Below, in pieces: positions 1-64,000 of a stretch of 64,000 bases of DNA (positions are counted from its first letter, which is position 1; the number at the start of each line of letters is the position of its first letter). The stretch is from a virus. The stretch covers positions 52,031-116,030 of the IMG/VR virus record IMGVR_UViG_3300025508_000006, one strand, 5' to 3'. The notes under the pieces are model-generated. The model saw only the letters and a list, made by a program, of their open reading frames with translations. It made no database searches and was not told the origin of the DNA. A program made the translations under genes and the position numbers.

Positions 1-75
1 CCAACAAGAAACAATATCCTGAGATTCGACAACGAAGCGTCTATCGCTAGAGCAGTGCTTACAGACACCTTATAA
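1..75 (+). CDS. C-terminal end of a baseplate protein (partial)
   Basis: An open frame entering from the left edge encodes 24 residues, ending ...ARAVLTDTL, and stops at TAA 73-75. It lies directly upstream of gp8, where T4-type phages carry the baseplate wedge genes 6 and 7, so it is probably the end of one of these. The fragment is too short to identify by itself. Its stop codon overlaps the late promoter element that serves gp8. Confidence 0.4.
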   Translation, partial: PTRNNILRFDNEASIARAVLTDTL

Positions 76-78
76 ATA
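71..78 (+). promoter_or_regulatory. T4-type late promoter upstream of gp8
   Basis: Exact TATAAATA, the -10 element recognised by T4 gp55-type sigma. It ends 27 bases before the gp8 ATG and overlaps the stop codon of the preceding gene. No -35 element is expected for this promoter class. Confidence 0.75.
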
Positions 79-105
79 GACTCATATTACTAAAGAGAAA
101 AATAA

Positions 106-1500
106 ATGACATCTGCAATTACTAATACGTTTAGGAGTCTTCTTTTAGATCAACTTAAAGAAGACATCGACGGCACGAGCGAGAACTATTATATTGGTCT
201 TGCGAGGGCGGACTTGATTACCAATCCTACGATTGAAAACTCGATCTATGCGCAGAATCAAGTTAGACATTCTCTTCAGGCAGTTAAAGCACTGAATAAC
301 GCCTCTCATGTTATTAAGAACGTTACTTGGTCATCTGGTTTTGCTTACGAATCCTATAACGATGCTCTACCTGCTCAAGAGAATTTCTATGTTATTAATT
401 CATCAAGAGAAGTGTTTATCTGTATAGAGCAAGGTAAAAATGCTGAAGGTATTGTTCAGCAGTCAGTAAATCAACCATTCGCATCGCATGAACGATCTGT
501 TGTGAATGGAGGTGGTTTAGCATCTAATGGTAAAACCTTTATTCTCGAAGACCTATATAAGTGGCGTTACCTGTTCACACTATCAAACCTTGCATATGCT
601 ACATACAAAACAAACGAATGGATTCCAGTAAAGAAAGCATTATCTACTGCAACTATTGCAGAAGAGATAGAACAGTACACACTACAACAAGCATCAACTG
701 ACGGTGAAATTCTCAGTGTTGAAATTGTTGATGGAGGTTCAGGTTATACTGCAACTCCTGATCTCACGATAGATGGTGATGGTATTTTAGCAGACTTTGA
801 AGTCACTATCAATAATGGTAGTGTTGTAAAAGTAGAAGTATCGCAAAGTGAACTTGACGCATCGTATCAACACGGAACAGGTTATCGGTGTGCAATAGCA
901 ACATTATCTGCTGGTAATGCAGTACTGCGACCAATCATATCACCTCCGAAGGGCACACACGACGATCCAACTAAGATTCTAAAGTCGGTTGCACTAATGT
1001 TACAAGCAGATTTTAAATCGGACGAAGACGCGAAGATTCGAACAGAGAATGATTTTTATCAAACTTGTTTATTGAGAAATCTAAAGAAGTATGGTGACAG
1101 TGATGGAGAACAAGGTTATGTTGGTACAGATTCTGACTTTGATTTGAATGTTGGCAGCGCATTAAAAATTCTACAAATTAATAAAACAAATGGCGTGTTT
1201 GGTCCAGATGATGTATTCTCTAATGCTGAAAACACCATACAAGGTAAAGTGTATCACTATGATTCTGACGGTGCACAAAAGTTATATTATTATCAAGACG
1301 AGACTACAGGATTCGGTAAGTTTAATACCGGAGGTTCTCTTGTCAATAGAACCGTAACAGGCACAGGCAACATTCTTAGATTATTTAATCCTGACGTTGA
1401 CGCCACAACCGGTGATATTTTACACATAAATAATGTTGGACAGATAACACGCGGTTCTAATCAAACCGAAGACATTCGCATCGTAATTCAGTTAGGATAA
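106..1500 (+). CDS. gp8: gp8-like baseplate wedge protein
   Basis: Structural protein of the baseplate wedge, 464 residues against 334 in T4 gp8. The gp8 pattern is visible in order: an N-terminal YYIGLARAD strand, then FICIEQG with a following DLYKWRYLF motif (about 148-156), a WIPVK segment, and near residue 308 an AKIRTENDFYQ stretch corresponding to T4 KAEKDYYDPED. The extra length comes partly from an inserted beta segment with a GGSGYTATP turn (about 208-216), a motif type often seen in marine T4-like gp8 proteins. A late promoter lies 28 bases upstream. Identity rests on remembered family motifs and on the position before the fibre region. Confidence 0.75.
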   Translation: MTSAITNTFRSLLLDQLKEDIDGTSENYYIGLARADLITNPTIENSIYAQNQVRHSLQAVKALNNASHVIKNVTWSSGFAYESYNDALPAQENFYVINSSREVFICIEQGKNAEGIVQQSVNQPFASHERSVVNGGGLASNGKTFILEDLYKWRYLFTLSNLAYATYKTNEWIPVKKALSTATIAEEIEQYTLQQASTDGEILSVEIVDGGSGYTATPDLTIDGDGILADFEVTINNGSVVKVEVSQSELDASYQHGTGYRCAIATLSAGNAVLRPIISPPKGTHDDPTKILKSVALMLQADFKSDEDAKIRTENDFYQTCLLRNLKKYGDSDGEQGYVGTDSDFDLNVGSALKILQINKTNGVFGPDDVFSNAENTIQGKVYHYDSDGAQKLYYYQDETTGFGKFNTGGSLVNRTVTGTGNILRLFNPDVDATTGDILHINNVGQITRGSNQTEDIRIVIQLG

Positions 1501-1512
1501 GAGACTAAAAAC

Positions 1513-4500
1513 ATGGCAAATATATTCACATCTAATACGTTATCTGGAAGTTATGCAGACGATTATAACGCTAATGACAACTATCATCAGATATTGTTTA
1601 ACAGCGGTCGCGCACTTCAGTCACGAGAACTTACACAGATGCAGACTCTTATCTATGAAGAGATGGGTCGCATGGGTTCGAACATATTTAAAGACGGTGC
1701 AGTAGTAAATGGTGGTGGTGTTAGCATGAACAATGCTTATCACTTCGTCAAGATTGCATCTACTAATCAGGGTGGCGAGTTCGGTGCTATACCAAACGGC
1801 ACTATCATAAAGAATCCTAACACAAATGTTTCTGCTCAGGTTATTCAAGCGATACCTGCTAACGGTACTCAGTTATTTGATACACTGTTCGTTGAGTACA
1901 TTAATAGTGGTAATGCACTAGCGACAAATTCACCAACTACATTTGGTGATAACGAAACCCTAGTTGAGCAATTTGCTACAAGCAGTGCTTATGAGTTAGT
2001 GACAGAGACTCCTGATGCGACAGGTTACGGTGCTAAGTTTACTGTTGCAGAAGGCGACTTCTTCATTCTAGGTCGTTTTGTTCATACCGAAGAACAGTCG
2101 ATTATTCTTTCATCTTATACTGGTGACAACATTAATGCTGAGGTAGGTTTCAAAGTCATTCAGCAAGTAGTAACTGTTACAGATACCGATTCTCTCTATG
2201 ACAATGCTTCGGGTATTGTTAATACTGCTTCACCTGGTGCTGATCGACTTCGCATCAGATTAGAACTTACTACTAGAGATTTGATTGGAGTAAACGATAC
2301 GTTCGTATTCCTTGCAGAGGTTGAAAACTCAGCAATCAGTGAACAACTACAATCTATTGACGCATATAGTAAAATCGAAGAACTTCTTGCGCTACGTACT
2401 AAGGAAGAGTCTGGTGATTATGTTGTCGAACCTTTCATTGTTAATGTCAGTGAAAACGACAATGGCATAGATGCTAATCTCGAACTTAATGTAAGTGAAG
2501 GTACTGCATATGTAAATGGTTATCGTGCAGAGAATCAATCACCAATTACTTTAAGTCTTCCACGACCAACAGAAACCGAGACAGTAGAGAACGATGTTAT
2601 CGGTGTGAACTACGGCAACTACTTTGTATGTACTGCAAACAGAGGTCTTCCTAATCTTGATCTTGCAAGAGTTGACTTGTGGAGCGCAACAGGTTATGGC
2701 GGTGGTGGTACTGATTACGGTACTTGTCGTATTCGTGCAGTAGAACCTTTCGGAACTAAGTTTAAAGTTTATGTATTTGACATGAGAGTGTTTACTACAG
2801 AAGACCTCGGTAATGTAAAAAGTATTGGTTCCTCAACTACTGATTACTTCGATATCGATTTACAGGGTGGTAAAGCAGTACTACACGAAACTACTAATAA
2901 TAATACAGCATTATTTGCAGCGGCATATCCTCGTATAGAGTCTCTTGCAGATATTGTGTTATCAAAACAAGTACGTCAACAAAAGACTGCATCCACTAAT
3001 GCTGTCACTCTTGATCAGTTACCCGTGGGTTCTTCATATGTAGATTCATCTTTATGGATTGTAAGTTTAAGCAGTGCAGTGATCGAAGCACCTAGCACCT
3101 ACACTGTTGCTATCACTAACGGTGGTAGAGATGCTACTATAACAAGTCTTGCTAGTGCTTCTGGTACGTATGAAATTCTTGCTTATGTTCAGAAGACTGC
3201 AACAGTTCGTCCAAAGACTCTCACAACCGCAACTGCAACTATCAACAGTACTACTGACTCTGCTGGTCGTACATTGTTTGATATTGGTGTTCCTGACATC
3301 TACTCTATTGATTCAGTGCGTCAAAGTAACAGTGTAGGTTTTGATCTCTCGTCCGCAGTAGTACTTGACGATGGACAACGTGACAACTATTATGCTGACG
3401 GTAGTCTTTTACTCAAAGAAGGTCATGCAGATCCTTCTGCGATCTACATTTCATATAAGCACTTTGCACGAGGCAGTGGTGATTTCTACGCTCCTTCTTC
3501 TTACAACGTTCCTTATAAAGATATTCCTTTACATACATCAGTCACTGGTGATACAATTGATCTACGTGATGTTGTTGACTTCAGAGGAGATAGAAATGGT
3601 TTCGAAGGAACTTTCTCTAATGTCAATGCTCTACCTAGAGTAGGTACTAATATTACTGCTGATATCGACTATTATCTACCTCGTGCAGATAAAGTGATTA
3701 TTACACCAGAAGGTGAAGTACAAGTATTAATGGGTCAGCAAGCGCGTGAACCTCAGTTCAAAGAAACGCCTATGCACTCTATGGAACTATACAAGATTAT
3801 TCTCAACGGTAATACTATCAGCGAAAATGATTTGACTGTACTTCCAACAGCACAGCAACGCGGTTACACGATGAAAGATATTGGTGATATTGATCGCAAA
3901 TTAGATGCTCTTGAAGAATCCACATCATTAAGCATTGCAGAACTTGAAGCGAGATTGGACAATGTTCTTGATAGTGCTGGTGTTATTCGTATCATTAGTG
4001 GTATGCAAGTAGACGAGCATGGCGATCAAGGCAATAGTGAAGTCGAATCACCCGATTATAAGGCAGCAATTGATCCTGAGAATCGTTTAGTACGTCCTTC
4101 TTTTGAAGAAGGTAATATGCGTCTAATCTTCGACTCGGCGGCATCTTCGGGTGTTGTTAAGAAAGGTGATAATGTTTATCTTGCTCACACCGAAGCATCT
4201 TGGGTAAACCAAAGTATTGCATCACGGTCAGTTAAGATCAATCCGTTCGGTCTTATTGATAATGTAGGAACGATGAAACTATCACCATCAACTGATGAGT
4301 GGAAAGAATCTATTCAAAATGCCGCCAAGTCTCTTGCGGGTTCGGGTCGTCTATTCGGTAATCAGGCATTCTTATGGAATAACTGGATGTGGAACTGGCA
4401 GGGACGTACTGCGAAAGAGAATGCTGAAATTTCTAAGTTGGCAGGAGTAGTTCGTACTGGTTCTGGCAGAGCGAAAGCATTTGCTTTAAGAACATTACAT

Positions 4501-6891
4501 AATAAATATGGACTATCACAATCCGCCACTATCAAACGTATTATCTCTGGTAATACTCTACGTAACGTAGTAGGTGACAGAACTATTGATGTTGCATTTG
4601 TACCATGGATTAGATCACGTAAGATTTACTTCAAGGCACAAGGACTAACGCCCAACACTAAGTTTACACCATTCTTTGATGGTACTGATGTTTCAGTTTG
4701 GTGTCGCGAAGAATCATCGTTTGTTCAGTGGTCTGATAGAACAGATGAGATTGGTAACAAGTTTACTCACTCAGCGATAGTCGGTCATCCAGACGGCACA
4801 AGCGATCTGATTGCTGATGCTAACGGCGAAGTTATTGGATCATTCTTCATTCCTAATATCAGTCCTAAGTTAGAAGTTGCTCACACTAAGTATCGCGGAC
4901 GATACAACAAATATTATCTACGATTCAGATCAGGCGCACGAGAGTTCAAACTTCTCGATATTAATGTCAATGATTGGGCAAGTGCAAACAGTAAAGCATT
5001 CACTCACTATACTGTTAAAGGTCTGTTGCCTTGGACTTGGTACAATCCTTTAACTTATACACGTGGTCATCGTTATCTTTATCCTTACAACTATCGACAT
5101 AAGTTGTATTCAGCAAAAGAAATGAAAAAGGTTCTTGATAGTATACCAGCGAGTCAGGTGAATATTATTGATCCAAGATTATCTGGACTATATGGTCCTG
5201 ACGGTGTATCTCTGAATGCGGCAGCACTACAGACGCTTGCTAATAATCAAGATATGTCTAAGGTTCTGTCTGACTACATTAACGTGAATCAGGCACAGTT
5301 CGCTTCTATTCTTGGTGTAAGAGCAATTCCTACTCCTATGAATCCATTGGCACAGTCCTTTAAAGTCAACAACGAGTTTGGCGTAACACTAACTAAAATC
5401 GAGTTGTTCTTTAAGTCGAAACCAACTAATGTATCTCTGCCTGTTTCTGTACATGTTCGTCCTGTAGAGAATGGTAAACCTTCGATGAGTAGCATAGTAC
5501 CAGACTCGCATGTTTATGTCAATAGTGCAAATGTTATTGTTTCTAGCACAGGTGCTCAGTTAGCAACTATTCAAGGTAATGGAACGTCATTCGTATTCGA
5601 CGAACCTATTTACTTGGCACCAGGACAAGACTATGCTATTGTAGTTACTTCACAGTCAACTGAATATGAATTGTTCAGTGCTAGAACTAGAGAGTCGGTT
5701 ATCAACTCAACTGGTAGATACAACACTACACAAACTCCGGGTTATCTCTTCTTACCACAAAATGGTAAGAACTGGGAGAAATCACAGAACGAAGACTTAA
5801 TGTTTAAAGTTACTCGTGCAGTGTTCGGTTCAGGCGGCGGTGCTAACGGTAGTGTGATATTGAAAAATGCTTCTGTTCCTGCTAAACTTCTTGAAGAGAA
5901 TCCGATTCAAACTACGTTCAGCGACGAAAAGATTTATGTACGTCACATCAATCACGGTTTACGTCCAGGTGATGGTTGTAATGTTGATAGTGCTACAGAA
6001 ACGGGTGGTTTCTCTGCCGCACAGTTGAGCGGTTCGCATCAAGTTATTGATGTTGATATGTACGGTTACAGATTTGAAATTGATCCTTCTAATCCTGTTG
6101 TTGCTACATCAACAGCAACTGGTGGTGGTGAGAGAGTATTGTCACAAGGAAATATAAACTTCTCAGTAGTTAATCCAATTATCGAGTCGATTATTCCTAA
6201 CTCTACTTCGATTGATGTATCAGGTAAGTTTACTTCTGGGCGATCAATCTCTGGTTCAGAAACTCGATTTACACAGGACGCTAATTTTAACAGAATTACT
6301 CCTAAGACTAATACTGATCTTGCCTCAACGTTCACTCTGTATAACGACTTCGAAGTTGATTCATCTACCATGAGCGGAATCAATTCTTCTACTTTGTTTA
6401 AAGTTGACATGAAGAGTGCTAATGATTATGTTTCACCAATCATTGACTTACAAAGATCATCTTTGGTCACAGTAAACAATCTAGTTGATGATCCATCGGT
6501 TACTCCTCACATCTATAGTGTTGGAGCAACGGCAGCATCAGGAGCGTCTTCAAGTACTGCTCACATTATGAAACCAGTTGTTCTTGATCAACCTGCTATC
6601 GGTATTGAGATTACAGCGGAGTTAGCGATACACTATACAAGTAATGTTAAAGTATACTATAGAGTAGGCGCCGCAGATGAGAATCTTAATGATCTTGTAT
6701 GGATACTTCAACCAGAATTTAGCACTATCGTTAAAGATGCACAAATGCGTAAAGTTAAGTTTCTTGCTGGTGGTCAGGGCGGTACACTGAAACCATTTAA
6801 TCAAGCACAGACTAAGTTGATTATTGAAGGAACTGATCCTGCAAATACAGCAAAAATAGGTGATATAGTTGTTAAGTGGTTAGCAAGTTAA
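1513..6891 (+). CDS. DUF4815-type virion structural protein (baseplate/fibre connector)
   Basis: Large virion protein of 1792 residues. The N-terminus has the signature of DUF4815 proteins of marine T4-like phages: NYHQILFNSGRALQSREL followed by TQMQTLIYEEM and NIFKDGAVV (about 22-65). The C-terminal half carries the matching block NPLAQSFKV ... LTKIELFFKSK ... VHVRPVENGKPS (about 1277-1325), which in related proteins forms a beta module placed before tail fibres. T4 has gp9/gp10 at this map position, so it may replace those connectors. That role is inferred from position only. No transmembrane segment or catalytic motif was seen. The start ATG follows gp8 by 12 bases. Confidence 0.72.
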   Translation: MANIFTSNTLSGSYADDYNANDNYHQILFNSGRALQSRELTQMQTLIYEEMGRMGSNIFKDGAVVNGGGVSMNNAYHFVKIASTNQGGEFGAIPNGTIIKNPNTNVSAQVIQAIPANGTQLFDTLFVEYINSGNALATNSPTTFGDNETLVEQFATSSAYELVTETPDATGYGAKFTVAEGDFFILGRFVHTEEQSIILSSYTGDNINAEVGFKVIQQVVTVTDTDSLYDNASGIVNTASPGADRLRIRLELTTRDLIGVNDTFVFLAEVENSAISEQLQSIDAYSKIEELLALRTKEESGDYVVEPFIVNVSENDNGIDANLELNVSEGTAYVNGYRAENQSPITLSLPRPTETETVENDVIGVNYGNYFVCTANRGLPNLDLARVDLWSATGYGGGGTDYGTCRIRAVEPFGTKFKVYVFDMRVFTTEDLGNVKSIGSSTTDYFDIDLQGGKAVLHETTNNNTALFAAAYPRIESLADIVLSKQVRQQKTASTNAVTLDQLPVGSSYVDSSLWIVSLSSAVIEAPSTYTVAITNGGRDATITSLASASGTYEILAYVQKTATVRPKTLTTATATINSTTDSAGRTLFDIGVPDIYSIDSVRQSNSVGFDLSSAVVLDDGQRDNYYADGSLLLKEGHADPSAIYISYKHFARGSGDFYAPSSYNVPYKDIPLHTSVTGDTIDLRDVVDFRGDRNGFEGTFSNVNALPRVGTNITADIDYYLPRADKVIITPEGEVQVLMGQQAREPQFKETPMHSMELYKIILNGNTISENDLTVLPTAQQRGYTMKDIGDIDRKLDALEESTSLSIAELEARLDNVLDSAGVIRIISGMQVDEHGDQGNSEVESPDYKAAIDPENRLVRPSFEEGNMRLIFDSAASSGVVKKGDNVYLAHTEASWVNQSIASRSVKINPFGLIDNVGTMKLSPSTDEWKESIQNAAKSLAGSGRLFGNQAFLWNNWMWNWQGRTAKENAEISKLAGVVRTGSGRAKAFALRTLHNKYGLSQSATIKRIISGNTLRNVVGDRTIDVAFVPWIRSRKIYFKAQGLTPNTKFTPFFDGTDVSVWCREESSFVQWSDRTDEIGNKFTHSAIVGHPDGTSDLIADANGEVIGSFFIPNISPKLEVAHTKYRGRYNKYYLRFRSGAREFKLLDINVNDWASANSKAFTHYTVKGLLPWTWYNPLTYTRGHRYLYPYNYRHKLYSAKEMKKVLDSIPASQVNIIDPRLSGLYGPDGVSLNAAALQTLANNQDMSKVLSDYINVNQAQFASILGVRAIPTPMNPLAQSFKVNNEFGVTLTKIELFFKSKPTNVSLPVSVHVRPVENGKPSMSSIVPDSHVYVNSANVIVSSTGAQLATIQGNGTSFVFDEPIYLAPGQDYAIVVTSQSTEYELFSARTRESVINSTGRYNTTQTPGYLFLPQNGKNWEKSQNEDLMFKVTRAVFGSGGGANGSVILKNASVPAKLLEENPIQTTFSDEKIYVRHINHGLRPGDGCNVDSATETGGFSAAQLSGSHQVIDVDMYGYRFEIDPSNPVVATSTATGGGERVLSQGNINFSVVNPIIESIIPNSTSIDVSGKFTSGRSISGSETRFTQDANFNRITPKTNTDLASTFTLYNDFEVDSSTMSGINSSTLFKVDMKSANDYVSPIIDLQRSSLVTVNNLVDDPSVTPHIYSVGATAASGASSSTAHIMKPVVLDQPAIGIEITAELAIHYTSNVKVYYRVGAADENLNDLVWILQPEFSTIVKDAQMRKVKFLAGGQGGTLKPFNQAQTKLIIEGTDPANTAKIGDIVVKWLAS

Positions 6892-6892
6892 A

Positions 6893-7123
6893 ATGTCGCG
6901 CTACGTTAAAGTAGATGGTGTTCCTGGGTTAGTTCGAGATATGGAGTCTAATGCGTTAATAAACGTAAATTCTCATGAGATCGAACTTGCCCAGAAACAA
7001 AAGAGAATAAGAGAGAAGTCTAAAATAAATCGTCAAAACTTAGAGGATACAGTAGAAGTACTTCAGAAAGATATGTGTGAAATAAAGGAAGCATTAGCAA
7101 TATTGCTTTCCAGAAGCATATAA
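6893..7123 (+). CDS. Small conserved phage protein, C-terminal coiled coil
   Basis: A 76-residue protein beginning one base after the stop of the large structural gene, so translation is probably coupled. The N-terminus (YVKVDGVPGLVRDMESNALINVN split over residues 4-26) has a short beta-hairpin look that recurs in marine T4-like phages. Residues 30-72 are charged and heptad-like, a likely coiled coil. Function is unknown. A role next to fibre genes, such as assembly or trimerisation help, is only a guess from position. Confidence 0.6.
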   Translation: MSRYVKVDGVPGLVRDMESNALINVNSHEIELAQKQKRIREKSKINRQNLEDTVEVLQKDMCEIKEALAILLSRSI

Positions 7124-7126
7124 ATA
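7119..7126 (+). promoter_or_regulatory. T4-type late promoter upstream of the giant repeat protein
   Basis: Exact TATAAATA overlapping the last codons of the preceding small gene and ending 32 bases before the ATG of the 3509-residue protein. This gives the giant gene its own late start site. Confidence 0.75.
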
Positions 7127-7158
7127 AATGAAACAACTGACTCTAAGATGATAGATTT

Positions 7159-10100
7159 ATGTCCTTACCGCTAAAACATCTCGGCACTGGTGCTCTTCAA
7201 GAACTCGCTACGCTTGATATTGATTATCTTGCGTATCAAGCGGGTATTCATCTTGGTAAAATGAGTAACGAAGATGTCTCTGCTATCTCCACAAATGGTA
7301 GCGGAGCAACAGTTGTCGGATCTTTTACAGATACTCTGTATGAGACAACAGTCGGTTCTACTCCAGGAACAACTTACACCGTAAACTTTACTGTTGAACA
7401 TCGTTCTAATCCTGGAACTGGTACACATACTGCAATATTCACAGCACAGAATGAAATGCCATCTCCTTTATATGTCGGAGATACAGTTTATGTTATCGTG
7501 AACGGTGATGCTATAACTGGATTCGAAGAGATCGGACACGAACTTGCTGTATCTGGTGATGCACTATTTGTTACCGAAGGTGTTAACACAACACCTACAG
7601 CAAATTCAGTTGATGGAACAAGAGTCGAGTGGGAAGACTTTCAGAATGTCGCAGGTCTCTCGGGATCATATCAGTCTGCCTTTGAAATTAAAGTGACTCA
7701 AGTAGGTCTCTTAAACTTTACTTTAACTGCTAACTCTACTGACGTAGATAACACAATCAAACAAACTGCTAATACTAGTATTATATTTCCTACTGTTGAA
7801 GTTGAAGAGACTTTACCACCGGAGTCTATAGGCGTACAGACTGATCTTTATCAAAAGACTACTGCTTCACAACCTATTAATACGACCAGTGCTTTAAAGA
7901 AAAATCCAATATACTGGAACAGAGCATTAACGCCTAATGGTGTTAAGGAGATGAATGACGCAGAACTTGACGCATTTTGCGAAGAGTTAGTCATACGTAT
8001 TATGCGGGACGAGTTGCCTGGTACTTATCGTCTATCCTCTAACAGTCCTGGTGCTAATTGGGTTCAGTTTATTCCTAGCGTATTCGAAGATACTCGTGCT
8101 GACGGAACTACAGTACCGTATTCAATATGGATAAGACAAGCGGGTATTAAACCTACTGTAATCAGACCAGTTTATGTTGCACGTAATGTAGAGAATGGTT
8201 GGGCAGGACTAAAAGAACATACAGATGCCGAAGTAGAATTTACTTTCGGCGAACGCGTAAAGAAAGCAATTGAAACTACAGGAATTGGTAAGTATCAGTT
8301 GCGCTCTTCAACACAAGGTGCACCCACTGATGCAGGTACATGGGTTGCACGTGGTAGTGCAATAGATACAAGACTTGAATACTTCTATGATACTGGTTAT
8401 CAGGCACTAGAAACCTACACGTCACAATATACAGAAGATTATCTTGGTGAGTATGAAGCAACTTATGCGGGTAACTATGAACCCACTTACACAGGCGAGT
8501 TCACAGGCGATTACCTAGGCACTTACGATGGTGACTTCATTGGCAACTACACTCCAACATATGACGGTGATTATCTAGGCGATTACTCGCAGAACTATCT
8601 TGGTGACTACAACACAGAATATACTCAGAACTATCTAGGTGACTATGTAAATCAATACACACCTACATATGATGGTGCCGATTACATTAGTGATTATGAA
8701 AATACATATGATGCTGATGCTGTCATTGAGCAATATGCCAGCGACTACGAATCTGTCGATTACGTTGGCAACTATATTTCTGATTATAACACAGACTATA
8801 TTTCCGATTATACCAATACATATCTTTCAGACTATTCTGGTACAGAGTATGTCGGCAATTATATTTCTGATTATCTAGGTGGATTCCAGACCGATTATCT
8901 CGGAAACTATATTTCAAATTATATTGATGATGTTTATGTAGGCAACTACATCACTGATTACACCAGCGATTATATTAGTAACTATCTTGGATCTTATGAT
9001 GGTGATTATCTAGGTGATTATGGCGCAAGTTATGAAGGTGCTTATGATAACTCATACGAAGGAGACTTCCAAGCAACTTATGCTGGTGACTTCACTGCTG
9101 ATTATCTCGGAACATATCTGACAGATTACGATTCGCAATACGAAGGGCAGTTCTCTGAAAACTACGATGGTGATTACATCAGCGACTATCTCGGAACATA
9201 TTCTAGTGGATATGAGTCTGAATATGAGACAGGTTATATAACCCAATACGAAGGCGCGTATGATGAATCAGAATATGTGGGCAACTTTGTTGCTAGTTAT
9301 GATAACTCATACGAAGGAGACTTCCAAGCAACTTACGCTGGTGATTACATCAGCGACTATCTCGGAACATACCTAAATGATTATGATTCACAATATGAAG
9401 GTCAATTCGCAGATAACTACGCCGGCGATTACATCAGCGACTACCTTGGAACATACGCTAGTGGATATGAGTCTGATTACTCCACTGACTACCTTACACA
9501 ATACGAAGGTGCGTATGATGAATCAGTATATGTGGGCAACTTTGTTGCTAGTTATGATAACTCATACGAGGGTGACTTTCAAGCAACTTATGCTGGTGAC
9601 TTCACTGCTGATTATCTTGGAACATACCTAAATGATTATGATTCACAATATGAGGGTCAGTTCGCAGATAACTACGATGGTGATTACATCAGCGACTATC
9701 TCGGAACGTACACTAGCGGATATGTGTCTGATTACTCTACTGACTATCTTACACAATACGAAGGTGCGTATGATGAAGCGAATTATCTAGGAAACTTTGT
9801 TGCTGATTATGTGTCTGACTTCGAAGGTGCTTACACCAATTTGTATGCTGGTGATTATATCAGCGACTATCTTGGAACATATGCTGGTGAATATGAAAGT
9901 GCTTATGCTACAAACTTCGATGGTATTTACGTTGGTGGATTCGATACAGATTATACAGCAACTTTTGATGGAGAATACGAGAACACCTATATCGGCAACT
10001 ATGTTTCAGACTATCTTAATGAGTTTGAAACCACATACACAGGCGACTATGGTGGTGAATACACCTCTACTTACGCCGGTAATTATAGTGGCAACTATAT

Positions 10101-13100
10101 TTCAGATTATACGAATGAGTTTGAAACCACATACATCGGTGACTATGGCGGTGAATATGTTTCTACTTACGCTGGTAATTATAGTGGCAACTATGTTTCA
10201 GACTATCTTAATGAGTTTGAAACCACATACGCAGGTGATTATGGTGGACAATATACTTCTACTTACGCTGGTAATTATAGTGGCAACTATGTTTCTGACT
10301 ATCTTAATGAGTTTGAAACACCATACGTAGGAAATTATAGCGGTGAATATGTTTCTACTTACGCTGGTAACTACCAAACACAATACGCCAATGACTATAC
10401 TAATGAGTTTGAAACAACTTATACTGGTGATTATCTAGGTAACTATGAAACTGATTATGCAGGCAATTATATTACTCAATACTCTGCCGAATATCAAGTA
10501 CCTTACACTGGTGTTTACACAGGCGATTACATCTCTGACTATATTGGTGATTACATCTCACCTTATGATGGCGCTCTGTACACTTCAGATTATATCTCTA
10601 CTTACGAAAGTGCATATGGTGGTCAATTTGAATCATCATACACTGGAGTATTTGACGGAACAACATACTCAGGAAACTATGCTAGTCAATACGTAGGCAA
10701 CTACATTGGCCTATACAACAAGAACTACGCGACAGCATATGAAGGCACTGATTACATATCCACATACGAAGAAACTTACACTGGAGATTATTCTGGACAA
10801 TATTCTTCTGCTTATGTAAGCGTTTATGATGCTCAAGCATATGCTACAGCATACGAAGAGAATTATATTGGAGATTATTCTGGTACATTCGGTGCTACGT
10901 TCTTAGGAACTTATGATAGTTCAAACTATACTTCAACATACGTAGAGACTTATGTTGGTGATTATCTTGGTAATTATGCTTCTGCTTATGTAAGCGTTTA
11001 TGATGCTCAAGCATATACTGCATCGTTTGACACAACCTATTCTGGTGAGTACTCGGGCGTATTTAACGCATCTTTTGCAGGCGAATATGATAGTACACAA
11101 TATACTTCATCATTTGAAACTACATATGTTGGTGATTATATTGGTCAATTTAGTCAGAACTTTGCTGCCAGTTTCGACGGAATACCTTATGTAGGATCAT
11201 TCGAGACAAACTATGTCGGCAACTATCTCGGACTGTTCACAGGTCAGTTCTCAGCATCATTTGCGGGTTCTGATTACATCTCAATATTTACTGCTCAGTA
11301 TACTTCGCAATATACTGGACAGTTTAGTGCTACTTTCAATGCTTCTTATGATGCTACAACATATGTAGGAGATTATGTATCTGGATACGCAACAGCATAT
11401 AGCGGTGCGTTTGGTGCAACCTTTATTGGCGAATATGATAGACAAGCATATGATACACAGTTTTCAGCAACTTATACCGGAAACTATATTGGTCTATTCT
11501 CTGCTACATTCTTAGGAACGTATGATAGAACAGGTTATGCTTCTAATTTTACTGCTGACTATACAGGTAATTATACTGGTGCCTTCGGTGCTACATTCTT
11601 AGGAACGTATGATCGTCTGCAATACACAAATGAATTTGAAAGTGCATATCTCGGCAACTATATCGGACTGTTCACACAAACGTATATTGGTTCTTATCAA
11701 AGAATCAACTATCTTACACAGTACGAAGGCATATACACAGGTGATTATAGTGGTGCCTTCAGTGCTACATTCTTAGGAACGTATGATCGTGCTGCCTATG
11801 CACGAGAGTATGACAGAGTTTATACAGGTAATTATACTGGCCAGTTCACAGCAAACTATGCCGCGACATATGATCGAATTGACTACACTTCTCAATACAC
11901 GGGCGGTTATACTGGCGGTCCCGCTGAAACTTTCGGTGCTACATTCTTAGGAACGTATGATCGTGCTGGATACGTATCACAGTATACGGGTCAATATGTC
12001 GGTCAAATTAGCGAAGTGTTTGGTGCTGATTACACAGGTAACTATGATAGTAGTAACTACACTTCGTCTTATACTGGACAATATGTAGGACAGATTGCTG
12101 AAAACGAGAATACCACCAATCAAGAATCTTTTGATAGTGGTCAATATGCCGCTCAGTACACAGGACAATATGTAGGACAGGTTGCTAAAAACGAGAATAC
12201 CACTAATGCTGAGTCGTATGATAGTTCAAACTACAACACACAATTTACTGGTAACTATACTGGCGGAGTTACTGAGAATATAACCCAGTCACAGAACGAA
12301 TCGTTCGCAAGAGATTCTTACGTCTCACAATATACTGGTCAGTATACTGGTGTAGTAGCACAAAACACTAACGAAACCTTTACACAAAACTTTAACGAAG
12401 CGGGATCCTATCAGGTTGGTTATGTAGGACAATATATTGGTCAAGTTTCACAGACTCAGCAAACTGGTGAGAGTGAAAACTTCCAAGTAAATTATACTGG
12501 TGATTATACTGGTCAATATATTGGAGTGATTTCACAGACCCAACAGACTGCTACAAATGAAGACTTCAACGTACAATATACTGGTGATTATACTGGTCAA
12601 TATACTGGTGCTGTACAGGAAGCAATATCTTCTACTTACACCGGTGGTTATACTGGTGTTTACAGTGGTAGTTATACTGGTGGTTATACTGGTGGGGTTT
12701 CTCAGACTCAACAGACTGGCATTGCTGAAGCAATAACACAGTCACAGAATCAGTCATTCGCCCGCAATTATGCTGGTAACATCTATGGGACTACTTCTCA
12801 GGTGTCTCTGGGATATACTTCTGACTCATATAATCTGGTGAGTAGTGTAGGTTATAACCCAATCAATCAAGGTGGTGCTTTTTACTCTGCCGGATCGATG
12901 TCTCCTACCTATTGGGGAGGAGGAGTCAATTCGACAGTCACTAAAGTATACAAAAAGAATAACTTTATATACGACGGCACCGGGCAAGATGAGATGCACC
13001 TGTTTTTCGGATCAACCTTCAGTGCATCACAGCAGGGTTCTTTCGGTTCTTTGTTTATATGGTATAGCGGGACTAGTACCACTGCGACTGCGGCAGACAG

Positions 13101-16100
13101 AGCGGGTCATCGATTCTATTCATCACAAGCAACATTGAGTCTCGGCACTAATCAAACGCATTACGCATGGTTACTGGGCAGTGTAGGTACCCAGTACCCT
13201 TTATGGACTTCCAATCTTAATGCTGAGGGTACACCGTGGAATGTTGCTTGGATTCCAAATACAACATCGTCTACTAATTATAATGCCGGTACGTACACAG
13301 GACAATACTCTGGTCAATATGTTGGTGTTTATGTTGGTGGATATACTGGAGTATATACTAGAGTACAACAAACTACTGTAATCGATAATGTCGCAGAAAC
13401 AATTCAACAGTCATACACTGGAACATACACTGGTGGATATGAACGATCACAGAATCAAACTTTCAGTGCGGTCTATGCAGGAACTTATACTGGTCAATAT
13501 ACTGGTGGTTATGTTGGAGCATACGAGAGAGCGCAGAATCAAACTTTCACTGCGGTTTATCAAGGAACTTATACTGGTATTTACACGGGTGGTTATGTTG
13601 GTCTATACGAGAGAGCGCAGAATCAAGAATTTGCTGTTGTATACACCGGTTCATACTTAGGCGACTACACTGGACAATACTCTGGTGGTTATGAACGTGC
13701 GCAGGACGAAACATTCGGTGCAACATATATCGGTGACTATATCGGTCAATACTCTGGACAATACTCTGGTGTATATACACGAGAACAGGCAACAAATTAT
13801 GCCTCTGATTATCTAGGAACATTTGTCGGTAACTATACTGGACAATACCTTGGATTATATGAACGTGCCCAGAATGAATCGTTCACCGTAAACTATCAAG
13901 GAACTTATACTGGTGGTTATACTGGACAATATGCGGGTCTATATGAACGTGCGCAGGACCAAGCATTCGCGGCAAACTATCTCGCAACTTTTGAAGGCGC
14001 ATTCGGAGCGCAGTACACAGGACTATATGAACGTGCGCAGGACCAAACATTTGCTGCCACATACACAGGAACATTTGAAGGTAACTATGTATCACAATAC
14101 ACTGGTTCTTATGAACGAGTGCAGGATCAGCAGTTCTCTGCTAACTATCTAGGAACGTTCAACGCGAGTTATGCTTCTCAGTACGAAGGCGCGTTCGCTT
14201 CCGACTATGCCACACAATATGCTTCACAGTACGTAGGAACATTTGAAGGTGACTATCTATCACAATACACCGGTGGATTCACTCAGAACTTTACAGGTCA
14301 GTTCGGTGTTAACTATGAAGGAACGTTTGACGGTAATTATGCGACACAGTACGAAGGTAATTTCTCACAATCTTTTACTGGTACTTATGCTACACAATAT
14401 ACAGGAACATTTGAAGGTAACTATGTATCAGAATACTCGGGTGCATTTGCCGCTCTTTATACAGGAGACTTTGCTGCCTCGTATCTAGCAACGTTTGATG
14501 GAAATTATGTTAGTCAATATGAAGGTAACTTTGCTGCCAACTTCGGGGCGCAGTTCAGTGAACAATATATTGGAACTTTCTCTGGTGACTATGTGTCAGA
14601 ATATATCGGCGCATTCAATGTTACATATCAAGGCAATTACACTTCTGATTACATTGATACATACACATCCGATTATGTTTCACAGTATGAGTCGCAGTTC
14701 TCCGCTGTATATGCTGGCAACTTCGAAGGTGCATATACAGATGATTATCTTGGCGAGTATGCTAGTCAATACGAAGGCAACTTTAGTGCAACATTCACTG
14801 GAACTTATAACGTAGATTACATCGACACATATACCTCTCAATACCTGTCTACTTACGAAGGTGCTTTTCAAGCACAGTTCATAGGAACATACGACTCACA
14901 GTATCTAGGAACTTTCATCGGTGATTATGGTTCAGCATATGAAAGCAACTTTACTGCTAACTTTGATGGAACATATGATTCAGCATATATCGACACTTAT
15001 GCGGGTGATTATATCTCGGCATACACAGGTGCTTTCCAAGCAAACTTTGAAGGAACCTACGACACACAGTATCTAGGAACATTTGAAGGCAACTATGTGT
15101 CACAGTACACTGGTGACTTTGCCGCAACATTCACTGGAACCTATGACGTTGATTATATTGATACATATGCTGGTGATTATATCTCGGCATACATAGGTAC
15201 TTTCCAAGCAAACTTTGTTGGAACATATGATGGTAACTTCACAGGAACTTATGCTACAGGTTACAACACTGACTATGAAGGAGCGTTCTTAGTTGACTAT
15301 CTTGGTGATTACATATCTGATTATGTTCCTACATATGAAGGTCAATATGCTACTCAATATGAAGGTGATTATGCATCGCAGTACTTAGGTAATTATAACT
15401 CTGCTTACACATCCACTTATGACGGTAACTTCACTCAGACATATGCGGGTAACTTTACTGATGTATATGTTTCTGACACATATATCGGCGATTACATAAA
15501 TCAGTACACGCAAGATTATGTATCTGGATATGCGACACAGTACGAAGGAGCATTCCAACAGAACTATATCGGAACTTATGACACTCAGTACGAATCACAA
15601 TACACTCAAGATTATGTTTCTGACTACGATTCTGGTTATGTCGGTGACGATTTAGAGCAATATGATGGCACTTACGGAACTGCATATGCGGGCGACTTCA
15701 TACAGGACTTTATCACTGACTATGATTCTCAATACGAAGGAGACTTCCAACAGAACTATGTAGGCACTTACGGAACTGCATATTCTGGAGACTTCGTACA
15801 GGATTTTATCACTGACTATGATTCAGGTTACGAAGGAGACTTCCAACAGAACTATGCTGGCACTTACGGAACTGCATATGCGGGTGACTTCATACAGGAC
15901 TTTATCACGGACTACGATTCTAGTTACGAAGGAGATTTCCAACAGAACTATGTAGGCACTTATCAGACTGCCTATGCTGGAGACTTCACTGCGGACTATC
16001 TTACTCAGTACACAGCATCTTACGATGGCACTGTCTATGCTGGAACATACGACTCAAATTATATCAATCAGTATGAGTCAGACTTTACTGAACAATATAC

Positions 16101-17688
16101 TGGTGAGTACGACGACATTGATTATGCAGGTAATTATATCAGTGACTTCGAAACTGATTACACGGGTTTCTATACCTCAGATTACATAGGCGATTATCAG
16201 AGTAATTATCTAGCAACATACGCAGGATTCTACGAGACTGCATTCACTGCAACTTATGCAAGTGAATATACTTCTAACTACGATGATCAAGATTATGCTG
16301 GCAACTATGTTAGTCTTTACACTGGGGATTTCATTGGACAATATACTTCAACTTATGAGACTGCTTATGATGACATCAACTACGTAGGCAACTATATCAG
16401 TGACTATGTTGGTGACTATAGCGGTGATTATGTAACAGATTACGTAGGGGATTATCAGAGTGATTACCTAGCAACATACGCAGGATTCTATGAGACTGGA
16501 TACCTTACAACATATGGAAGTGAATATACTTCTAACTATGACGACATTGATTATGCTGGTAATTATATTAGTCTTTACATTGGCGACTTCATTGGACAAT
16601 ATACTTCAACTTATGAGACTGCTTATGACGACATTGATTATGGTGGTAATTATATTAGTGACTATGTTGGTGACTATAGTGGTGATTATGTAACAGACTA
16701 CATAGGCGATTATGAGAGTAATTATCTAGCAACGTATGCAGGATTCTATGAGACAGAATACCTTACAACATATGCAAGTGAATACACGTCCAACTATGAT
16801 GATCAAGATTATGCTGGCAACTATGTTAGTCTTTACATTGGTGACTTCATTGGACAATATACTTCAACTTATGAAACCGCATATGATGACATCAACTATG
16901 TGGGTAATTATATTAGCGACTATGTTGGTGACTATAGCGGTGATTATGTAACAGATTACACTGGAGTTTACGAAGAGCAGAACTACCTCGGCAATTACGT
17001 ATCAACTTATGATGATATTGAATATGAAGGTAACTATGATTCAATCTACACTACAGATTATCTTGTTGACTTCGAGGGTAATTACTTAGGTGATTACAAC
17101 ACAATCTACGAAGGAACTTATGAGTCTTTATATTCAGGTGACTTCTTACAAGGATTTGATGGAGTCTATGAGGGTGGTTTCGATTCTACTTACGCAGGTG
17201 ATTACGGTACTACTTACGCAGGAGACTATGAGTCAAACTACACACTAACTTATGTTGGTGATTATCTTGGTGACTATACTCCATCGTACTCAACTCTATA
17301 TGCTGGCAACTACACAGGCACTTATGACGCTGATGCAGTAGATGAGTCTTACACTGTTGATTATATCGAACAAACTTATGATACGGACTACACAGTAGAC
17401 TATCAAGAGGATGTCTATCTGGGCAACTATATAGATACATTTGACGGCGCAGATGTTGAAGAGACTTACGTTTCCTCTTATGACGATGTTGATTATTCTA
17501 CTGACTATTCTTCTGACTACGATAATGTCGATGCAATAGAGAACTATCAAGATGCTGATTACACAGGAACATATACTCAAGACTATGCGATAGATTATCA
17601 AACATCTATATTATACGGTGTTGGTGGCAAGTTACTTGCTAATCCAGTACAAATTGAAACATACACATTATATGTAAGGGTAGCATAA
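7159..17688 (+). CDS. Giant aromatic-tetrad repeat adhesin/tail-fibre protein (3509 aa)
   Basis: The largest gene of the window. Residues 1 to about 230 begin MSLPLKHLGTGALQELATL and form a beta-rich head domain of a type found at the start of marine T4-like fibre proteins. Residues about 230-410 hold a second globular part (LYQKTTASQP, NPIYWNRAL, GTYRLSS) with a pattern seen in other phage fibres. From about 413 to 3476 nearly every fourth residue is Tyr or Phe, in the form [YF]-x-[G/S/x]-x, for example YTGDYLGTY. A non-repeat island occupies about 1875-2042. The last ~30 residues (ILYGVGGKLL ... YVRVA) close the chain. The outer repeat zones are rich in Asp/Glu; the middle is rich in Asn/Gln/Thr with Arg (YERAQNQ, TYDRA). 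No signal peptide or membrane segment is seen. A virion adsorption fibre is inferred from the head domain, late promoter and location; the receptor is unknown. Confidence 0.7.
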   Translation: MSLPLKHLGTGALQELATLDIDYLAYQAGIHLGKMSNEDVSAISTNGSGATVVGSFTDTLYETTVGSTPGTTYTVNFTVEHRSNPGTGTHTAIFTAQNEMPSPLYVGDTVYVIVNGDAITGFEEIGHELAVSGDALFVTEGVNTTPTANSVDGTRVEWEDFQNVAGLSGSYQSAFEIKVTQVGLLNFTLTANSTDVDNTIKQTANTSIIFPTVEVEETLPPESIGVQTDLYQKTTASQPINTTSALKKNPIYWNRALTPNGVKEMNDAELDAFCEELVIRIMRDELPGTYRLSSNSPGANWVQFIPSVFEDTRADGTTVPYSIWIRQAGIKPTVIRPVYVARNVENGWAGLKEHTDAEVEFTFGERVKKAIETTGIGKYQLRSSTQGAPTDAGTWVARGSAIDTRLEYFYDTGYQALETYTSQYTEDYLGEYEATYAGNYEPTYTGEFTGDYLGTYDGDFIGNYTPTYDGDYLGDYSQNYLGDYNTEYTQNYLGDYVNQYTPTYDGADYISDYENTYDADAVIEQYASDYESVDYVGNYISDYNTDYISDYTNTYLSDYSGTEYVGNYISDYLGGFQTDYLGNYISNYIDDVYVGNYITDYTSDYISNYLGSYDGDYLGDYGASYEGAYDNSYEGDFQATYAGDFTADYLGTYLTDYDSQYEGQFSENYDGDYISDYLGTYSSGYESEYETGYITQYEGAYDESEYVGNFVASYDNSYEGDFQATYAGDYISDYLGTYLNDYDSQYEGQFADNYAGDYISDYLGTYASGYESDYSTDYLTQYEGAYDESVYVGNFVASYDNSYEGDFQATYAGDFTADYLGTYLNDYDSQYEGQFADNYDGDYISDYLGTYTSGYVSDYSTDYLTQYEGAYDEANYLGNFVADYVSDFEGAYTNLYAGDYISDYLGTYAGEYESAYATNFDGIYVGGFDTDYTATFDGEYENTYIGNYVSDYLNEFETTYTGDYGGEYTSTYAGNYSGNYISDYTNEFETTYIGDYGGEYVSTYAGNYSGNYVSDYLNEFETTYAGDYGGQYTSTYAGNYSGNYVSDYLNEFETPYVGNYSGEYVSTYAGNYQTQYANDYTNEFETTYTGDYLGNYETDYAGNYITQYSAEYQVPYTGVYTGDYISDYIGDYISPYDGALYTSDYISTYESAYGGQFESSYTGVFDGTTYSGNYASQYVGNYIGLYNKNYATAYEGTDYISTYEETYTGDYSGQYSSAYVSVYDAQAYATAYEENYIGDYSGTFGATFLGTYDSSNYTSTYVETYVGDYLGNYASAYVSVYDAQAYTASFDTTYSGEYSGVFNASFAGEYDSTQYTSSFETTYVGDYIGQFSQNFAASFDGIPYVGSFETNYVGNYLGLFTGQFSASFAGSDYISIFTAQYTSQYTGQFSATFNASYDATTYVGDYVSGYATAYSGAFGATFIGEYDRQAYDTQFSATYTGNYIGLFSATFLGTYDRTGYASNFTADYTGNYTGAFGATFLGTYDRLQYTNEFESAYLGNYIGLFTQTYIGSYQRINYLTQYEGIYTGDYSGAFSATFLGTYDRAAYAREYDRVYTGNYTGQFTANYAATYDRIDYTSQYTGGYTGGPAETFGATFLGTYDRAGYVSQYTGQYVGQISEVFGADYTGNYDSSNYTSSYTGQYVGQIAENENTTNQESFDSGQYAAQYTGQYVGQVAKNENTTNAESYDSSNYNTQFTGNYTGGVTENITQSQNESFARDSYVSQYTGQYTGVVAQNTNETFTQNFNEAGSYQVGYVGQYIGQVSQTQQTGESENFQVNYTGDYTGQYIGVISQTQQTATNEDFNVQYTGDYTGQYTGAVQEAISSTYTGGYTGVYSGSYTGGYTGGVSQTQQTGIAEAITQSQNQSFARNYAGNIYGTTSQVSLGYTSDSYNLVSSVGYNPINQGGAFYSAGSMSPTYWGGGVNSTVTKVYKKNNFIYDGTGQDEMHLFFGSTFSASQQGSFGSLFIWYSGTSTTATAADRAGHRFYSSQATLSLGTNQTHYAWLLGSVGTQYPLWTSNLNAEGTPWNVAWIPNTTSSTNYNAGTYTGQYSGQYVGVYVGGYTGVYTRVQQTTVIDNVAETIQQSYTGTYTGGYERSQNQTFSAVYAGTYTGQYTGGYVGAYERAQNQTFTAVYQGTYTGIYTGGYVGLYERAQNQEFAVVYTGSYLGDYTGQYSGGYERAQDETFGATYIGDYIGQYSGQYSGVYTREQATNYASDYLGTFVGNYTGQYLGLYERAQNESFTVNYQGTYTGGYTGQYAGLYERAQDQAFAANYLATFEGAFGAQYTGLYERAQDQTFAATYTGTFEGNYVSQYTGSYERVQDQQFSANYLGTFNASYASQYEGAFASDYATQYASQYVGTFEGDYLSQYTGGFTQNFTGQFGVNYEGTFDGNYATQYEGNFSQSFTGTYATQYTGTFEGNYVSEYSGAFAALYTGDFAASYLATFDGNYVSQYEGNFAANFGAQFSEQYIGTFSGDYVSEYIGAFNVTYQGNYTSDYIDTYTSDYVSQYESQFSAVYAGNFEGAYTDDYLGEYASQYEGNFSATFTGTYNVDYIDTYTSQYLSTYEGAFQAQFIGTYDSQYLGTFIGDYGSAYESNFTANFDGTYDSAYIDTYAGDYISAYTGAFQANFEGTYDTQYLGTFEGNYVSQYTGDFAATFTGTYDVDYIDTYAGDYISAYIGTFQANFVGTYDGNFTGTYATGYNTDYEGAFLVDYLGDYISDYVPTYEGQYATQYEGDYASQYLGNYNSAYTSTYDGNFTQTYAGNFTDVYVSDTYIGDYINQYTQDYVSGYATQYEGAFQQNYIGTYDTQYESQYTQDYVSDYDSGYVGDDLEQYDGTYGTAYAGDFIQDFITDYDSQYEGDFQQNYVGTYGTAYSGDFVQDFITDYDSGYEGDFQQNYAGTYGTAYAGDFIQDFITDYDSSYEGDFQQNYVGTYQTAYAGDFTADYLTQYTASYDGTVYAGTYDSNYINQYESDFTEQYTGEYDDIDYAGNYISDFETDYTGFYTSDYIGDYQSNYLATYAGFYETAFTATYASEYTSNYDDQDYAGNYVSLYTGDFIGQYTSTYETAYDDINYVGNYISDYVGDYSGDYVTDYVGDYQSDYLATYAGFYETGYLTTYGSEYTSNYDDIDYAGNYISLYIGDFIGQYTSTYETAYDDIDYGGNYISDYVGDYSGDYVTDYIGDYESNYLATYAGFYETEYLTTYASEYTSNYDDQDYAGNYVSLYIGDFIGQYTSTYETAYDDINYVGNYISDYVGDYSGDYVTDYTGVYEEQNYLGNYVSTYDDIEYEGNYDSIYTTDYLVDFEGNYLGDYNTIYEGTYESLYSGDFLQGFDGVYEGGFDSTYAGDYGTTYAGDYESNYTLTYVGDYLGDYTPSYSTLYAGNYTGTYDADAVDESYTVDYIEQTYDTDYTVDYQEDVYLGNYIDTFDGADVEETYVSSYDDVDYSTDYSSDYDNVDAIENYQDADYTGTYTQDYAIDYQTSILYGVGGKLLANPVQIETYTLYVRVA
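9046..9810 (+). repeat. Three tandem 255-bp units (85 residues)
   Basis: The block starting GATAACTCATACGA occurs at 9046, 9301 and 9556, exactly 255 bp apart, with near-identical content including YDNSYEGDFQATYAG and YISDYLGTY. The following stretch from 9811 is a diverged fourth copy (VSDFEGAY). Each unit has one five-residue step, YDESEY or its variants YDESVY and YDEANY. Confidence 0.9.
10018..10497 (+). repeat. Five tandem 96-bp units (32 residues)
   Basis: The AATGAGTTTGAAAC start (NEFET) recurs at 10018, 10114, 10210, 10306 and 10402, each 96 bp apart. The unit reads NEFETTY-GDYGGEY-STYAGNYSGNY in protein. It contains only four-residue steps. The last unit is the most diverged. Confidence 0.9.
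11329..12024 (+). repeat. Eight 87-bp units (29 residues) with YDR step
   Basis: Equivalent positions of the ATFLGTYDR motif fall at 11329, 11416, 11503, 11590, 11677, 11764, 11851 and 11938, always 87 bp apart, although two copies are strongly diverged (QTYIGSYQR and ANYAATYDR). Four copies share the exact DNA GCTACATTCTTAGGAACG. Each unit holds one five-residue aromatic step around YDR. Confidence 0.88.
12781..13284 (+). other. Non-repeat island inside the giant repeat protein
   Basis: Residues about 1875-2042 lose the tetrad pattern and read as an independent globular domain rich in Gly, Ser, Thr and Trp, with motifs SPTYWGGG, DEMHLFFGS, FIWYSGTS, RFYSSQ and WNVAWIPN. It contains the His, Trp and Lys that are rare in the repeat. 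The tetrad pattern resumes immediately with TYTGQYSGQY. It may be an exposed binding or enzymatic domain carried on the fibre; no family was recognised. Confidence 0.75.
13438..14193 (+). repeat. Nine 84-bp units (28 residues), YERAQ type
   Basis: The YERAQ-like start falls at 13438, 13522, 13606, 13690, 13774, 13858, 13942, 14026 and 14110, an unbroken series with 84-bp spacing. Variants include YERSQ, YTREQ and YERVQ. Every step is four or eight residues, so 28 is an exact multiple of four. Confidence 0.92.
15736..16023 (+). repeat. Three 96-bp units (32 residues), GDFQQNY type
   Basis: GAAGGAGACTTCCAACAG or a one-base variant occurs at 15736, 15832 and 15928, 96 bp apart, followed by GTYGTAY-GDF-QDFITDYDS in protein. 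The protein unit has the same length as the 10.0-10.5 kb block but a different sequence. Confidence 0.88.
16190..16963 (+). repeat. Three 258-bp units (86 residues)
   Basis: The GCAGGATTCTA anchor occurs at 16222, 16480 and 16738, exactly 258 bp apart. Each unit carries two five-residue steps (YDDQDY or YDDIDY, then YDDINY or YDDIDY), as well as FIGQYTSTYETAY and YVGDYSGDY. Copies are nearly identical in DNA, indicating recent duplication or homogenisation. Confidence 0.9.
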
Positions 17689-18161
17689 TGACAGTGGAAT
17701 TTTTAGACAATGGATTTTGGGAAAACGAAGAAAAGACAATACTTAAATGTATTCGCTTAACTCCTATACCAGAAGGAGGTAGAAAGAAAGACGTTCTTGA
17801 ACTACGTAAGATATTGCCGGACGGTTCAGAATGTCCTCAGTTCAAGCAGTGTATCGCACAGCATGGTATAGCAAAGATTGATGCTAATACGCAAGTTCGA
17901 AAGGATACTAAAGAGAAAGAAGATCGAGAGAAACGTGCTATACACGAGCAACGTAAAAAATCTCACGAACTTGAACAACTCTTTAATGCCAAACTACAAG
18001 CATTCGAAATTGATGAGATCAAGAACTCAACAAATCGCGAGTTGCGTTCTAAACTACGTAGGGCGAAGAATGTTATTGAAATGAATGCATTGGCAGCATT
18101 AGTGATTGGAAGTGAACTTGGTTATTTTAAAAAGGTAGATGAAGATGAGCGAACCGACTAA
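17688..18161 (+). CDS. Conserved hypothetical protein downstream of the giant fibre
   Basis: A 157-residue soluble protein whose ATG shares the final A of the giant gene's stop (TAATG), so it is translationally coupled to it. The first 65 residues are compact (FLDNGFWENEEK, IPEGGRKKD, LELRKILPDG). Residues 70-115 are highly charged and probably coiled coil, followed by a helical tail. No catalytic motif was recognised. Coupling suggests a fibre chaperone or assembly factor; this is inference from position. Confidence 0.6.
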   Translation: MTVEFLDNGFWENEEKTILKCIRLTPIPEGGRKKDVLELRKILPDGSECPQFKQCIAQHGIAKIDANTQVRKDTKEKEDREKRAIHEQRKKSHELEQLFNAKLQAFEIDEIKNSTNRELRSKLRRAKNVIEMNALAALVIGSELGYFKKVDEDERTD

Positions 18162-18903
18162 AGGTTATGTTATTGTAGCATCACGAAAGAAGTTTTTTTA
18201 TGTCTCTGCCATTAATTTGATGGAGTCAATCAAAGATTATTATCCTGAAGCACAGATTACATTTGTAGTAGAAGAAAAGTTTCTTGACGGACAAGAAAGA
18301 ATTGCAGACAATGTTATATTCTGCGACGATCATGCTAGAGCAAAACTGATTGGTATGGCAAAGTCTCCGTATGATATAACGTTTTATGTCGATGCTGATA
18401 TAGAATGTGAACATGAAGACATTGCAACTATCTTTGATAAACTTGATGGACACGATTTGATGTTTACTGGTTTACCTGCTGATAGGCATTATTGCTATGC
18501 CGAGGTGTTCTTCGAGGGTGCAAGAAAACCAGACGGCACTAAAGCAGGATTTGAATTGTGTGGTGGTGTTTGTCTATATGATATGCGTAAACCCTTAGTT
18601 CGTTCATTCATGCAAGATTGGTATGACTTGACTGTTGCTCAGTACGGTAAAGTTTGGTGGCCAACATTAGAAGATGGAGTGACCGAAGATTTAGAAAATT
18701 ATCCTGCAACTCTGAAGAGATGGGATCAATTCTCACTGTGGTGGTTAGTCAATAAAGAACCTAAGTACAAAGATTTGAAAGTCGGTATACTAGAAGACGA
18801 TGCTCGGTGGAACTTTTATTCCAAATATAAATATGATCACAACAAGGATCCTGTCGTATTGAGACACTATTCTTCTTCTGGAGCAAAGCAACTGGATTTT
18901 TAA
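18145..18903 (+). CDS. GT-A-like glycosyltransferase
   Basis: A 252-residue protein with the features of a nucleotide-sugar glycosyltransferase: a Rossmann-like start (GYVIVASRKKF), a DxD motif in YVDADIE at residues 83-85 that would bind the metal and sugar nucleotide, and a later conserved CGGVCLYD stretch. An ATG also exists at 18139, but AAAGG at 18131-18135 is only 3 bases from it and 9 bases from 18145, so 18145 is preferred. It overlaps the preceding gene. Likely role: glycosylation of phage DNA, virion protein or host surface; the target is not visible here. Confidence 0.6.
   Translation: MSEPTKGYVIVASRKKFFYVSAINLMESIKDYYPEAQITFVVEEKFLDGQERIADNVIFCDDHARAKLIGMAKSPYDITFYVDADIECEHEDIATIFDKLDGHDLMFTGLPADRHYCYAEVFFEGARKPDGTKAGFELCGGVCLYDMRKPLVRSFMQDWYDLTVAQYGKVWWPTLEDGVTEDLENYPATLKRWDQFSLWWLVNKEPKYKDLKVGILEDDARWNFYSKYKYDHNKDPVVLRHYSSSGAKQLDF
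18826..18833 (+). promoter_or_regulatory. Possible late promoter inside the glycosyltransferase gene
   Basis: Exact TATAAATA within coding sequence, ending 72 bases before the next gene (oxygenase-like). It could give that gene a late start, but coding sequence can also produce this octamer by chance (Lys-Tyr-Lys-Tyr codons). Confidence 0.4.
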
Positions 18904-18905
18904 AT

Positions 18906-19580
18906 ATGATGAAAAATATACCACTGAATGATTATGCAATTAATCTTCTGAACGAAGCACTTTGGTTTACTAAGGAAGAGAACTACAGTGCTGTTATTCC
19001 TTCTAAGATAAATGATTTAGATAAAGCAGATTGGTACACTGGTCAAGAATATTTCGAGCAGATTAAGGGCGAGGGCAGACAACATGATGGGTTCCCCGCT
19101 TTCGTTACTAGTTATTCATTCAATCAAGATTATAGGTTTGATCCTCGTAATCCACATATTGATCGAAAGATAGCAGAAGTTGCAGATCATCATGGCAAGT
19201 TGATGACTAATATACAGACCGCTTTCAATCTTAAAAAGAATGCTCTGTTCTCTGTATATCCGCCCGGTGGTTATATCTCATGGCACAACAATGCGAATGC
19301 TTCGGCATATAACTTTATATTCACTTACAGTGAAACTGGTGATGGTTGGTGGAAGCATTGGGATCCAGTCAATCAGAAAATGATTCACATTCCTGATGTT
19401 AAAGGTTGGCAATGTAAAGCAGGACACTTCGGTGCATATGAAGATGGACCCGAATCCCTAGTATATCACACTGCACGTAATGGTGAAAGCGGAATACGTA
19501 TGACAATTGCCTTTGTATTAGATCGATCAGAGATGTCTTTAGGTATACAAGATTGGGTAATTGAAGATATACACGTCTAA
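18906..19580 (+). CDS. 2-oxoglutarate/Fe(II) oxygenase-like protein with altered metal motif
   Basis: A 224-residue double-stranded beta-helix protein of the type common in marine T4-like phages. The core pattern is visible: PPGGYISWHNN (120-129), YNFIFTYSETGDGWW (135-149), then YHTARNG with His188, and RMTIAFVLD with Arg198, the usual 2-oxoglutarate anchor. Canonical enzymes use H-x-D/E...H for iron; here the first pair is H127-x-N129. Asn at this site may weaken iron binding or mark a changed chemistry. Two ATG codons are adjacent (18906, 18909) and either may be used. Substrate is unknown. Confidence 0.6.
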   Translation: MMKNIPLNDYAINLLNEALWFTKEENYSAVIPSKINDLDKADWYTGQEYFEQIKGEGRQHDGFPAFVTSYSFNQDYRFDPRNPHIDRKIAEVADHHGKLMTNIQTAFNLKKNALFSVYPPGGYISWHNNANASAYNFIFTYSETGDGWWKHWDPVNQKMIHIPDVKGWQCKAGHFGAYEDGPESLVYHTARNGESGIRMTIAFVLDRSEMSLGIQDWVIEDIHV

Positions 19581-19585
19581 ACTCT

Positions 19586-19605
19586 TATAAATAAACCTAT
19601 AAATA
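19586..19605 (+). promoter_or_regulatory. Tandem late promoters (two TATAAATA)
   Basis: Two exact TATAAATA octamers at 19586-19593 and 19598-19605 lie in the 52-base gap before the next ATG at 19633. They are 12 bp apart, about one helical turn. Start sites would be close together, giving two short leaders. Confidence 0.75.
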
Positions 19606-19632
19606 TCTCAATAGTATAGCGGATAAAGACGA

Positions 19633-19992
19633 ATGGCACACTACGAAGTATTAACAATTAATCAAGGCACAGATGTTTCTGTTGAACTGCATCTGGTTAA
19701 TGTCGATAACTCAATAAAAGACTTGACAGGACATAATGTAACTGCTAAACTTGGCACTCATTATGATGCTAAAGACTCTGACAAAACTACTTTTGTTTCT
19801 TTAGTGGCAAGTCCACCAACGAGTGGCATTGTTAACCTTTCTTTGACTAACACAGTCACTGCCGCACTTAATCCTAAGAAGCGTTACGTTTATGATGTTG
19901 AAATATCCCATATTGATAGTGACACAAGTAACACTATCGTCGAACGGGTGATGGAAGGACTTATCACTATTACCCCTTCAGTAACAACATAA
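19633..19992 (+). CDS. Small beta-sandwich virion protein (baseplate/fibre periphery)
   Basis: A 119-residue protein resembling a small conserved beta protein of marine T4-like phages: an N-terminal LTINQGTDVSVELHL strand, a LTGHNVTAKL strand, alternating strands to KKRYVYDVEI, then VMEGLITITP at the end. The pattern is similar to baseplate upper-protein N-terminal domains. It is under tandem late promoters and leads a run of fibre genes, which supports a virion role. No enzymatic motif. Confidence 0.55.
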   Translation: MAHYEVLTINQGTDVSVELHLVNVDNSIKDLTGHNVTAKLGTHYDAKDSDKTTFVSLVASPPTSGIVNLSLTNTVTAALNPKKRYVYDVEISHIDSDTSNTIVERVMEGLITITPSVTT

Positions 19993-20001
19993 AGGTTAAC
20001 C

Positions 20002-21087
20002 ATGCCAGCACCAATAGATCAGACATATAAAGTAGTCGTCGGAAATCTCACGAAGGTAAAACGTGTTGTTGTCGGCATACCTATTACTAGCGTAGTTGCC
20101 GCCGGTGCTGAAGGTCTAGACATTGACAACATCGCGGGTATTGACACTACCGGAGCAGTCAGTGGCGATCTATTAATATACAATGCGATTACTGATGCAT
20201 GGGAATCAAATAAGTTACTAAACGAAAATCAGATTATAGATGGTAAATACTATCCTTCTGATTCCGCACACGGTCTAATACTAACACGTAGAAGCGCAAC
20301 GAGTGGAGAACCACCTTATCTTCGCTCTGGTGAGATGGCGTACTCATGGTTAGTTGATTCTGCTACAGATGGATTTGGTAATGGCGGACAGAGATTATAC
20401 ATCGGTGTAGGAGCAGACTCTACTTATCCCGATGGAACTGTTCGATCAGAATCGCTTGAAGTTATTGGTGGTTCTTACTTCACAAATCTTCTTAATCATC
20501 AAGCAGGTATTAATACTGCTAACAGTGCATTAATTGTTGACTCGAATGGTAGAGTTGACTCTTTAATTGTAGATACATTAACAGCAATTAATCTTACAGC
20601 AACTGGAACAACAACTCTTGATTCAGCAGACATTGGACCATTAACTGTAAGAAACAACGCATTATTTGATTCTGATGTTAGAATATCCGGTAATCTAATT
20701 GTAGATGGCGACACTACATTTGTACTGGATGTTACACTTGATTCAACTTTAGTTAACGGTGATTTAACCGTAAACGGTAGAACTTTTCTTAATGCAAATG
20801 GCGAGTTCTACGTTGATAGCGTACAGATTGAACAATATATTGATAGTAGTGTTAATCGATTACTGACACCAGGTAGTGCGATTTCTTTATTATACAGTGA
20901 TAGCGAAAATACTTTAACAGTAAGTGCTATCTCAACAGATTCGGCAGTACTGGGTGTTGCATCGTTTAATGCGATTGCAGGAGATTCTTCTCAAACTGCC
21001 AAACAATTTACAGTAGTCGATGGTGCAGTTAGTGTGAATATACTTGATGGTGGATTCTTTGGTAATGATTCAGCGTATCCAGGGTAA
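20002..21087 (+). CDS. Putative tail-fibre/virion protein
   Basis: A 361-residue protein, mostly predicted beta strands. The middle region (GLILTRRSATSGEPP, LRSGEMAYSW, GGQRLYIGVG) matches the pattern of major-tropism-determinant N-terminal modules found in phage adhesins. The region after about 170 has repeated strand motifs (NLTATGTTTLDSADI, RISGNLIVDGDT, VNGDLTVNGRTF) typical of fibre shafts. It follows the previous gene by 9 bases with an AAAGG ribosome site. Receptor function is inferred. Confidence 0.6.
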   Translation: MPAPIDQTYKVVVGNLTKVKRVVVGIPITSVVAAGAEGLDIDNIAGIDTTGAVSGDLLIYNAITDAWESNKLLNENQIIDGKYYPSDSAHGLILTRRSATSGEPPYLRSGEMAYSWLVDSATDGFGNGGQRLYIGVGADSTYPDGTVRSESLEVIGGSYFTNLLNHQAGINTANSALIVDSNGRVDSLIVDTLTAINLTATGTTTLDSADIGPLTVRNNALFDSDVRISGNLIVDGDTTFVLDVTLDSTLVNGDLTVNGRTFLNANGEFYVDSVQIEQYIDSSVNRLLTPGSAISLLYSDSENTLTVSAISTDSAVLGVASFNAIAGDSSQTAKQFTVVDGAVSVNILDGGFFGNDSAYPG

Positions 21088-21096
21088 TTTAAAGAC

Positions 21097-21104
21097 ACTA
21101 AATA
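21097..21104 (+). promoter_or_regulatory. Variant late promoter (ACTAAATA)
   Basis: ACTAAATA in the 53-base intergenic gap, ending 36 bases before the next ATG, at the same distance as the exact TATAAATA elements elsewhere. Similar CTAAATA octamers precede the genes at 29739 and 39735. Confidence 0.45.
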
Positions 21105-21140
21105 GAAACACTAAGAGCATTATAACAGGATATAATATCA

Positions 21141-23468
21141 ATGTCAACCACTAAGTTACTAAATCGAAGAACTAATGTCCCAGGTCAGTTGCCTGGTATT
21201 TCAGACATTAGTCTTGGTGAAATAGCGATCAACACGCACGAAGGTAAAATGTACCTCAAGCGTGATAAGTTTGGCGTAGTTGATATAGTTCAAGTAGGTG
21301 AAGATGCAGTAGAGAATGTTTTTTATGTTTCTAAATCTGGTGAGTTTGGTAATTCAGGTACTTCTCTTGGCGACTCTTTCAAAACTCTTGACTCTGCTGT
21401 ATCTACAGTCACCACTCTAAAAACATTTGCATTTGACGAATCTTTATGTAGTCGTGACTTAGGTTACATCTTTGACGGACTGTATCTTGACATTGCTTTC
21501 GGAACAAACTATAATGCAGTAACATCTGGTCACGCTTATCAAAGAGCAGGATCAACTAAAGTTACAACACAGCAATTACAACCTACTAGAGTAGCGTTTA
21601 ACCAAGCACGAGGCGCTGTCGGTTCTGTTCCTGAAGTAAAAGCAAGTACTGGTATTACAGGAGCATTGTATAGAAACAATGCTCACTGGTCAGAAATAGT
21701 AGATATTCTTATTAACGGCAAGGTGAGTACAGAGCAGGCACATGACGATCTAGTCTTTCCGCCTCCTGCGGTATTACCTACAGCAGATGCTGACGATGCT
21801 GCCATCATTCTCCAGAACAATCGAGAATGGTTAAAAGGTGAACTTATAGCATTCATTACTGCAAACTATCCTTTAGCATCATACGATGAAACTCTATGCC
21901 GCAGAGACATAGGATTTATTGTTGATGGTCTAACATTCGACATATTATATGGTGGTACTCACGCCATCACTATTAACACCCGCGCCTATTTTATCGGTGC
22001 TGTAAGTCAGTTGAGCGATGGTGAAGTTCCTGCAACAGTTGCCGCATATGAACATATGAGAGATGTACTAGTTGAACTTTTCACTAACAGTCTAACTAGT
22101 AATATTACTGCTTCGGCAGATGAGACTGGCAATTCTGGACAGTATGCTACTTCCACCGAAAGTACTATTTTAACAACATTACTCGATGACATATTAATTG
22201 ACACACTAGTTGCTGGTAATCTTAATAGTTTACCTGCCGCTGTTGAACCTATTCTGACAAGTCGAGGAGTAAGTGCTGAGTTAAGAACTGCTATTTCTTC
22301 AGTTAAAGATACCGAAGATCAGATTATTCTTCAGTCGGTAAAGTCTGCTAAGAATACTGGTGACACTACAATCTTCTTGAAGTCTGGTGATTATCAGGTA
22401 AACAATCCTATTAAGTTACCACCTAAGACAGCAATTGTTGGTGACAACTTGAGAACGACTACTATTCGACCAAAGAGCGTTGACTCTGACATATTCTATA
22501 TGGATAATGGTTGTTTCATTAAAGACGTTACTTTCCGAGACCATCAGAACTTTGCTGCCTGTGTAGCATATGATCCCAAAGTAGATAGTGCTGGCGCTGG
22601 TCCATTCATCGTTCAATCACCCTACGTTCAGAACTGTACTTCTATTACCAACGATGGTATCGGTATGAAGATTGACGGATCTAAATGTTCTGGATTGAAG
22701 TCGATGGTATCAGACGCATTCACACAGTACAATGCCGGTGGTATCGGTACGTATCTCTTGAATCGTGGTTACGCACAGTTAGTATCTATCTTTACAATCT
22801 CAACACAGACTTCTATTCTTGCTGAAACTGGTGGACAATGTTCTATTACGAACAGTAACTCCTCGTTTGGTGACTTCGGACTAATTGCTCGCGGTAGTTC
22901 TCAAGTACTGTATGACGGTGTACTTGATAACAATCAACTTTTGTATGATGATACAATTCGTATTTCAAATGTGATAAATAGAGATAGTGCTGATTATTTC
23001 GGAACTGTCGGTCAAACTAAGTTGCCAAACTACGGTGATGCAATGAAGTTTGATAGTGAAGAATATTATTATACAGTGTTGGGTGTTGATTCTGTTGGTG
23101 GTGGTGTATATGACATCTCTTTCGAACCTGGACTGAATAGTAATAAATTAGCAAATCAAGAGATAACGTTCAGACAGCGATCTCAGATCACATCATCTTC
23201 GCACACATTTGAATATGTGGGTGCTGGAACTAACACGTTTACTGCTATTCCTCAGAATGGTGGTATACCAATACCAGAAAGCGAAGTAGTATACGATGTT
23301 GACACAAACGAAGGTTTAGTAGTATTCACATCGACGGATCAGTTAGGCGACTTTAGAATTGGTGCAGAACTGACAATTAAAAGACAAGAAGGTAGAATTG
23401 TAGGTGAGACGTTTGAACGATCTCTATACGCTATTCTAACTCCATATATTCTAGCACTAGAAGGTTAA
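21141..23468 (+). CDS. Tail-fibre protein with tropism-type head and beta-helix
   Basis: A 775-residue adhesin-like protein. Residues about 21-36 (ISLGEIAINTHEGKMYLK region) form the head motif of phage tropism determinants. FYVSKSGEFGNSG (62-74) is typical of the entry to a parallel beta-helix. After a long insertion with two related segments (SLCSRDLGYIFDGL and TLCRRDIGFIVDGL, an internal duplication), the helix resumes with TTIFLKSGDYQVNN, LPPKTAIVGDNLRTT and CFIKDVTFRDH. Such folds carry host-binding or depolymerase sites; no catalytic triad was identified. Confidence 0.68.
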   Translation: MSTTKLLNRRTNVPGQLPGISDISLGEIAINTHEGKMYLKRDKFGVVDIVQVGEDAVENVFYVSKSGEFGNSGTSLGDSFKTLDSAVSTVTTLKTFAFDESLCSRDLGYIFDGLYLDIAFGTNYNAVTSGHAYQRAGSTKVTTQQLQPTRVAFNQARGAVGSVPEVKASTGITGALYRNNAHWSEIVDILINGKVSTEQAHDDLVFPPPAVLPTADADDAAIILQNNREWLKGELIAFITANYPLASYDETLCRRDIGFIVDGLTFDILYGGTHAITINTRAYFIGAVSQLSDGEVPATVAAYEHMRDVLVELFTNSLTSNITASADETGNSGQYATSTESTILTTLLDDILIDTLVAGNLNSLPAAVEPILTSRGVSAELRTAISSVKDTEDQIILQSVKSAKNTGDTTIFLKSGDYQVNNPIKLPPKTAIVGDNLRTTTIRPKSVDSDIFYMDNGCFIKDVTFRDHQNFAACVAYDPKVDSAGAGPFIVQSPYVQNCTSITNDGIGMKIDGSKCSGLKSMVSDAFTQYNAGGIGTYLLNRGYAQLVSIFTISTQTSILAETGGQCSITNSNSSFGDFGLIARGSSQVLYDGVLDNNQLLYDDTIRISNVINRDSADYFGTVGQTKLPNYGDAMKFDSEEYYYTVLGVDSVGGGVYDISFEPGLNSNKLANQEITFRQRSQITSSSHTFEYVGAGTNTFTAIPQNGGIPIPESEVVYDVDTNEGLVVFTSTDQLGDFRIGAELTIKRQEGRIVGETFERSLYAILTPYILALEG

Positions 23469-23474
23469 AGAAAA

Positions 23475-23846
23475 ATGGCAACTCCACTCAATACGTTTAA
23501 GTCAACTTCTGTTACTGTTGTTGGTAAAGATACGCTTACTGGCGACAGCGATTTAGTCTATACTTCACCCAACGGAATCACGGCGATTGTGTTGATGGCG
23601 CAGGTAGCGAATATCGACTCTGCTGGTACTGGTACTTTCGAGGTTAATATGCAACAGTCGCTGTCACTGGCAGCACCAGCAGTTCACTTGATTAAAGGTT
23701 ATCGAGTTGCGCCTCGTGATGCAGTAAGTCTGATTACAGGTAAGTTAATTATTGAAGAAAACGGTGTTATCCGATGCTCAACTAATGCGGCGGGTGCTGG
23801 CAAACTGCAATTAACTCTAAGTTATTTGGAATCATTAAATGGTTAA
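23475..23846 (+). CDS. Small virion structural protein
   Basis: A 123-residue beta-rich protein starting 6 bases after the fibre gene and ending inside the next gene (8-base overlap). Features such as DLVYTSPNGITAIVLMAQVANID near the N-terminus and a C-terminal LQLTLSYLE strand resemble a small conserved structural protein that accompanies fibre genes in marine T4-like phages. Probably a fibre cap or baseplate accessory; exact role not known. Confidence 0.6.
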   Translation: MATPLNTFKSTSVTVVGKDTLTGDSDLVYTSPNGITAIVLMAQVANIDSAGTGTFEVNMQQSLSLAAPAVHLIKGYRVAPRDAVSLITGKLIIEENGVIRCSTNAAGAGKLQLTLSYLESLNG

Positions 23847-25083
23847 TACAATAAGCGTTTCGGGCACTTCTCTTACAGGTGGTGTATCCACCAGACCAGT
23901 AGAGGATCTCGATTCAGCAAGATATGAGTATATCACTCTCGATCAGGTAGAACCGAGTCCTGGTAATCCGACAACTGACGGTCAAGTTCTCACGTCTCTT
24001 GCTGATGGTACTCGTTCTTGGGGGGACATATCAAGACTTACGCTTAATGCCCTTAACTTCACGTCACTAGATTCCGGTGAAGTTGGCGACGAATATGCAC
24101 TATTCGTAAAGAACAATCCTTTTGATGCTAATGCAGATAGTGTTGTTGTTCGTAAGATTGGTGCAGGTGCATTTGCTGACACAGCAAACGAGACTCTAGC
24201 AACTGTCACCGCACGAGGCGATAGCACACAAGTCTACTCGTACTTCTACGGTGGACTATATGCTGATAGTGTAGTAATTGCTGGTAATCTTACTGTTAGT
24301 GGCACACAAACAATACTTAATACCGCAACATTAGAAGTCGATGATCTAAACATAGTTATTGCTAGAAATGCGACTAACAATGCTGAAGCAGAAGGTGCTG
24401 GTATTACAGTTGCAGGTGCTAATGCGGGTATTACATATGCATCTACAGACAACTCATGGAACTTTAATCGTCTAACTAACTTTGAGACAGGTCTTGCAGT
24501 AGTAGGACCATCTTTATTTGATTCAGTAACTATTGATGGCGAAGTTGTTATCAATAATACAGATGCATCTGTCACTGCTACATTCGGTTTATTCTTAGAA
24601 CCCACCACAAATAGACTTGTTACACGTACCATCTCAACAGATATTCTTGATGGAACAATTGAATTAACTCAGGTTGTATCGACCGATCAAGACTTAACAT
24701 TCTATCCTACATTTGTAAGTGTACTAAATGGCGGAGATAGTGCCAAAGTTGATAGTGCATTAACATATAATGCTTTTAGTAATAGACTTACTCTTGGTAA
24801 TCTTTCTTTAACTCAGATTGATAGGGACCAAGAGACCGATAACGTGCTTGTACTTTCTGCACAAGACTCTGTATCGTTCAGAGAATTGGGCAATCTTGCT
24901 TATCTCGATTCAGAGCAAGACACACTACAATCTGTAACCAGTCGAGGTGCTACTAGTACAGACAGCGTAACTTTCGCGGGTATACATGTAGAGGGTGATA
25001 TCGAAGCGAGTCGCTACTTTGACGCTTCGGCAAGACAATTAGTAATTTATGACTCAGTAGGTGCTACTCTCTGGGGTGCATAA
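23839..25083 (+). CDS. Putative tail-fibre protein
   Basis: A 414-residue protein. The region ADSVVIAGNLTVSGTQT, LNTATLEVDDLNIVIA and GAGITVAGANAG (about 138-195) is a shaft/knob module seen in many marine phage fibres. Earlier residues contain LATVTARGDST and the latter half repeats related phrases (LQSVTSRGATSTDSV). It overlaps the previous gene by 8 bases. Role in adsorption is inferred from these modules and from its neighbours. Confidence 0.6.
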   Translation: MVNTISVSGTSLTGGVSTRPVEDLDSARYEYITLDQVEPSPGNPTTDGQVLTSLADGTRSWGDISRLTLNALNFTSLDSGEVGDEYALFVKNNPFDANADSVVVRKIGAGAFADTANETLATVTARGDSTQVYSYFYGGLYADSVVIAGNLTVSGTQTILNTATLEVDDLNIVIARNATNNAEAEGAGITVAGANAGITYASTDNSWNFNRLTNFETGLAVVGPSLFDSVTIDGEVVINNTDASVTATFGLFLEPTTNRLVTRTISTDILDGTIELTQVVSTDQDLTFYPTFVSVLNGGDSAKVDSALTYNAFSNRLTLGNLSLTQIDRDQETDNVLVLSAQDSVSFRELGNLAYLDSEQDTLQSVTSRGATSTDSVTFAGIHVEGDIEASRYFDASARQLVIYDSVGATLWGA

Positions 25084-25086
25084 ATA
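25079..25086 (+). promoter_or_regulatory. Near-consensus late promoter (CATAAATA) upstream of gp13
   Basis: CATAAATA, one mismatch from TATAAATA, overlapping the preceding stop codon and ending 23 bases before the gp13 ATG. Position fits a late promoter. Confidence 0.45.
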
Positions 25087-25109
25087 ACAGATAAACATTG
25101 GAGTAACAA

Positions 25110-25865
25110 ATGGCATCGCCAGATTCAAGACAAGATTTAATCGACTTCGCTCTACGTAGATTGGGCGAACCTGTAATTGAAATCAATGTTGATATAGATC
25201 AAGTTGAAGATAAGGTTGATGACGCTCTTCAAAAATATCAAGAGTTTCATAGTGATGCAACACTTAGAACTTATCTCAAGCACGAAGTAACTAGTACTGA
25301 TGTTACTAATGGATACATTCCGTTAAACGCAAACATTCAGTGGGTAAAGAGATTGTTTCCTCTGAATTCATCGTTTGGTTCAGGCGGCAATATGTTTGAT
25401 CTAAAGTATCAGATGTATTTAAACAATATGGCAGACTTCTATAGTTTTGCGGGCGATCTATCGTACATATATCAGATGGAACAATATCTAAGTATGATTG
25501 ATCAGCAACTAAGTGGAATGCCTCAAGTACGCCACTCACGTAGAGAAGGTCGTCTATACATTGACGGCGATCTTGCTGACGGAGATATTAAAGCAGGCGA
25601 TTATGTTATTGCTGAAGTATATCAGATCATTGATCCGGAAGTACACTTGAGCATATGGAATGATATGTTCATGAAAGATTATACCACACAATTAATCAAA
25701 CAGCAGTGGGGCGTTAATATGTCCAAGTTTGAGGGAATGCAATTGCCGGGTGGTGTTACTATTAGTGGTCGTCAATTGTATGAAGACGCGACTGCTGAAA
25801 TCGAGAAACTTGAAGAGAAATTACGTCTCGAACAAGAACTCCCAGTTGACTTTCTGATAGGATAA
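25110..25865 (+). CDS. gp13: gp13 neck protein
   Basis: Head-completion/neck protein of 251 residues that joins the portal vertex to the tail. The family pattern is clear: DLIDFALRRLGEPVIEINVD then EDKVDDALQKYQEFH (about 32-46), YLKHEVT, and a C-terminal VYQIIDPEVH ... WNDMFMKDYTTQLIKQQWG segment. Followed by gp14 after one base, as in T4. A GGAG-like ribosome site precedes the ATG. Confidence 0.85.
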   Translation: MASPDSRQDLIDFALRRLGEPVIEINVDIDQVEDKVDDALQKYQEFHSDATLRTYLKHEVTSTDVTNGYIPLNANIQWVKRLFPLNSSFGSGGNMFDLKYQMYLNNMADFYSFAGDLSYIYQMEQYLSMIDQQLSGMPQVRHSRREGRLYIDGDLADGDIKAGDYVIAEVYQIIDPEVHLSIWNDMFMKDYTTQLIKQQWGVNMSKFEGMQLPGGVTISGRQLYEDATAEIEKLEEKLRLEQELPVDFLIG

Positions 25866-25866
25866 C

Positions 25867-26769
25867 ATGGCAACTAATCTTTACTTCTCACAGGGCAGAA
25901 AGTCTGAGCAGACTCTCTACGAAGATATCATTATTGAGTCTTTGAAGATGTATGGTCAGGACGTTTACTATGTCCCGCGTGAACTGGTCAACAGAGATAC
26001 AATCTTTGGTGACGATAGCACTTCACGATTCGACAATGCTTACCGTATAGAAATGTACATAGAAGGTGTCGAAGGATTTGATGGTGAAGGTGACTTGTTC
26101 GCTAAGTTTGGAGTAGAGATTCGAGATGCTGCCACATTCATTATGGCAAGACGCCGATGGTTGAACACTGTTGCTTCTATAGAAAACACTTTAGAAGAAC
26201 CGTTCTATCGTCCGAGAGAAGGCGATTTGATTGTCTTAACATTGTCTAACTCTATCTTCGAGATTCAAAAAGTAGAAGACGAGACACCATTCTATCAGTT
26301 AAAGAATCTTCCTGTGTTCCGTATGCGATGTGAATTGTTTGAATACAACGACGAAGATTTTGATACGGGTGTTGGAGAGATCGATGCAATTGAGACTGTA
26401 CACGCATACAGTTCTACGCTTATATTTGATGAGACAACATTTAGTGTAGCAAATAGTAAGTTTGAGATTGGCGAAGAGATATCACAGGTCAATGCAACTT
26501 TCACTATGAATGGTGAGATTGTTAATATTGATGCTTCTGTTCCAGGAACATATAAGGTCTATGTTTCTCACGGTGGTGCCACCGATGGTCTTTATCATAG
26601 TTGGGCAGCATCATTACCTGTAGTAGGACAGAGTTCAGGAATCAGTGAAACCCCAACATCAGTTGGCAGCGAGAACTTAGAAGTGGATAATCAGAATGCA
26701 ATCTTTGATACGGTTGCAACAGACTTCATCGACTTCTCTGAGTCTAATCCGTTTGGAGATCCAGTATAA
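25867..26769 (+). CDS. gp14: gp14 neck protein with extra C-terminal beta insertion
   Basis: Partner of gp13 in the neck. Family motifs: NLYFSQGRKSEQTLYEDI (4-21), SLKMYGQDVYYVPRELV, and FAKFGVEIRDAATFI with RRRW at about 95-98. At 300 residues it is longer than T4 gp14 (256). An additional beta segment at about 205-245 (FTMNGEIVNID, TYKVYVSHGG) lies before the conserved acidic end FIDFSESNPFGD. The stop shares its last base with the next ATG (TAATG). Confidence 0.82.
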   Translation: MATNLYFSQGRKSEQTLYEDIIIESLKMYGQDVYYVPRELVNRDTIFGDDSTSRFDNAYRIEMYIEGVEGFDGEGDLFAKFGVEIRDAATFIMARRRWLNTVASIENTLEEPFYRPREGDLIVLTLSNSIFEIQKVEDETPFYQLKNLPVFRMRCELFEYNDEDFDTGVGEIDAIETVHAYSSTLIFDETTFSVANSKFEIGEEISQVNATFTMNGEIVNIDASVPGTYKVYVSHGGATDGLYHSWAASLPVVGQSSGISETPTSVGSENLEVDNQNAIFDTVATDFIDFSESNPFGDPV

Positions 26770-28058
26770 TGTTAGGTTCACACTTCTATCACCAAAGAAT
26801 TAGAAAAGCAGTTGCTGTATTCGGTTCATTGTTTAATAACATAAACGTCATACGTAAGAATACCGCAGGCGAAGTTATTAGTCAAGTAAAAGTTCCTTTA
26901 TCTTATGCACCAAAGCGCGACTTTCTCACACGCATGGATAATATGCTTAACGGTGAGACGAACGAAAGACAGATAGCATTGAAACTGCCTAGAATGTCAT
27001 TTGAGATCATAGCAATGAATTATGATCCAGTAAGACAATTACCTAAGATGAACAATTGTGTTAAAGCGCCGACAACGTATACTGGTTCAGCAACACAACT
27101 ATACACTCCTGTTCCATACAATGTAAACTTTCAGTTGAACGTGTATGGTAAAAGTCAGGATGATGTATTACAAATTATAGAACAGATTCTACCCTATTTC
27201 ACACCACAGTATACTGTAACAGTAAAACCTTTATCGGAGTACGATGTCAAGGAAGACACCCCCATAACAATGACGGGTATCACTTTCTCTGATGACTATG
27301 AAGGTCAGGTTGAGAATAGACGTTCTATCATATATACACTTGACTTCGAAATGAAGATCAGTTTGTATAAGGGTGTTGCGGCATCAGGTACTATTATAAC
27401 AAGTGCTGATATTAACGTTAAAGATTTAGAAGGCAATGACTTGTTCACTACATCTTTGGTAGGTAACATTATAACAGGTACGAGTGGTACACTAGCAAAC
27501 GAAGATGGTGGCACAATAACACAAGCATTCAAGATTGTTAATGCGCAGAGTAGAGTAACCTCATTTACAATCGGCACTGCTCCTACAAATGGCACCGCAA
27601 TTGCTAATGCTGATACAACTATAGTAACGCCTTCGGGTGGGTTTAACGCTACTGGTACTTGGTCATATATTCCTGATCCAGATTTCTCGGGTTCTGACTC
27701 ATTCGTACTTGATGTAAATCTAGTAGACGGAACAAAACTCGAACAGACAATCAACGTCACGGTAACTAATGCGATTGATGATGCTATCAATGTTGTAGCG
27801 TCAATTGACACTGGTGTTGCATTATCAATTGATATTGATGTTGGTGCTAATGATTCATTCGAGTCTACTTCTATTGTCTACTCTATACCGACAGGTGGTG
27901 CACCAGATAATGGTGTAGTAGCAATACAAGATTCAGTGAATGGAATAATTCGTTATACTCCTGATAGTGGGTTTACAGGAGTCGATATATTCACATATAG
28001 AGTGACACCAAGTACAGGACAAGTAGAAACTGCAACAGTTACGATAACCGTGACTTAA
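26769..28058 (+). CDS. gp15: gp15 tail-completion protein fused to two cadherin-like domains
   Basis: Residues 1 to about 205 match T4 gp15, the ring capping the contractile tail: FYHQRIRKAVAVFGSLFNNI, VKVPLSYAPKRDFLTRM, then LQIIEQILPYFTPQYTVTV and a final TLDFEMKISLYKG. T4 gp15 is about 272 residues; here the chain continues to 429 with two tandem Ig/cadherin-like units (about 225-325 and 330-429), with motifs GTWSYIPDPDFSGSDSF and IRYTPDSGFTGVDIFTY. These would project from the neck and may decorate or bind glycans. The fusion is in frame with no internal start of note. Confidence 0.82.
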   Translation: MLGSHFYHQRIRKAVAVFGSLFNNINVIRKNTAGEVISQVKVPLSYAPKRDFLTRMDNMLNGETNERQIALKLPRMSFEIIAMNYDPVRQLPKMNNCVKAPTTYTGSATQLYTPVPYNVNFQLNVYGKSQDDVLQIIEQILPYFTPQYTVTVKPLSEYDVKEDTPITMTGITFSDDYEGQVENRRSIIYTLDFEMKISLYKGVAASGTIITSADINVKDLEGNDLFTTSLVGNIITGTSGTLANEDGGTITQAFKIVNAQSRVTSFTIGTAPTNGTAIANADTTIVTPSGGFNATGTWSYIPDPDFSGSDSFVLDVNLVDGTKLEQTINVTVTNAIDDAINVVASIDTGVALSIDIDVGANDSFESTSIVYSIPTGGAPDNGVVAIQDSVNGIIRYTPDSGFTGVDIFTYRVTPSTGQVETATVTITVT

Positions 28059-28063
28059 AACAC

Positions 28064-28071
28064 TATAAATA
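28064..28071 (+). promoter_or_regulatory. T4-type late promoter
   Basis: Exact TATAAATA in the 45-base gap after gp15, ending 32 bases before the next ATG. Confidence 0.75.
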
Positions 28072-28103
28072 GAATTATAGAAAACATATTCTGAGGAATA
28101 ACA

Positions 28104-29696
28104 ATGGCAGGCGTAAAGATAACAGACTTAGATTCGGCAATTGGTGCACCAGCATCAGATGACGTTCTAATTATAGTAGATACTAGCACTAACGTGACCA
28201 AGCAAATCAAAGCATCAGATTTACTTCTTGGTCAGACTGCTGAAAGAGCGAATACTATAAAGATCGCTAACGACACAACATCTACCGAAGCGTCTATTCA
28301 TTTTGGTAATGGTGTAAGTGGATCGTATGATTCTGTTGGTATTAGTAGTTCACTTCAATATAATGCTACTACAGGTACTTTGTCTGCACTTGCATTTGAA
28401 GGTAACGGTTCTGCTTTAACTAACTTGCCACAGAATGATCCTGTCGTGAATGCGGTTGATGCGGGCGTTGATGCTAATCCATATTATCTGATGATTCGCA
28501 ACAGTGCGACTGGTCTTGACAGTGTACATACTCAGAGCAACTTAACATCTAATCCAAATACTGGTGTATTAACTTCTCCTTTCTTTGCTGGTAACGGTTC
28601 GTTACTAACAGGTGTTCTTGCTGATAGTGCAACTAATGCTGACAGCGCAAACTTTGCTACCGAAGCAACTCATGCTTTATATGCTGACAGTGCTACACAG
28701 GCAGCAAGTGCTTTATTTGCTACAAATGCAACTTATGCTGTTAATGCTGATAGTGCAACAGTCGCTACGTCCTCTTTGACTTCTGCTCTTGCTACATTCG
28801 CTCTTGCCGCTGATAGCGCAGCGAATGCAAGTAATGCGACTCAAGCACAATATGCTGACACTATTGCTACTACTACTGCCGCCTCAGAGACAACTTTATA
28901 TCCTTTCATGGGCACTGCTCAGACTGGATTACAAGCAACTCTTGCCGCTGATGCCGCATTAACATATAACGCATCGAACGGTAGATTAACTTCAACAGCA
29001 TTTTCTGGTGATGGTTCTTTACTTACTAACTTACCTATTCCTGGTGGTGGTAGTATTGCTAACGCATTGAATGTACTTCCTTCTGCTGTAGATGCTTCAC
29101 ACTCCATTCTATTTGTTCAGAGTGCGACTGGTGTAGATAGTGTAAACACAGATGCGGGTTTACTGTACAATCCATTAAGCAACTTATTAACTGTTGGTGC
29201 TTTCTCTGGTGAAGGTAAACTACTCACCGAAGTACCTGCAACAAAGATTAACTCTAACTTTAATCCTACTACTGGCACACAGTATGTAATGATGAAAGCG
29301 ACCCAGACAGGTTCTGATAGTGTATCGGTTGATGGTGGTATCGTATTTGATGCTGCCACTAATACATTGACTGCAACGAATCTCGCAGGTAATGGTTCGA
29401 ACATAACTGATGTTACTGCTACTAATGCCACTAACGCGGTCAACGTAGGAGTTACCACTATTAATGATAGTGCAACATACTATGTTCACTTGGGTTCGGC
29501 AGCATCTGGTAACGATAACACTAACGTGGATCTCAATCTAACATACAATCCTTTGCAGAATTTGATGAATACCGGCATCGCGTATACTACAGATAGCGCA
29601 GGTTTATGGAATGGTACCGCACCAACAACTCTTGACTCTGCGGTCAACAGATTTGCATTATTGCTAAAAACATTAAACGGACAAGTAGGCGCTTAA
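28104..29696 (+). CDS. Putative repetitive fibre protein (530 aa)
   Basis: The N-terminus (MAGVKITDLDSAIGAPASD, DDVLIIVDTSTNVTKQI) resembles heads of phage fibres that begin with short 'KITDLP' type motifs. The body contains at least four related blocks of the form FxGNGSxLTxL (about residues 98, 155, 300, 355, 430) and a middle Ala/Asp/Ser-rich stretch (ADSATNADSAN, YADSATQAAS) suggestive of a trimeric coiled shaft. The end, TTDSAGLWNG ... LKTLNGQVGA, is nearly the same as the end of the next protein. Virion role is inferred. Confidence 0.58.
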   Translation: MAGVKITDLDSAIGAPASDDVLIIVDTSTNVTKQIKASDLLLGQTAERANTIKIANDTTSTEASIHFGNGVSGSYDSVGISSSLQYNATTGTLSALAFEGNGSALTNLPQNDPVVNAVDAGVDANPYYLMIRNSATGLDSVHTQSNLTSNPNTGVLTSPFFAGNGSLLTGVLADSATNADSANFATEATHALYADSATQAASALFATNATYAVNADSATVATSSLTSALATFALAADSAANASNATQAQYADTIATTTAASETTLYPFMGTAQTGLQATLAADAALTYNASNGRLTSTAFSGDGSLLTNLPIPGGGSIANALNVLPSAVDASHSILFVQSATGVDSVNTDAGLLYNPLSNLLTVGAFSGEGKLLTEVPATKINSNFNPTTGTQYVMMKATQTGSDSVSVDGGIVFDAATNTLTATNLAGNGSNITDVTATNATNAVNVGVTTINDSATYYVHLGSAASGNDNTNVDLNLTYNPLQNLMNTGIAYTTDSAGLWNGTAPTTLDSAVNRFALLLKTLNGQVGA

Positions 29697-29703
29697 CACT
29701 AAG

Positions 29704-29711
29704 TCTAAATA
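29704..29711 (+). promoter_or_regulatory. Variant late promoter (TCTAAATA)
   Basis: TCTAAATA, one mismatch from the late octamer, in the 42-base gap and ending 27 bases before the next ATG. Confidence 0.45.
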
Positions 29712-29738
29712 ACAGAAAGTATTTGAGGAAGAATAGAA

Positions 29739-30401
29739 ATGGCAGATATTAAAATATCGGCACTACCAGTACTAACATCAGCGGTTGATTCTGATGTTAT
29801 TGTTATTAATGACGTAAGTACTGGATCAACTAAGAAGATTACTCGCGGTCTTTTGTTAAATCATCTAGCAAAACAACTGCGAGACTCTGCTGATGGCGGT
29901 ATTGTCATTCCGAATGGTGATCTTACTCTTGCTAACGAACTTATCGCTGGTGGTGACATCTCTACTTCAGGTACAATTAACTTTGGTATCTTACGTGATT
30001 ATGTCAACAACACCTATGCAACTTCGATTGTAGATTCTGCGGGTGGTTATGATCTGAGTGATAGTGCTTTAACTACAACTCAGTCTGTTGTTCAATATCT
30101 TGCGACACACACATCTGATCTAATTAAAATTGATTCTGCTGGACCTACACTCACTACACTATATCCAGTAATGACAAGTATTGTTACGGGCGAAGATAGT
30201 GCGAGAACTGATACACAACTATCATACAATCCACAAACAAATATCTTAACTGCGGGTTCATACTCTGGTTTAGGTAACTTGCTTGGTTACACTACAGATA
30301 GTGCAGGACTATGGACTACACCCGCGCCAACAAATGTTAAAGACGCGATAGACAGATTAGCACTAGCAGTTAAAACACTCAATAGTCAAGTAGGCGCTTA
30401 A
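29739..30401 (+). CDS. Shorter paralogue of the preceding fibre protein
   Basis: A 220-residue protein sharing head (MADIKISALPVLTSAVDSD, DVIVINDVSTGSTKKI) and tail (YTTDSAGLWT, KDAIDRLALAVKTLNSQVG) with the 530-residue neighbour but lacking most of its repeated middle. The pair looks like a duplication followed by expansion or loss of the shaft. They could form alternative or mixed fibres. The stop overlaps the next start (TAATG). Confidence 0.58.
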   Translation: MADIKISALPVLTSAVDSDVIVINDVSTGSTKKITRGLLLNHLAKQLRDSADGGIVIPNGDLTLANELIAGGDISTSGTINFGILRDYVNNTYATSIVDSAGGYDLSDSALTTTQSVVQYLATHTSDLIKIDSAGPTLTTLYPVMTSIVTGEDSARTDTQLSYNPQTNILTAGSYSGLGNLLGYTTDSAGLWTTPAPTNVKDAIDRLALAVKTLNSQVGA

Positions 30402-33400
30402 TGCACAACGTTTTTACAGATAAGCGGCGGAGACATCTCAATCTGCGCGAACCGCAGGTGCAGGGCGTTCTTCCCGAGCATTTTGTTACTGCTTATCCGA
30501 AGTTCATAAAACTTCTTGAGGAGTATTATGAGTGGCAAGGTCAGTACGAGTCTACCGAACTTCTCAATCACCTATTCGCATCTCGTGATATCAATGAAAC
30601 TGATGTAACATTACTTTCATTTATTGAAGACGAGTTGCTTTTAGGTGAAAATTACTTCGAAGGTTTTGGACAATCCGAAGCAGAGAAACGTGCTGCCGCA
30701 AACTTTTCTAGCACACTGTTTCGCGCAAAAGGTTCTAAGTTTGCTATTGAATGGTTCTTCAGATCGTTCTATGGTTTGGATGCAGAAGTTCTTTATCCTA
30801 AAGAAGACATATTTAACGTATCGGATAATGACTCGCGCATTGGTCCGGACTATCTAAACTATCTTACAGATGATAAACTATATCAAACATATGCTTTGCT
30901 TATTCGTGTAGGTATACCTATCTCACAATGGTCAGAAGTATTTAAGAAGTTTGTACATCCTGCAGGAATGTATCTTGGCAGTGAAGTATTACTTTCTAGT
31001 AATAATATTAGTAACATTATTTTAGATGATGATAGTGCTGGCAGTATACAACGAACTGCTATGTCATATTCGATTACTAATGACGGTCCTACTGATGAAG
31101 GACAAGCAACAACTTTTCAGATTATCGGCAATAATGTACCCGAAGGCACAGGTGTTGTATATGCTTATGTTACTCACGGTTCAACTACTGACTCAGACTT
31201 TCCTCTCAACGCATTGACAATACCCGCACACGGTCCTAACAATCGTTACCCCGCAATTAGTAGTAAAATACCACTGCTAAATGATAGTGCAGGACCTGCG
31301 TTAATAAATATCAACGATGATAGCGCAACTTTCTCAATAAGAAGTTGGATTGATAGTGACGGTGGTGCTAGTAGCGACAACTATACATTGAATATTATTG
31401 ATCATGAAGGCAGATCATTAGACAGTACGCTTATTACTATTAACAACGTCGAACCATCTTACTCTTTAGTTGCAGATCCCTCGTCGCCACTTGAAGGTGA
31501 TGTTATAACATGGACAGTCACAGGAACAAACACTCCTTACGATGGTGAGACTACTTTGTTTTATCATGTAGTTCATGGTGACACAAACGATTCAGACTTC
31601 AGTGTTCCTCCTCAACAAGACGCGGATCTACAGAGTGGTGCGGCATTAGTAACTTTATCTGGTGGAATTGGTTCGTTCACACTTAAAACTATTATTGATG
31701 GAGCATCAGATCCCGACGAAGAATTTACTGTTAATATTAGAGACTCTAAGAAGTTACAAGTTGCAAGTACAACAGTTTCTGTAACACAAGTAGCAAGTGA
31801 TTTTACAATTAGTGCTGACGATATAGTTGAAGGTGCATCACTCGTACTTAATATCACTGTAAATCCAGCAGAAATCGGGGACTCGCTGACATATGTTATA
31901 ACGAATGGTGATTCTCGAATCGCACCTCTTACAGACACCTTTGTTGTTCCCTCTGAAGGCGGTGGTACATTCGTTAAAGTTATACCCACTGAAGTTAGTG
32001 ATTTATATCAAGGAACTGTAACGCCTACTGTCACTGTAACCAATAACGTAACTAATATTTCAGTACAGACCACATTTGATTTAACTGATGTGACTCCAGT
32101 ATGGGGAATGACATCTGATCCAGAATTTGCTGTAGAAGGTAATACAATCACTTTCTCAGTAGACGGAACAAATATTCCTGATCCTTCTACCGTATGGTTT
32201 GAAATACTTCACGGCACAACTACTAATGCGGATTTCACAGTAACACCTCCGCAGACAGGTACACGCTCATCAACTGTTATTAACGATCCGGGTGATACAG
32301 TCAAGCAGTTGACAATTGCAAGTGATAGTGAAGTTGGTGATGAGACATTTACTGCACGTCTATATGATGCGGAGACCGGTGGTAATCTTCTAGCATCTAT
32401 CCCTTATGTGATACAAGGCACTAACACTTCATATGCTTTATCTCCTAGCGTCTCTTCGGTCAATGAAGGTGGTCAAGTTACATTCACCTTTACCACGAAT
32501 CAGGCAGATGGTACATACTATTGGTATATTCCAACATATTCTGGGTATACAATACAAGAGGCAGACTTTGCTGGTACTATAGGTACAAATACCAATAGAG
32601 GTTCATTTGTTGTAACTAGCGGTACTGGTACTATTGTTGTCGATTTAGTTAATGATTCACTTACCGAAGGTGCGGAAGCATTCAATGTTCTTGTAGCATT
32701 GTCTCCGAATGGAAGTGTACCTCCTGTTGTGTCTAGTGGAACTGTCACAGTAAATGATACTTCTGCCACGACATTTACCCTTACTCTGAATCCTGCCAAT
32801 CACGGACAGAGTACTAGCATTACTGAAGGTGCGACTGCATTTCTCCTTATTAATGCAGACACCAATCAACCGAATTTACAGACGAATTATGTAGAGATTA
32901 CTGGTTCCGGTGTTGTAGGAAGATTCCCTGTACAACAGAAAAATGTTACTAATGGTCAGTATCCTAACAGTCTTTCTTTCGCAACAACGAATAGTAATAC
33001 CTATCAAGGTTCGCAAGTTGTTACTGCTAAACTATCTACTGGTAACTATGCATCTCTAGGCGGAACAGTACTTGATACACTCACGTTCAATCTACTTGAT
33101 CAAGCACCTGCAATGACATTGACACCTAACGCTACGACTGGTGATGAAGGCGATACTATAACATATACTGTTAGTGGAACTAACATTCAAGACGGTACTT
33201 ACTACTGGTACGATCCTGCACTAGTTAAAACTGTCGATGTTCCTTTCGGTCTTGGTTCCGGCACATCACAAATTAATCACCAAGGATCGCAAGTCGATGT
33301 AGAAATAGGAATGTCAACTGATGATGCTAATATACCGGGCACAGTTACTGGCGTATTTGCAGATTATCTCACAATGTCTGATCCCACAACTAGGGCAACA

Positions 33401-34213
33401 GTTACAGGCGAGCATATAAAGTTTGCGTTTCCTGATAACTTTGCTGACGCAACTGAGATTTATGGTACTGTAGCAGTTTCAAGCAATTCTGGCACCTTTG
33501 AGTTAGATACTCTTGAGAACAGTGATTATGCGGATGATGTCTATACCATGCGTGTTTTTGATAATGAATTTCAGTATAACTTCAGCGGCACGAATCTTGG
33601 TCTTGCCACTGCCGCAACTGTTACTATTGCAGACACTAATCCAATAGTAGTTCAGATTGCAGAGACCTATATATCTGGTTCTGATACTGGTCAGGATTAT
33701 AGTTGGGGCAGAGAAAATGCCAACCCTGCCATTGCTATGTACCTCTTCAATAATGGCATGTTTGGGTACCAAGGCGTTAGCAGTAATGACTCGTATATTT
33801 CTCCTCCAGAAGCGCGTGGTCCTGATGATGGTAAAGACTATCAAATGCTGGTCAGAGTATACACTAACTCTGCTAGAACGACTTTATATACTCCGGGTGC
33901 TTCTGTTGGAACCATGGGTGCTACCATGACTGGTGGAATACACTACGATCCTTCTACTAATCCTTCATATGATGGAATTACCTGGACTAATGCATCTAAT
34001 CAATGGTTTAAATTAGGGGAACAACCTTCGAACAATAATAGTTTTACAAGATTTGACTTTGCGGGTGAAGTCTCTTCGCTCTCAACAAAAACTGCGAATT
34101 TGTATGTAACGACAGTAATTAAAGAGTACACCGGAACATTAGGTACGGGTACTACGCTACATACTAACAACACTTTAGAATTATTCTTAACCGGAAGAGT
34201 AGAAACAAGGTAA
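30401..34213 (+). CDS. Virion adapter with seven Ig/Calx-beta-like repeats (1270 aa)
   Basis: Residues 1 to about 205 resemble a conserved virion protein of marine T4-like phages: LPEHFVTAYPKFIKLLEEYY, a HLFASRDINETD segment, FRAKGSKFAIEWFFRSFYG, EVLYPKEDIFNVSDN and a final FVHPAGMYLGSEV. From about 220 to 1070 come seven beta-sandwich repeats marked by an 'EGxxxxF/Y/W' strand, e.g. TDEGQATTFQI, LEGDVITWTV, VEGASLVLNI, VEGNTITFSV, NEGGQVTFTF, TEGATAFLLI and DEGDTITYTV. A separate C-terminal domain (about 1080-1270) follows. Such repeats usually form extended stalks or bind surface glycans. Virion location is inferred from the adapter. Confidence 0.68.
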   Translation: MHNVFTDKRRRHLNLREPQVQGVLPEHFVTAYPKFIKLLEEYYEWQGQYESTELLNHLFASRDINETDVTLLSFIEDELLLGENYFEGFGQSEAEKRAAANFSSTLFRAKGSKFAIEWFFRSFYGLDAEVLYPKEDIFNVSDNDSRIGPDYLNYLTDDKLYQTYALLIRVGIPISQWSEVFKKFVHPAGMYLGSEVLLSSNNISNIILDDDSAGSIQRTAMSYSITNDGPTDEGQATTFQIIGNNVPEGTGVVYAYVTHGSTTDSDFPLNALTIPAHGPNNRYPAISSKIPLLNDSAGPALININDDSATFSIRSWIDSDGGASSDNYTLNIIDHEGRSLDSTLITINNVEPSYSLVADPSSPLEGDVITWTVTGTNTPYDGETTLFYHVVHGDTNDSDFSVPPQQDADLQSGAALVTLSGGIGSFTLKTIIDGASDPDEEFTVNIRDSKKLQVASTTVSVTQVASDFTISADDIVEGASLVLNITVNPAEIGDSLTYVITNGDSRIAPLTDTFVVPSEGGGTFVKVIPTEVSDLYQGTVTPTVTVTNNVTNISVQTTFDLTDVTPVWGMTSDPEFAVEGNTITFSVDGTNIPDPSTVWFEILHGTTTNADFTVTPPQTGTRSSTVINDPGDTVKQLTIASDSEVGDETFTARLYDAETGGNLLASIPYVIQGTNTSYALSPSVSSVNEGGQVTFTFTTNQADGTYYWYIPTYSGYTIQEADFAGTIGTNTNRGSFVVTSGTGTIVVDLVNDSLTEGAEAFNVLVALSPNGSVPPVVSSGTVTVNDTSATTFTLTLNPANHGQSTSITEGATAFLLINADTNQPNLQTNYVEITGSGVVGRFPVQQKNVTNGQYPNSLSFATTNSNTYQGSQVVTAKLSTGNYASLGGTVLDTLTFNLLDQAPAMTLTPNATTGDEGDTITYTVSGTNIQDGTYYWYDPALVKTVDVPFGLGSGTSQINHQGSQVDVEIGMSTDDANIPGTVTGVFADYLTMSDPTTRATVTGEHIKFAFPDNFADATEIYGTVAVSSNSGTFELDTLENSDYADDVYTMRVFDNEFQYNFSGTNLGLATAATVTIADTNPIVVQIAETYISGSDTGQDYSWGRENANPAIAMYLFNNGMFGYQGVSSNDSYISPPEARGPDDGKDYQMLVRVYTNSARTTLYTPGASVGTMGATMTGGIHYDPSTNPSYDGITWTNASNQWFKLGEQPSNNNSFTRFDFAGEVSSLSTKTANLYVTTVIKEYTGTLGTGTTLHTNNTLELFLTGRVETR

Positions 34214-34219
34214 TACATT

Positions 34220-35125
34220 ATGAATAATATAGATGCAAATGATTTAATATATCAGCAAGATTGGTATGATCTTAGCATATGGTATTGTTTTCTGAATAAC
34301 ACGGACGGTTCAACTCGTTATAGAACACCCGCAGTTTTAAATAATGACGGTAGTATTAATTACACTGAGTCGTACAATGTTATGAATGATTTTCATAAAG
34401 CAGAAATGTGGGACTCTTATAGGCAACTAATTCCTAGTGCCGGCAACCCTGCCGCTAACGTATATGTTAATGGTCAAATAAAAAGAGTAGATCGTTTAAT
34501 TAGTGAGACTGAAGGTCAAGAACTTGTTGATATTATTGAAGCACGGTTTCCGGCATATGATCTTGAAACATCTCCTCTGAATGTTGTGGGGAGTTACGGT
34601 CCTTATAGACCACCCTATACTGCGGCATCGTCAATAAGTTTCTATGATCTGGAGATGTTCACTTCAGCGGCCGCGGATTTTAGTAGAATCAATGAGTTTG
34701 TACACTCACATCCTCCACATTCAAGATATAATGTAGATTTAAACGTATATACAGATTTGATGCCTTGGTTCGGTTACAAGTTTAACCTTGATGATGACAC
34801 TGTGTCAATGAAGATTGTTCACCGAAATAAAATATCTACAGTTACTTATCCTCCTGTACCTGAAGTTGTCATACATGAGTTGAAAAATATATATTATGCT
34901 AGAATACACAACGAAGATGGCACTATAGATAACATGAACGATGTGTTTTTCGATGCGCATTGGCAAGACGTGCAAGCATATTGTACTGAACATGATTTAG
35001 ATTATCCGATACCCGAAGGTGTTGATGCTACTCATGTTCTTGTTTGGGGTATTGTGTTTAACGGTACTACCGGTGAACCTGTGATGGTGAAAGGATATGA
35101 AAGTAGAGATGTACAACCAACTTGA
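34220..35125 (+). CDS. Hypothetical protein
   Basis: A 301-residue protein with an AAGG ribosome site 8 bases before the ATG. Rich in Tyr, Asp, Pro and Trp (LIYQQDWYDLSIWYC, LMPWFGYKF, YARIHNEDG). A His-rich segment VHSHPPHSRY (about 164-173) is notable. No recognised domain, signal peptide or membrane segment. Its position between fibre genes and the terminase genes suggests a late structural or accessory product, but this is unproven. Confidence 0.5.
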   Translation: MNNIDANDLIYQQDWYDLSIWYCFLNNTDGSTRYRTPAVLNNDGSINYTESYNVMNDFHKAEMWDSYRQLIPSAGNPAANVYVNGQIKRVDRLISETEGQELVDIIEARFPAYDLETSPLNVVGSYGPYRPPYTAASSISFYDLEMFTSAAADFSRINEFVHSHPPHSRYNVDLNVYTDLMPWFGYKFNLDDDTVSMKIVHRNKISTVTYPPVPEVVIHELKNIYYARIHNEDGTIDNMNDVFFDAHWQDVQAYCTEHDLDYPIPEGVDATHVLVWGIVFNGTTGEPVMVKGYESRDVQPT

Positions 35126-35324
35126 TATAACTGATATTGATAAGAGATTCTGGGATAAAACAAATGAAGAGTTGAGTATTGCCAAGCAAAGATATGTTGA
35201 TGTTCGTATTGAACAACTTGCCGAAGAGCGAGATAAGAATACTGACACCTATGACATAGCGTGGTATAATCGACTCATCGAAGAATTGACTTGGGCAAAA
35301 CAAATGTCCGAGCGAAAGAGATAA
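35109..35324 (+). CDS. Small hypothetical protein before the terminase genes
   Basis: A 71-residue, mostly helical, charged protein (NQLDITDIDKRFWDK, VRIEQLAEERDK, YNRLIEELTWAKQM). It overlaps the end of the preceding gene in another frame. An upstream in-frame ATG at 35097 would add four residues; its AAGG site is only 2 bases away, whereas the site is more distant from 35109, so the start is uncertain. Helical hairpin of unknown role, tightly linked to gp16 (3-base gap). Confidence 0.5.
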   Translation: MYNQLDITDIDKRFWDKTNEELSIAKQRYVDVRIEQLAEERDKNTDTYDIAWYNRLIEELTWAKQMSERKR

Positions 35325-35327
35325 TAT

Positions 35328-35693
35328 ATGTCAGAAAACAATAACATTGATGCAGACTACAACACCTCTCGTGACACATACAACGACCTGATTGAGAAAG
35401 GTCGTGAGTCTTTAGAGTTGATGATTGAAGTTGCCCGTGAGAGCGAACATCCTAGAGCGTTCGAAGTTCTTTCTGGTATGATTAAAAACATATCTGATGT
35501 TAATGATAAGTTGATGGACTTGAATAAGAAGTACAAAGAAGTCACCGCAACTACTAAACCCGCTTTAGACGCGCCTAGTACTGTTACTAATAATAATGTA
35601 TTCATTGGCAGTACAACAGACTTACAGCGAATGCTGATTAAGAATGCTGAAGAGCAAAAGGTAATTGATGTCGTTTCAGACGAATCTCAATAG
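35328..35693 (+). CDS. gp16: gp16 small terminase subunit
   Basis: DNA-recognition subunit of the packaging motor, 121 residues (T4: 164). It shares with T4 gp16 the helical core HPRAFEVLSGMIKNIS ... DKLMDLNKKYKEV and the short tail motif VFIGSTTDLQRML (T4 VFMGSPTELM). It overlaps the start of gp17 by 26 bases, as expected for this pair. Confidence 0.82.
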   Translation: MSENNNIDADYNTSRDTYNDLIEKGRESLELMIEVARESEHPRAFEVLSGMIKNISDVNDKLMDLNKKYKEVTATTKPALDAPSTVTNNNVFIGSTTDLQRMLIKNAEEQKVIDVVSDESQ

Positions 35694-37290
35694 CGGCACT
35701 TCTTATCTCGGTAATCCTAATGTAAAACGTGACGGCGTATTACAACAATGGACTGAGTGGGAAGTCATGGAGTACGCGAGATGCAGTAATGATCCTGCCT
35801 ACTTTGCTCGTACTTACATTAAGATTATATCATTGGATGAAGGTCTTGTAAACTTTAATCTATATGATTATCAAGAAAAGATGTTCGATCACTTCGACAC
35901 AAACAGATTCTCTATTGTACTTGCGTGTAGACAGTCAGGTAAATCTATATCATCAGTTGTATATCTTTTGTGGTATGCACTCTTTCATCCAGAGAAAACT
36001 ATTGCTGTTCTAGCAAACAAAGGAGCAACATCTCGTGAAATGCTTCAACGTATCACACTTGCTCTTGAAAACTTACCGTTCTTTCTGCAACCAGGTTGTA
36101 AAGCACTCAACAAAGGTTCTATTGAATTTTCTAATAATAGTCGAATTATTGCCGCTGCTACTAGCGGGTCTTCTATTCGTGGTATGTCTGTTAATCTGTT
36201 GTTTCTTGATGAGTTTGCTTTCGTTGAACGTGCATCTGAGTTCTACACTTCAACGTACCCAGTCGTCTCTGCGGGTAAAGATACAAAAGTTATCATCACC
36301 TCAACTGCCAATGGAATAGGCAATACATATCACAAAATATGGCAGGGAGCAACACAGGGTGTTAATGAGTATAAAGCATTCACTGTAAACTGGTGGGATG
36401 TACCTGGGCGAGACGACGAGTGGAAGCGACAGACTATTGCGAATACTTCGCAGTTGCAGTTCGACCAAGAATTCGGCAACACCTTCTTTGGAACAGGTGA
36501 TACGCTGATTAATGCTGGTTGTCTATTAGACTTGAGAGCAATTAATCCTATACAGATACTAGAAGGCGGTGATTGCCTCGTATATAAAGAACCTGTAAAA
36601 AGTCACGAATATATCATGACTTGTGATGTAAGTAAGGGAAGAGGACAGGATTATTCTACATTTACTTTAATCGATATTACTACAAGACCTTTTGAGCAGG
36701 TGTGTGTATATCGCAATAATACTATCTCTCCATTACTCTTCCCTGACATTATATATAAATATGCGAAAGTCTACAATGAAGCATATGTAATAGTCGAGTC
36801 AAACGATCAAGGCACTGTAGTGTGTCAGGGTCTGTACCACGACTTAGAGTATGAGAATGTCCATGTCGAATCTGCTACTAAAGCAAATCGAATCGGTGTT
36901 GAGATGACTCGTAAGTCGAAGCGTCTGGGTTGTTCTGCTATCAAAGATATTCTTGAAGAGAACAAATTAGAAATTGTCGATGAGAATACCATCTTCGAGA
37001 TGTCTACATTTACAGCACAGGGACAATCATATGAAGCATCTGATGGTAATCACGATGACTTGATGATGAATCTAGTGATGTTTGGTTACTTTGTATCTAC
37101 TCAGTTCTTTGCAGACATGACAGATATTAACTTAAAGCAGATGATGTTCGAGAATCAGGTTAGACAGATCGAAGATGATATCGTGCCGTTTGGTTTTATT
37201 GACAATGGCGACGATGAAATACATAGAATAGAACAAGCAGAGAATGATAAACACCAACAATGGTCAACATGGGGCGACGAACCATATTGA
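35668..37290 (+). CDS. gp17: gp17 large terminase subunit (packaging ATPase-nuclease)
   Basis: Motor that cuts and pumps DNA into proheads; 540 residues. Walker A CRQSGKS at 87-93, Walker B LLFLDEF with D181/E182, coupling STAN at about 212-215. The C-terminal RNase H-like nuclease starts with MTCDVSKGRGQDY (Asp320) and includes VIVESNDQG and HDDLMMNLVM. A TTG at 35665 extends the frame by one codon, but ATG 35668 has AAAGG at 35657-35661 with a 6-base spacing and is preferred. Confidence 0.92.
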   Translation: MSFQTNLNSGTSYLGNPNVKRDGVLQQWTEWEVMEYARCSNDPAYFARTYIKIISLDEGLVNFNLYDYQEKMFDHFDTNRFSIVLACRQSGKSISSVVYLLWYALFHPEKTIAVLANKGATSREMLQRITLALENLPFFLQPGCKALNKGSIEFSNNSRIIAAATSGSSIRGMSVNLLFLDEFAFVERASEFYTSTYPVVSAGKDTKVIITSTANGIGNTYHKIWQGATQGVNEYKAFTVNWWDVPGRDDEWKRQTIANTSQLQFDQEFGNTFFGTGDTLINAGCLLDLRAINPIQILEGGDCLVYKEPVKSHEYIMTCDVSKGRGQDYSTFTLIDITTRPFEQVCVYRNNTISPLLFPDIIYKYAKVYNEAYVIVESNDQGTVVCQGLYHDLEYENVHVESATKANRIGVEMTRKSKRLGCSAIKDILEENKLEIVDENTIFEMSTFTAQGQSYEASDGNHDDLMMNLVMFGYFVSTQFFADMTDINLKQMMFENQVRQIEDDIVPFGFIDNGDDEIHRIEQAENDKHQQWSTWGDEPY

Positions 37291-37303
37291 AAATAGTGGT
37301 ATG

Positions 37304-37311
37304 TATAAATA
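37304..37311 (+). promoter_or_regulatory. T4-type late promoter upstream of gp18
   Basis: Exact TATAAATA in the 86-base gap between gp17 and gp18, ending 65 bases before the sheath ATG. The leader carries an AAAGGAC ribosome site just before the start. Confidence 0.75.
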
Positions 37312-37376
37312 AAACATTGATATATATTCGTATTATGCATCTCTTATCATATGTTTAACTAATAAAGGACAAGACC

Positions 37377-39131
37377 ATGGCATTTATTCCATCAGAGTCT
37401 CCCAACATTACAGTAAAAGAGTTTGACTTGTCAGGTGTTGTTCCTGCGGTCACCACTTCTACTGGTGCAATTGTTGGTGACTTTAACTGGGGACCTATAG
37501 GCGTACCAACAAAGATTTCAAACGAATCTGAATTGGTAGGTGTTTTCGGATCTCCTACATTAACAGACGAAGGTTCCGCAGTCGATTACTTGACCGCCGG
37601 CGCATTCTTAAAATATTCTAGCGATCTATTTGTTGTGCGTGATGCAACTATTGACGCAAAGAACTCATACGATAGTGACGGCGCTGCTCTTGCTTCACTC
37701 ATTAAAAACGACGACGATTTCTCGACTAGTAAATCCGCTCTTGTCACTGCTGGACATACGTTCATTGGCAAACACGCAGGTATTCTCGGCAATGACATCG
37801 ACATTCAAATTGTAGGCACAAACGACTCAGCATGGGCAGCATTTGATCATGCAGGTTCATTCGATTCGAAACCAGGTACATCTGCTCATGTCGCGGCACG
37901 ATCCGCTGATGGCATTGCCGCTAACGACGAAGTTCACATTGCAGTTGTTGATCGCACTGGTCAATTCTCTGGTGTTGCAGGAACTCTTCTCGAAGCGTTT
38001 TCATTCGTATCTTTAGCAACCGATGCTAGAACTCCTGAAGGCGCATCTAACTTTGCAGTTGATGTAGTCAATGCTGGTTCTGAGTATGTACGATGTGCTT
38101 CACTGCCCGACGAAGTAGCAGCAACACCTACGACTTCTATTCTGCACACTGCTGCCGTGAACGGTTCTCAACTTTTCACTGCACCTGATACTACAGTTCT
38201 TAAAGGTGGTGCAAATAGCGGTACATTCACTACTGCGGAATATACCGGCGTAGATAAAGGATTCAATCTGTTCGCAGATGTAGATACTATTCAAGTAGAT
38301 TTTCTGATTGCTCCTGGACTTGCTGCCTCAGCAGATCAAGTAACAGTCGTAAATGTCTTGACCGGTCTTGCTACTGCACGTAAAGATTGTGTTGTTGTAG
38401 CATCTCCTGCACGTAATGATGTTGTTGGTGTAGCACCTGGTACTATAGTGACAAACACAATTACTACTGCTAACTTGTTTAACGCATCATCTTACCTGAT
38501 TGTGGATAACAACTATCTTAAAGTGTATGACAAGTACAATGATCAGTATGTTTATATTCCTGCGGCATCTTCAACTGCTGGTGTGATGGCACTGACCGAT
38601 GACGTTTCAGCACCTTGGTTCTCTCCTGCAGGCAGTCGTCGTGGTCAATACTACGGTGTAACTAATCTTGCATACACAGCAACTAAAGCACAGCGTGATA
38701 CTCTGTACAAAGCAGGCATTAACCCTATTGTTAATCTGCCAGGACAAGGTATTCTTCTGTATGGCGATAAGACTAAACTAGGTCGTCCATCTGCATTTGA
38801 TCGTATCAACGTCCGTCGTCTGTTCTTAGGCGTAGAACGCGCAATCAAAGCGGCAGCACAGAACGTAATGTTTGAATTCAATGATGAGTTCACTCGTGCT
38901 GAGTTCGTAAACATAATCGAACCTTTCTTGAGAGAGATTAAGGGTCGTAGAGGTATTACTGATTTTAGAGTTGTATGTGACGAAACAAACAACACACCTT
39001 CAGTGATTGACAATAATCAATTTATCGCTTCTGTCTTTATCAAACCAGCACGATCTATCAACTACGTATCTTTGAACTTCGTAGCAGTTAGAACCGGTGT
39101 TGATTTCGATGAAGTAGTCGGTCTGGTATAA
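37377..39131 (+). CDS. gp18: gp18 contractile tail sheath
   Basis: Sheath protein, 584 residues (T4: 659). The N-terminus SPNITVKEFDLSGVVPAV and TSTGAIVGDFNWGPIG are family hallmarks, as are the C-terminal AFDRINVRRLFLGVERAI, FEFNDEFTRAEF and FIKPARSINYVSLNFVAV, which form the conserved domain around the tube. The middle is more variable and would face outward. Own late promoter and strong ribosome site fit a highly expressed gene. Confidence 0.93.
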   Translation: MAFIPSESPNITVKEFDLSGVVPAVTTSTGAIVGDFNWGPIGVPTKISNESELVGVFGSPTLTDEGSAVDYLTAGAFLKYSSDLFVVRDATIDAKNSYDSDGAALASLIKNDDDFSTSKSALVTAGHTFIGKHAGILGNDIDIQIVGTNDSAWAAFDHAGSFDSKPGTSAHVAARSADGIAANDEVHIAVVDRTGQFSGVAGTLLEAFSFVSLATDARTPEGASNFAVDVVNAGSEYVRCASLPDEVAATPTTSILHTAAVNGSQLFTAPDTTVLKGGANSGTFTTAEYTGVDKGFNLFADVDTIQVDFLIAPGLAASADQVTVVNVLTGLATARKDCVVVASPARNDVVGVAPGTIVTNTITTANLFNASSYLIVDNNYLKVYDKYNDQYVYIPAASSTAGVMALTDDVSAPWFSPAGSRRGQYYGVTNLAYTATKAQRDTLYKAGINPIVNLPGQGILLYGDKTKLGRPSAFDRINVRRLFLGVERAIKAAAQNVMFEFNDEFTRAEFVNIIEPFLREIKGRRGITDFRVVCDETNNTPSVIDNNQFIASVFIKPARSINYVSLNFVAVRTGVDFDEVVGLV

Positions 39132-39144
39132 GGGAGAATAGACA

Positions 39145-39672
39145 ATGGCAATTTTAGGCGTAGATGATTTTAAATCGAAACTCAGAGGGGGCGGTGCTCG
39201 TCCCAACCTGTTTAAGACAACCCTTAACTTTCCGGCATATGCTGGGGGTGACGTAGAACTTACGTCATTCCTTTGTAAGTCTGCACAGTTACCACAATCA
39301 AGCATGGCACCTCTTTTGGTACCATTCCGTGGTCGCGAGATGAAGATTGCTGGTGATCGTACATTCGAAGATTGGACAGTAACCATTATTAACGATACTG
39401 ATTTCGATGTTCGTGATGCTTTCGAGCGTTGGATGAACGGTATCAATGCACACCAATCTAACACTGGTCTAGTTAATCCTGTTGATTATCAAGCAGACTT
39501 AATCGTTGATCAGTTGGATCGTAACTCTGACGTGTTAAAGCGTTATCAGTTCAGAGGCGCTTTCCCAACACTTGTAGGACCAATCGCCCTGAGTTATGAC
39601 ACTCGTGACGAAGTTGAAACCTTTGATGTGACATTCTCATATCAGTATTGGGAATCAAATACTACGAGTTAA
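39145..39672 (+). CDS. gp19: gp19 tail tube
   Basis: Inner tube subunit, 175 residues (T4: 163). Motifs: NLFKTTLNFPAYAGG, FLCKSAQLPQSSMAPLLVPF, GREMKIAGDRTFEDWTVTI and a final FDVTFSYQYWES, all typical of the tube beta-barrel. It follows gp18 by 13 bases and ends just before a terminator, so gp18-gp19 form one late unit. Confidence 0.93.
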   Translation: MAILGVDDFKSKLRGGGARPNLFKTTLNFPAYAGGDVELTSFLCKSAQLPQSSMAPLLVPFRGREMKIAGDRTFEDWTVTIINDTDFDVRDAFERWMNGINAHQSNTGLVNPVDYQADLIVDQLDRNSDVLKRYQFRGAFPTLVGPIALSYDTRDEVETFDVTFSYQYWESNTTS

Positions 39673-39678
39673 GATCGT

Positions 39679-39686
39679 ACTAAATA
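39679..39686 (+). promoter_or_regulatory. Variant late promoter (ACTAAATA) next to terminator
   Basis: ACTAAATA ending 48 bases before the gp20 ATG. Initiation about 6 bases downstream would fall inside the left arm of the terminator hairpin at 39690-39709, so transcripts begun here would lack the complete hairpin and read into gp20. Confidence 0.42.
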
Positions 39687-39689
39687 ATA

Positions 39690-39709
39690 GGGAGTGCTTC
39701 GGTGCTCCC
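39690..39709 (+). terminator. Rho-independent terminator after gp19 with UUCG loop
   Basis: Eight-pair stem GGGAGTGC / GTGCTCCC (two G-U pairs) closed by the C(UUCG)G tetraloop, followed by a T-rich run (TCATTATTATTT). This loop class is the commonest in T4-like terminators. Confidence 0.75.
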
Positions 39710-39734
39710 TCATTATTATTTACTAGGAAAGAAT

Positions 39735-41357
39735 ATGGCAGACCAAGACAACAACGCATTAAAACTCTTTGGGTTCGAAATCAAAAGAGCAGGCAAAGCA
39801 AATTCTAATAAAGAGAAGTTGCCCTCTGTCGTGCCTCCAACAGACAATGACGGTGCAGGTTATGTAACTGCTACTGCTGGACACTTTGGTCAGTACGTAA
39901 ACATGGACGGCGACCAGTCTAAAGACAACGCCCAGTTGATCATGCGTTATCGTGGTGTTTCAATGCATCCCGAAGTTGATATGGCAATCGAAGAAATTGT
40001 AAACGAAGGTATTTCATCATCAGAAAACTCATCATCGGTTGAGATTGCACTAGATGATATTGAAGCACCTGACAAAATTAAAGACCAGATTCGCGAGGAG
40101 TTTGATGACATCATTGCGATGCTCAAATTCAACGAGTTAGGTCATGATATATTCAGATCATTCTACGTAGACGGCAGACTCTACTATCATTTGCTTGTTA
40201 ATGAAAGCAACATGAAAGCGGGTATTCAAGAGATACGTAATATTGACAGTGCCAAAGTGCGCAAAGTTAAAGAAGTTAAGTACAAAAAGGACCAGAGGAC
40301 TGGCGTTAAACTCGTTGACACTATTGACGAGTACTACGTATACGAAGACAAACCAGGTAATCAGAACAGCGGCGTTAAACTAGCGACTGATTCTATTGCA
40401 TATGTTACTTCTGGTTTACTTGACGAGTCCAAGAAGAAAGTAGTATCTTATCTTCATAAAGCATTAAAACCCATCAACCAATTGCGTATGATGGAAGACA
40501 GTCTTGTAATCTATAGACTTGCTCGTGCTCCAGAACGTCGAATCTTTTATATTGATGTCGGTAACTTGCCGCGCGGTAAGTCAGAGCAGTACATGAAAGA
40601 CATTATGACACAGTATCGTAATAAGTTAGTTTACGATGCTGACACTGGTCAAATGAAAGATGATCGTAAGCATATGTCTATGCTCGAAGATTTCTGGTTG
40701 CCTCGTCGTGAAGGCGGTCGTGGGACTGAGATTAGTACACTGCCTGGCGGTGAGAATCTTGGACAGATTGATGATGTTATCTACTTTCAGAAGCGTTTGT
40801 ATCGTTCATTGAACGTTCCTGTGAGTCGCTTAGAGCAAGAAGCACAATTCTCATTGGGTCGTAGTACTGAGATTTCACGAGACGAAGTTAAGTTCCAAAA
40901 GTTCATTGATCGTCTGAGACGCAGATTCTCTGGTCTGTTCATGAATATCTTACGCAAGCAGTTATTACTCAAGGGTGTCATTACTGAGCAAGACTGGGAA
41001 GAGTGGAAAGATGACATCTATGTAGATTTCATGAAGGACAACCACTTCACCGAACTAAAGGAAATGGAAATTCTTCGTGAACGTGTTGGTTTAATGAATG
41101 AAGTAACACAGTATGTTGGTGAATACTTCTCTAAAGATTGGGTTATGCGTAATGTACTTCAGTTAAGCGAAGACGATATGAAAGATATGCAAAAAGAAAT
41201 TGACGCTGAAGTTAGCGATGATGAGATTGTTGACAGGCGACCAAGTGCAGAAGACGAGAAAGAAGAACCAGCACCTAAAACACCTGCTCCTAAAGCACCA
41301 GTTGCCGCACCTGCAACGCCAGTTAAGAAAGACATAGATACAACACAAGAAAAGTAA
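39735..41357 (+). CDS. gp20: gp20 portal protein
   Basis: Dodecameric portal vertex that nucleates the prohead and passes DNA; 540 residues (T4: 524). Motifs include MRYRGVSMHPEVDMAIEEI, LYRSLNVPVSRLE followed by FSLGRSTEISRDEVKFQKF, and FRSFYVDGRLYYH. The C-terminal tail is Pro/Ala/Lys-rich (EEPAPKTPAPKAP). An in-frame GTG at 39702 lies within the terminator stem and has no ribosome site; ATG 39735 has AGGAA at 39725-39729. Confidence 0.92.
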   Translation: MADQDNNALKLFGFEIKRAGKANSNKEKLPSVVPPTDNDGAGYVTATAGHFGQYVNMDGDQSKDNAQLIMRYRGVSMHPEVDMAIEEIVNEGISSSENSSSVEIALDDIEAPDKIKDQIREEFDDIIAMLKFNELGHDIFRSFYVDGRLYYHLLVNESNMKAGIQEIRNIDSAKVRKVKEVKYKKDQRTGVKLVDTIDEYYVYEDKPGNQNSGVKLATDSIAYVTSGLLDESKKKVVSYLHKALKPINQLRMMEDSLVIYRLARAPERRIFYIDVGNLPRGKSEQYMKDIMTQYRNKLVYDADTGQMKDDRKHMSMLEDFWLPRREGGRGTEISTLPGGENLGQIDDVIYFQKRLYRSLNVPVSRLEQEAQFSLGRSTEISRDEVKFQKFIDRLRRRFSGLFMNILRKQLLLKGVITEQDWEEWKDDIYVDFMKDNHFTELKEMEILRERVGLMNEVTQYVGEYFSKDWVMRNVLQLSEDDMKDMQKEIDAEVSDDEIVDRRPSAEDEKEEPAPKTPAPKAPVAAPATPVKKDIDTTQEK

Positions 41358-41379
41358 ACGATAAACTTTGGAGAATAGT

Positions 41380-41712
41380 ATGGCAGATGAAGACGTGATT
41401 ATTGATGAAATACAAGCAGAACCTATCGAGACTGGTTCTGAACCTATCGCTGATTTAATTGATGCAATAAAGGCACAAGACTTTAATTCAGCAGAGTCAC
41501 AATTTAATGATTTGATCGGAGACAGACTAGCAGATACTCTGGATCAAGCGAAGTTGAAGATTGCGGACGAAATCTTCAACGCACAGGCAGAGACTTGGGA
41601 AGAAGCGGGCGACGATGAGATTGATGAAGAAGCGGGCGACGATGAGATTGATGCCACCTTTGATGCCACCTTTGATGCCACCTTTGATGCCGTCTTCGCT
41701 GACGAAGTATAA
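41380..41712 (+). CDS. gp67: gp67 prohead core protein with repeat-expanded acidic tail
   Basis: Prohead core component required for head assembly. Residues about 20-70 (IADLIDAIKAQDFNSAESQF, DTLDQAKLKIADEIF) match the T4 gp67 helical region, and it sits between gp20 and the protease as in T4. The acidic tail consists of tandem repeats (EEAGDDEID twice, DATF three times). A TTG at 41368 is in frame, but ATG 41380 has GGAG at 41370-41373 with a 6-base spacing. Length 110 residues against about 80 in T4. Confidence 0.78.
   Translation: MADEDVIIDEIQAEPIETGSEPIADLIDAIKAQDFNSAESQFNDLIGDRLADTLDQAKLKIADEIFNAQAETWEEAGDDEIDEEAGDDEIDATFDATFDATFDAVFADEV
41604..41697 (+). repeat. Tandem repeats in the gp67 tail
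   Basis: A 24-bp unit beginning GAAGCGGGCGACGATGAG occurs twice in a row, then a 12-bp unit GATGCCACCTTT occurs three times with a fourth diverged copy (GATGCCGTCTTC). All are in frame and encode the acidic tail. Confidence 0.88.
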
Positions 41713-41731
41713 ATACTAATAAGTATAAATA
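41708..41731 (+). promoter_or_regulatory. Two late promoter octamers after gp67
   Basis: Exact TATAAATA at 41708-41715 (overlapping the gp67 stop) and again at 41724-41731. The second ends one base before the next ATG, so initiation there would fall inside the coding sequence; the first would give a leader of roughly 12 bases. Confidence 0.6.
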
Positions 41732-41732
41732 A

Positions 41733-42371
41733 ATGCTAGTAGATAAAAAACTTGAAGTGGTCATTGATAAAGCATCAGAGGACCATCTTTATTACGTAAT
41801 GAAGCACAAGGAACTGTTTGCAGATCCTATGCATCTTAGTACTGTTCAGTATATGAATGCTAAGAACATGCGTAATCAAATTAAGTTTAATGAGTTACTG
41901 TATAAGAGATTATTATCATTTGACAGAGAGGGAATATACCTAGATATTGGTGTAGGACCTGCCTTTCTTGAGTTTATTAATAATCAACTAGGTAAGAAGT
42001 TACATTTATCTACAGTAGAGTGGGAAGAACAAGTTGACCACTTTAAGTGTGTACGTGATTCGTGGAAAGTAAACGTCGATTACGAATGCAATGATATACT
42101 AAAAGATGATTTTAAAATACATAATTGTGAAACGTATTATGATTATGTATTACTTCAGAGATTCTTTCCTGTCTATAAGACTTCAGGAACAAAAAGAATT
42201 GATGATGTGCTGACTAAGTTTACACCTTATGCGAAAACCGCAATTATTATCGAGTCTGATACTAATTGGACAAAAGCACAGTGGAAACATCTACTGGCGA
42301 TAAGTAGAGAACGTATTAAAGTGTTCGGTAGTTTTAATATGTTCATCATAGATTTGGAACAGTATAAATGA
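41733..42371 (+). CDS. Putative SAM-dependent methyltransferase-fold protein
   Basis: A 212-residue protein inserted in the head module between gp67 and gp21, where T4 has gene 68. IYLDIGVGPAFLEFI (about 68-82) resembles class I methyltransferase motif I (hhDhGxGxG), and YDYVLLQRFFP resembles motif IV with Asp replaced. A later TAIIIESD strand fits the fold. Substrate is unknown, and activity is uncertain because motif I departs from GxGxG. It ends with a 4-base overlap with the next gene. Confidence 0.5.
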   Translation: MLVDKKLEVVIDKASEDHLYYVMKHKELFADPMHLSTVQYMNAKNMRNQIKFNELLYKRLLSFDREGIYLDIGVGPAFLEFINNQLGKKLHLSTVEWEEQVDHFKCVRDSWKVNVDYECNDILKDDFKIHNCETYYDYVLLQRFFPVYKTSGTKRIDDVLTKFTPYAKTAIIIESDTNWTKAQWKHLLAISRERIKVFGSFNMFIIDLEQYK

Positions 42372-42574
42372 GATCATTCAAAGAAATTAGAGAAGCGAAG
42401 ACTAAGATGCCTCCGGGCGAACACGTCTTCGATAAGAAGGTTGGCAAAGTGAAGGTAATGATTCACAAAGATGCCAAAGGATTTACCGTCTTTATTGATG
42501 GTGAAAAACTCGACACCTATCGTTCGCAGAAAGAAGCGGAAAAGATGGGCGTAGCATTTGCCAAGGAAATGTAA
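42368..42574 (+). CDS. Small conserved protein of the head module
   Basis: A 68-residue basic protein (RSFKEIREAKTKMPPGEHVF, VGKVKVMIHKDAKGFTVFID, QKEAEKMGVAFAKEM) overlapping both neighbours (ATGA upstream, one base with gp21). A predicted beta hairpin and helix of a type often found next to the prohead protease in marine T4-like phages. It may substitute for the core protein gp68; that assignment is positional only. Confidence 0.55.
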   Translation: MRSFKEIREAKTKMPPGEHVFDKKVGKVKVMIHKDAKGFTVFIDGEKLDTYRSQKEAEKMGVAFAKEM

Positions 42575-43233
42575 TGAAACTGATCACTGAATACACAGAG
42601 AATGATGTACAATGCATTGTCGAAAAGAATGCACAAGGTGAGAAGAAGTTTGTCATTGAAGGCATCTTTATGTCGGCAGAACAAAAGAATAGAAATGGTC
42701 GTATTTATCCCAAGCAGATTATGGAACGTGCTGTAGATAAATACGTCAAAGAACAAGTAAGTCAGAAGCGAGCGGTTGGTGAGTTGAATCATCCCGAAGG
42801 TCCGACTGTAAATCTTGATAAAGTTTCACACCTCATTACTGACCTTCAATGGGAAGGTAATGATGTTGTTGGAAAGGCACAAATATTGGATACTCCCATG
42901 GGTAGGATTGTAAAAGGTCTTCTCGAAGGTGGCGTTCAACTAGGTGTGTCAACTCGTGGTATGGGTAGTCTTGAGAATAGAAATGGCGTTATGTACGTTA
43001 AAGATGACTTTATGTTAAATACTGTTGACATCGTACAAGATCCATCGGCACCATCAGCATTTGTTAATGGTATCATGGAGGGCGTTGACTGGGTATGGAA
43101 CAATGGTATCCTCTCTTCTCAAGTAATTGAAAATATGGAGACAGAAATAAGAACTGCTCCGAAAAAGCATCTCTATGAGACGCAGGTTCGGGAGTACAAG
43201 AATTTCCTCTCATTACTCAAGTCAAACTATTAA
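42574..43233 (+). CDS. gp21: gp21 prohead protease
   Basis: Serine protease that matures the prohead by cutting scaffold and capsid proteins; 219 residues (T4: 212). Catalytic His73 in VGELNHPEG and Ser126 in LGVSTRGMG are visible, in the order and spacing of herpes-type assemblins. N-terminal FMSAEQKNRNGRIYP is also conserved. The start overlaps the preceding stop by one base. Confidence 0.9.
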   Translation: MKLITEYTENDVQCIVEKNAQGEKKFVIEGIFMSAEQKNRNGRIYPKQIMERAVDKYVKEQVSQKRAVGELNHPEGPTVNLDKVSHLITDLQWEGNDVVGKAQILDTPMGRIVKGLLEGGVQLGVSTRGMGSLENRNGVMYVKDDFMLNTVDIVQDPSAPSAFVNGIMEGVDWVWNNGILSSQVIENMETEIRTAPKKHLYETQVREYKNFLSLLKSNY

Positions 43234-43244
43234 GGAGTTACAAA

Positions 43245-44291
43245 ATGTCAGAAGTTGATATGAATGTTGAACTTCCTATTGATGAGTCATCATTAGAGGA
43301 AGGAAGTGCTCAACAAATGCCAGTAGGCACCGAAGCAGATGCAATCGCGTCCGTAGATAAAGCAGAAGATGGCGTTAAGTCTAAAGCACCAGCACGTAAG
43401 GGTGATAATACTAAACAAGATCCTGCACCAAAGACCAAAGCAGGTTTGCTAAATGCTATGTATGGTAAGTTATCTTCTATGAAGAAAGCAGACCTAAATG
43501 CACAGTATGAGAAGATGCAAGAAGACTTTGAAGATATGGAAGTTTCAGACGCAGTTGAACTGCCTGAGTTTTCTGTAACTGACGAGTTGAATGATCTTGT
43601 TGAATCAGAGCAAACTTTATCAGATGAGTTTAAAGCGAAAACTGCTGTAATCTTTGACACTGCTATTCGTTCAAAACTTTCAGAAGAAGTTGAAAGAATT
43701 GAAGATGAATACCAATCACGACTTGACGAAGAACTCGAGGCAACTCGCAGTGACCTAGTTGAGAAAGTAGATTCATATCTTAACTACGTAGTTGAGAACT
43801 GGATGACTGAAAATCAGATTGCTGTTGAATCTGGTCTGCGTACTGAAATTGCTGAGAACTTTATGACTAGTCTGAAAGACTTGTTCGTAGAATCTTACAT
43901 CGAAGTACCTGAGTCTAAAGTGAATCTTGTTGACGAACTAGCAGAGCAAGTTTCTGAGTTAGAAGAGAAACTTAATGCTCAAACTGGTTCTGCCATAGCA
44001 ATGTCTGAGCAAGTCGAGACTCTTCAGCGTGAAGCGATTATTCGCGAACATGCCGGCGATCTTGCTGACACTCAGGTTGAGAAGTTAAAAGGTCTAGTTG
44101 AATCACTCGACTTCGAAGATGCTGAATCTTTCGCGCACAAAGTAAAGACTGTTAAAGAGTCCTACTTTAAGAAAGACGTAGCAACTGTTGAAGAAGAAAT
44201 CAACGAAGATTGGACTGCTGAAGAAACTGCACCGGTATCTGGTTCAGTGATGGAACAGTACCTAACCGCAATTAAAAAATCTAACAAGTAA
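43245..44291 (+). CDS. gp22: gp22 prohead scaffolding core
   Basis: Major scaffold, 348 residues (T4: 269). Highly charged, helical and Glu-rich with long coiled-coil segments (e.g. RIEDEYQSRLDEELEATRSD, LVDELAEQVSELEEKL) and an extended acidic/Lys-rich N-terminal stretch (about 1-70) not needed in the T4 form. Located between protease and major capsid protein as in T4. GGAG ribosome site before the ATG. Confidence 0.85.
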   Translation: MSEVDMNVELPIDESSLEEGSAQQMPVGTEADAIASVDKAEDGVKSKAPARKGDNTKQDPAPKTKAGLLNAMYGKLSSMKKADLNAQYEKMQEDFEDMEVSDAVELPEFSVTDELNDLVESEQTLSDEFKAKTAVIFDTAIRSKLSEEVERIEDEYQSRLDEELEATRSDLVEKVDSYLNYVVENWMTENQIAVESGLRTEIAENFMTSLKDLFVESYIEVPESKVNLVDELAEQVSELEEKLNAQTGSAIAMSEQVETLQREAIIREHAGDLADTQVEKLKGLVESLDFEDAESFAHKVKTVKESYFKKDVATVEEEINEDWTAEETAPVSGSVMEQYLTAIKKSNK

Positions 44292-44309
44292 ATACTAGGA
44301 GTATTACAA

Positions 44310-45647
44310 ATGCAACAATCATACGATAAACTTATCGAAAAATGGAGTCCAGTTCTGAACGAAGAGTCTGCTGGTTCTATCCAAGACAATCACCGTCGGT
44401 CAGTAACTGCCGCTATCCTTGAGAACCAAGAGAAAGCATTCCTCGAAGAAAGCAACATGCTGAACGAAACCCCCGCTAACGCAAATGCTAGTGTTACTGG
44501 CACTGCTAACTGGAACCCTGTTCTGATTGCACTTGTTCGTCGTGCTATGCCTAACTTGATGGCATACGATCTTGCTGGTGTTCAACCTATGACTGGTCCT
44601 ACTGGTCTTATCTTCGCTATGAAGAGCAAGTACAAGACTACTCGTGCTGGCGCTACTTCTGGTGACGAAGCATTGTTCGGCGAAGCAGTAACTGGTTTCT
44701 CTGGCGATTCATCTGCTACTCTTGATGGACGTGGTGCTTCTGGTCTAGTAGGCGCAACTGACACTAATGTTGACTCAAGCATTGCCGATTCTGGTGCTAC
44801 TTATGTTCCTGCTGTTGGCGGCGCTATGCCTACTGCTGATGCTGAAGCACTTGGTAACACCGGTTCTGCATTTGCTGAAATGGGTTTCACCATTGAGAAA
44901 GCAACTGTAACTGCTAAGTCTCGCGCTCTGAAAGCAGAGTACTCTTTAGAATTGGCACAAGACCTGAAAGCAATCCACGGTCTGGACGCTGAAACTGAAC
45001 TTGCTAACATTCTTAGCACTGAGATCCTTGCTGAAATCAACCGTGAAATCGTTCGTACTATCAACAGTCAAGCGAAGATCGGTGCTTTGACTTCTAACGT
45101 ACAAACTGCTGGTATCTTTGACTTGTCAACTGATGCAGACGGTCGTTGGAGCGTAGAGAAGTTCAAAGGTCTGTTAGTACAGATCGAGCGTGAAAGCAAC
45201 ACTATCGCTAAAGAAACTCGTCGCGGTAAAGGTAACGTAGTAATCTGTTCTTCTGACGTAGCAACTGCTCTTGTTGCCGCTGGAATGCTTGATTACACTC
45301 CTGCTATCTCTGCTAACTTGAACGTAGACGATACTGGCAACACCTTTGCTGGTGTTCTTAACGGTCGCACTAAAGTGTATATCGATCCATACGCCACTGG
45401 TGACTACGTTACTGTTGGTTATAAAGGTACTAACCCATATGACGCTGGTATTTTCTACTGCCCATATGTTCCTTTACAGATGGTTCGCGCTGTTGGCGAG
45501 AATGATTTCCAACCACGTATCGGGTTTAAGACTCGTTATGGTATGGTATCTAACCCGTATGTTGGCGACACTGCATCTGACGGTCTTGCTACTGCACGTA
45601 CTAACCAGTACTACCGTATCTTCCGCGTAGACAACATCCTCGCATAA
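44310..45647 (+). CDS. gp23: gp23 major capsid protein
   Basis: HK97-fold capsid protein, 445 residues before maturation. Motifs: WNPVLIALVRRAMPNLMAYD, GVQPMTGPTGLIFAMKSKY, FTIEKATVTAKSRALKAEYS, IHGLDAETELANILS and a C-terminal GFKTRYGMVSNPYV. The N-terminal ~53 residues are probably removed by gp21: L51-N-E53 fits the protease's L-x-E rule and precedes TPANANA. Codon use is more regular than in neighbours, as expected for the most abundant protein. Confidence 0.95.
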   Translation: MQQSYDKLIEKWSPVLNEESAGSIQDNHRRSVTAAILENQEKAFLEESNMLNETPANANASVTGTANWNPVLIALVRRAMPNLMAYDLAGVQPMTGPTGLIFAMKSKYKTTRAGATSGDEALFGEAVTGFSGDSSATLDGRGASGLVGATDTNVDSSIADSGATYVPAVGGAMPTADAEALGNTGSAFAEMGFTIEKATVTAKSRALKAEYSLELAQDLKAIHGLDAETELANILSTEILAEINREIVRTINSQAKIGALTSNVQTAGIFDLSTDADGRWSVEKFKGLLVQIERESNTIAKETRRGKGNVVICSSDVATALVAAGMLDYTPAISANLNVDDTGNTFAGVLNGRTKVYIDPYATGDYVTVGYKGTNPYDAGIFYCPYVPLQMVRAVGENDFQPRIGFKTRYGMVSNPYVGDTASDGLATARTNQYYRIFRVDNILA

Positions 45648-45693
45648 GATAAGATGAAAAGATAATAATAAGAAACTTGTTTTAATCTTTATA

Positions 45694-45718
45694 GGGACTC
45701 TCCGGAGTCCCTTTTTTT
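45694..45718 (+). terminator. Strong rho-independent terminator after gp23
   Basis: Perfect seven-pair stem GGGACTC / GAGTCCC with TCCG loop, directly followed by seven T residues. It closes the capsid transcription unit 46 bases after the gp23 stop. Confidence 0.92.
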
Positions 45719-45723
45719 ATGCG

Positions 45724-45731
45724 TATAAATA
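45724..45731 (+). promoter_or_regulatory. T4-type late promoter upstream of the lipoprotein gene
   Basis: Exact TATAAATA five bases after the terminator T-run. It gives the lipoprotein gene a new late start and a leader of about 90 bases. Confidence 0.75.
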
Positions 45732-45750
45732 ATAGGCAAGGAAGATGTTC

Positions 45751-45770
45751 TGCGTATCAAGTGGTACGCA
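45751..45770 (+). other. Hairpin in the leader of the lipoprotein gene
   Basis: Perfect six-pair stem TGCGTA / TACGCA with an eight-base loop. A weaker GTGG/CCAC stem follows at 45781-45797. Both lie within the transcribed leader and before the AGGAG ribosome site at 45813-45817. Confidence 0.55.
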
Positions 45771-45825
45771 CTGCACATAAGTGGGTCAGGAAACCACCCT
45801 CGGAATTACAGGATAGGAGATTACT

Positions 45826-46032
45826 ATGCGTATAATTGCAATTGCGTTCGCATTGGTTCTTTCTGCTTGTTCTACAGTCGATGCCACTTATCAAGGTGGT
45901 AAAGGTGTTGTGAACGGTGTTGCTGAAGATGGTTTCGGTATTACATCGGGAACTTTTGACGTTATTTCTAACGTCATTAAGGACGTTGCTGATAAGACTG
46001 GTGTAGAGATCGATAAAAAAGAAGCAGAATAA
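45826..46032 (+). CDS. Small phage lipoprotein
   Basis: A 68-residue protein with a classic lipoprotein signal: MR, hydrophobic IIAIAFALVL, then lipobox L-S-A-C with Cys15. The mature part is small, Gly/Val-rich (TYQGGKGVVNGVAEDGFG) and acidic at the end. It would be anchored in the inner or outer membrane of the infected cell. Late expression suggests a role in lysis timing or in excluding other phages; neither is shown by the sequence. Confidence 0.72.
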   Translation: MRIIAIAFALVLSACSTVDATYQGGKGVVNGVAEDGFGITSGTFDVISNVIKDVADKTGVEIDKKEAE

Positions 46033-46090
46033 TGAAGAATAGGAGTACGCTGGCCAAGGATGGCACTATATTTAATTTAAGAGAGATGTA

Positions 46091-46276
46091 ATGCCAACAT
46101 ATAATTATGAATGTAAGAACTGCGATAACAAATTAGAAATAATGCAGAAAATGTCAGATGATGTATTAACTACATGTCCTAAGTGTAAAGAAGAAAAACT
46201 AAAGAAAGTCTTTGTTGCAGGTGGTGGTGGTTTTCATCTTAAAGGAAAGGGATGGTTTAAGACTGGTGGATACTGA
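46091..46276 (+). CDS. FmdB-type zinc ribbon protein
   Basis: A 61-residue protein with two CxxC knuckles, C8-x-x-C11 and C34-x-x-C37, in the context MPTYNYECKNCD ... TTCPKCKEEKLKKVF, the family pattern of FmdB/zinc-ribbon regulators. The Gly-rich and basic C-terminus (GGGGFHLKGKGW) is also typical. Such proteins are common in phages; the target (RNA polymerase, nucleic acid) is not known. Confidence 0.75.
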   Translation: MPTYNYECKNCDNKLEIMQKMSDDVLTTCPKCKEEKLKKVFVAGGGGFHLKGKGWFKTGGY

Positions 46277-46287
46277 GTTAAAACTTG

Positions 46288-46295
46288 TATAAATA
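46288..46295 (+). promoter_or_regulatory. T4-type late promoter upstream of gp3
   Basis: Exact TATAAATA ending 25 bases before the gp3 ATG. This is the last late element before the replication half, apart from that of hsp20. Confidence 0.75.
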
Positions 46296-46320
46296 TCTGT
46301 ATAAACTGGAGTAAGAAATA

Positions 46321-46827
46321 ATGGCAGACTTTACATGCGATACTAACTATCTCGCACCGACTGGATTTAAGATCACTGTATCTCGTGAGAACTTTCCTAA
46401 TCTACAATTCTACGCACAACAAGTAATGCATCCCTCTATGGAGATGAATGCTGTTGATGTGTCATATCGAAGAGCGGCAGTAGCAGTAACTGGCGACACG
46501 GTATCTTTTGGTATGCTCTCTATGGACATTATGATGGACGAGAAGATGAACGTCTATGAAGAATTGTTTCAATGGTTAGAGAGAATGGTTGAAGAGAAGC
46601 ATAGACCTAATACTGGTAGACTGCTAGATAATAGTGGCGAATCAATAGCACACTATTGTGATATTAGAGTACAGATTCTTAACAGCGCCAATAATGTCGC
46701 TCGTGAGTTAAAGTACGTCAACTCATTCCCCATTTCATTGGGTGATATAACATTTGCTGCCACGAGCGATGGGCAGTATCTTACGTTTCCTGTATCGTTT
46801 AAGTTTGACTATTTTGATTTTGTGTGA
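46321..46827 (+). CDS. gp3: gp3-like tail tube completion protein
   Basis: A 168-residue tube-fold protein (T4 gp3: 176). The pattern TGFKITVSRENFPNLQFYAQQV, SFGMLSMDIMMDEKMNVYEEL with LFQWLERM, and the closing FPVSFKFDYFDF matches T4 gp3, which caps the tail tube. The position between gp23 and uvsY agrees with marine T4-like genomes. A gp19-like tube paralogue is the alternative, but gp19 is already present. Confidence 0.72.
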   Translation: MADFTCDTNYLAPTGFKITVSRENFPNLQFYAQQVMHPSMEMNAVDVSYRRAAVAVTGDTVSFGMLSMDIMMDEKMNVYEELFQWLERMVEEKHRPNTGRLLDNSGESIAHYCDIRVQILNSANNVARELKYVNSFPISLGDITFAATSDGQYLTFPVSFKFDYFDFV

Positions 46828-46833
46828 TATAAT
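46805..46833 (+). promoter_or_regulatory. Sigma70-type promoter for uvsY-uvsW
   Basis: TTGACT, 17 bases, TATAAT, overlapping the end of gp3 and 37 bases before the uvsY ATG. Marks the switch from late to early/middle promoters. Confidence 0.8.
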
Positions 46834-46870
46834 AGTGTAGTTAATAACTACATTTTTAAGGTGAAATATT

Positions 46871-47314
46871 ATGGATTTACAAACTGTTCTACAAGAATGG
46901 AAGAAAGACTGTGAAATTGAGTTTAACCAATTAGACGTTAGTTCCCAGGAGACACCCCGTCTTCATGCTAAGTATCTAACATTACTCTCTGACTCGCGCC
47001 TGAAGTTAAAGGACGTGGAGTTCAAACAGAAATTACTGCTTAAAGATAAGTGGTTATATTACCAAGGCAAGATGTCTCGCGAAGAGATCGAGAAGAAGGG
47101 TTGGAATCCTGATCCTTTTGATGGTCTGAAGATTCTTAAAGGTGAGATGGATTACTACTACAACTCTGACCCCGAGATCATGAAGAGCGAGGCAAGAATC
47201 ACATATATAAAAGAACTAATCGATGTGTTGAAAGAAATAGTCGAGAACATTAAGTGGCGACACCAAACGATTGGAAATATGATACGATGGAAGCAATTTG
47301 AAGCAGGATTCTAA
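46871..47314 (+). CDS. uvsY: UvsY recombination mediator
   Basis: Loads UvsX recombinase onto gp32-coated single strands; 147 residues (T4: 137). Alignable features: start LQTVLQEWKKDCEIEFNQL, LLLKDKWLYYQGKMSREEI (T4 ARLDYYSGRGDG) and the end IRWKQFEAGF (T4 DMRAFEAGK). It abuts uvsW without a gap (TAA then ATG), supporting the assignment. Confidence 0.82.
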   Translation: MDLQTVLQEWKKDCEIEFNQLDVSSQETPRLHAKYLTLLSDSRLKLKDVEFKQKLLLKDKWLYYQGKMSREEIEKKGWNPDPFDGLKILKGEMDYYYNSDPEIMKSEARITYIKELIDVLKEIVENIKWRHQTIGNMIRWKQFEAGF

Positions 47315-48790
47315 ATGCAAACAATAACCCTGAAAATGAAAGATTACTCGATGCTCCAATTGGTGGAGTGTGACCCTGATGTGGTCCATGAATTGAGTGA
47401 ACACTTTACATTTGAGGTACCTGGTGCGAAGTTCATGCCCGCTGTAAAGAAGCGGTTGTGGGACGGCAAGATAAGAATGCTGGATCGTAACACAGGACAG
47501 ATCAATGCAGGGTTATACTATGCTATAAAGAAGTTTGCTATGCAACGTGGGTATGGCATCAAGGTGGACGAAGGTGCTTACGGTTTCCCGTACGAAACTA
47601 ACAAAGTCAATCACTTAGAGACCATGAATTGGATGGATACTTTAGGTATTCCATTCAAACCTCGCGACTATCAGTATGATGCTATAACACACGCTATCAC
47701 ATATAAGCGATGTATTCTAATATCTCCGACTGGTTCTGGCAAATCCTTTATCATCTATCTGTTAATGCAATGGTACATGGCGAATCATGATAAGAAGATT
47801 CTTGTTATTGTTCCGACAACATCTCTTGTTGAGCAGATGTATGCTGACTTTAAATCATACGGAATGGATGTAGATAACGAAGTACACAAGATTTATTCTG
47901 GTAAAGATAAAGAGACTGATAAGCGTATTGTTGTCACAACATGGCAGTCCATCTATAAGTTACACCCAGTTTGGTTCGAAGACTATGGTGCTATCTTTGG
48001 TGATGAAGTACATGGATTCAAGTCGAAGTCCTTATCATCTATTATGAACAAAGCAAAGAATGCTGAATATAGATGGGGAACTACCGGCACACTTGATGGC
48101 ACACAAGTACATAAGTTGGTGTTAGAGGGATTATTTGGTCCGGTACATCGCGTTACAACAACACACGCACTACAAGAAAATGAGACATTGGCAAAACTAG
48201 ACATCGACATTATACTATTAAAGTATGCCGAAGAGTTTTGTAAATTAACAGAAGGTAGGAGTTACCAAGATGAAATCGATTTTATTGTTACTTACGAAAA
48301 ACGTAACAACTTCATTGCAAACTTGGCGGTCAATCAAACTGGAAATACACTTGTATTATTTAACTTGGTTGATAAGCATGGCAAGGTGCTTCGGGATTTA
48401 GTAGAAGATAAACTCAAAGAAGGTCAAAGGATATTCTATGTTAGTGGGGAGACGAAGACAGCAGATAGAGAACAGATCCGTAATATCGTTGATAAGCATA
48501 ATAATTGTATCATTGTTGCCTCTCTTGGCACTTTTTCTACTGGTATTAACATACGAAATCTGCACAATATTATATTCGCGTCTCCGAGCAAGTCTCAAAT
48601 ACGTGTACTCCAGTCTATCGGGCGTGGGTTAAGACAGAGTGATGATGGTTCAACTGCCAAATTATATGATATAGCGGATGATCTACATATAGGTAAGAAA
48701 GCAAACTTTACTCTTCGCCATAGTGCAGAGAGGATAAAAATCTACACGGCAGAGCAGTTTCCCTATAAGATAACACAGGTTGATATATGA
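47315..48790 (+). CDS. uvsW: UvsW recombination helicase
   Basis: SF2 helicase that unwinds branched DNA and R-loops and ends origin transcription-driven replication in T4; 491 residues (T4: 503). N-terminal double-strand-binding-like domain (1-110), Walker A SPTGSGKS (137-144), DEVH box at 230-233, WGTTGTLDG motif III, and motif VI QSIGRGLRQSDDG near 431. In T4 uvsW is a late gene; here it has a sigma70-type promoter upstream of uvsY, a possible difference in timing. Confidence 0.92.
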   Translation: MQTITLKMKDYSMLQLVECDPDVVHELSEHFTFEVPGAKFMPAVKKRLWDGKIRMLDRNTGQINAGLYYAIKKFAMQRGYGIKVDEGAYGFPYETNKVNHLETMNWMDTLGIPFKPRDYQYDAITHAITYKRCILISPTGSGKSFIIYLLMQWYMANHDKKILVIVPTTSLVEQMYADFKSYGMDVDNEVHKIYSGKDKETDKRIVVTTWQSIYKLHPVWFEDYGAIFGDEVHGFKSKSLSSIMNKAKNAEYRWGTTGTLDGTQVHKLVLEGLFGPVHRVTTTHALQENETLAKLDIDIILLKYAEEFCKLTEGRSYQDEIDFIVTYEKRNNFIANLAVNQTGNTLVLFNLVDKHGKVLRDLVEDKLKEGQRIFYVSGETKTADREQIRNIVDKHNNCIIVASLGTFSTGINIRNLHNIIFASPSKSQIRVLQSIGRGLRQSDDGSTAKLYDIADDLHIGKKANFTLRHSAERIKIYTAEQFPYKITQVDI

Positions 48791-49275
48791 TGAATGAATT
48801 AGATTTTGCACAATTTAAGTTGACGAGTGGACATGAGATAGTATGTGAGGTATTAGAGTGGACTGATCCAAATATTTCGGACTCTAAAGATATCATTATT
48901 AAAAATGTTATGCAGATAGTGAGTGGTCAAATGAATGATAGTGGTGAAAGCATTTTCTTATTCCGTCCTTTCGTTCAATTTTGTGAAGGTGAGAAAGAGT
49001 ATATGGTGCTGGATATGAGTCATGTTCTTACGGTGAATCGCCCTAACAAACATCTTTGTGCTGAGTTTATATATGCAGTGCAAGAGATGAATGATATTGC
49101 TTTAGAAAGAGATGAAGAAGTTGCTGAAGCAGAAGAATTATTTGCACAGAACCTAGAGAAGAATAAAGGACGCTTAGAAGCATCGATGAAACGTGTTATG
49201 AGCAAAGATGGTGATAATGTTGTTCAGTTTCCTTTTATGAAGAATAAACCAGAAGACGATGATATTATTCACTGA
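48787..49275 (+). CDS. Conserved hypothetical protein downstream of uvsW
   Basis: A 162-residue acidic protein coupled to uvsW by an ATGA overlap. Residues about 8-95 have the look of a small beta-barrel (FKLTSGHEIVCEVLEW, IVSGQMNDSGESIFLF, YMVLDMSHVLTVNRP), similar to an Sm-like fold. This is followed by a charged helix (about 100-140) and an acidic end (KPEDDDIIH). Related proteins follow uvsW in other marine T4-like phages as far as memory serves. Nucleic-acid binding is possible but unproven. Confidence 0.55.
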   Translation: MMNELDFAQFKLTSGHEIVCEVLEWTDPNISDSKDIIIKNVMQIVSGQMNDSGESIFLFRPFVQFCEGEKEYMVLDMSHVLTVNRPNKHLCAEFIYAVQEMNDIALERDEEVAEAEELFAQNLEKNKGRLEASMKRVMSKDGDNVVQFPFMKNKPEDDDIIH

Positions 49276-49333
49276 GTGTCTAAAGAGTTTTTCTTTGTGA
49301 TTAAAAACGTGCTAAGTGCATTATACTATAAAT

Positions 49334-49360
49334 GAGAAAGGATGTCAACCTTTTTCTTTA
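49334..49360 (+). terminator. Weak hairpin with T-rich tail upstream of the promoter at 49375
   Basis: AAAGG / CCTTT stem with loop ATGTCAA and a following T-rich stretch (TTTCTTTAATT) in the 160-base gap. The stem is short, so termination would be partial at best. The rest of the gap holds the promoter listed next. Confidence 0.35.
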
Positions 49361-49374
49361 ATTAATTTTACTTC

Positions 49375-49403
49375 TTGACAATCGTTCATTAATAGTGTAT
49401 AAT
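49375..49403 (+). promoter_or_regulatory. Perfect consensus sigma70 promoter
   Basis: TTGACA, exactly 17 bases, TATAAT: full consensus in both hexamers, 32 bases before the cytidylyltransferase-like ATG. Expected to be very strong with host polymerase. Confidence 0.9.
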
Positions 49404-49435
49404 GGACTCTATATTAAAAGAAATGGCATTATATT

Positions 49436-49885
49436 ATGAAAATTGGTTTCACTTGCTCCGCATTCGATCTGCTACATGCTGGTCACGTACAGATGCTCCG
49501 CAACGCAAAAGAACAATGTGAATATCTTATAGTAGGACTTCAAGTTGACCCACAACTAGATCGCCCCACAAAGAACGCACCCATCCAAACTATCGTTGAA
49601 CGCTACACGCAACTTCAAGCGTGTTCGTATGTTGACGAGATTGTTCCCTACAGCACCGAGCGTGACCTCACTGATATTCTTTCTATGTACGATATAGATG
49701 TACGTATACTGGGCGAAGAATATAAGGACAAAGAGTTTACTGGCAGAGACCTCTGTCGTAAGCGAGGTATGCATATCTACTTCAATGAAAGATCCCACAG
49801 ATTCTCTTCGTCTGATTTAAGACAAAGAGTGGTTGACAATCAGGCAAAAGTGGTGTATAATAAACCAACAAACGAAGTTACATAA
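49436..49885 (+). CDS. Cytidylyltransferase-like nucleotidyltransferase
   Basis: A 149-residue HIGH-superfamily enzyme: MKIGFTCSAFDLLHAGHVQM has the HxGH motif as H14-A-G-H17, and the end FNERSHRFSSSDLRQR resembles the second nucleotide-binding motif (I/RSSSxLR). Family members join CTP to glycerol-3-phosphate or a similar alcohol phosphate. It may supply an activated precursor for surface or virion modification, as do other genes scattered here. Driven by a full-consensus promoter, so probably early. The substrate cannot be read from sequence. Confidence 0.72.
   Translation: MKIGFTCSAFDLLHAGHVQMLRNAKEQCEYLIVGLQVDPQLDRPTKNAPIQTIVERYTQLQACSYVDEIVPYSTERDLTDILSMYDIDVRILGEEYKDKEFTGRDLCRKRGMHIYFNERSHRFSSSDLRQRVVDNQAKVVYNKPTNEVT
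49833..49861 (+). promoter_or_regulatory. Perfect consensus sigma70 promoter for gp55
   Basis: TTGACA, 17 bases, TATAAT inside the last codons of the cytidylyltransferase gene, 50 bases before the gp55 ATG. Confidence 0.82.
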
Positions 49886-49911
49886 ACCCTTAACCCGAGT
49901 AAGCAAAGATA

Positions 49912-50523
49912 ATGAAAGAACCAACAAAGAAACTTAAACCAAAAGAGAAACCGCATTACGTTAATAATGCTATGTTCTCACAGGCGGTAGTGGACTATGT
50001 TGCATCTAAGAATGCCGCAGTAGCGAAGGGCGAAGTACCACCAATCGTCACTAACTACATTGCGGAATGCTTTTTAAAGATATGTGAAGGACTATCACAT
50101 AAATCTAACTTCGTCCGATATACGTATCGCGAAGAAATGGTAATGGATGCTGTAGAAAACTGCTTAAAAGCAATTGAAAACTATAATCTTGAAACTGCCA
50201 CACGAACTGGTAAACCTAATGCATTCGCATATTTTACACAGATTAGTTGGTATGCTTTTCTTCGCCGTATTGAGAAAGAGAAGAAGCAACAAGACATTAA
50301 GGTACGCTACTTGTCAGAGAGTGGATTGTCCGAACTAGTTAGTAATGAGTTACTTGATGCTGGAGTACAACAGCAGACACAGGCGTTTGTAGAAGAGTTA
50401 CGTGGTAGAATCGACTATGTTAAGTCCAATGATAGACTCATTAAAGAGTATGCTAAAGACAATAAACGTAAACGTCGAAGTCGCTCTGTTGATTCTGATT
50501 TGACTGGACATTTTGAGGACTAG
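49912..50523 (+). CDS. gp55: gp55 late-transcription sigma factor
   Basis: Small sigma-70 family protein that directs host RNA polymerase to TATAAATA promoters; 203 residues (T4: 185). Shared pattern with T4 gp55: HYVNNAMFSQAVVDYV at the start, ICEGLSHKSNFVRYTYREEM, AVENCLKAIENYNLET, then NAFAYFTQISWYAFLRRIEKEKK. The last has the region 2 character that contacts the -10 element. A basic stretch KRKRRSR lies near the end. It explains the many late elements in this window. Confidence 0.9.
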   Translation: MKEPTKKLKPKEKPHYVNNAMFSQAVVDYVASKNAAVAKGEVPPIVTNYIAECFLKICEGLSHKSNFVRYTYREEMVMDAVENCLKAIENYNLETATRTGKPNAFAYFTQISWYAFLRRIEKEKKQQDIKVRYLSESGLSELVSNELLDAGVQQQTQAFVEELRGRIDYVKSNDRLIKEYAKDNKRKRRSRSVDSDLTGHFED

Positions 50524-50526
50524 ACC

Positions 50527-51600
50527 TTGAAGATTGCTTTTCTAAATGATACACATTGTGGTGTACGAAATTCTTCTGAAGTCTTTATGGACTATCAAGA
50601 GAGATTCTATCGTGATGTATTCTTTCCATATCTGAAAGAGAACGGGATTACTAAGATTGTGCATCTTGGTGATTATTATGAGAACAGAAAGACTATTAAC
50701 TTTAAGGCACTAGAACACAATCGTAAGATATTCCTAGAGAAACTTCGTGAGTATAAAATACACATGGACATTATCCCGGGTAATCACGATGTGTACTACA
50801 AGAACACGAATCAACTGAATGCTCTAAAAGAACTACTCGGACATTATATGGCAGAGGTTCGTATCATCGAAAAACCTACTGTTGTTAATTATGATGGTCT
50901 TGATTTTGCACTTGTTCCGTGGATAAACCAAGATAACGAAAAGCACACGATGGAGTTTCTTGCTACGTGTAAAGCATCTCATGTAGGTGCGCACTTGGAG
51001 TTAGAAGGGTTTGAGATGCAAGCGGGTATTCCTTGTGTACATGGTATGAAATCATCGACGTTCGATAGATTCGAAATGGTTCTATCTGGTCACTTTCATA
51101 CCAAGTCACAGCAAGGACCGATTCATTATCTTGGGTCACAGTACGAGTTCTTCTGGTCTGATGCACATGATCCTAAGTACTTCCATGTACTAGACACAGA
51201 CACTCGTGAACTGACACCCGTACATAATCCACTACGTATCTTTGAACGTGTGTACTATGACGATACGGTAGAGAAGGCGGATTACAAGTATGGTATTGGT
51301 GAACTACCTGACGTAGATAATAAGTATGTCAAGTTGATTGTGGTGAACAAGTCTAAACCTAAATTGTTCGAGAAGTTCGTGGATCGTTTGCAGATGAAAC
51401 AGATACATGAACTGAAGATTGCAGAGAACTTTTCTGAGTTTATGGGTGATGATGTTGATGATGATAAAATAAATGTTGACTCTACCGAAGATTTGTTGTA
51501 TACTTACATAGACGCTGTAGATACAGTCTTAGACAAAGATCGTATCAAGAATGAAGTTCACCAATTAATGATTGAGGCACAGACCCTAGATATAGTATGA
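50527..51600 (+). CDS. gp47: gp47 Mre11-type nuclease subunit
   Basis: Calcineurin-like nuclease that with gp46 resects DNA ends for recombination-dependent replication; 357 residues (T4: 339). Metal motifs: D8-T-H10 in FLNDTHCG, HLGDYYENR, PGNHDVYY and SGHFHTKS. The start codon is TTG at 50527, preceded by AGGA at 50516-50519; no ATG starts the conserved N-terminus. The stop overlaps gp46 (ATGA). Confidence 0.9.
   Translation: MKIAFLNDTHCGVRNSSEVFMDYQERFYRDVFFPYLKENGITKIVHLGDYYENRKTINFKALEHNRKIFLEKLREYKIHMDIIPGNHDVYYKNTNQLNALKELLGHYMAEVRIIEKPTVVNYDGLDFALVPWINQDNEKHTMEFLATCKASHVGAHLELEGFEMQAGIPCVHGMKSSTFDRFEMVLSGHFHTKSQQGPIHYLGSQYEFFWSDAHDPKYFHVLDTDTRELTPVHNPLRIFERVYYDDTVEKADYKYGIGELPDVDNKYVKLIVVNKSKPKLFEKFVDRLQMKQIHELKIAENFSEFMGDDVDDDKINVDSTEDLLYTYIDAVDTVLDKDRIKNEVHQLMIEAQTLDIV
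51476..51504 (+). promoter_or_regulatory. Sigma70-type promoter within gp47, upstream of gp46
   Basis: TTGACT, 17 bases, TATACT, 92 bases before the gp46 ATG and inside the end of gp47. Same spacing as the other promoters of this region. Confidence 0.55.
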
Positions 51601-53303
51601 TTATTTTTAAAAAACTAAGATATAAGAATTTCTTATCAACGGGTGATAACTTCACAGAGATCCAACTGAATCGTTCTAGGTCTACTCTTGTAGTAGGTCA
51701 GAACGGTGCAGGTAAGTCTACAATGCTGGATGCTCTGTCGTTCGCTCTGTTCGGTAAGGCACATCGGAGTATCACGAAGAATCAGTTAATAAATTCTATC
51801 AACGGTAAAGCAACTGTAGTTGAAGTTGAATTCTCTGTTGGTGTGAGTGAGTATAAGATTCATCGTGGTATTAAACCCAACACTTTTGAGATATGGAAAG
51901 ATAATGTTCTGGTCAATCAGGACAGTCATAATAAAGAATATCAGTCAGTACTTGAGAAGAATATTCTGAAGTTGAATCACAAATCGTTTCACCAGATAGT
52001 TGTTCTTGGATCATCTTCATTTGTTCCATTCATGCAACTGCCTGCTCAACACAGACGAGATGTGATCGAAGACCTACTTGACATTAATGTATTCTCTAAG
52101 ATGAATGGTATTCTTAAAGAGCGTATGTCAGTGCTACGTGAGAAGGGTCGGACTAATCAAGTTCAGTTAGAGTTGATTCGTGATAAAATTAAGAACCAAG
52201 AACGATATGTGAACACACTTCGTCAACTTAGTTCCGAACAGAAAGCGAAGAAGCAGGTAGAGATTACTGAGTTAGGCGAGAAGATTGATGAACGTATAGC
52301 AACTAATACTGCTGATCTTGAGCATGAACTGACACAAGTAAAGTCACAACTTGCTAAGATAAACAAGCAGAGAGTAGAGTTCGAGAAGTACGACCATCAG
52401 TTTCAGGTTAAACAGAAAGAACTTGCAAAGGAAATTAAATTCTATGAAAGTAATGACATCTGTCCAACCTGTGACCAGGACATCGAAGAATCCCTTAAAT
52501 CAGCAAAAACAGCACACGCACGAACTAAGGGAGAAGAACTCGAAGAAGGTAGAACCCAAGCGTCCACTAAAATCAACGAACTCGACGATAGACGTGGAAG
52601 TGTAGAGACTCATAGCAAGCAACTGGTCTCTGCCATTAATGATGTACATATCAGCAATGCTCAAGTGAACGAGTGGCAGAAACGTATGTCAGTTCTTCAG
52701 AATGACCTTATTAAGATTGATGAAGAGACAGCAAGTATTGATGAAGCACTAGAGGCGAAAGCAGAACTCGAAGCGAGTAAGCAAGTTCTACATGATGAAC
52801 ATATCGTGATTGCTGACGAAGGATCATATGGTGTTGTTATAGCAGAACTGTTGAAAGATACTGGTATCAAAACCAAGATCATTAAGCAGTACTTGCCTGT
52901 CATTAATAAACTGACGAATCAGTATCTTCAGATTCTGGACTTCTATGTCTCGTTTGACCTAGATGACACTTTCAAAGAAACTATTCGTTCGCGTCACCGT
53001 GATTCGTTCTCGTATGATTCGTTCTCAGAGGGCGAGAAGCAACGTATCGATCTGGCGTTACTATTTACTTGGCGTATGATCGCTAAGATGAAGAACAGTG
53101 TTGCCACTAATCTGCTGATACTAGATGAGACTTTTGATTCATCTCTTGATGCTGATGGTGTGGATAACCTGACTAAGATAATTGATAGTATGGATGGTGA
53201 TTCTAGCATCTTTGTTATCAGTCATAAAGGAGCAATCCTGGAGCAATACTTTGATTCGAAGATCGAATTCATTAAAGAGAAAAACTTTAGTAAAGTCGCT
53301 TGA
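51597..53303 (+). CDS. gp46: gp46 Rad50/SbcC-type ATPase subunit
   Basis: SMC-like partner of gp47; 568 residues (T4: 560). Walker A GQNGAGKS (34-41), Q-loop region VLGSSSFVPFMQLP, coiled coils on either side of a zinc hook C289-P-T-C292, signature FSEGEKQRIDLALLF near 476, and Walker B LLILDETFDS near 506. The arms are short, as in other phage members. Confidence 0.93.
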   Translation: MIIFKKLRYKNFLSTGDNFTEIQLNRSRSTLVVGQNGAGKSTMLDALSFALFGKAHRSITKNQLINSINGKATVVEVEFSVGVSEYKIHRGIKPNTFEIWKDNVLVNQDSHNKEYQSVLEKNILKLNHKSFHQIVVLGSSSFVPFMQLPAQHRRDVIEDLLDINVFSKMNGILKERMSVLREKGRTNQVQLELIRDKIKNQERYVNTLRQLSSEQKAKKQVEITELGEKIDERIATNTADLEHELTQVKSQLAKINKQRVEFEKYDHQFQVKQKELAKEIKFYESNDICPTCDQDIEESLKSAKTAHARTKGEELEEGRTQASTKINELDDRRGSVETHSKQLVSAINDVHISNAQVNEWQKRMSVLQNDLIKIDEETASIDEALEAKAELEASKQVLHDEHIVIADEGSYGVVIAELLKDTGIKTKIIKQYLPVINKLTNQYLQILDFYVSFDLDDTFKETIRSRHRDSFSYDSFSEGEKQRIDLALLFTWRMIAKMKNSVATNLLILDETFDSSLDADGVDNLTKIIDSMDGDSSIFVISHKGAILEQYFDSKIEFIKEKNFSKVA

Positions 53304-53328
53304 CTTCCCTAGAAACCTGTGTTATAAT
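53300..53328 (+). promoter_or_regulatory. Sigma70-type promoter for gp45
   Basis: TTGACT, 17 bases, TATAAT with TGT just before the -10 (extended -10), 31 bases before the sliding clamp ATG. Confidence 0.85.
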
Positions 53329-53359
53329 ACACCCATAAACAAACAAACTGAGATATATT

Positions 53360-54034
53360 ATGGAATTAACTGAAAAGACAATGCAAGTTCTCAAGAACTA
53401 TGCTACTATCAACCCAAACATTGTGATCACTGAAGGCAATGTAATCAAGACTGTATCAGAAGCAAAGAACGTTCTAAGTTCTGTTGAACTAGATGTATCG
53501 TTTCCTCAGACATTTGGTATCTATGAACTAAGCGAGTTCCTAAGTGTACTATCTCTGGTAGATTCACCACGACTCAAGTTCGAAGACACTTATGTTCTTG
53601 TAACAGATAGTGCTGGACGCTCACGTATCAAGTACTTCTATTCTGATATTGATATGCTGACTACTCCTTCGAAAGATATCATTATGCCTGAGACTGAAGT
53701 TAAGTTTACACTAGATAGTGCCACTCTATCCAGTATCAAACGTGCGGCATCTGTTCTTGGTCATACTGAAATGTCAGTGTCCGCATCTGATGGTGTTGTA
53801 TCATTGTCTGTGATCGATAACAATGATCGTACATCAAACGTATATTCTATTGATGTTGATGGAGTATTTGCTGAAGAGAAGTTTAACTTTATCTTTAACA
53901 TCTCTAATCTCAAGATGATTGATGGTGATTATGAAGTTGGTATTTCTAAGAAATTAATCTCACATTTTGTGAACAAAGAGAATGGCATCGAATACTGGTG
54001 CGCCCTCGAAAAATCTAGTACTTACGGAGAATAG
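53360..54034 (+). CDS. gp45: gp45 sliding clamp
   Basis: Trimeric processivity clamp for gp43 and co-activator of gp55-dependent late transcription; 224 residues (T4: 228). Motifs: KNYATINPNIVITEGNVIKT, FGIYELSEFLSVLSL, TDSAGRSRIKYFYSD, and the closing KENGIEYWCALEKS. Heads the replisome gene cluster and has its own promoter. Confidence 0.92.
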   Translation: MELTEKTMQVLKNYATINPNIVITEGNVIKTVSEAKNVLSSVELDVSFPQTFGIYELSEFLSVLSLVDSPRLKFEDTYVLVTDSAGRSRIKYFYSDIDMLTTPSKDIIMPETEVKFTLDSATLSSIKRAASVLGHTEMSVSASDGVVSLSVIDNNDRTSNVYSIDVDGVFAEEKFNFIFNISNLKMIDGDYEVGISKKLISHFVNKENGIEYWCALEKSSTYGE

Positions 54035-54036
54035 TA

Positions 54037-54225
54037 ATGAGTAATAATGCAGAAATGACAGACCTGGCAAATCGTATTACACGATCAACTGTAGCAGTAA
54101 TCGACACAGTTGCTGCCCGAGGTGGATTTAAAGGTGAAGAACTAGCAACTATTGGACAGTTGCGTGATCAGTGTATTGCATTGATTCAGATTGTCGAAGA
54201 TGCTCAGGCGCAAGCGGTAGAATAA
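54037..54225 (+). CDS. Small hypothetical helical protein after gp45
   Basis: A 62-residue protein starting 2 bases after gp45 with a good ribosome site. Predicted all-helical (TDLANRITRSTVAVIDTVAA, IGQLRDQCIALIQIVEDAQ) with a Gly-rich turn (RGGFKGEEL) between two helices. No family recognised. Its tight linkage to the clamp suggests a replisome accessory or small regulator, but that is conjecture. Confidence 0.55.
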   Translation: MSNNAEMTDLANRITRSTVAVIDTVAARGGFKGEELATIGQLRDQCIALIQIVEDAQAQAVE

Positions 54226-54229
54226 TTTT

Positions 54230-55069
54230 GTGCTAAGTCTAATCTACAAGATTTATGGTCAACCCTATTTTGTCAGAGATCGAAGACATGCGGGTATCGC
54301 TAATATATTTGGAAGATCGAGACATGTTCTTGATAAATTAAATCTTGGCGATATTTACGGACCTGATAAAGTTTATTTGGACTGCGGTGCTAGTACTGGC
54401 ATTGAATCTGTTTCATATGTAAAACACTTCGGAGAAATACATTCTTTCGAACCCGGTGATGATTATTTTTGTCTTAGGGAAAATTTAAAGAACTATGATA
54501 ACTGTACCGCTCATAGACTTGCGTTAAGCGACGATAATGCTACTGCATCTCTTGTTGTTTACAGGGGAACTGGGAGAACAAATCATCTTGATTTTATTCC
54601 TCCTATTGATAATGATTCTCGCAAACGAATAGGTTCTTCTAAAGTAGTTACTAGAACCTTAGACTCATTTGACTTCTCTAATGTTTCTTATATGAAGATT
54701 GATGTTGAAGGATGTGAATATAATTTATTGCTGGGAGCAAAGGAGTTATTAAAAAATAACAATCCAGTATTAAAGATTGAAATATCAAATATGCACAATG
54801 AAGTAGTTGACTTACTGTATGGATTAGATTATAGTGTAATAGGTTTTGCGATGGATACGTATGTGTATTCATTATCTGATCCTCTTGTGTTCTTTAAGTC
54901 GCCAGATTATTCGAATAATGTATTCTGGAAATCTGGTGACTTTAGTCTATTAGAGTTTAAAGAAAACCATCCAAGAGAATTTGAAAGATACTCTGAGATT
55001 CCGCCGGCAGAAATACCACCTTATAACCCGAACTGGGGTGATTTTTACTTTATGAAATTAAATGATTGA
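54230..55069 (+). CDS. FkbM-family methyltransferase
   Basis: A 279-residue SAM-dependent methyltransferase. VYLDCGASTGIESVSYVKHF (motif I, about 45-64), EIHSFEPGDDYF with the acidic residue that binds SAM ribose, and YMKIDVEGCEYNLLLGAKEL (about 149-168) define the FkbM family, which typically O-methylates sugars or related hydroxyls. It starts with GTG. It sits between the clamp and clamp-loader genes, an unusual place for a modification enzyme, and may be a horizontally gained insertion. Target unknown. Confidence 0.75.
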   Translation: MLSLIYKIYGQPYFVRDRRHAGIANIFGRSRHVLDKLNLGDIYGPDKVYLDCGASTGIESVSYVKHFGEIHSFEPGDDYFCLRENLKNYDNCTAHRLALSDDNATASLVVYRGTGRTNHLDFIPPIDNDSRKRIGSSKVVTRTLDSFDFSNVSYMKIDVEGCEYNLLLGAKELLKNNNPVLKIEISNMHNEVVDLLYGLDYSVIGFAMDTYVYSLSDPLVFFKSPDYSNNVFWKSGDFSLLEFKENHPREFERYSEIPPAEIPPYNPNWGDFYFMKLND

Positions 55070-55094
55070 CTTTTTGTTTCGTATGGTGTATAAT
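55066..55094 (+). promoter_or_regulatory. Sigma70-type promoter for gp44
   Basis: TTGACT, 17 bases, TATAAT, overlapping the stop of the FkbM gene and 39 bases before the gp44 ATG. Confidence 0.85.
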
Positions 55095-55133
55095 ATACAC
55101 TATTGAAGCATTTTACTATACTATGAGGCATAT

Positions 55134-56069
55134 ATGAGCAAAGACTTTTTATGGGTAGAGAAATATCGCCCACAAACAATTAAAGACACCATCCTTCCTA
55201 AAAAACTAAAAGACGTATTCCTTAAAATCGTAGAAGGCGGCGAGATGCCCAATATGCTTTTTACTGGTACTGCTGGTCTTGGTAAAACAACTGTAGCAAA
55301 AGCACTATGTAAAGAACTAGACTATGATTGTATTGTGGTCAACTGTTCTGAAGATGGTAACATCGATACACTTCGTGGTAAGATTAGACGCTTTGCATCT
55401 TCGGTATCTCTTGGCGGTGACGTTAAAGTTGTTATCCTAGACGAGGCAGATTATCTTAATGCTCAATCAACTCAACCCGCACTACGTGGTTTCATCGAAG
55501 AGTTTGCTGACAACTGTAGATTCATCTTAACTTGTAACTTCAAGAACCGTATCATCGAACCTATCCATTCTCGCTGTGGTGTATATGAATTCAATACATC
55601 TAAGAAAGACATGGGTCAATTGTGTGGTCAGTTCATGGAACGACTCAAGACAATTCTTGATACCGAAGGTGTTACGTACAGTGATAAACTGATTGCTAAC
55701 ATGATTATGAAACATGCTCCTGATTGGAGAAGAGTGATTAATGAATGTCAACGTTATTCAATGGGTGGTCAACTAGACTCTATTGCTATCGATAGTACTG
55801 ATAGTGAAGTTGATCAACTGTTCGCCGCGCTGAAAGCAAAAGACTTTAAGAAGATGCGCTCATGGGTTGTTAATAATGTTGATGTAGATACCTCGACCAT
55901 CTTCCGTTCACTATATGACAAGATGTATGATAGAGTTGATCCGTCATCTATTCCGCAGTTAGTATTAATTCTTGCTGACTATCAATACAAGGCGGCATTT
56001 GTTGCTGACCATGAGTTAAACATTGTTGCTTGTATGACTGAAGTAATGGCAAATGTGGAGATGATCTAA
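55134..56069 (+). CDS. gp44: gp44 clamp loader ATPase subunit
   Basis: AAA+ subunit that opens gp45; 311 residues (T4: 319). VEKYRPQTIKDTILP at the start, Walker A GTAGLGKT (45-52), Walker B ILDEAD (101-106), arginine finger motif SRC (146-148). Stop overlaps the next start (TAATG). Confidence 0.93.
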   Translation: MSKDFLWVEKYRPQTIKDTILPKKLKDVFLKIVEGGEMPNMLFTGTAGLGKTTVAKALCKELDYDCIVVNCSEDGNIDTLRGKIRRFASSVSLGGDVKVVILDEADYLNAQSTQPALRGFIEEFADNCRFILTCNFKNRIIEPIHSRCGVYEFNTSKKDMGQLCGQFMERLKTILDTEGVTYSDKLIANMIMKHAPDWRRVINECQRYSMGGQLDSIAIDSTDSEVDQLFAALKAKDFKKMRSWVVNNVDVDTSTIFRSLYDKMYDRVDPSSIPQLVLILADYQYKAAFVADHELNIVACMTEVMANVEMI

Positions 56070-56674
56070 TGATTAACATATATGATTATGAAACATTAGG
56101 CACTGACTTGAATACTGCTCCTGTAGTGAACGTGGCGGCCATGACAGTTGACGAAGATATGTTTCTTTCTGATACACCATACTCTTATATGGACTTAGTT
56201 GGTCTTGCTAAGATAATGAAGTTTGATGTTAAAGAGCAGGTCGAGAAGTATGGACGTATTATAGATAAGAATACACTCGCATGGTGGCAGAAGCAAGGAG
56301 AAGCGGCAATGTCGCAACTCAAACCTCTGTCAACTGACGCATCAATCACAGAACTGCCTGCGTTTCTTCGAGCAACAATGACACCGGGTCAATTAGTGTA
56401 CACTCGTGGCAATTCGTTTGATCCTGTTCTCACTACATCTATATGTAATTTGTTGGGTGCATCAGAACCCTACAGATTCTACGATGTTCGTGACACACGT
56501 ACTATGATCGAAGGTATCGCAATTGGTCATGGTATTAATATCAATAACTCATTCGTACCCAAGGGCGTTAATGATGGTGACTTCATTGCTCACAATCCTG
56601 CACACGATATCGCTATGGACATTTTCAGAATACAGCAGTTGCTAAGAGGTGTATTCTACAATGAACCCTTTTGA
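56069..56674 (+). CDS. dexA: DexA-like 3'-5' exonuclease
   Basis: DnaQ-fold exonuclease, 201 residues (T4 DexA: 227). Acidic catalytic positions appear as D6-x-E8 in IYDYET, Asp118 in GNSFDPVL, and HD at 179-180 with Asp184 in AHNPAHDIAMD. The segment NTLAWWQKQGEAA matches T4 DexA TIEWWKNQSPEA. Placed between the two clamp-loader genes, which in T4 are adjacent. Might trim or proofread, or degrade DNA for recombination. Confidence 0.82.
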   Translation: MINIYDYETLGTDLNTAPVVNVAAMTVDEDMFLSDTPYSYMDLVGLAKIMKFDVKEQVEKYGRIIDKNTLAWWQKQGEAAMSQLKPLSTDASITELPAFLRATMTPGQLVYTRGNSFDPVLTTSICNLLGASEPYRFYDVRDTRTMIEGIAIGHGININNSFVPKGVNDGDFIAHNPAHDIAMDIFRIQQLLRGVFYNEPF

Positions 56675-57038
56675 TTATGTGATGGCGATTAATCTAAGTA
56701 AGAAAGACCTGATGGTAGATGACCTGACTGAGAAGGGTTATGCTCCATATATGGTAAATAGATCCCTTTCTTACTTCCCTGACACGGTTGCTGTTGCTAA
56801 TGCTATGAATCAGCACTACTCTATTGATAAAAAACTACAATTTCATTTTCTGCTAAATATAGTTAGAAAGAGGAAGCGGTTCTCTAAATGGGATAAAGCG
56901 ACCAAATCTGATGACGTGGATGCAGTTAAAGAGTATTATGGTTATAGCAACGAGAAAGCAAAGTCTGCTCTTAAACTCCTCACACCCGACCAAATAGTAA
57001 GTATTAAAAAAAGGATCTATAAAGGTGGAAGGAATTAA
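56661..57038 (+). CDS. gp62: gp62 clamp loader small subunit
   Basis: Non-ATPase partner of gp44, 125 residues here against 187 in T4; the short form is typical of marine relatives. NPFDYVMAINLSKKDLMVDD, MVNRSLSYFPDTV and RKRKRFSKWDK, KEYYGYSNEKAKSAL are its recognisable blocks. A GTG at 56649 is in frame, but homology begins at ATG 56661 and AGAGG lies 11 bases before it. Overlaps dexA by 14 bases and regA by 14 bases. Confidence 0.82.
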   Translation: MNPFDYVMAINLSKKDLMVDDLTEKGYAPYMVNRSLSYFPDTVAVANAMNQHYSIDKKLQFHFLLNIVRKRKRFSKWDKATKSDDVDAVKEYYGYSNEKAKSALKLLTPDQIVSIKKRIYKGGRN

Positions 57039-57429
57039 ATTATGGACATCGTCCGATATGTTAGAGGTTATTCTTCAAGAACCCGATGACTTCTTAAAAG
57101 TGCGCGAGACACTGACACGAATGGGTGTCGCATCTCGCAAAGAAAATAAACTGTTTCAGTCTTGTCATATACTACACAAACAAGGCAGGTACTTCATCGT
57201 TCACTTCAAAGAACTGTTTCTACTAGATGGAAAGAAGTCTAATTTAGAAGAGATGGATCTACTACGAAGAAATAGTATTGCTCAGTTGTTAGCAGATTGG
57301 GGTTTAGTAAGCATTGTCGATAAAGAGATGGTTGCTGAATGCGCACCGCTAAGACAGATCAAGATTATATCGCACAAAGAAAAGAGTGAATGGGAGTTAT
57401 GTCCCAAGTATAATATAGGTAACAAGTGA
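57025..57429 (+). CDS. regA: RegA translational repressor
   Basis: Binds ribosome sites of early phage mRNAs to shut off translation. From residue 12 it follows T4 RegA closely: MLEVILQEPDDFLKVRETLT, GVASRKENKLFQSCHILHKQ, YFIVHFKELFLLDG, SIAQLLADWGLVSIV, and SEWELCPKYNIGN at the end. The GTG start at 57025 has AAGGA nine bases upstream and adds 11 residues; the homologous Met12 (57058) has no visible ribosome site. The N-terminal extension therefore appears real but is unverified. Confidence 0.9.
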   Translation: MEGIKLWTSSDMLEVILQEPDDFLKVRETLTRMGVASRKENKLFQSCHILHKQGRYFIVHFKELFLLDGKKSNLEEMDLLRRNSIAQLLADWGLVSIVDKEMVAECAPLRQIKIISHKEKSEWELCPKYNIGNK

Positions 57430-57554
57430 CAGTAGAACAACATATTCACAGGATGGAAGAACTCTTCGGACAACTTCCTAATCCTGATCACAGTCCAAAA
57501 CAGTTTCAATACTATGTGGACTTGTACAAGTTTTATTTAAATCGAGTTAAGTAA
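57426..57554 (+). CDS. 42-residue protein coupled to regA
   Basis: A short gene starting with GTG at 57426 and overlapping the regA stop (GTGA), ending TAA 57552-57554. The product is MTVEQHIHRMEELFGQ, then LPNPDHSPKQFQYYV and a helical end with DLYKFYLNR. A similar tiny protein follows regA in other marine T4-like phages to my recollection (pattern LPNP...F.YYV.LYK). Function unknown. Confidence 0.6.
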   Translation: MTVEQHIHRMEELFGQLPNPDHSPKQFQYYVDLYKFYLNRVK

Positions 57555-57559
57555 CTCAA

Positions 57560-57567
57560 TATAAATA
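57560..57567 (+). promoter_or_regulatory. T4-type late promoter upstream of hsp20
   Basis: Exact TATAAATA after the small regA-linked ORF, ending 63 bases before the Hsp20 ATG. It is the one clear late element in the replication half. Confidence 0.72.
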
Positions 57568-57572
57568 GAAGC

Positions 57573-57596
57573 GTAGATGCGGATGGTCCGGTCTAC
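57573..57596 (+). other. Two-part hairpin in the hsp20 leader
   Basis: Outer stem GTAGA / TCTAC and inner stem CGGA / TCCG, followed by ATTTTAAT. If transcription begins at the late promoter, this structure lies at the very 5' end of the message. A weak terminator for the upstream genes is the alternative. Confidence 0.5.
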
Positions 57597-57630
57597 ATTT
57601 TAATCTTGCTTTTAATTAAGGAGAAGCACT

Positions 57631-58059
57631 ATGACGAACGCAACGAGTATCAAAGTACCCAGTCTATATCCACGAGCATCATTTGTGGGTTTTGACCACC
57701 TGTTTAACGAACTAGATTTTGTAACTAGAAATGCTAAGGACACTTACCCTCCACATAATGTTGTGAAAATCAACGAGTTCGATTATGTGATAGAGATAGC
57801 AGTCGCGGGTTTCGAGATGGATGATTTAGTTATCGAGCAGGACGAAAGAACTTTGAACATAGCAGGCAATCAACAAAAAGTGGATGCGCCTGTTGAGTAC
57901 CTTCACAAAGGTATTTCCACTAAGAAGTTTCAACGAACTTTTCGACTTTCTGAGTATGTAGAAGTAGTAGGAGCGACTCTGGACAAAGGAATCCTTGTAG
58001 TTAATCTAAAGGTCGAATTGCCCGCAGAGAAGCGTCCACGTAAAATTAAGATCAATTAA
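57631..58059 (+). CDS. hsp20: Hsp20 small heat-shock chaperone
   Basis: A 142-residue alpha-crystallin-domain protein: PHNVVKINEFDYVIEIAVAG, FEMDDLVIEQDERTLNIAG, then TKKFQRTFRLSEYVEV and the signature GATLDKGILVVNLKVELP. Hsp20 genes are a hallmark of marine T4-like phages. The chaperone may assist head or tail assembly; its late promoter supports this over an early role. Confidence 0.9.
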   Translation: MTNATSIKVPSLYPRASFVGFDHLFNELDFVTRNAKDTYPPHNVVKINEFDYVIEIAVAGFEMDDLVIEQDERTLNIAGNQQKVDAPVEYLHKGISTKKFQRTFRLSEYVEVVGATLDKGILVVNLKVELPAEKRPRKIKIN

Positions 58060-58097
58060 GCAAATTAATCGTATAATTTTCGTGGAGAAAATAAGAA

Positions 58098-58190
58098 ATG
58101 ACCATGTCTAAAGTAGACAAAGTTGGTTCTTGGTTGGTAGGAGCAATGTGTACTGTCGCAATGTTTGTATCTATCACAGCACTAATCTAA
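58098..58190 (+). CDS. 30-residue single-span membrane protein
   Basis: Short gene with GGAG ten bases before the ATG. The product has a charged start (MTMSKVDKVG) followed by a hydrophobic run WLVGAMCTVAMFVSITALI that could span the membrane once. A TATAAT lies at 58072-58077 without a clear -35. Such tiny membrane proteins are frequent in phages; the function is not known. Confidence 0.55.
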   Translation: MTMSKVDKVGSWLVGAMCTVAMFVSITALI

Positions 58191-58198
58191 CAAAACTC

Positions 58199-58217
58199 GG
58201 GAGGTGAAATGCCTCCC
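58199..58217 (+). other. Hairpin between the small membrane protein gene and the next gene
   Basis: Perfect six-pair stem GGGAGG / CCTCCC with loop TGAAATG. There is no good T-run after it, so it is either an inefficient terminator or an RNA processing or stability element. It ends 20 bases before the next ATG. Confidence 0.5.
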
Positions 58218-58237
58218 AACCTCTTTAGGATGAAGTA

Positions 58238-58954
58238 ATGATTGAAGCATATATGGGTGTTGATCTAAACAATCCACTCGCAGTTAAGTACAACGAATTA
58301 TCCCTCAAGTCTTTTGAAAGTGTATCTGATGTATTCAACATAAACGTAATACAGTGCATCACACCAGATACATTATTCCCACATCTTACGTTATCAAAAC
58401 ATAAAGATAGATCACCTCAAGAGATAGCGCACATACACTCAACCTTCAGACTCATGCGACGAATCGCTAATGGCGAACGTCTATGGATCATGGAACATGA
58501 CGCATATTTAATTCCGGAAGAGGTTGACATGTTCAGGCGTATTATGTTAAAATACACAGAGATGCCAACTTGTAATATTGGTATTGCTCTTGAGTGTTAT
58601 ACTGTCATACCAGAAGTCGCAGAGATGTTTTGTGATCATGTAATCAATGACGAGAAGCACAATTGTCGTGGACCTATGAGTATACTTCATACTGTCACTG
58701 ACTTATACTGTAGAGCAAACAACAACATTCGATACAACGTTTATTGGCCAAAGAAAGGTATGGATAACAAAACAGGTGTTTCAGTGAATGTTTCTCATGC
58801 TCACACCAAACCAAGTGTGGTACTTGATAGTCCTATTACTCAGTTAATAGATGAGAGTCAAGGTTGCACAGTAACAGATAGAACTAGATTCCAAGGAAAA
58901 GAACGATACTACAACTCAAAGACCCATCCAAACTTTCACTTCGTTACATTATAA
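58238..58954 (+). CDS. Putative glycosyltransferase-like protein
   Basis: A 238-residue soluble protein. RIANGERLWIMEHDAYLIPEE (split around residues 75-95) resembles the DxD-containing strand and helix of family 25-type sugar transferases, and the protein shows an alternating alpha/beta pattern. C-terminal GKERYYNSKTHPNFHF is unusual. No full family signature was identified, so the call is tentative. Downstream lies the DNA polymerase promoter. Confidence 0.42.
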   Translation: MIEAYMGVDLNNPLAVKYNELSLKSFESVSDVFNINVIQCITPDTLFPHLTLSKHKDRSPQEIAHIHSTFRLMRRIANGERLWIMEHDAYLIPEEVDMFRRIMLKYTEMPTCNIGIALECYTVIPEVAEMFCDHVINDEKHNCRGPMSILHTVTDLYCRANNNIRYNVYWPKKGMDNKTGVSVNVSHAHTKPSVVLDSPITQLIDESQGCTVTDRTRFQGKERYYNSKTHPNFHFVTL

Positions 58955-58959
58955 ATCGC

Positions 58960-58988
58960 TTGCATGTCCCGATTAAGTGTGTTATAAT
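58960..58988 (+). promoter_or_regulatory. Sigma70-type promoter for gp43
   Basis: TTGCAT, 17 bases, TATAAT with TGT before the -10, 24 bases before the polymerase ATG at 59013. Confidence 0.82.
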
Positions 58989-59012
58989 GGTATCTTATAT
59001 TATGGAGAACCT

Positions 59013-61451
59013 ATGAATTTTTATACTAATGTGACGCGATTCGGCAATAAATTACTTTATCGTGGATACGAAAACGGTGAGCGTGTACAACTACGTGTAC
59101 CTTATCAACCTACTCTTTTTGTTACATCAACTAAGGCGACTGGCAAATACAATACTCTTTATGGTGTTCCTGTAGAACCGATGCAGTTTGACTCCATGAA
59201 AGAAGCAACTGAATTCTCTAAGCAATACGATGGCGTGAAGAACTTCGACGTTCATGGTCAAACTAACTTTGTAACCCAATTCATTAGTACCGCATACCCT
59301 CAAGAGGATATTAAATGGGATCGCGATACTATCAACGTATGCTCCCTAGATATTGAGGTGCAGTCTGATCAAGGTTTTCCTAAACCTCAAGAGGCGGCAC
59401 ATCCTGTTACTGCAATATGTGTCAAGAACAATCAAAGCGATACCTATGTTGTGTGGGGTCTTAAAGATTACGACTCTTCATTAAATGACTTAAATGTCGA
59501 GTACTTCAAGATGATCGATGAGAAGGCACTTCTTCGTGCTTTCTTGGACTGGTGGGGTGCTAACTCGCCTGATGTCGTAACTGGTTGGAATTCTAAGATG
59601 TTCGATATTCCATATTTGGTCAATCGTGTACGTAATGTAATCAATGACGATGCAACAAAAGCATTCTCTCCATGGAAGATAGTTCGTGCTCGTGAGATTA
59701 AAACTGCGTACGGTGTTGACCAGTCTTATGATCTCGAAGGCATTTCGCAACTCGACTATCTCGATCTATTCAAGAAGTTTGGCAAACTTACATACGGTGA
59801 GCAAGAGTCCTACAAACTGGATCATGTTGCTAACACTATACTTGGTGAAGCAAAACTGTCATACGAAGAGTATGGTAATCTTCACACTCTTTATAAAATG
59901 GATCATCAGAAGTTCATCGACTATAACATTAAAGACGTAGAGTTGATTCACCGATTCGAAGAGAAGATGGGTCTAATCTCGCTTGCTCTTACTATGGCAT
60001 ATCAGTCTAAAGTAAACTATACAGATACGTTCGGCACAACTTCTATCTGGGATTCTATCATCTACAATCAGTTGATTAAGAAGAATGTTATTATTCCACC
60101 TAAACCTCCTGTCGATCATGATGTAGGTCGTATTGTCGGTGGTTATGTTAAAGATCCACAAGTTGGTTCACACGACTGGGTAACATCTTTTGACCTCGCG
60201 TCTCTTTATCCTAACATCATTGTGCAATACAATATGTCGCCCGAGACTATGTGTTACGACGAAGATATTCCTACTGCCGTTGCCGCTAACGGTGCTTCGT
60301 TCCGCAAAGATAAAGAGGGCGTGATTCCTAACGTGATTCGAAAGTTCTATGATGATCGTGTAAGTATCAAAAAGAATATGCTTGCGGCACAGCAGAAGTA
60401 TGAGATCGAACCTACCAAGGAACTAGTGAATGAGATTGCAACGCTAAACAATCAGCAGATGGCAATTAAGATTTTGATGAACAGTCTCTACGGTGCGCTT
60501 GCTAATAAGTACTTCCGCTACTTCGATCAGCGTATCGCCGAGGGTGTTACTATGTCTGGTCAACGTGCTATCAAGACCGCAGAGAAAGCAGTCAACGACG
60601 AGATGAACAATCTCCTCAAGTCTGACAAAGATTATGTTATTGCTATTGATACTGACTCAGTGTATATTAACATGGCATCTCTGGTCGCGAAGTTCGCTCC
60701 TGCTGATCCTGTTAAGTTTCTTGATAAAATATGTTCAGAGCATTTCGAGAAAGTTATTGCTGGTGCATATGATAAACTAGCGAACGACACTGGCGCATAT
60801 ATCAATCGCATGGTGATGGAACGAGAGGTGATTGCAGATCGCGGTATCTGGATGGCGAAGAAGCGTTACATTCTAAATGTGCATAACAATGAGGGTGTAC
60901 AGTACGCCGAACCCAAACTCAAGATGATGGGCATCGAAGCGATCAAGTCAAGCACTCCTCAGGTGTGTCGTGCCAAGTTCAAAGAAGTCTTTAAGGTTAT
61001 TATCGAAGGCACTGAAGAAGATGTCCAAGCGTTTATCCGTAAGTTTAAAGCAGAGTTCAGTTCACTCGGCGCAGAAGCAGTAGCATTTCCCAGAGGCATT
61101 TCGGATCTGACTAAGTATAAAGATAGACAAAGAATTTATAGTAAGGGTACACCAATTCACGTTCGTGGTGCACTTCTATATAATCACTATGTTAAGAAAG
61201 CAGGTCTAACTGATAAGTATGAACTGGTGCAAGATGGCGAGAAGATTAAGTTCGTCTATCTCAAGTTACCTAATCGTATTAGAGAGAATGTAATATCATT
61301 TCCAACTTCTTTGCCTAAAGAAATTGGTGTCAATCCTCAGATTGATTATGATAAGCAGTACTCTAAGACTTTTCTTGACCCACTTGAACCCATACTGGCA
61401 GCAGTTGGATGGAGTTCTGAACCGAGAGCATCACTAGAGGACTTCTTTTAA
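59013..61451 (+). CDS. gp43: gp43 family B DNA polymerase
   Basis: Replicative polymerase with proofreading; 812 residues (T4: 898). Exonuclease motifs: D113-x-E115 in [10 protein letters not shown]198 in [13 protein letters not shown]308 in YNIKDVEL. Polymerase motifs: [11 protein letters not shown] (Asp394), [26 protein letters not shown] (Asp546, Asp548). The extreme C-terminus LEDFF resembles the clamp-binding peptide of T4 gp43. An upstream ATG at 58977 overlaps the promoter; 59013 follows GGAG and is the start. Single uninterrupted chain. Confidence 0.95.
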
Positions 61452-62038
61452 TGAAATTAGATCATCTGTCATTCCCTGATATTGGTTGGGGTTATATGCC
61501 ACCAACTCAACAGGTCTTTGACGCATTTACGTTTGTGCAAGAACACTATAATCCAAAGTCTGTATTAGAGATCGGATTTCACATAGGACATTCGACTACT
61601 TACCAGTTAGACATTTACAAAAATGCTAGAATTGTAGGAGTATCTCCTGACAATGAACGTATTGGTAAACCAGGTGATTGCACTGATCCTCAAATTAGAC
61701 GAGATATGGTAGGCATACTCAACGACTTATACATTAATAGATTCACTTGGGTTCCAGGTAGAACAAAGGATGTTAAAGATAAGTTGATTGACGAATACGT
61801 TTTCGACTTTGCACTGGTTGATGGCAATCATGCAGAACAGGCGGCACTCTATGACATGGAAGTTATTTATGAGTTAGCAATTCCTAATCTACTAATAGAC
61901 AACTGGGATCAAAGGGCAGTTAAATCTGCGGTGTACAAACAAGACAAGTATGAACTAGTTAAAGAGTTCGACTATGACCAGACGTTTAAAGGTAAGACAC
62001 AGACCAATCAAATGGGTCTATTAACACTTAAAAAATAA
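61451..62038 (+). CDS. Class I SAM methyltransferase-like protein
   Basis: A 195-residue protein coupled to gp43 (TAATG). SVLEIGFHIGHSTTY (motif I, about 37-51), then ARIVGVSPDN for the acidic SAM-ribose position, and FDFALVDGNHAEQAALYDME (motif IV region) match the Methyltransf_24 type, often acting on sugars or small hydroxyls. The substrate cannot be told. It is the third methyltransferase-fold gene in this window. Confidence 0.62.
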   Translation: MKLDHLSFPDIGWGYMPPTQQVFDAFTFVQEHYNPKSVLEIGFHIGHSTTYQLDIYKNARIVGVSPDNERIGKPGDCTDPQIRRDMVGILNDLYINRFTWVPGRTKDVKDKLIDEYVFDFALVDGNHAEQAALYDMEVIYELAIPNLLIDNWDQRAVKSAVYKQDKYELVKEFDYDQTFKGKTQTNQMGLLTLKK

Positions 62039-62041
62039 TGG

Positions 62042-62070
62042 TTGCATCCTTAAAATAATTGTGTTATAAT
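62042..62070 (+). promoter_or_regulatory. Sigma70-type promoter for the primase-like gene
   Basis: TTGCAT, 17 bases, TATAAT with TGT before the -10. Only 7 bases separate the -10 from the ATG, so the message would be nearly leaderless if that start codon is used. Confidence 0.75.
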
Positions 62071-62077
62071 ACATATT

Positions 62078-63022
62078 ATGAAATACGAACTGACAATATT
62101 TAATTCTGCATTCGACAATAAGACTCATCGCAAGGCATCTTTTGATACTTGGGATGAGTTCGTCGGACTGCTTAAAGGTCTATCAACTAAGCATGGAGAA
62201 AAAGGTGGTAAAAACTCATCAGCACTCATTAGTCCCGCTATCTTCGCAGAAGGTACAACACGTAGCAATGTCAATACTTTATATTGGGGAGGTTGGTGTG
62301 CAGTTGATGTTGATGAGCATAGTTTCGCTCCTGACTTGGTCATTTTAAAGAATGACCTTATCTCTCGATTTAGCGATCTGGATTTCGTGTGTTATAGTAC
62401 TGCTAGTTCTCGTGCTGACTATTATAAGTTCCGTCTTGTCTTCAGAATTGAAACGCCTGTCGAAAATGATAAAATCAAGTCATTTTGGTACGCCCTCAAT
62501 ACCGACATTGGAGAAATCGGTGACCCGCAAACAAAGGATCTTGCAAGGATGTATTATATTCCTGCGGTGTATCCTGGTGCTACTAACTTTTTCTTCGAGC
62601 ATTCTGGTGGTAATAGCATTGATCCTAATGCTCTTATAAGTAAACATCCATACGTTACAAAGACTGGCAATTCTTTCCTAGATAGATTGCCCGAAGAAAT
62701 GCAGAAAGCAGTAATCGAGCATCGTAAAAATTCAATGACAACAACAAACATCTCATGGACAGATTATCGCGACTGTCCATTCTTTCCGAAGCGTCTTGCC
62801 ATAGAGTACGGTGGGATCGCAGAGGGTGGGTGGTATCACAAGATGTATCAAATAATGGTTGCAACAGCAGGTACAGCAATCAAGCGAGGTTATCCTATCA
62901 CTGCCAAGCAAGTTGCAGATTTATGCAGACAACTTGACAATGATAATGGAAAATGGTATACTAGTAGACCGCTAGAAGTTGAAGCGGATCGAGCAGTTGA
63001 ATATGCATATAGAAATAATTAA
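62078..63022 (+). CDS. Archaeo-eukaryotic primase-like protein
   Basis: A 314-residue protein with the motif layout of plasmid/phage AEP-type primases: D77-x-D79 in WCAVDVDEH, a CYSTASS segment (106-111) where the family has S-x-H, KFRLVFRI (117-124), and DLARMYYIPAVYPGA (154-168). The C-terminal ~100 residues are helical (MYQIMVATAGTAIKRG) and resemble a primase C-terminal helix bundle. The His of motif II is replaced here by Ser, so activity is uncertain. T4-type phages use gp61 as primase, which was not seen in this window. Confidence 0.5.
   Translation: MKYELTIFNSAFDNKTHRKASFDTWDEFVGLLKGLSTKHGEKGGKNSSALISPAIFAEGTTRSNVNTLYWGGWCAVDVDEHSFAPDLVILKNDLISRFSDLDFVCYSTASSRADYYKFRLVFRIETPVENDKIKSFWYALNTDIGEIGDPQTKDLARMYYIPAVYPGATNFFFEHSGGNSIDPNALISKHPYVTKTGNSFLDRLPEEMQKAVIEHRKNSMTTTNISWTDYRDCPFFPKRLAIEYGGIAEGGWYHKMYQIMVATAGTAIKRGYPITAKQVADLCRQLDNDNGKWYTSRPLEVEADRAVEYAYRNN
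62934..62962 (+). promoter_or_regulatory. Sigma70-type promoter before the final gene
   Basis: TTGACA, 17 bases, TATACT inside the end of the primase-like gene, 81 bases before the next ATG. Confidence 0.55.
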
Positions 63023-63043
63023 TTTAACGAAAGGTAAAAATGT

Positions 63044-64000
63044 ATGAGTGATATAAGCGAAGGTGAATTGGTAGACGGAACAGAAGAGTTGAATGCAACC
63101 ATTCACTCAGAACAGTTGACCGAAGAACAGTATGAAATGATTCAAGCGGGGAAGGGAGAAGTAGTGACGCAACAGTTAGAAAAGCAGGCGGCAGATAAAG
63201 CGACAGATAAAAAATCTGGCGGTGATTCACAGAAGATTCGTATTGGTGTTGTCGGTGACAATGTGGTTGCGCAAGCAATGCAATTAGCATTCGATGTTAA
63301 GTCTGTAGATACTATGCACGTTTCTGGACTAGATGGTATTGATGATCTAGTTGATTGGAAACCAGGGATCACATTCTTATGTACTCCGGTGCCGCTATTG
63401 AAGAACGATTCGGTGGACGATGCTGAACTTATCAATGTAGTTAATAAGTTGATTCGTGGTTGTGGTAGTGGTGTATGTATTAAGACTAGCATCAATATTG
63501 AAACTATTGAACGTCTAATCAAAGCATTAACATATGAAGTTATGATCAAGAAAGTTACGTATAATCCTGTCTTAGGCGATGATACTGACATTGGTAACAT
63601 TCTATCTCCTGAAGTGGAATACTTCGGTGGTGATCCAGCAGTTATTCCAGAACATATGAAGATTATGGCACACACTAGTATATTCTCTGCACAACAGTTT
63701 GTCACAGGTTCTATTTTTGAAGTTGCTTATGCTAAATTGGCGATTGCGGGTTTCAAAGCAGTGAAGCAGACCTACTTTAATCAGTTGCATGATGCAATTA
63801 TGGACACCGGTGGTGCTAATCCATCTATCGTTCGTCGTATGATTGAGAAAGCACCAGAACTTAATGATCGTTCTGTAATGATCCCAACTTTCATTCGTGG
63901 TCGTACTGATGCTGGTATTAGTTACAAGCAAGCGCGATCATTTGGTGGTGAGTTTGAGAACGATGTTCGTATGTTCGCAAGCACGTCTGATAAGTTGCCC
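63044..64000 (+). CDS. Nucleotide-sugar dehydrogenase-like protein (partial)
   Basis: Open to the right edge: 319 codons seen, no stop. After an acidic/Gln-rich extension of about 60 residues, KIRIGVVGDNVVAQAMQ (64-80) forms a Rossmann entry with a degenerate GxxGxxxA loop. FLCTPVPLL and GVCIKTSIN correspond to the second and third strands of UDP-sugar/GDP-mannose dehydrogenases. FEVAYAKLAIAGFKAVKQTYFNQL matches their central helix, where 'E..K...N' is usual. AAGG nine bases before the ATG supports the start. The catalytic Cys region is not seen yet and may lie beyond the window. Confidence 0.65.
   Translation, partial: MSDISEGELVDGTEELNATIHSEQLTEEQYEMIQAGKGEVVTQQLEKQAADKATDKKSGGDSQKIRIGVVGDNVVAQAMQLAFDVKSVDTMHVSGLDGIDDLVDWKPGITFLCTPVPLLKNDSVDDAELINVVNKLIRGCGSGVCIKTSINIETIERLIKALTYEVMIKKVTYNPVLGDDTDIGNILSPEVEYFGGDPAVIPEHMKIMAHTSIFSAQQFVTGSIFEVAYAKLAIAGFKAVKQTYFNQLHDAIMDTGGANPSIVRRMIEKAPELNDRSVMIPTFIRGRTDAGISYKQARSFGGEFENDVRMFASTSDKLP

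Follow-up and report, generated by a model that had tools for sequence, protein, structure and literature searches.

What kind of protein a virus would build from some 3,000 residues of a four-residue aromatic repeat is the question raised by a single open frame of 3,509 residues (7159-17688, + strand, ATG start) in a marine T4-like virus of bacteria. The gene lies in what is called here the window, i.e. the whole 64-kb stretch of DNA that was analysed, out of a 116-kb viral record. An earlier reading of this locus, referred to below as the first-pass annotation, saw in it a possibly undescribed fibre fold with an aromatic residue at every fourth position. This idea of an undescribed fibre is plausible, and the analysis reported below led to a stronger result, namely a new phage protein family that is locked to a pair of enzymes.

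The aromatic ladder and its repeats

The recurrence of Tyr or Phe at every fourth position of the protein was borne out. Over residues 410-3485, the 694 Tyr and Phe residues form 599 aromatic pairs at +4, compared to 156±10 (maximum 189) in 500 residue shuffles; 597 of the aromatic-to-aromatic gaps are of exactly four, and the autocorrelation amounts to 0.82 at lag 4 and still to 0.34 at lag 40. Tyr represents 16.0% and Phe 4.7% of the residues, Pro 1.0% and Lys 0.5%, while the third position of the tetrad is occupied by small residues (Gly 45%, Ser 20%, Thr 11%, Ala 10%). The longest unbroken run of this ladder comprises 112 aromatics (residues 2326-2770). The first-pass annotation can be refined, as the tract is interrupted: residues 1-409 are non-repeat, an island interrupts the ladder at residues ~1872-2045, and ~50 skips of five residues (YDxxxY) split it.

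Along the + strand, the non-repeat N-terminal region (7159-8385) contains two clear copies of a family domain near its end and a third one at its start. It is followed by a first ladder block (residues 410-1871, 8386-12771), by the non-ladder island (12772-13293) and by a second ladder block (residues 2046-3485, 13294-17613). Second-order periods of 29 (7x4+1), 28, 32, 85 and 86 residues are superimposed on the 4-residue period. In the first block, an 85-residue super-repeat is present in three copies (residues 621-875, 9019-9783), and a 29-residue super-repeat, made of seven tetrads and one extra residue at the YDxxxY skip, in ~21 units (residues 1141-1749, 10579-12405); the second block harbours super-repeats of 28 (residues 2066-2345), 32 (2835-2962) and 86 residues (2960-3289). 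Finally, a conserved C-terminal tag (17614-17685) closes the protein with the residues ETYTLYVRVA.

The ladder recurs, 99.9% identical and without any gap, in an independently obtained contig of another sample (L007), and the frame of the gene is open as well in L006, a relative with 74% identity, which excludes an assembly artefact. In the comparison of the window with L006, the ladder aromatics are kept in 503 of 516 cases (97%), whereas the other residues are identical in 1,267 of 1,839 (69%). The ladder indels of at least 10 residues detected in comparison with L006 and L004 measure 32, 56, 58, 64, 96, 170 and 172 residues, each being a multiple of four or of one of the super-repeats (29, 85 or 86 residues); the small irregular indels relative to L006 cluster in or beside the island, with the exception of a single residue at 1749. 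At the DNA level, neighbouring 29-residue units are mostly just 0.40-0.68 identical, with the register still kept, and some super-repeats are near-identical (0.79-0.89). Unequal recombination alone accounts for the unit-sized indels, but not for near-fixed aromatics amid 29-residue units that have drifted apart.

An uncatalogued phage family

The ladder protein is one of the giants in a so far uncatalogued family of phage proteins, whose plan it fits: a non-repeat N-terminal region, a [YF]-x-small-x ladder and a C-terminal tag L-[WYF]-x-R-x-A. More than 100 relatives were identified in IMG/VR, using the N-terminal region as query on the one hand and the YxGx repeat pattern on the other; an alignment of 24 divergent members being too diverse for the locus search, narrower alignments were taken instead. 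From one member to another, the ladder extends over ~70 to more than 3,000 residues, and the proteins range from short members of 314-527 residues, in which about three non-repeat domains precede the ladder and the tag, to giants of at least 3,708 residues. Among 101 distinct C-termini, Leu occupies position -6 in 95, Arg position -3 in 95 and Ala position -1 in 89. The short relatives and the common tag, as well as the enzyme genes described below, had been overlooked by the first-pass annotation.

Tandem pairs of ladder genes were seen in L018, L111, L125, L162, L169, L201 and L204, the first gene seemingly without an enzyme set of its own and the second being followed by the enzymes. Besides, a sub-family with ...FWKR[IV][AN] or LWKRHA C-termini (L011, L012, L061, L071, L103, L112, L120) has a second ladder-like gene directly 3' of the first one where both are visible.

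The repeat does lie outside the catalogued families: for the giants, nothing was matched in Pfam, PHROGs or NCBIfam, the PDB sequences gave no match to the ladder, and no profile of the catalogued tail fibre families (PHROGs, Pfam) matches the ladder proteins. PHROGs contains nothing that matches the short members either, and in Pfam they gave sub-threshold matches only, chiefly to glycine-zipper models (12 of 42 members); a glycine-zipper identity was discarded, these matches being taken as low-complexity similarity. Searching for the repeat among phage proteins, as had been suggested, revealed phage C48C1 as the sole carrier in 50,697 phage records. Run against 84,980 genomes, the pattern of four successive YTGx units detected 20 stretches, among which the true family member is one contig of a gammaproteobacterial MAG (stretches L219 and L223), recognised by its ladder and C-terminal tag; most of the other stretches being short simple repeats, a cellular origin of the ladder was not retained. 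In the literature on aromatic or tetrapeptide repeats in phage fibres, on C48C1 and on its accession, nothing describing the ladder family was found.

Regarding the fold, an AF2 monomer of a short member of 402 residues (L049) was computed from an alignment with 42 relatives. The pLDDT mostly exceeds 90 in two parts, namely residues 1-240, the counterpart of the N-terminal region of the window protein, and the C-terminal end (~381-402); it falls below 50 over residues 258-369, i.e. most of the ladder. Long strands are predicted where the ladder begins and, at its other end, running on into the tag. In the PDB and BFVD, the model has no fold match at E<=1e-3. AF2 monomers are poorly suited to intertwined fibres, and a monomer prediction cannot settle the fold of the ladder. 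The ladder would be a shaft of extended β-structure, most likely built from several chains, with aromatic and small residues alternating on one face. A span of 3,000 residues could reach ~1 µm as a single extended strand, ~200 nm at a rise similar to that of the T4 fibre, or ~50 nm as a solenoid of 28 or 29 residues per turn. Whether the chain exceeds the length of the virion, as has been put forward, depends on its fold.

A cassette of four genes between late promoters

The virus is a T4-like myovirus, and the ladder gene is one of its late structural genes, which are grouped in a block. Upstream, on the same strand, are found genes for a gp8-like baseplate wedge (106-1500) and for a VrlC-like DUF4815/phrog_358 baseplate protein of 1,792 residues (1513-6891); downstream, fibre-assembly-like, tail-fibre, neck, terminase, sheath, portal, capsid and DNA-polymerase genes follow. 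A T4-type late promoter, TATAAATA, is present 40 nt 5' of the ladder gene (7119-7126, + strand), and two more are located directly 3' of the fourth gene of the cassette (at 19586 and 19598; 19586-19605, + strand), where they likely mark the boundary of a late unit. The window contains 13 matches to this promoter, all on the + strand, while 5.8 are expected by chance on both strands; besides the three already mentioned, one is found at 18826, inside o254. The ladder gene and the three genes that follow it, o157, o254 and o224, are thus enclosed between late promoters. The position of the ladder gene in the late block, between baseplate and tail-fibre genes, makes a virion fibre reasonable. The interpretation offered by the first-pass annotation, a fibrous, virion-attached adhesin, is partly supported.

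Other features of the region include a 76-residue ORF (6893-7123, + strand) flanked by the DUF4815 gene and the late promoter; a gene of equal length (231 bp, L128:16172-16402), annotated as 'virion structural protein', occupies the matching place in C48C1. The structural block also contains the terminase (35665-37290) and a 1,270-residue protein (30401-34213) with weak PHROG matches only.

The second gene of the cassette, o157 (17688-18161, + strand), encodes a protein with invariant K102 and R124 that is possibly a chaperone or assembly factor.

The third one, o254 (18139-18903, + strand), encodes a putative GT-A-type glycosyltransferase, as suggested by its DxD motif and by weak profile matches. 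In the alignment of its homologues, D85xD87 and D196 are invariant and H243 is present in 95%. Compared to the PDB sequences, the best 18 matches of its profile are all glycogenin (E 0.022-0.16), over ~90 residues that include the DxD region. Many members of the o254 family have weak Pfam matches to GT2, Nucleotid_trans and GT8, the best GT8 match (3.2e-4) being obtained in single members, and a profile-profile comparison of o254 with GT8 members (hhalign, controls run) was not significant. Two more glycosyltransferase-like ORFs were noticed in the record, at G000:C1 28172-28831 (L323:8172-8831) and 22009-22563 (L229), one matching the o254 profile (E 6.7e-6) and the other matching PF01501 weakly (E 0.003); the ORF that follows the one in L229 has, by eye, a cysteine motif recalling radical-SAM enzymes.

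The fourth gene, o224 (18906-19580, + strand), encodes a protein whose AF2 model (pLDDT 93) has the fold of the 2-oxoglutarate/Fe(II) oxygenases. This model has 98 PDB matches at E<=1e-3, and the 50 listed are all 2OG oxygenases, with prolyl hydroxylases at the top and AspH among them; these matches settle the double-stranded β-helix oxygenase assignment at the level of the predicted fold. The residues H127, N129, H188 and R198 are invariant, within a WHxN...H-x9-R pattern. The H...H-x9-R part of this pattern lines up with PF05118 members, in a profile-profile alignment (controls run) that is not significant. In addition, the HxD/E of most 2OG oxygenases is replaced by HxN in o224, which makes its activity uncertain.

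The ladder, o157, o254 and o224 form a module. Among the distinct ladder genes followed by 4.5 kb or more of sequence, 36 of 38 are accompanied by all three partners. In the two remaining cases, one gene is the first of a tandem ladder pair, and the other, L219, has an o254 homologue in a second stretch of its contig (L223). Conversely, when loci are seeded with o254, o157 and o224 are adjacent in 80 out of 80, and a ladder lies directly upstream in 71 of the 77 that offer room for it. In the six others (L284, L301, L285, L290, L291, L299), the ladder is found farther upstream in L301, while for L284 it is carried by another stretch of that contig, L085; one locus scored as positive on a weak match, L311, also has its ladder farther upstream and none right beside o157. 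Homologues of the VrlC-like neighbour protein are carried by 1,280 phage records, while homologues of the ladder, o157 and o254 are restricted to C48C1, and those of o224 to C48C1 and one partial match in an uncultured phage; this count is a lower bound, since the phage collection possibly lacks the records closest to the window. This linkage favours, short of proof, the ladder fibre as the substrate of o254 and o224.

A probable fibre with putative modifying enzymes of its own

Taken together, these data lead us to favour, with some reserve, a virion-associated fibre of aquatic T4-like phages that would be made late in infection and modified by its own o254 and o224 enzymes. The N-terminal region would anchor the protein, probably at the baseplate or at a fibre-attachment site, and the [YF]-x-(G/S/T/A)-x ladder would form the shaft, which would be long and regular, probably with a β-structure, and would change in length by gain or loss of whole repeat units. 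The C-terminal tag may act as an assembly or recognition signal, marking the end of the protein for assembly or for the enzymes. The ladder protein would be produced late, in step with o157 as putative assembly factor and with o254 and o224, which would most likely hydroxylate and/or glycosylate it, as occurs for collagen-type fibres, thereby providing a sugar-coated, stiff or protected fibre for host contact. A bolder version is put forward more tentatively: a fibre of virion length or of the micrometre class, with an undescribed aromatic tetrapeptide shaft, might be hydroxylated and glycosylated by a dedicated oxygenase-glycosyltransferase pair, possibly on ladder tyrosines or threonines, and would represent a collagen-like system evolved independently in phages.

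The two enzymes could also act on the host surface glycan, on phage DNA or on another virion protein, and merely travel with the ladder in a late operon. DNA glycosylation is common in T4-like phages. Besides, the glycosyltransferases encoded in the host-recognition clusters of pelagimyophages have been interpreted in a published study as modifiers of the host O-chain (PMC7029224). However, the enzymes are linked to the ladder nearly one to one in both directions, they are missing from nearly all of the 1,280 VrlC-like-bearing phage records devoid of a ladder, and late-promoter boundaries surround the ladder cassette, all of which makes another substrate unlikely in our view.

Slightly less credit is given to a disordered or amyloid-like low-complexity tail or matrix, in which the ladder would serve as a flexible tether or as a released protein that aggregates cells instead of as a folded shaft. 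The low pLDDT throughout the ladder in the AF2 monomer, its Tyr/Gly/Thr-rich composition and the curli-related genes reported in related phages (PMC7029224) are in keeping with such a tail. Against it stand the strict 4-residue register over thousands of residues and between relatives, the strands predicted at both ends of the ladder (those at the C-terminal end being highly confident), the place of the gene in the baseplate/fibre block and the poor performance of AF2 monomers on intertwined fibres. Finally, a recent expansion of DNA repeats under little selection, of which the ladder would be a mutational by-product, is disfavoured and appears very improbable: near-identical DNA in some super-repeats and indels of whole repeats would fit with it, but the register is intact between 29-residue neighbours that have mostly diverged in DNA, the aromatics are kept far more often than the other residues (97% versus 69%), and the ladder is present across a family at ~40% identity.

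If the modified fibre is real, the ladder proteins would constitute a widespread, uncatalogued class of aquatic phage fibres, with a new repeat architecture amenable to structure determination, and the cassette a phage-encoded module for fibre modification. Glycosyltransferase and hydroxylase genes that are usually assigned to the host surface or to metabolism would then be reassigned to the modification of virion proteins. In this context, PMC12619734 mentions, citing other work, glycans on the capsid and tail-tube subunits of mycobacteriophages. The linkage of the ladder with the enzymes makes modification of the fibre directly testable.

Among the closest known systems is that of phage C48C1 (OQ984149, Kyanoviridae), in which a 3,347-residue 'hypothetical protein' (WJE88074) shares 38.6% identity in the N-terminal region, over residues 239-405. 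It resembles the window protein by its aromatic tetrapeptide ladder, by its last ten residues (ETYTLYVRVA) and by the trio of genes downstream, and differs from it in being rich in YxRx/FxGx tetrads and in having several non-ladder islands, which could be swapped recognition domains. In this gene (L128), a stretch of ~90 residues (KTRHRSYLYYSTDTSTNQQFFEPRVDDM...) occurs twice in tandem. Further o224-like oxygenase copies exist in C48C1 outside the cassette (OQ984149 40274-40711; three places for one query).

The T4-like gp34/gp37 long tail fibres and the host-recognition fibres of pelagimyophages and cyanomyophages are encoded, as the ladder is, between baseplate and neck genes (PMC7029224), and share with it a late promoter, a very long repetitive protein and a fibre-assembly-like gene nearby. 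The ladder, in contrast, has no sequence or fold match with them, follows a 4-residue aromatic period and comes with dedicated glycosyltransferase and oxygenase-fold genes. As for these enzymes, glycogenin, a GT8 member that glucosylates its own tyrosine, is the best PDB sequence match of the o254 profile, at an E-value of only 0.022. The aspartyl/asparaginyl β-hydroxylase and the prolyl hydroxylases are fold matches of o224 without membership at the sequence level, its HxN standing in place of HxD, or of the HxG of AspH.

Finally, mimivirus, which encodes collagen plus collagen-modifying enzymes (PMC5802723, PMC9546862), provides a precedent. The ladder differs from collagen by its period of four, without Gly-X-Y and with almost no Pro or Lys, and the enzyme families differ as well. 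The ladder system can be called collagen-like in logic only, the common logic being that of a virus-encoded fibrous repeat accompanied by a 2OG oxygenase and a glycosyltransferase.
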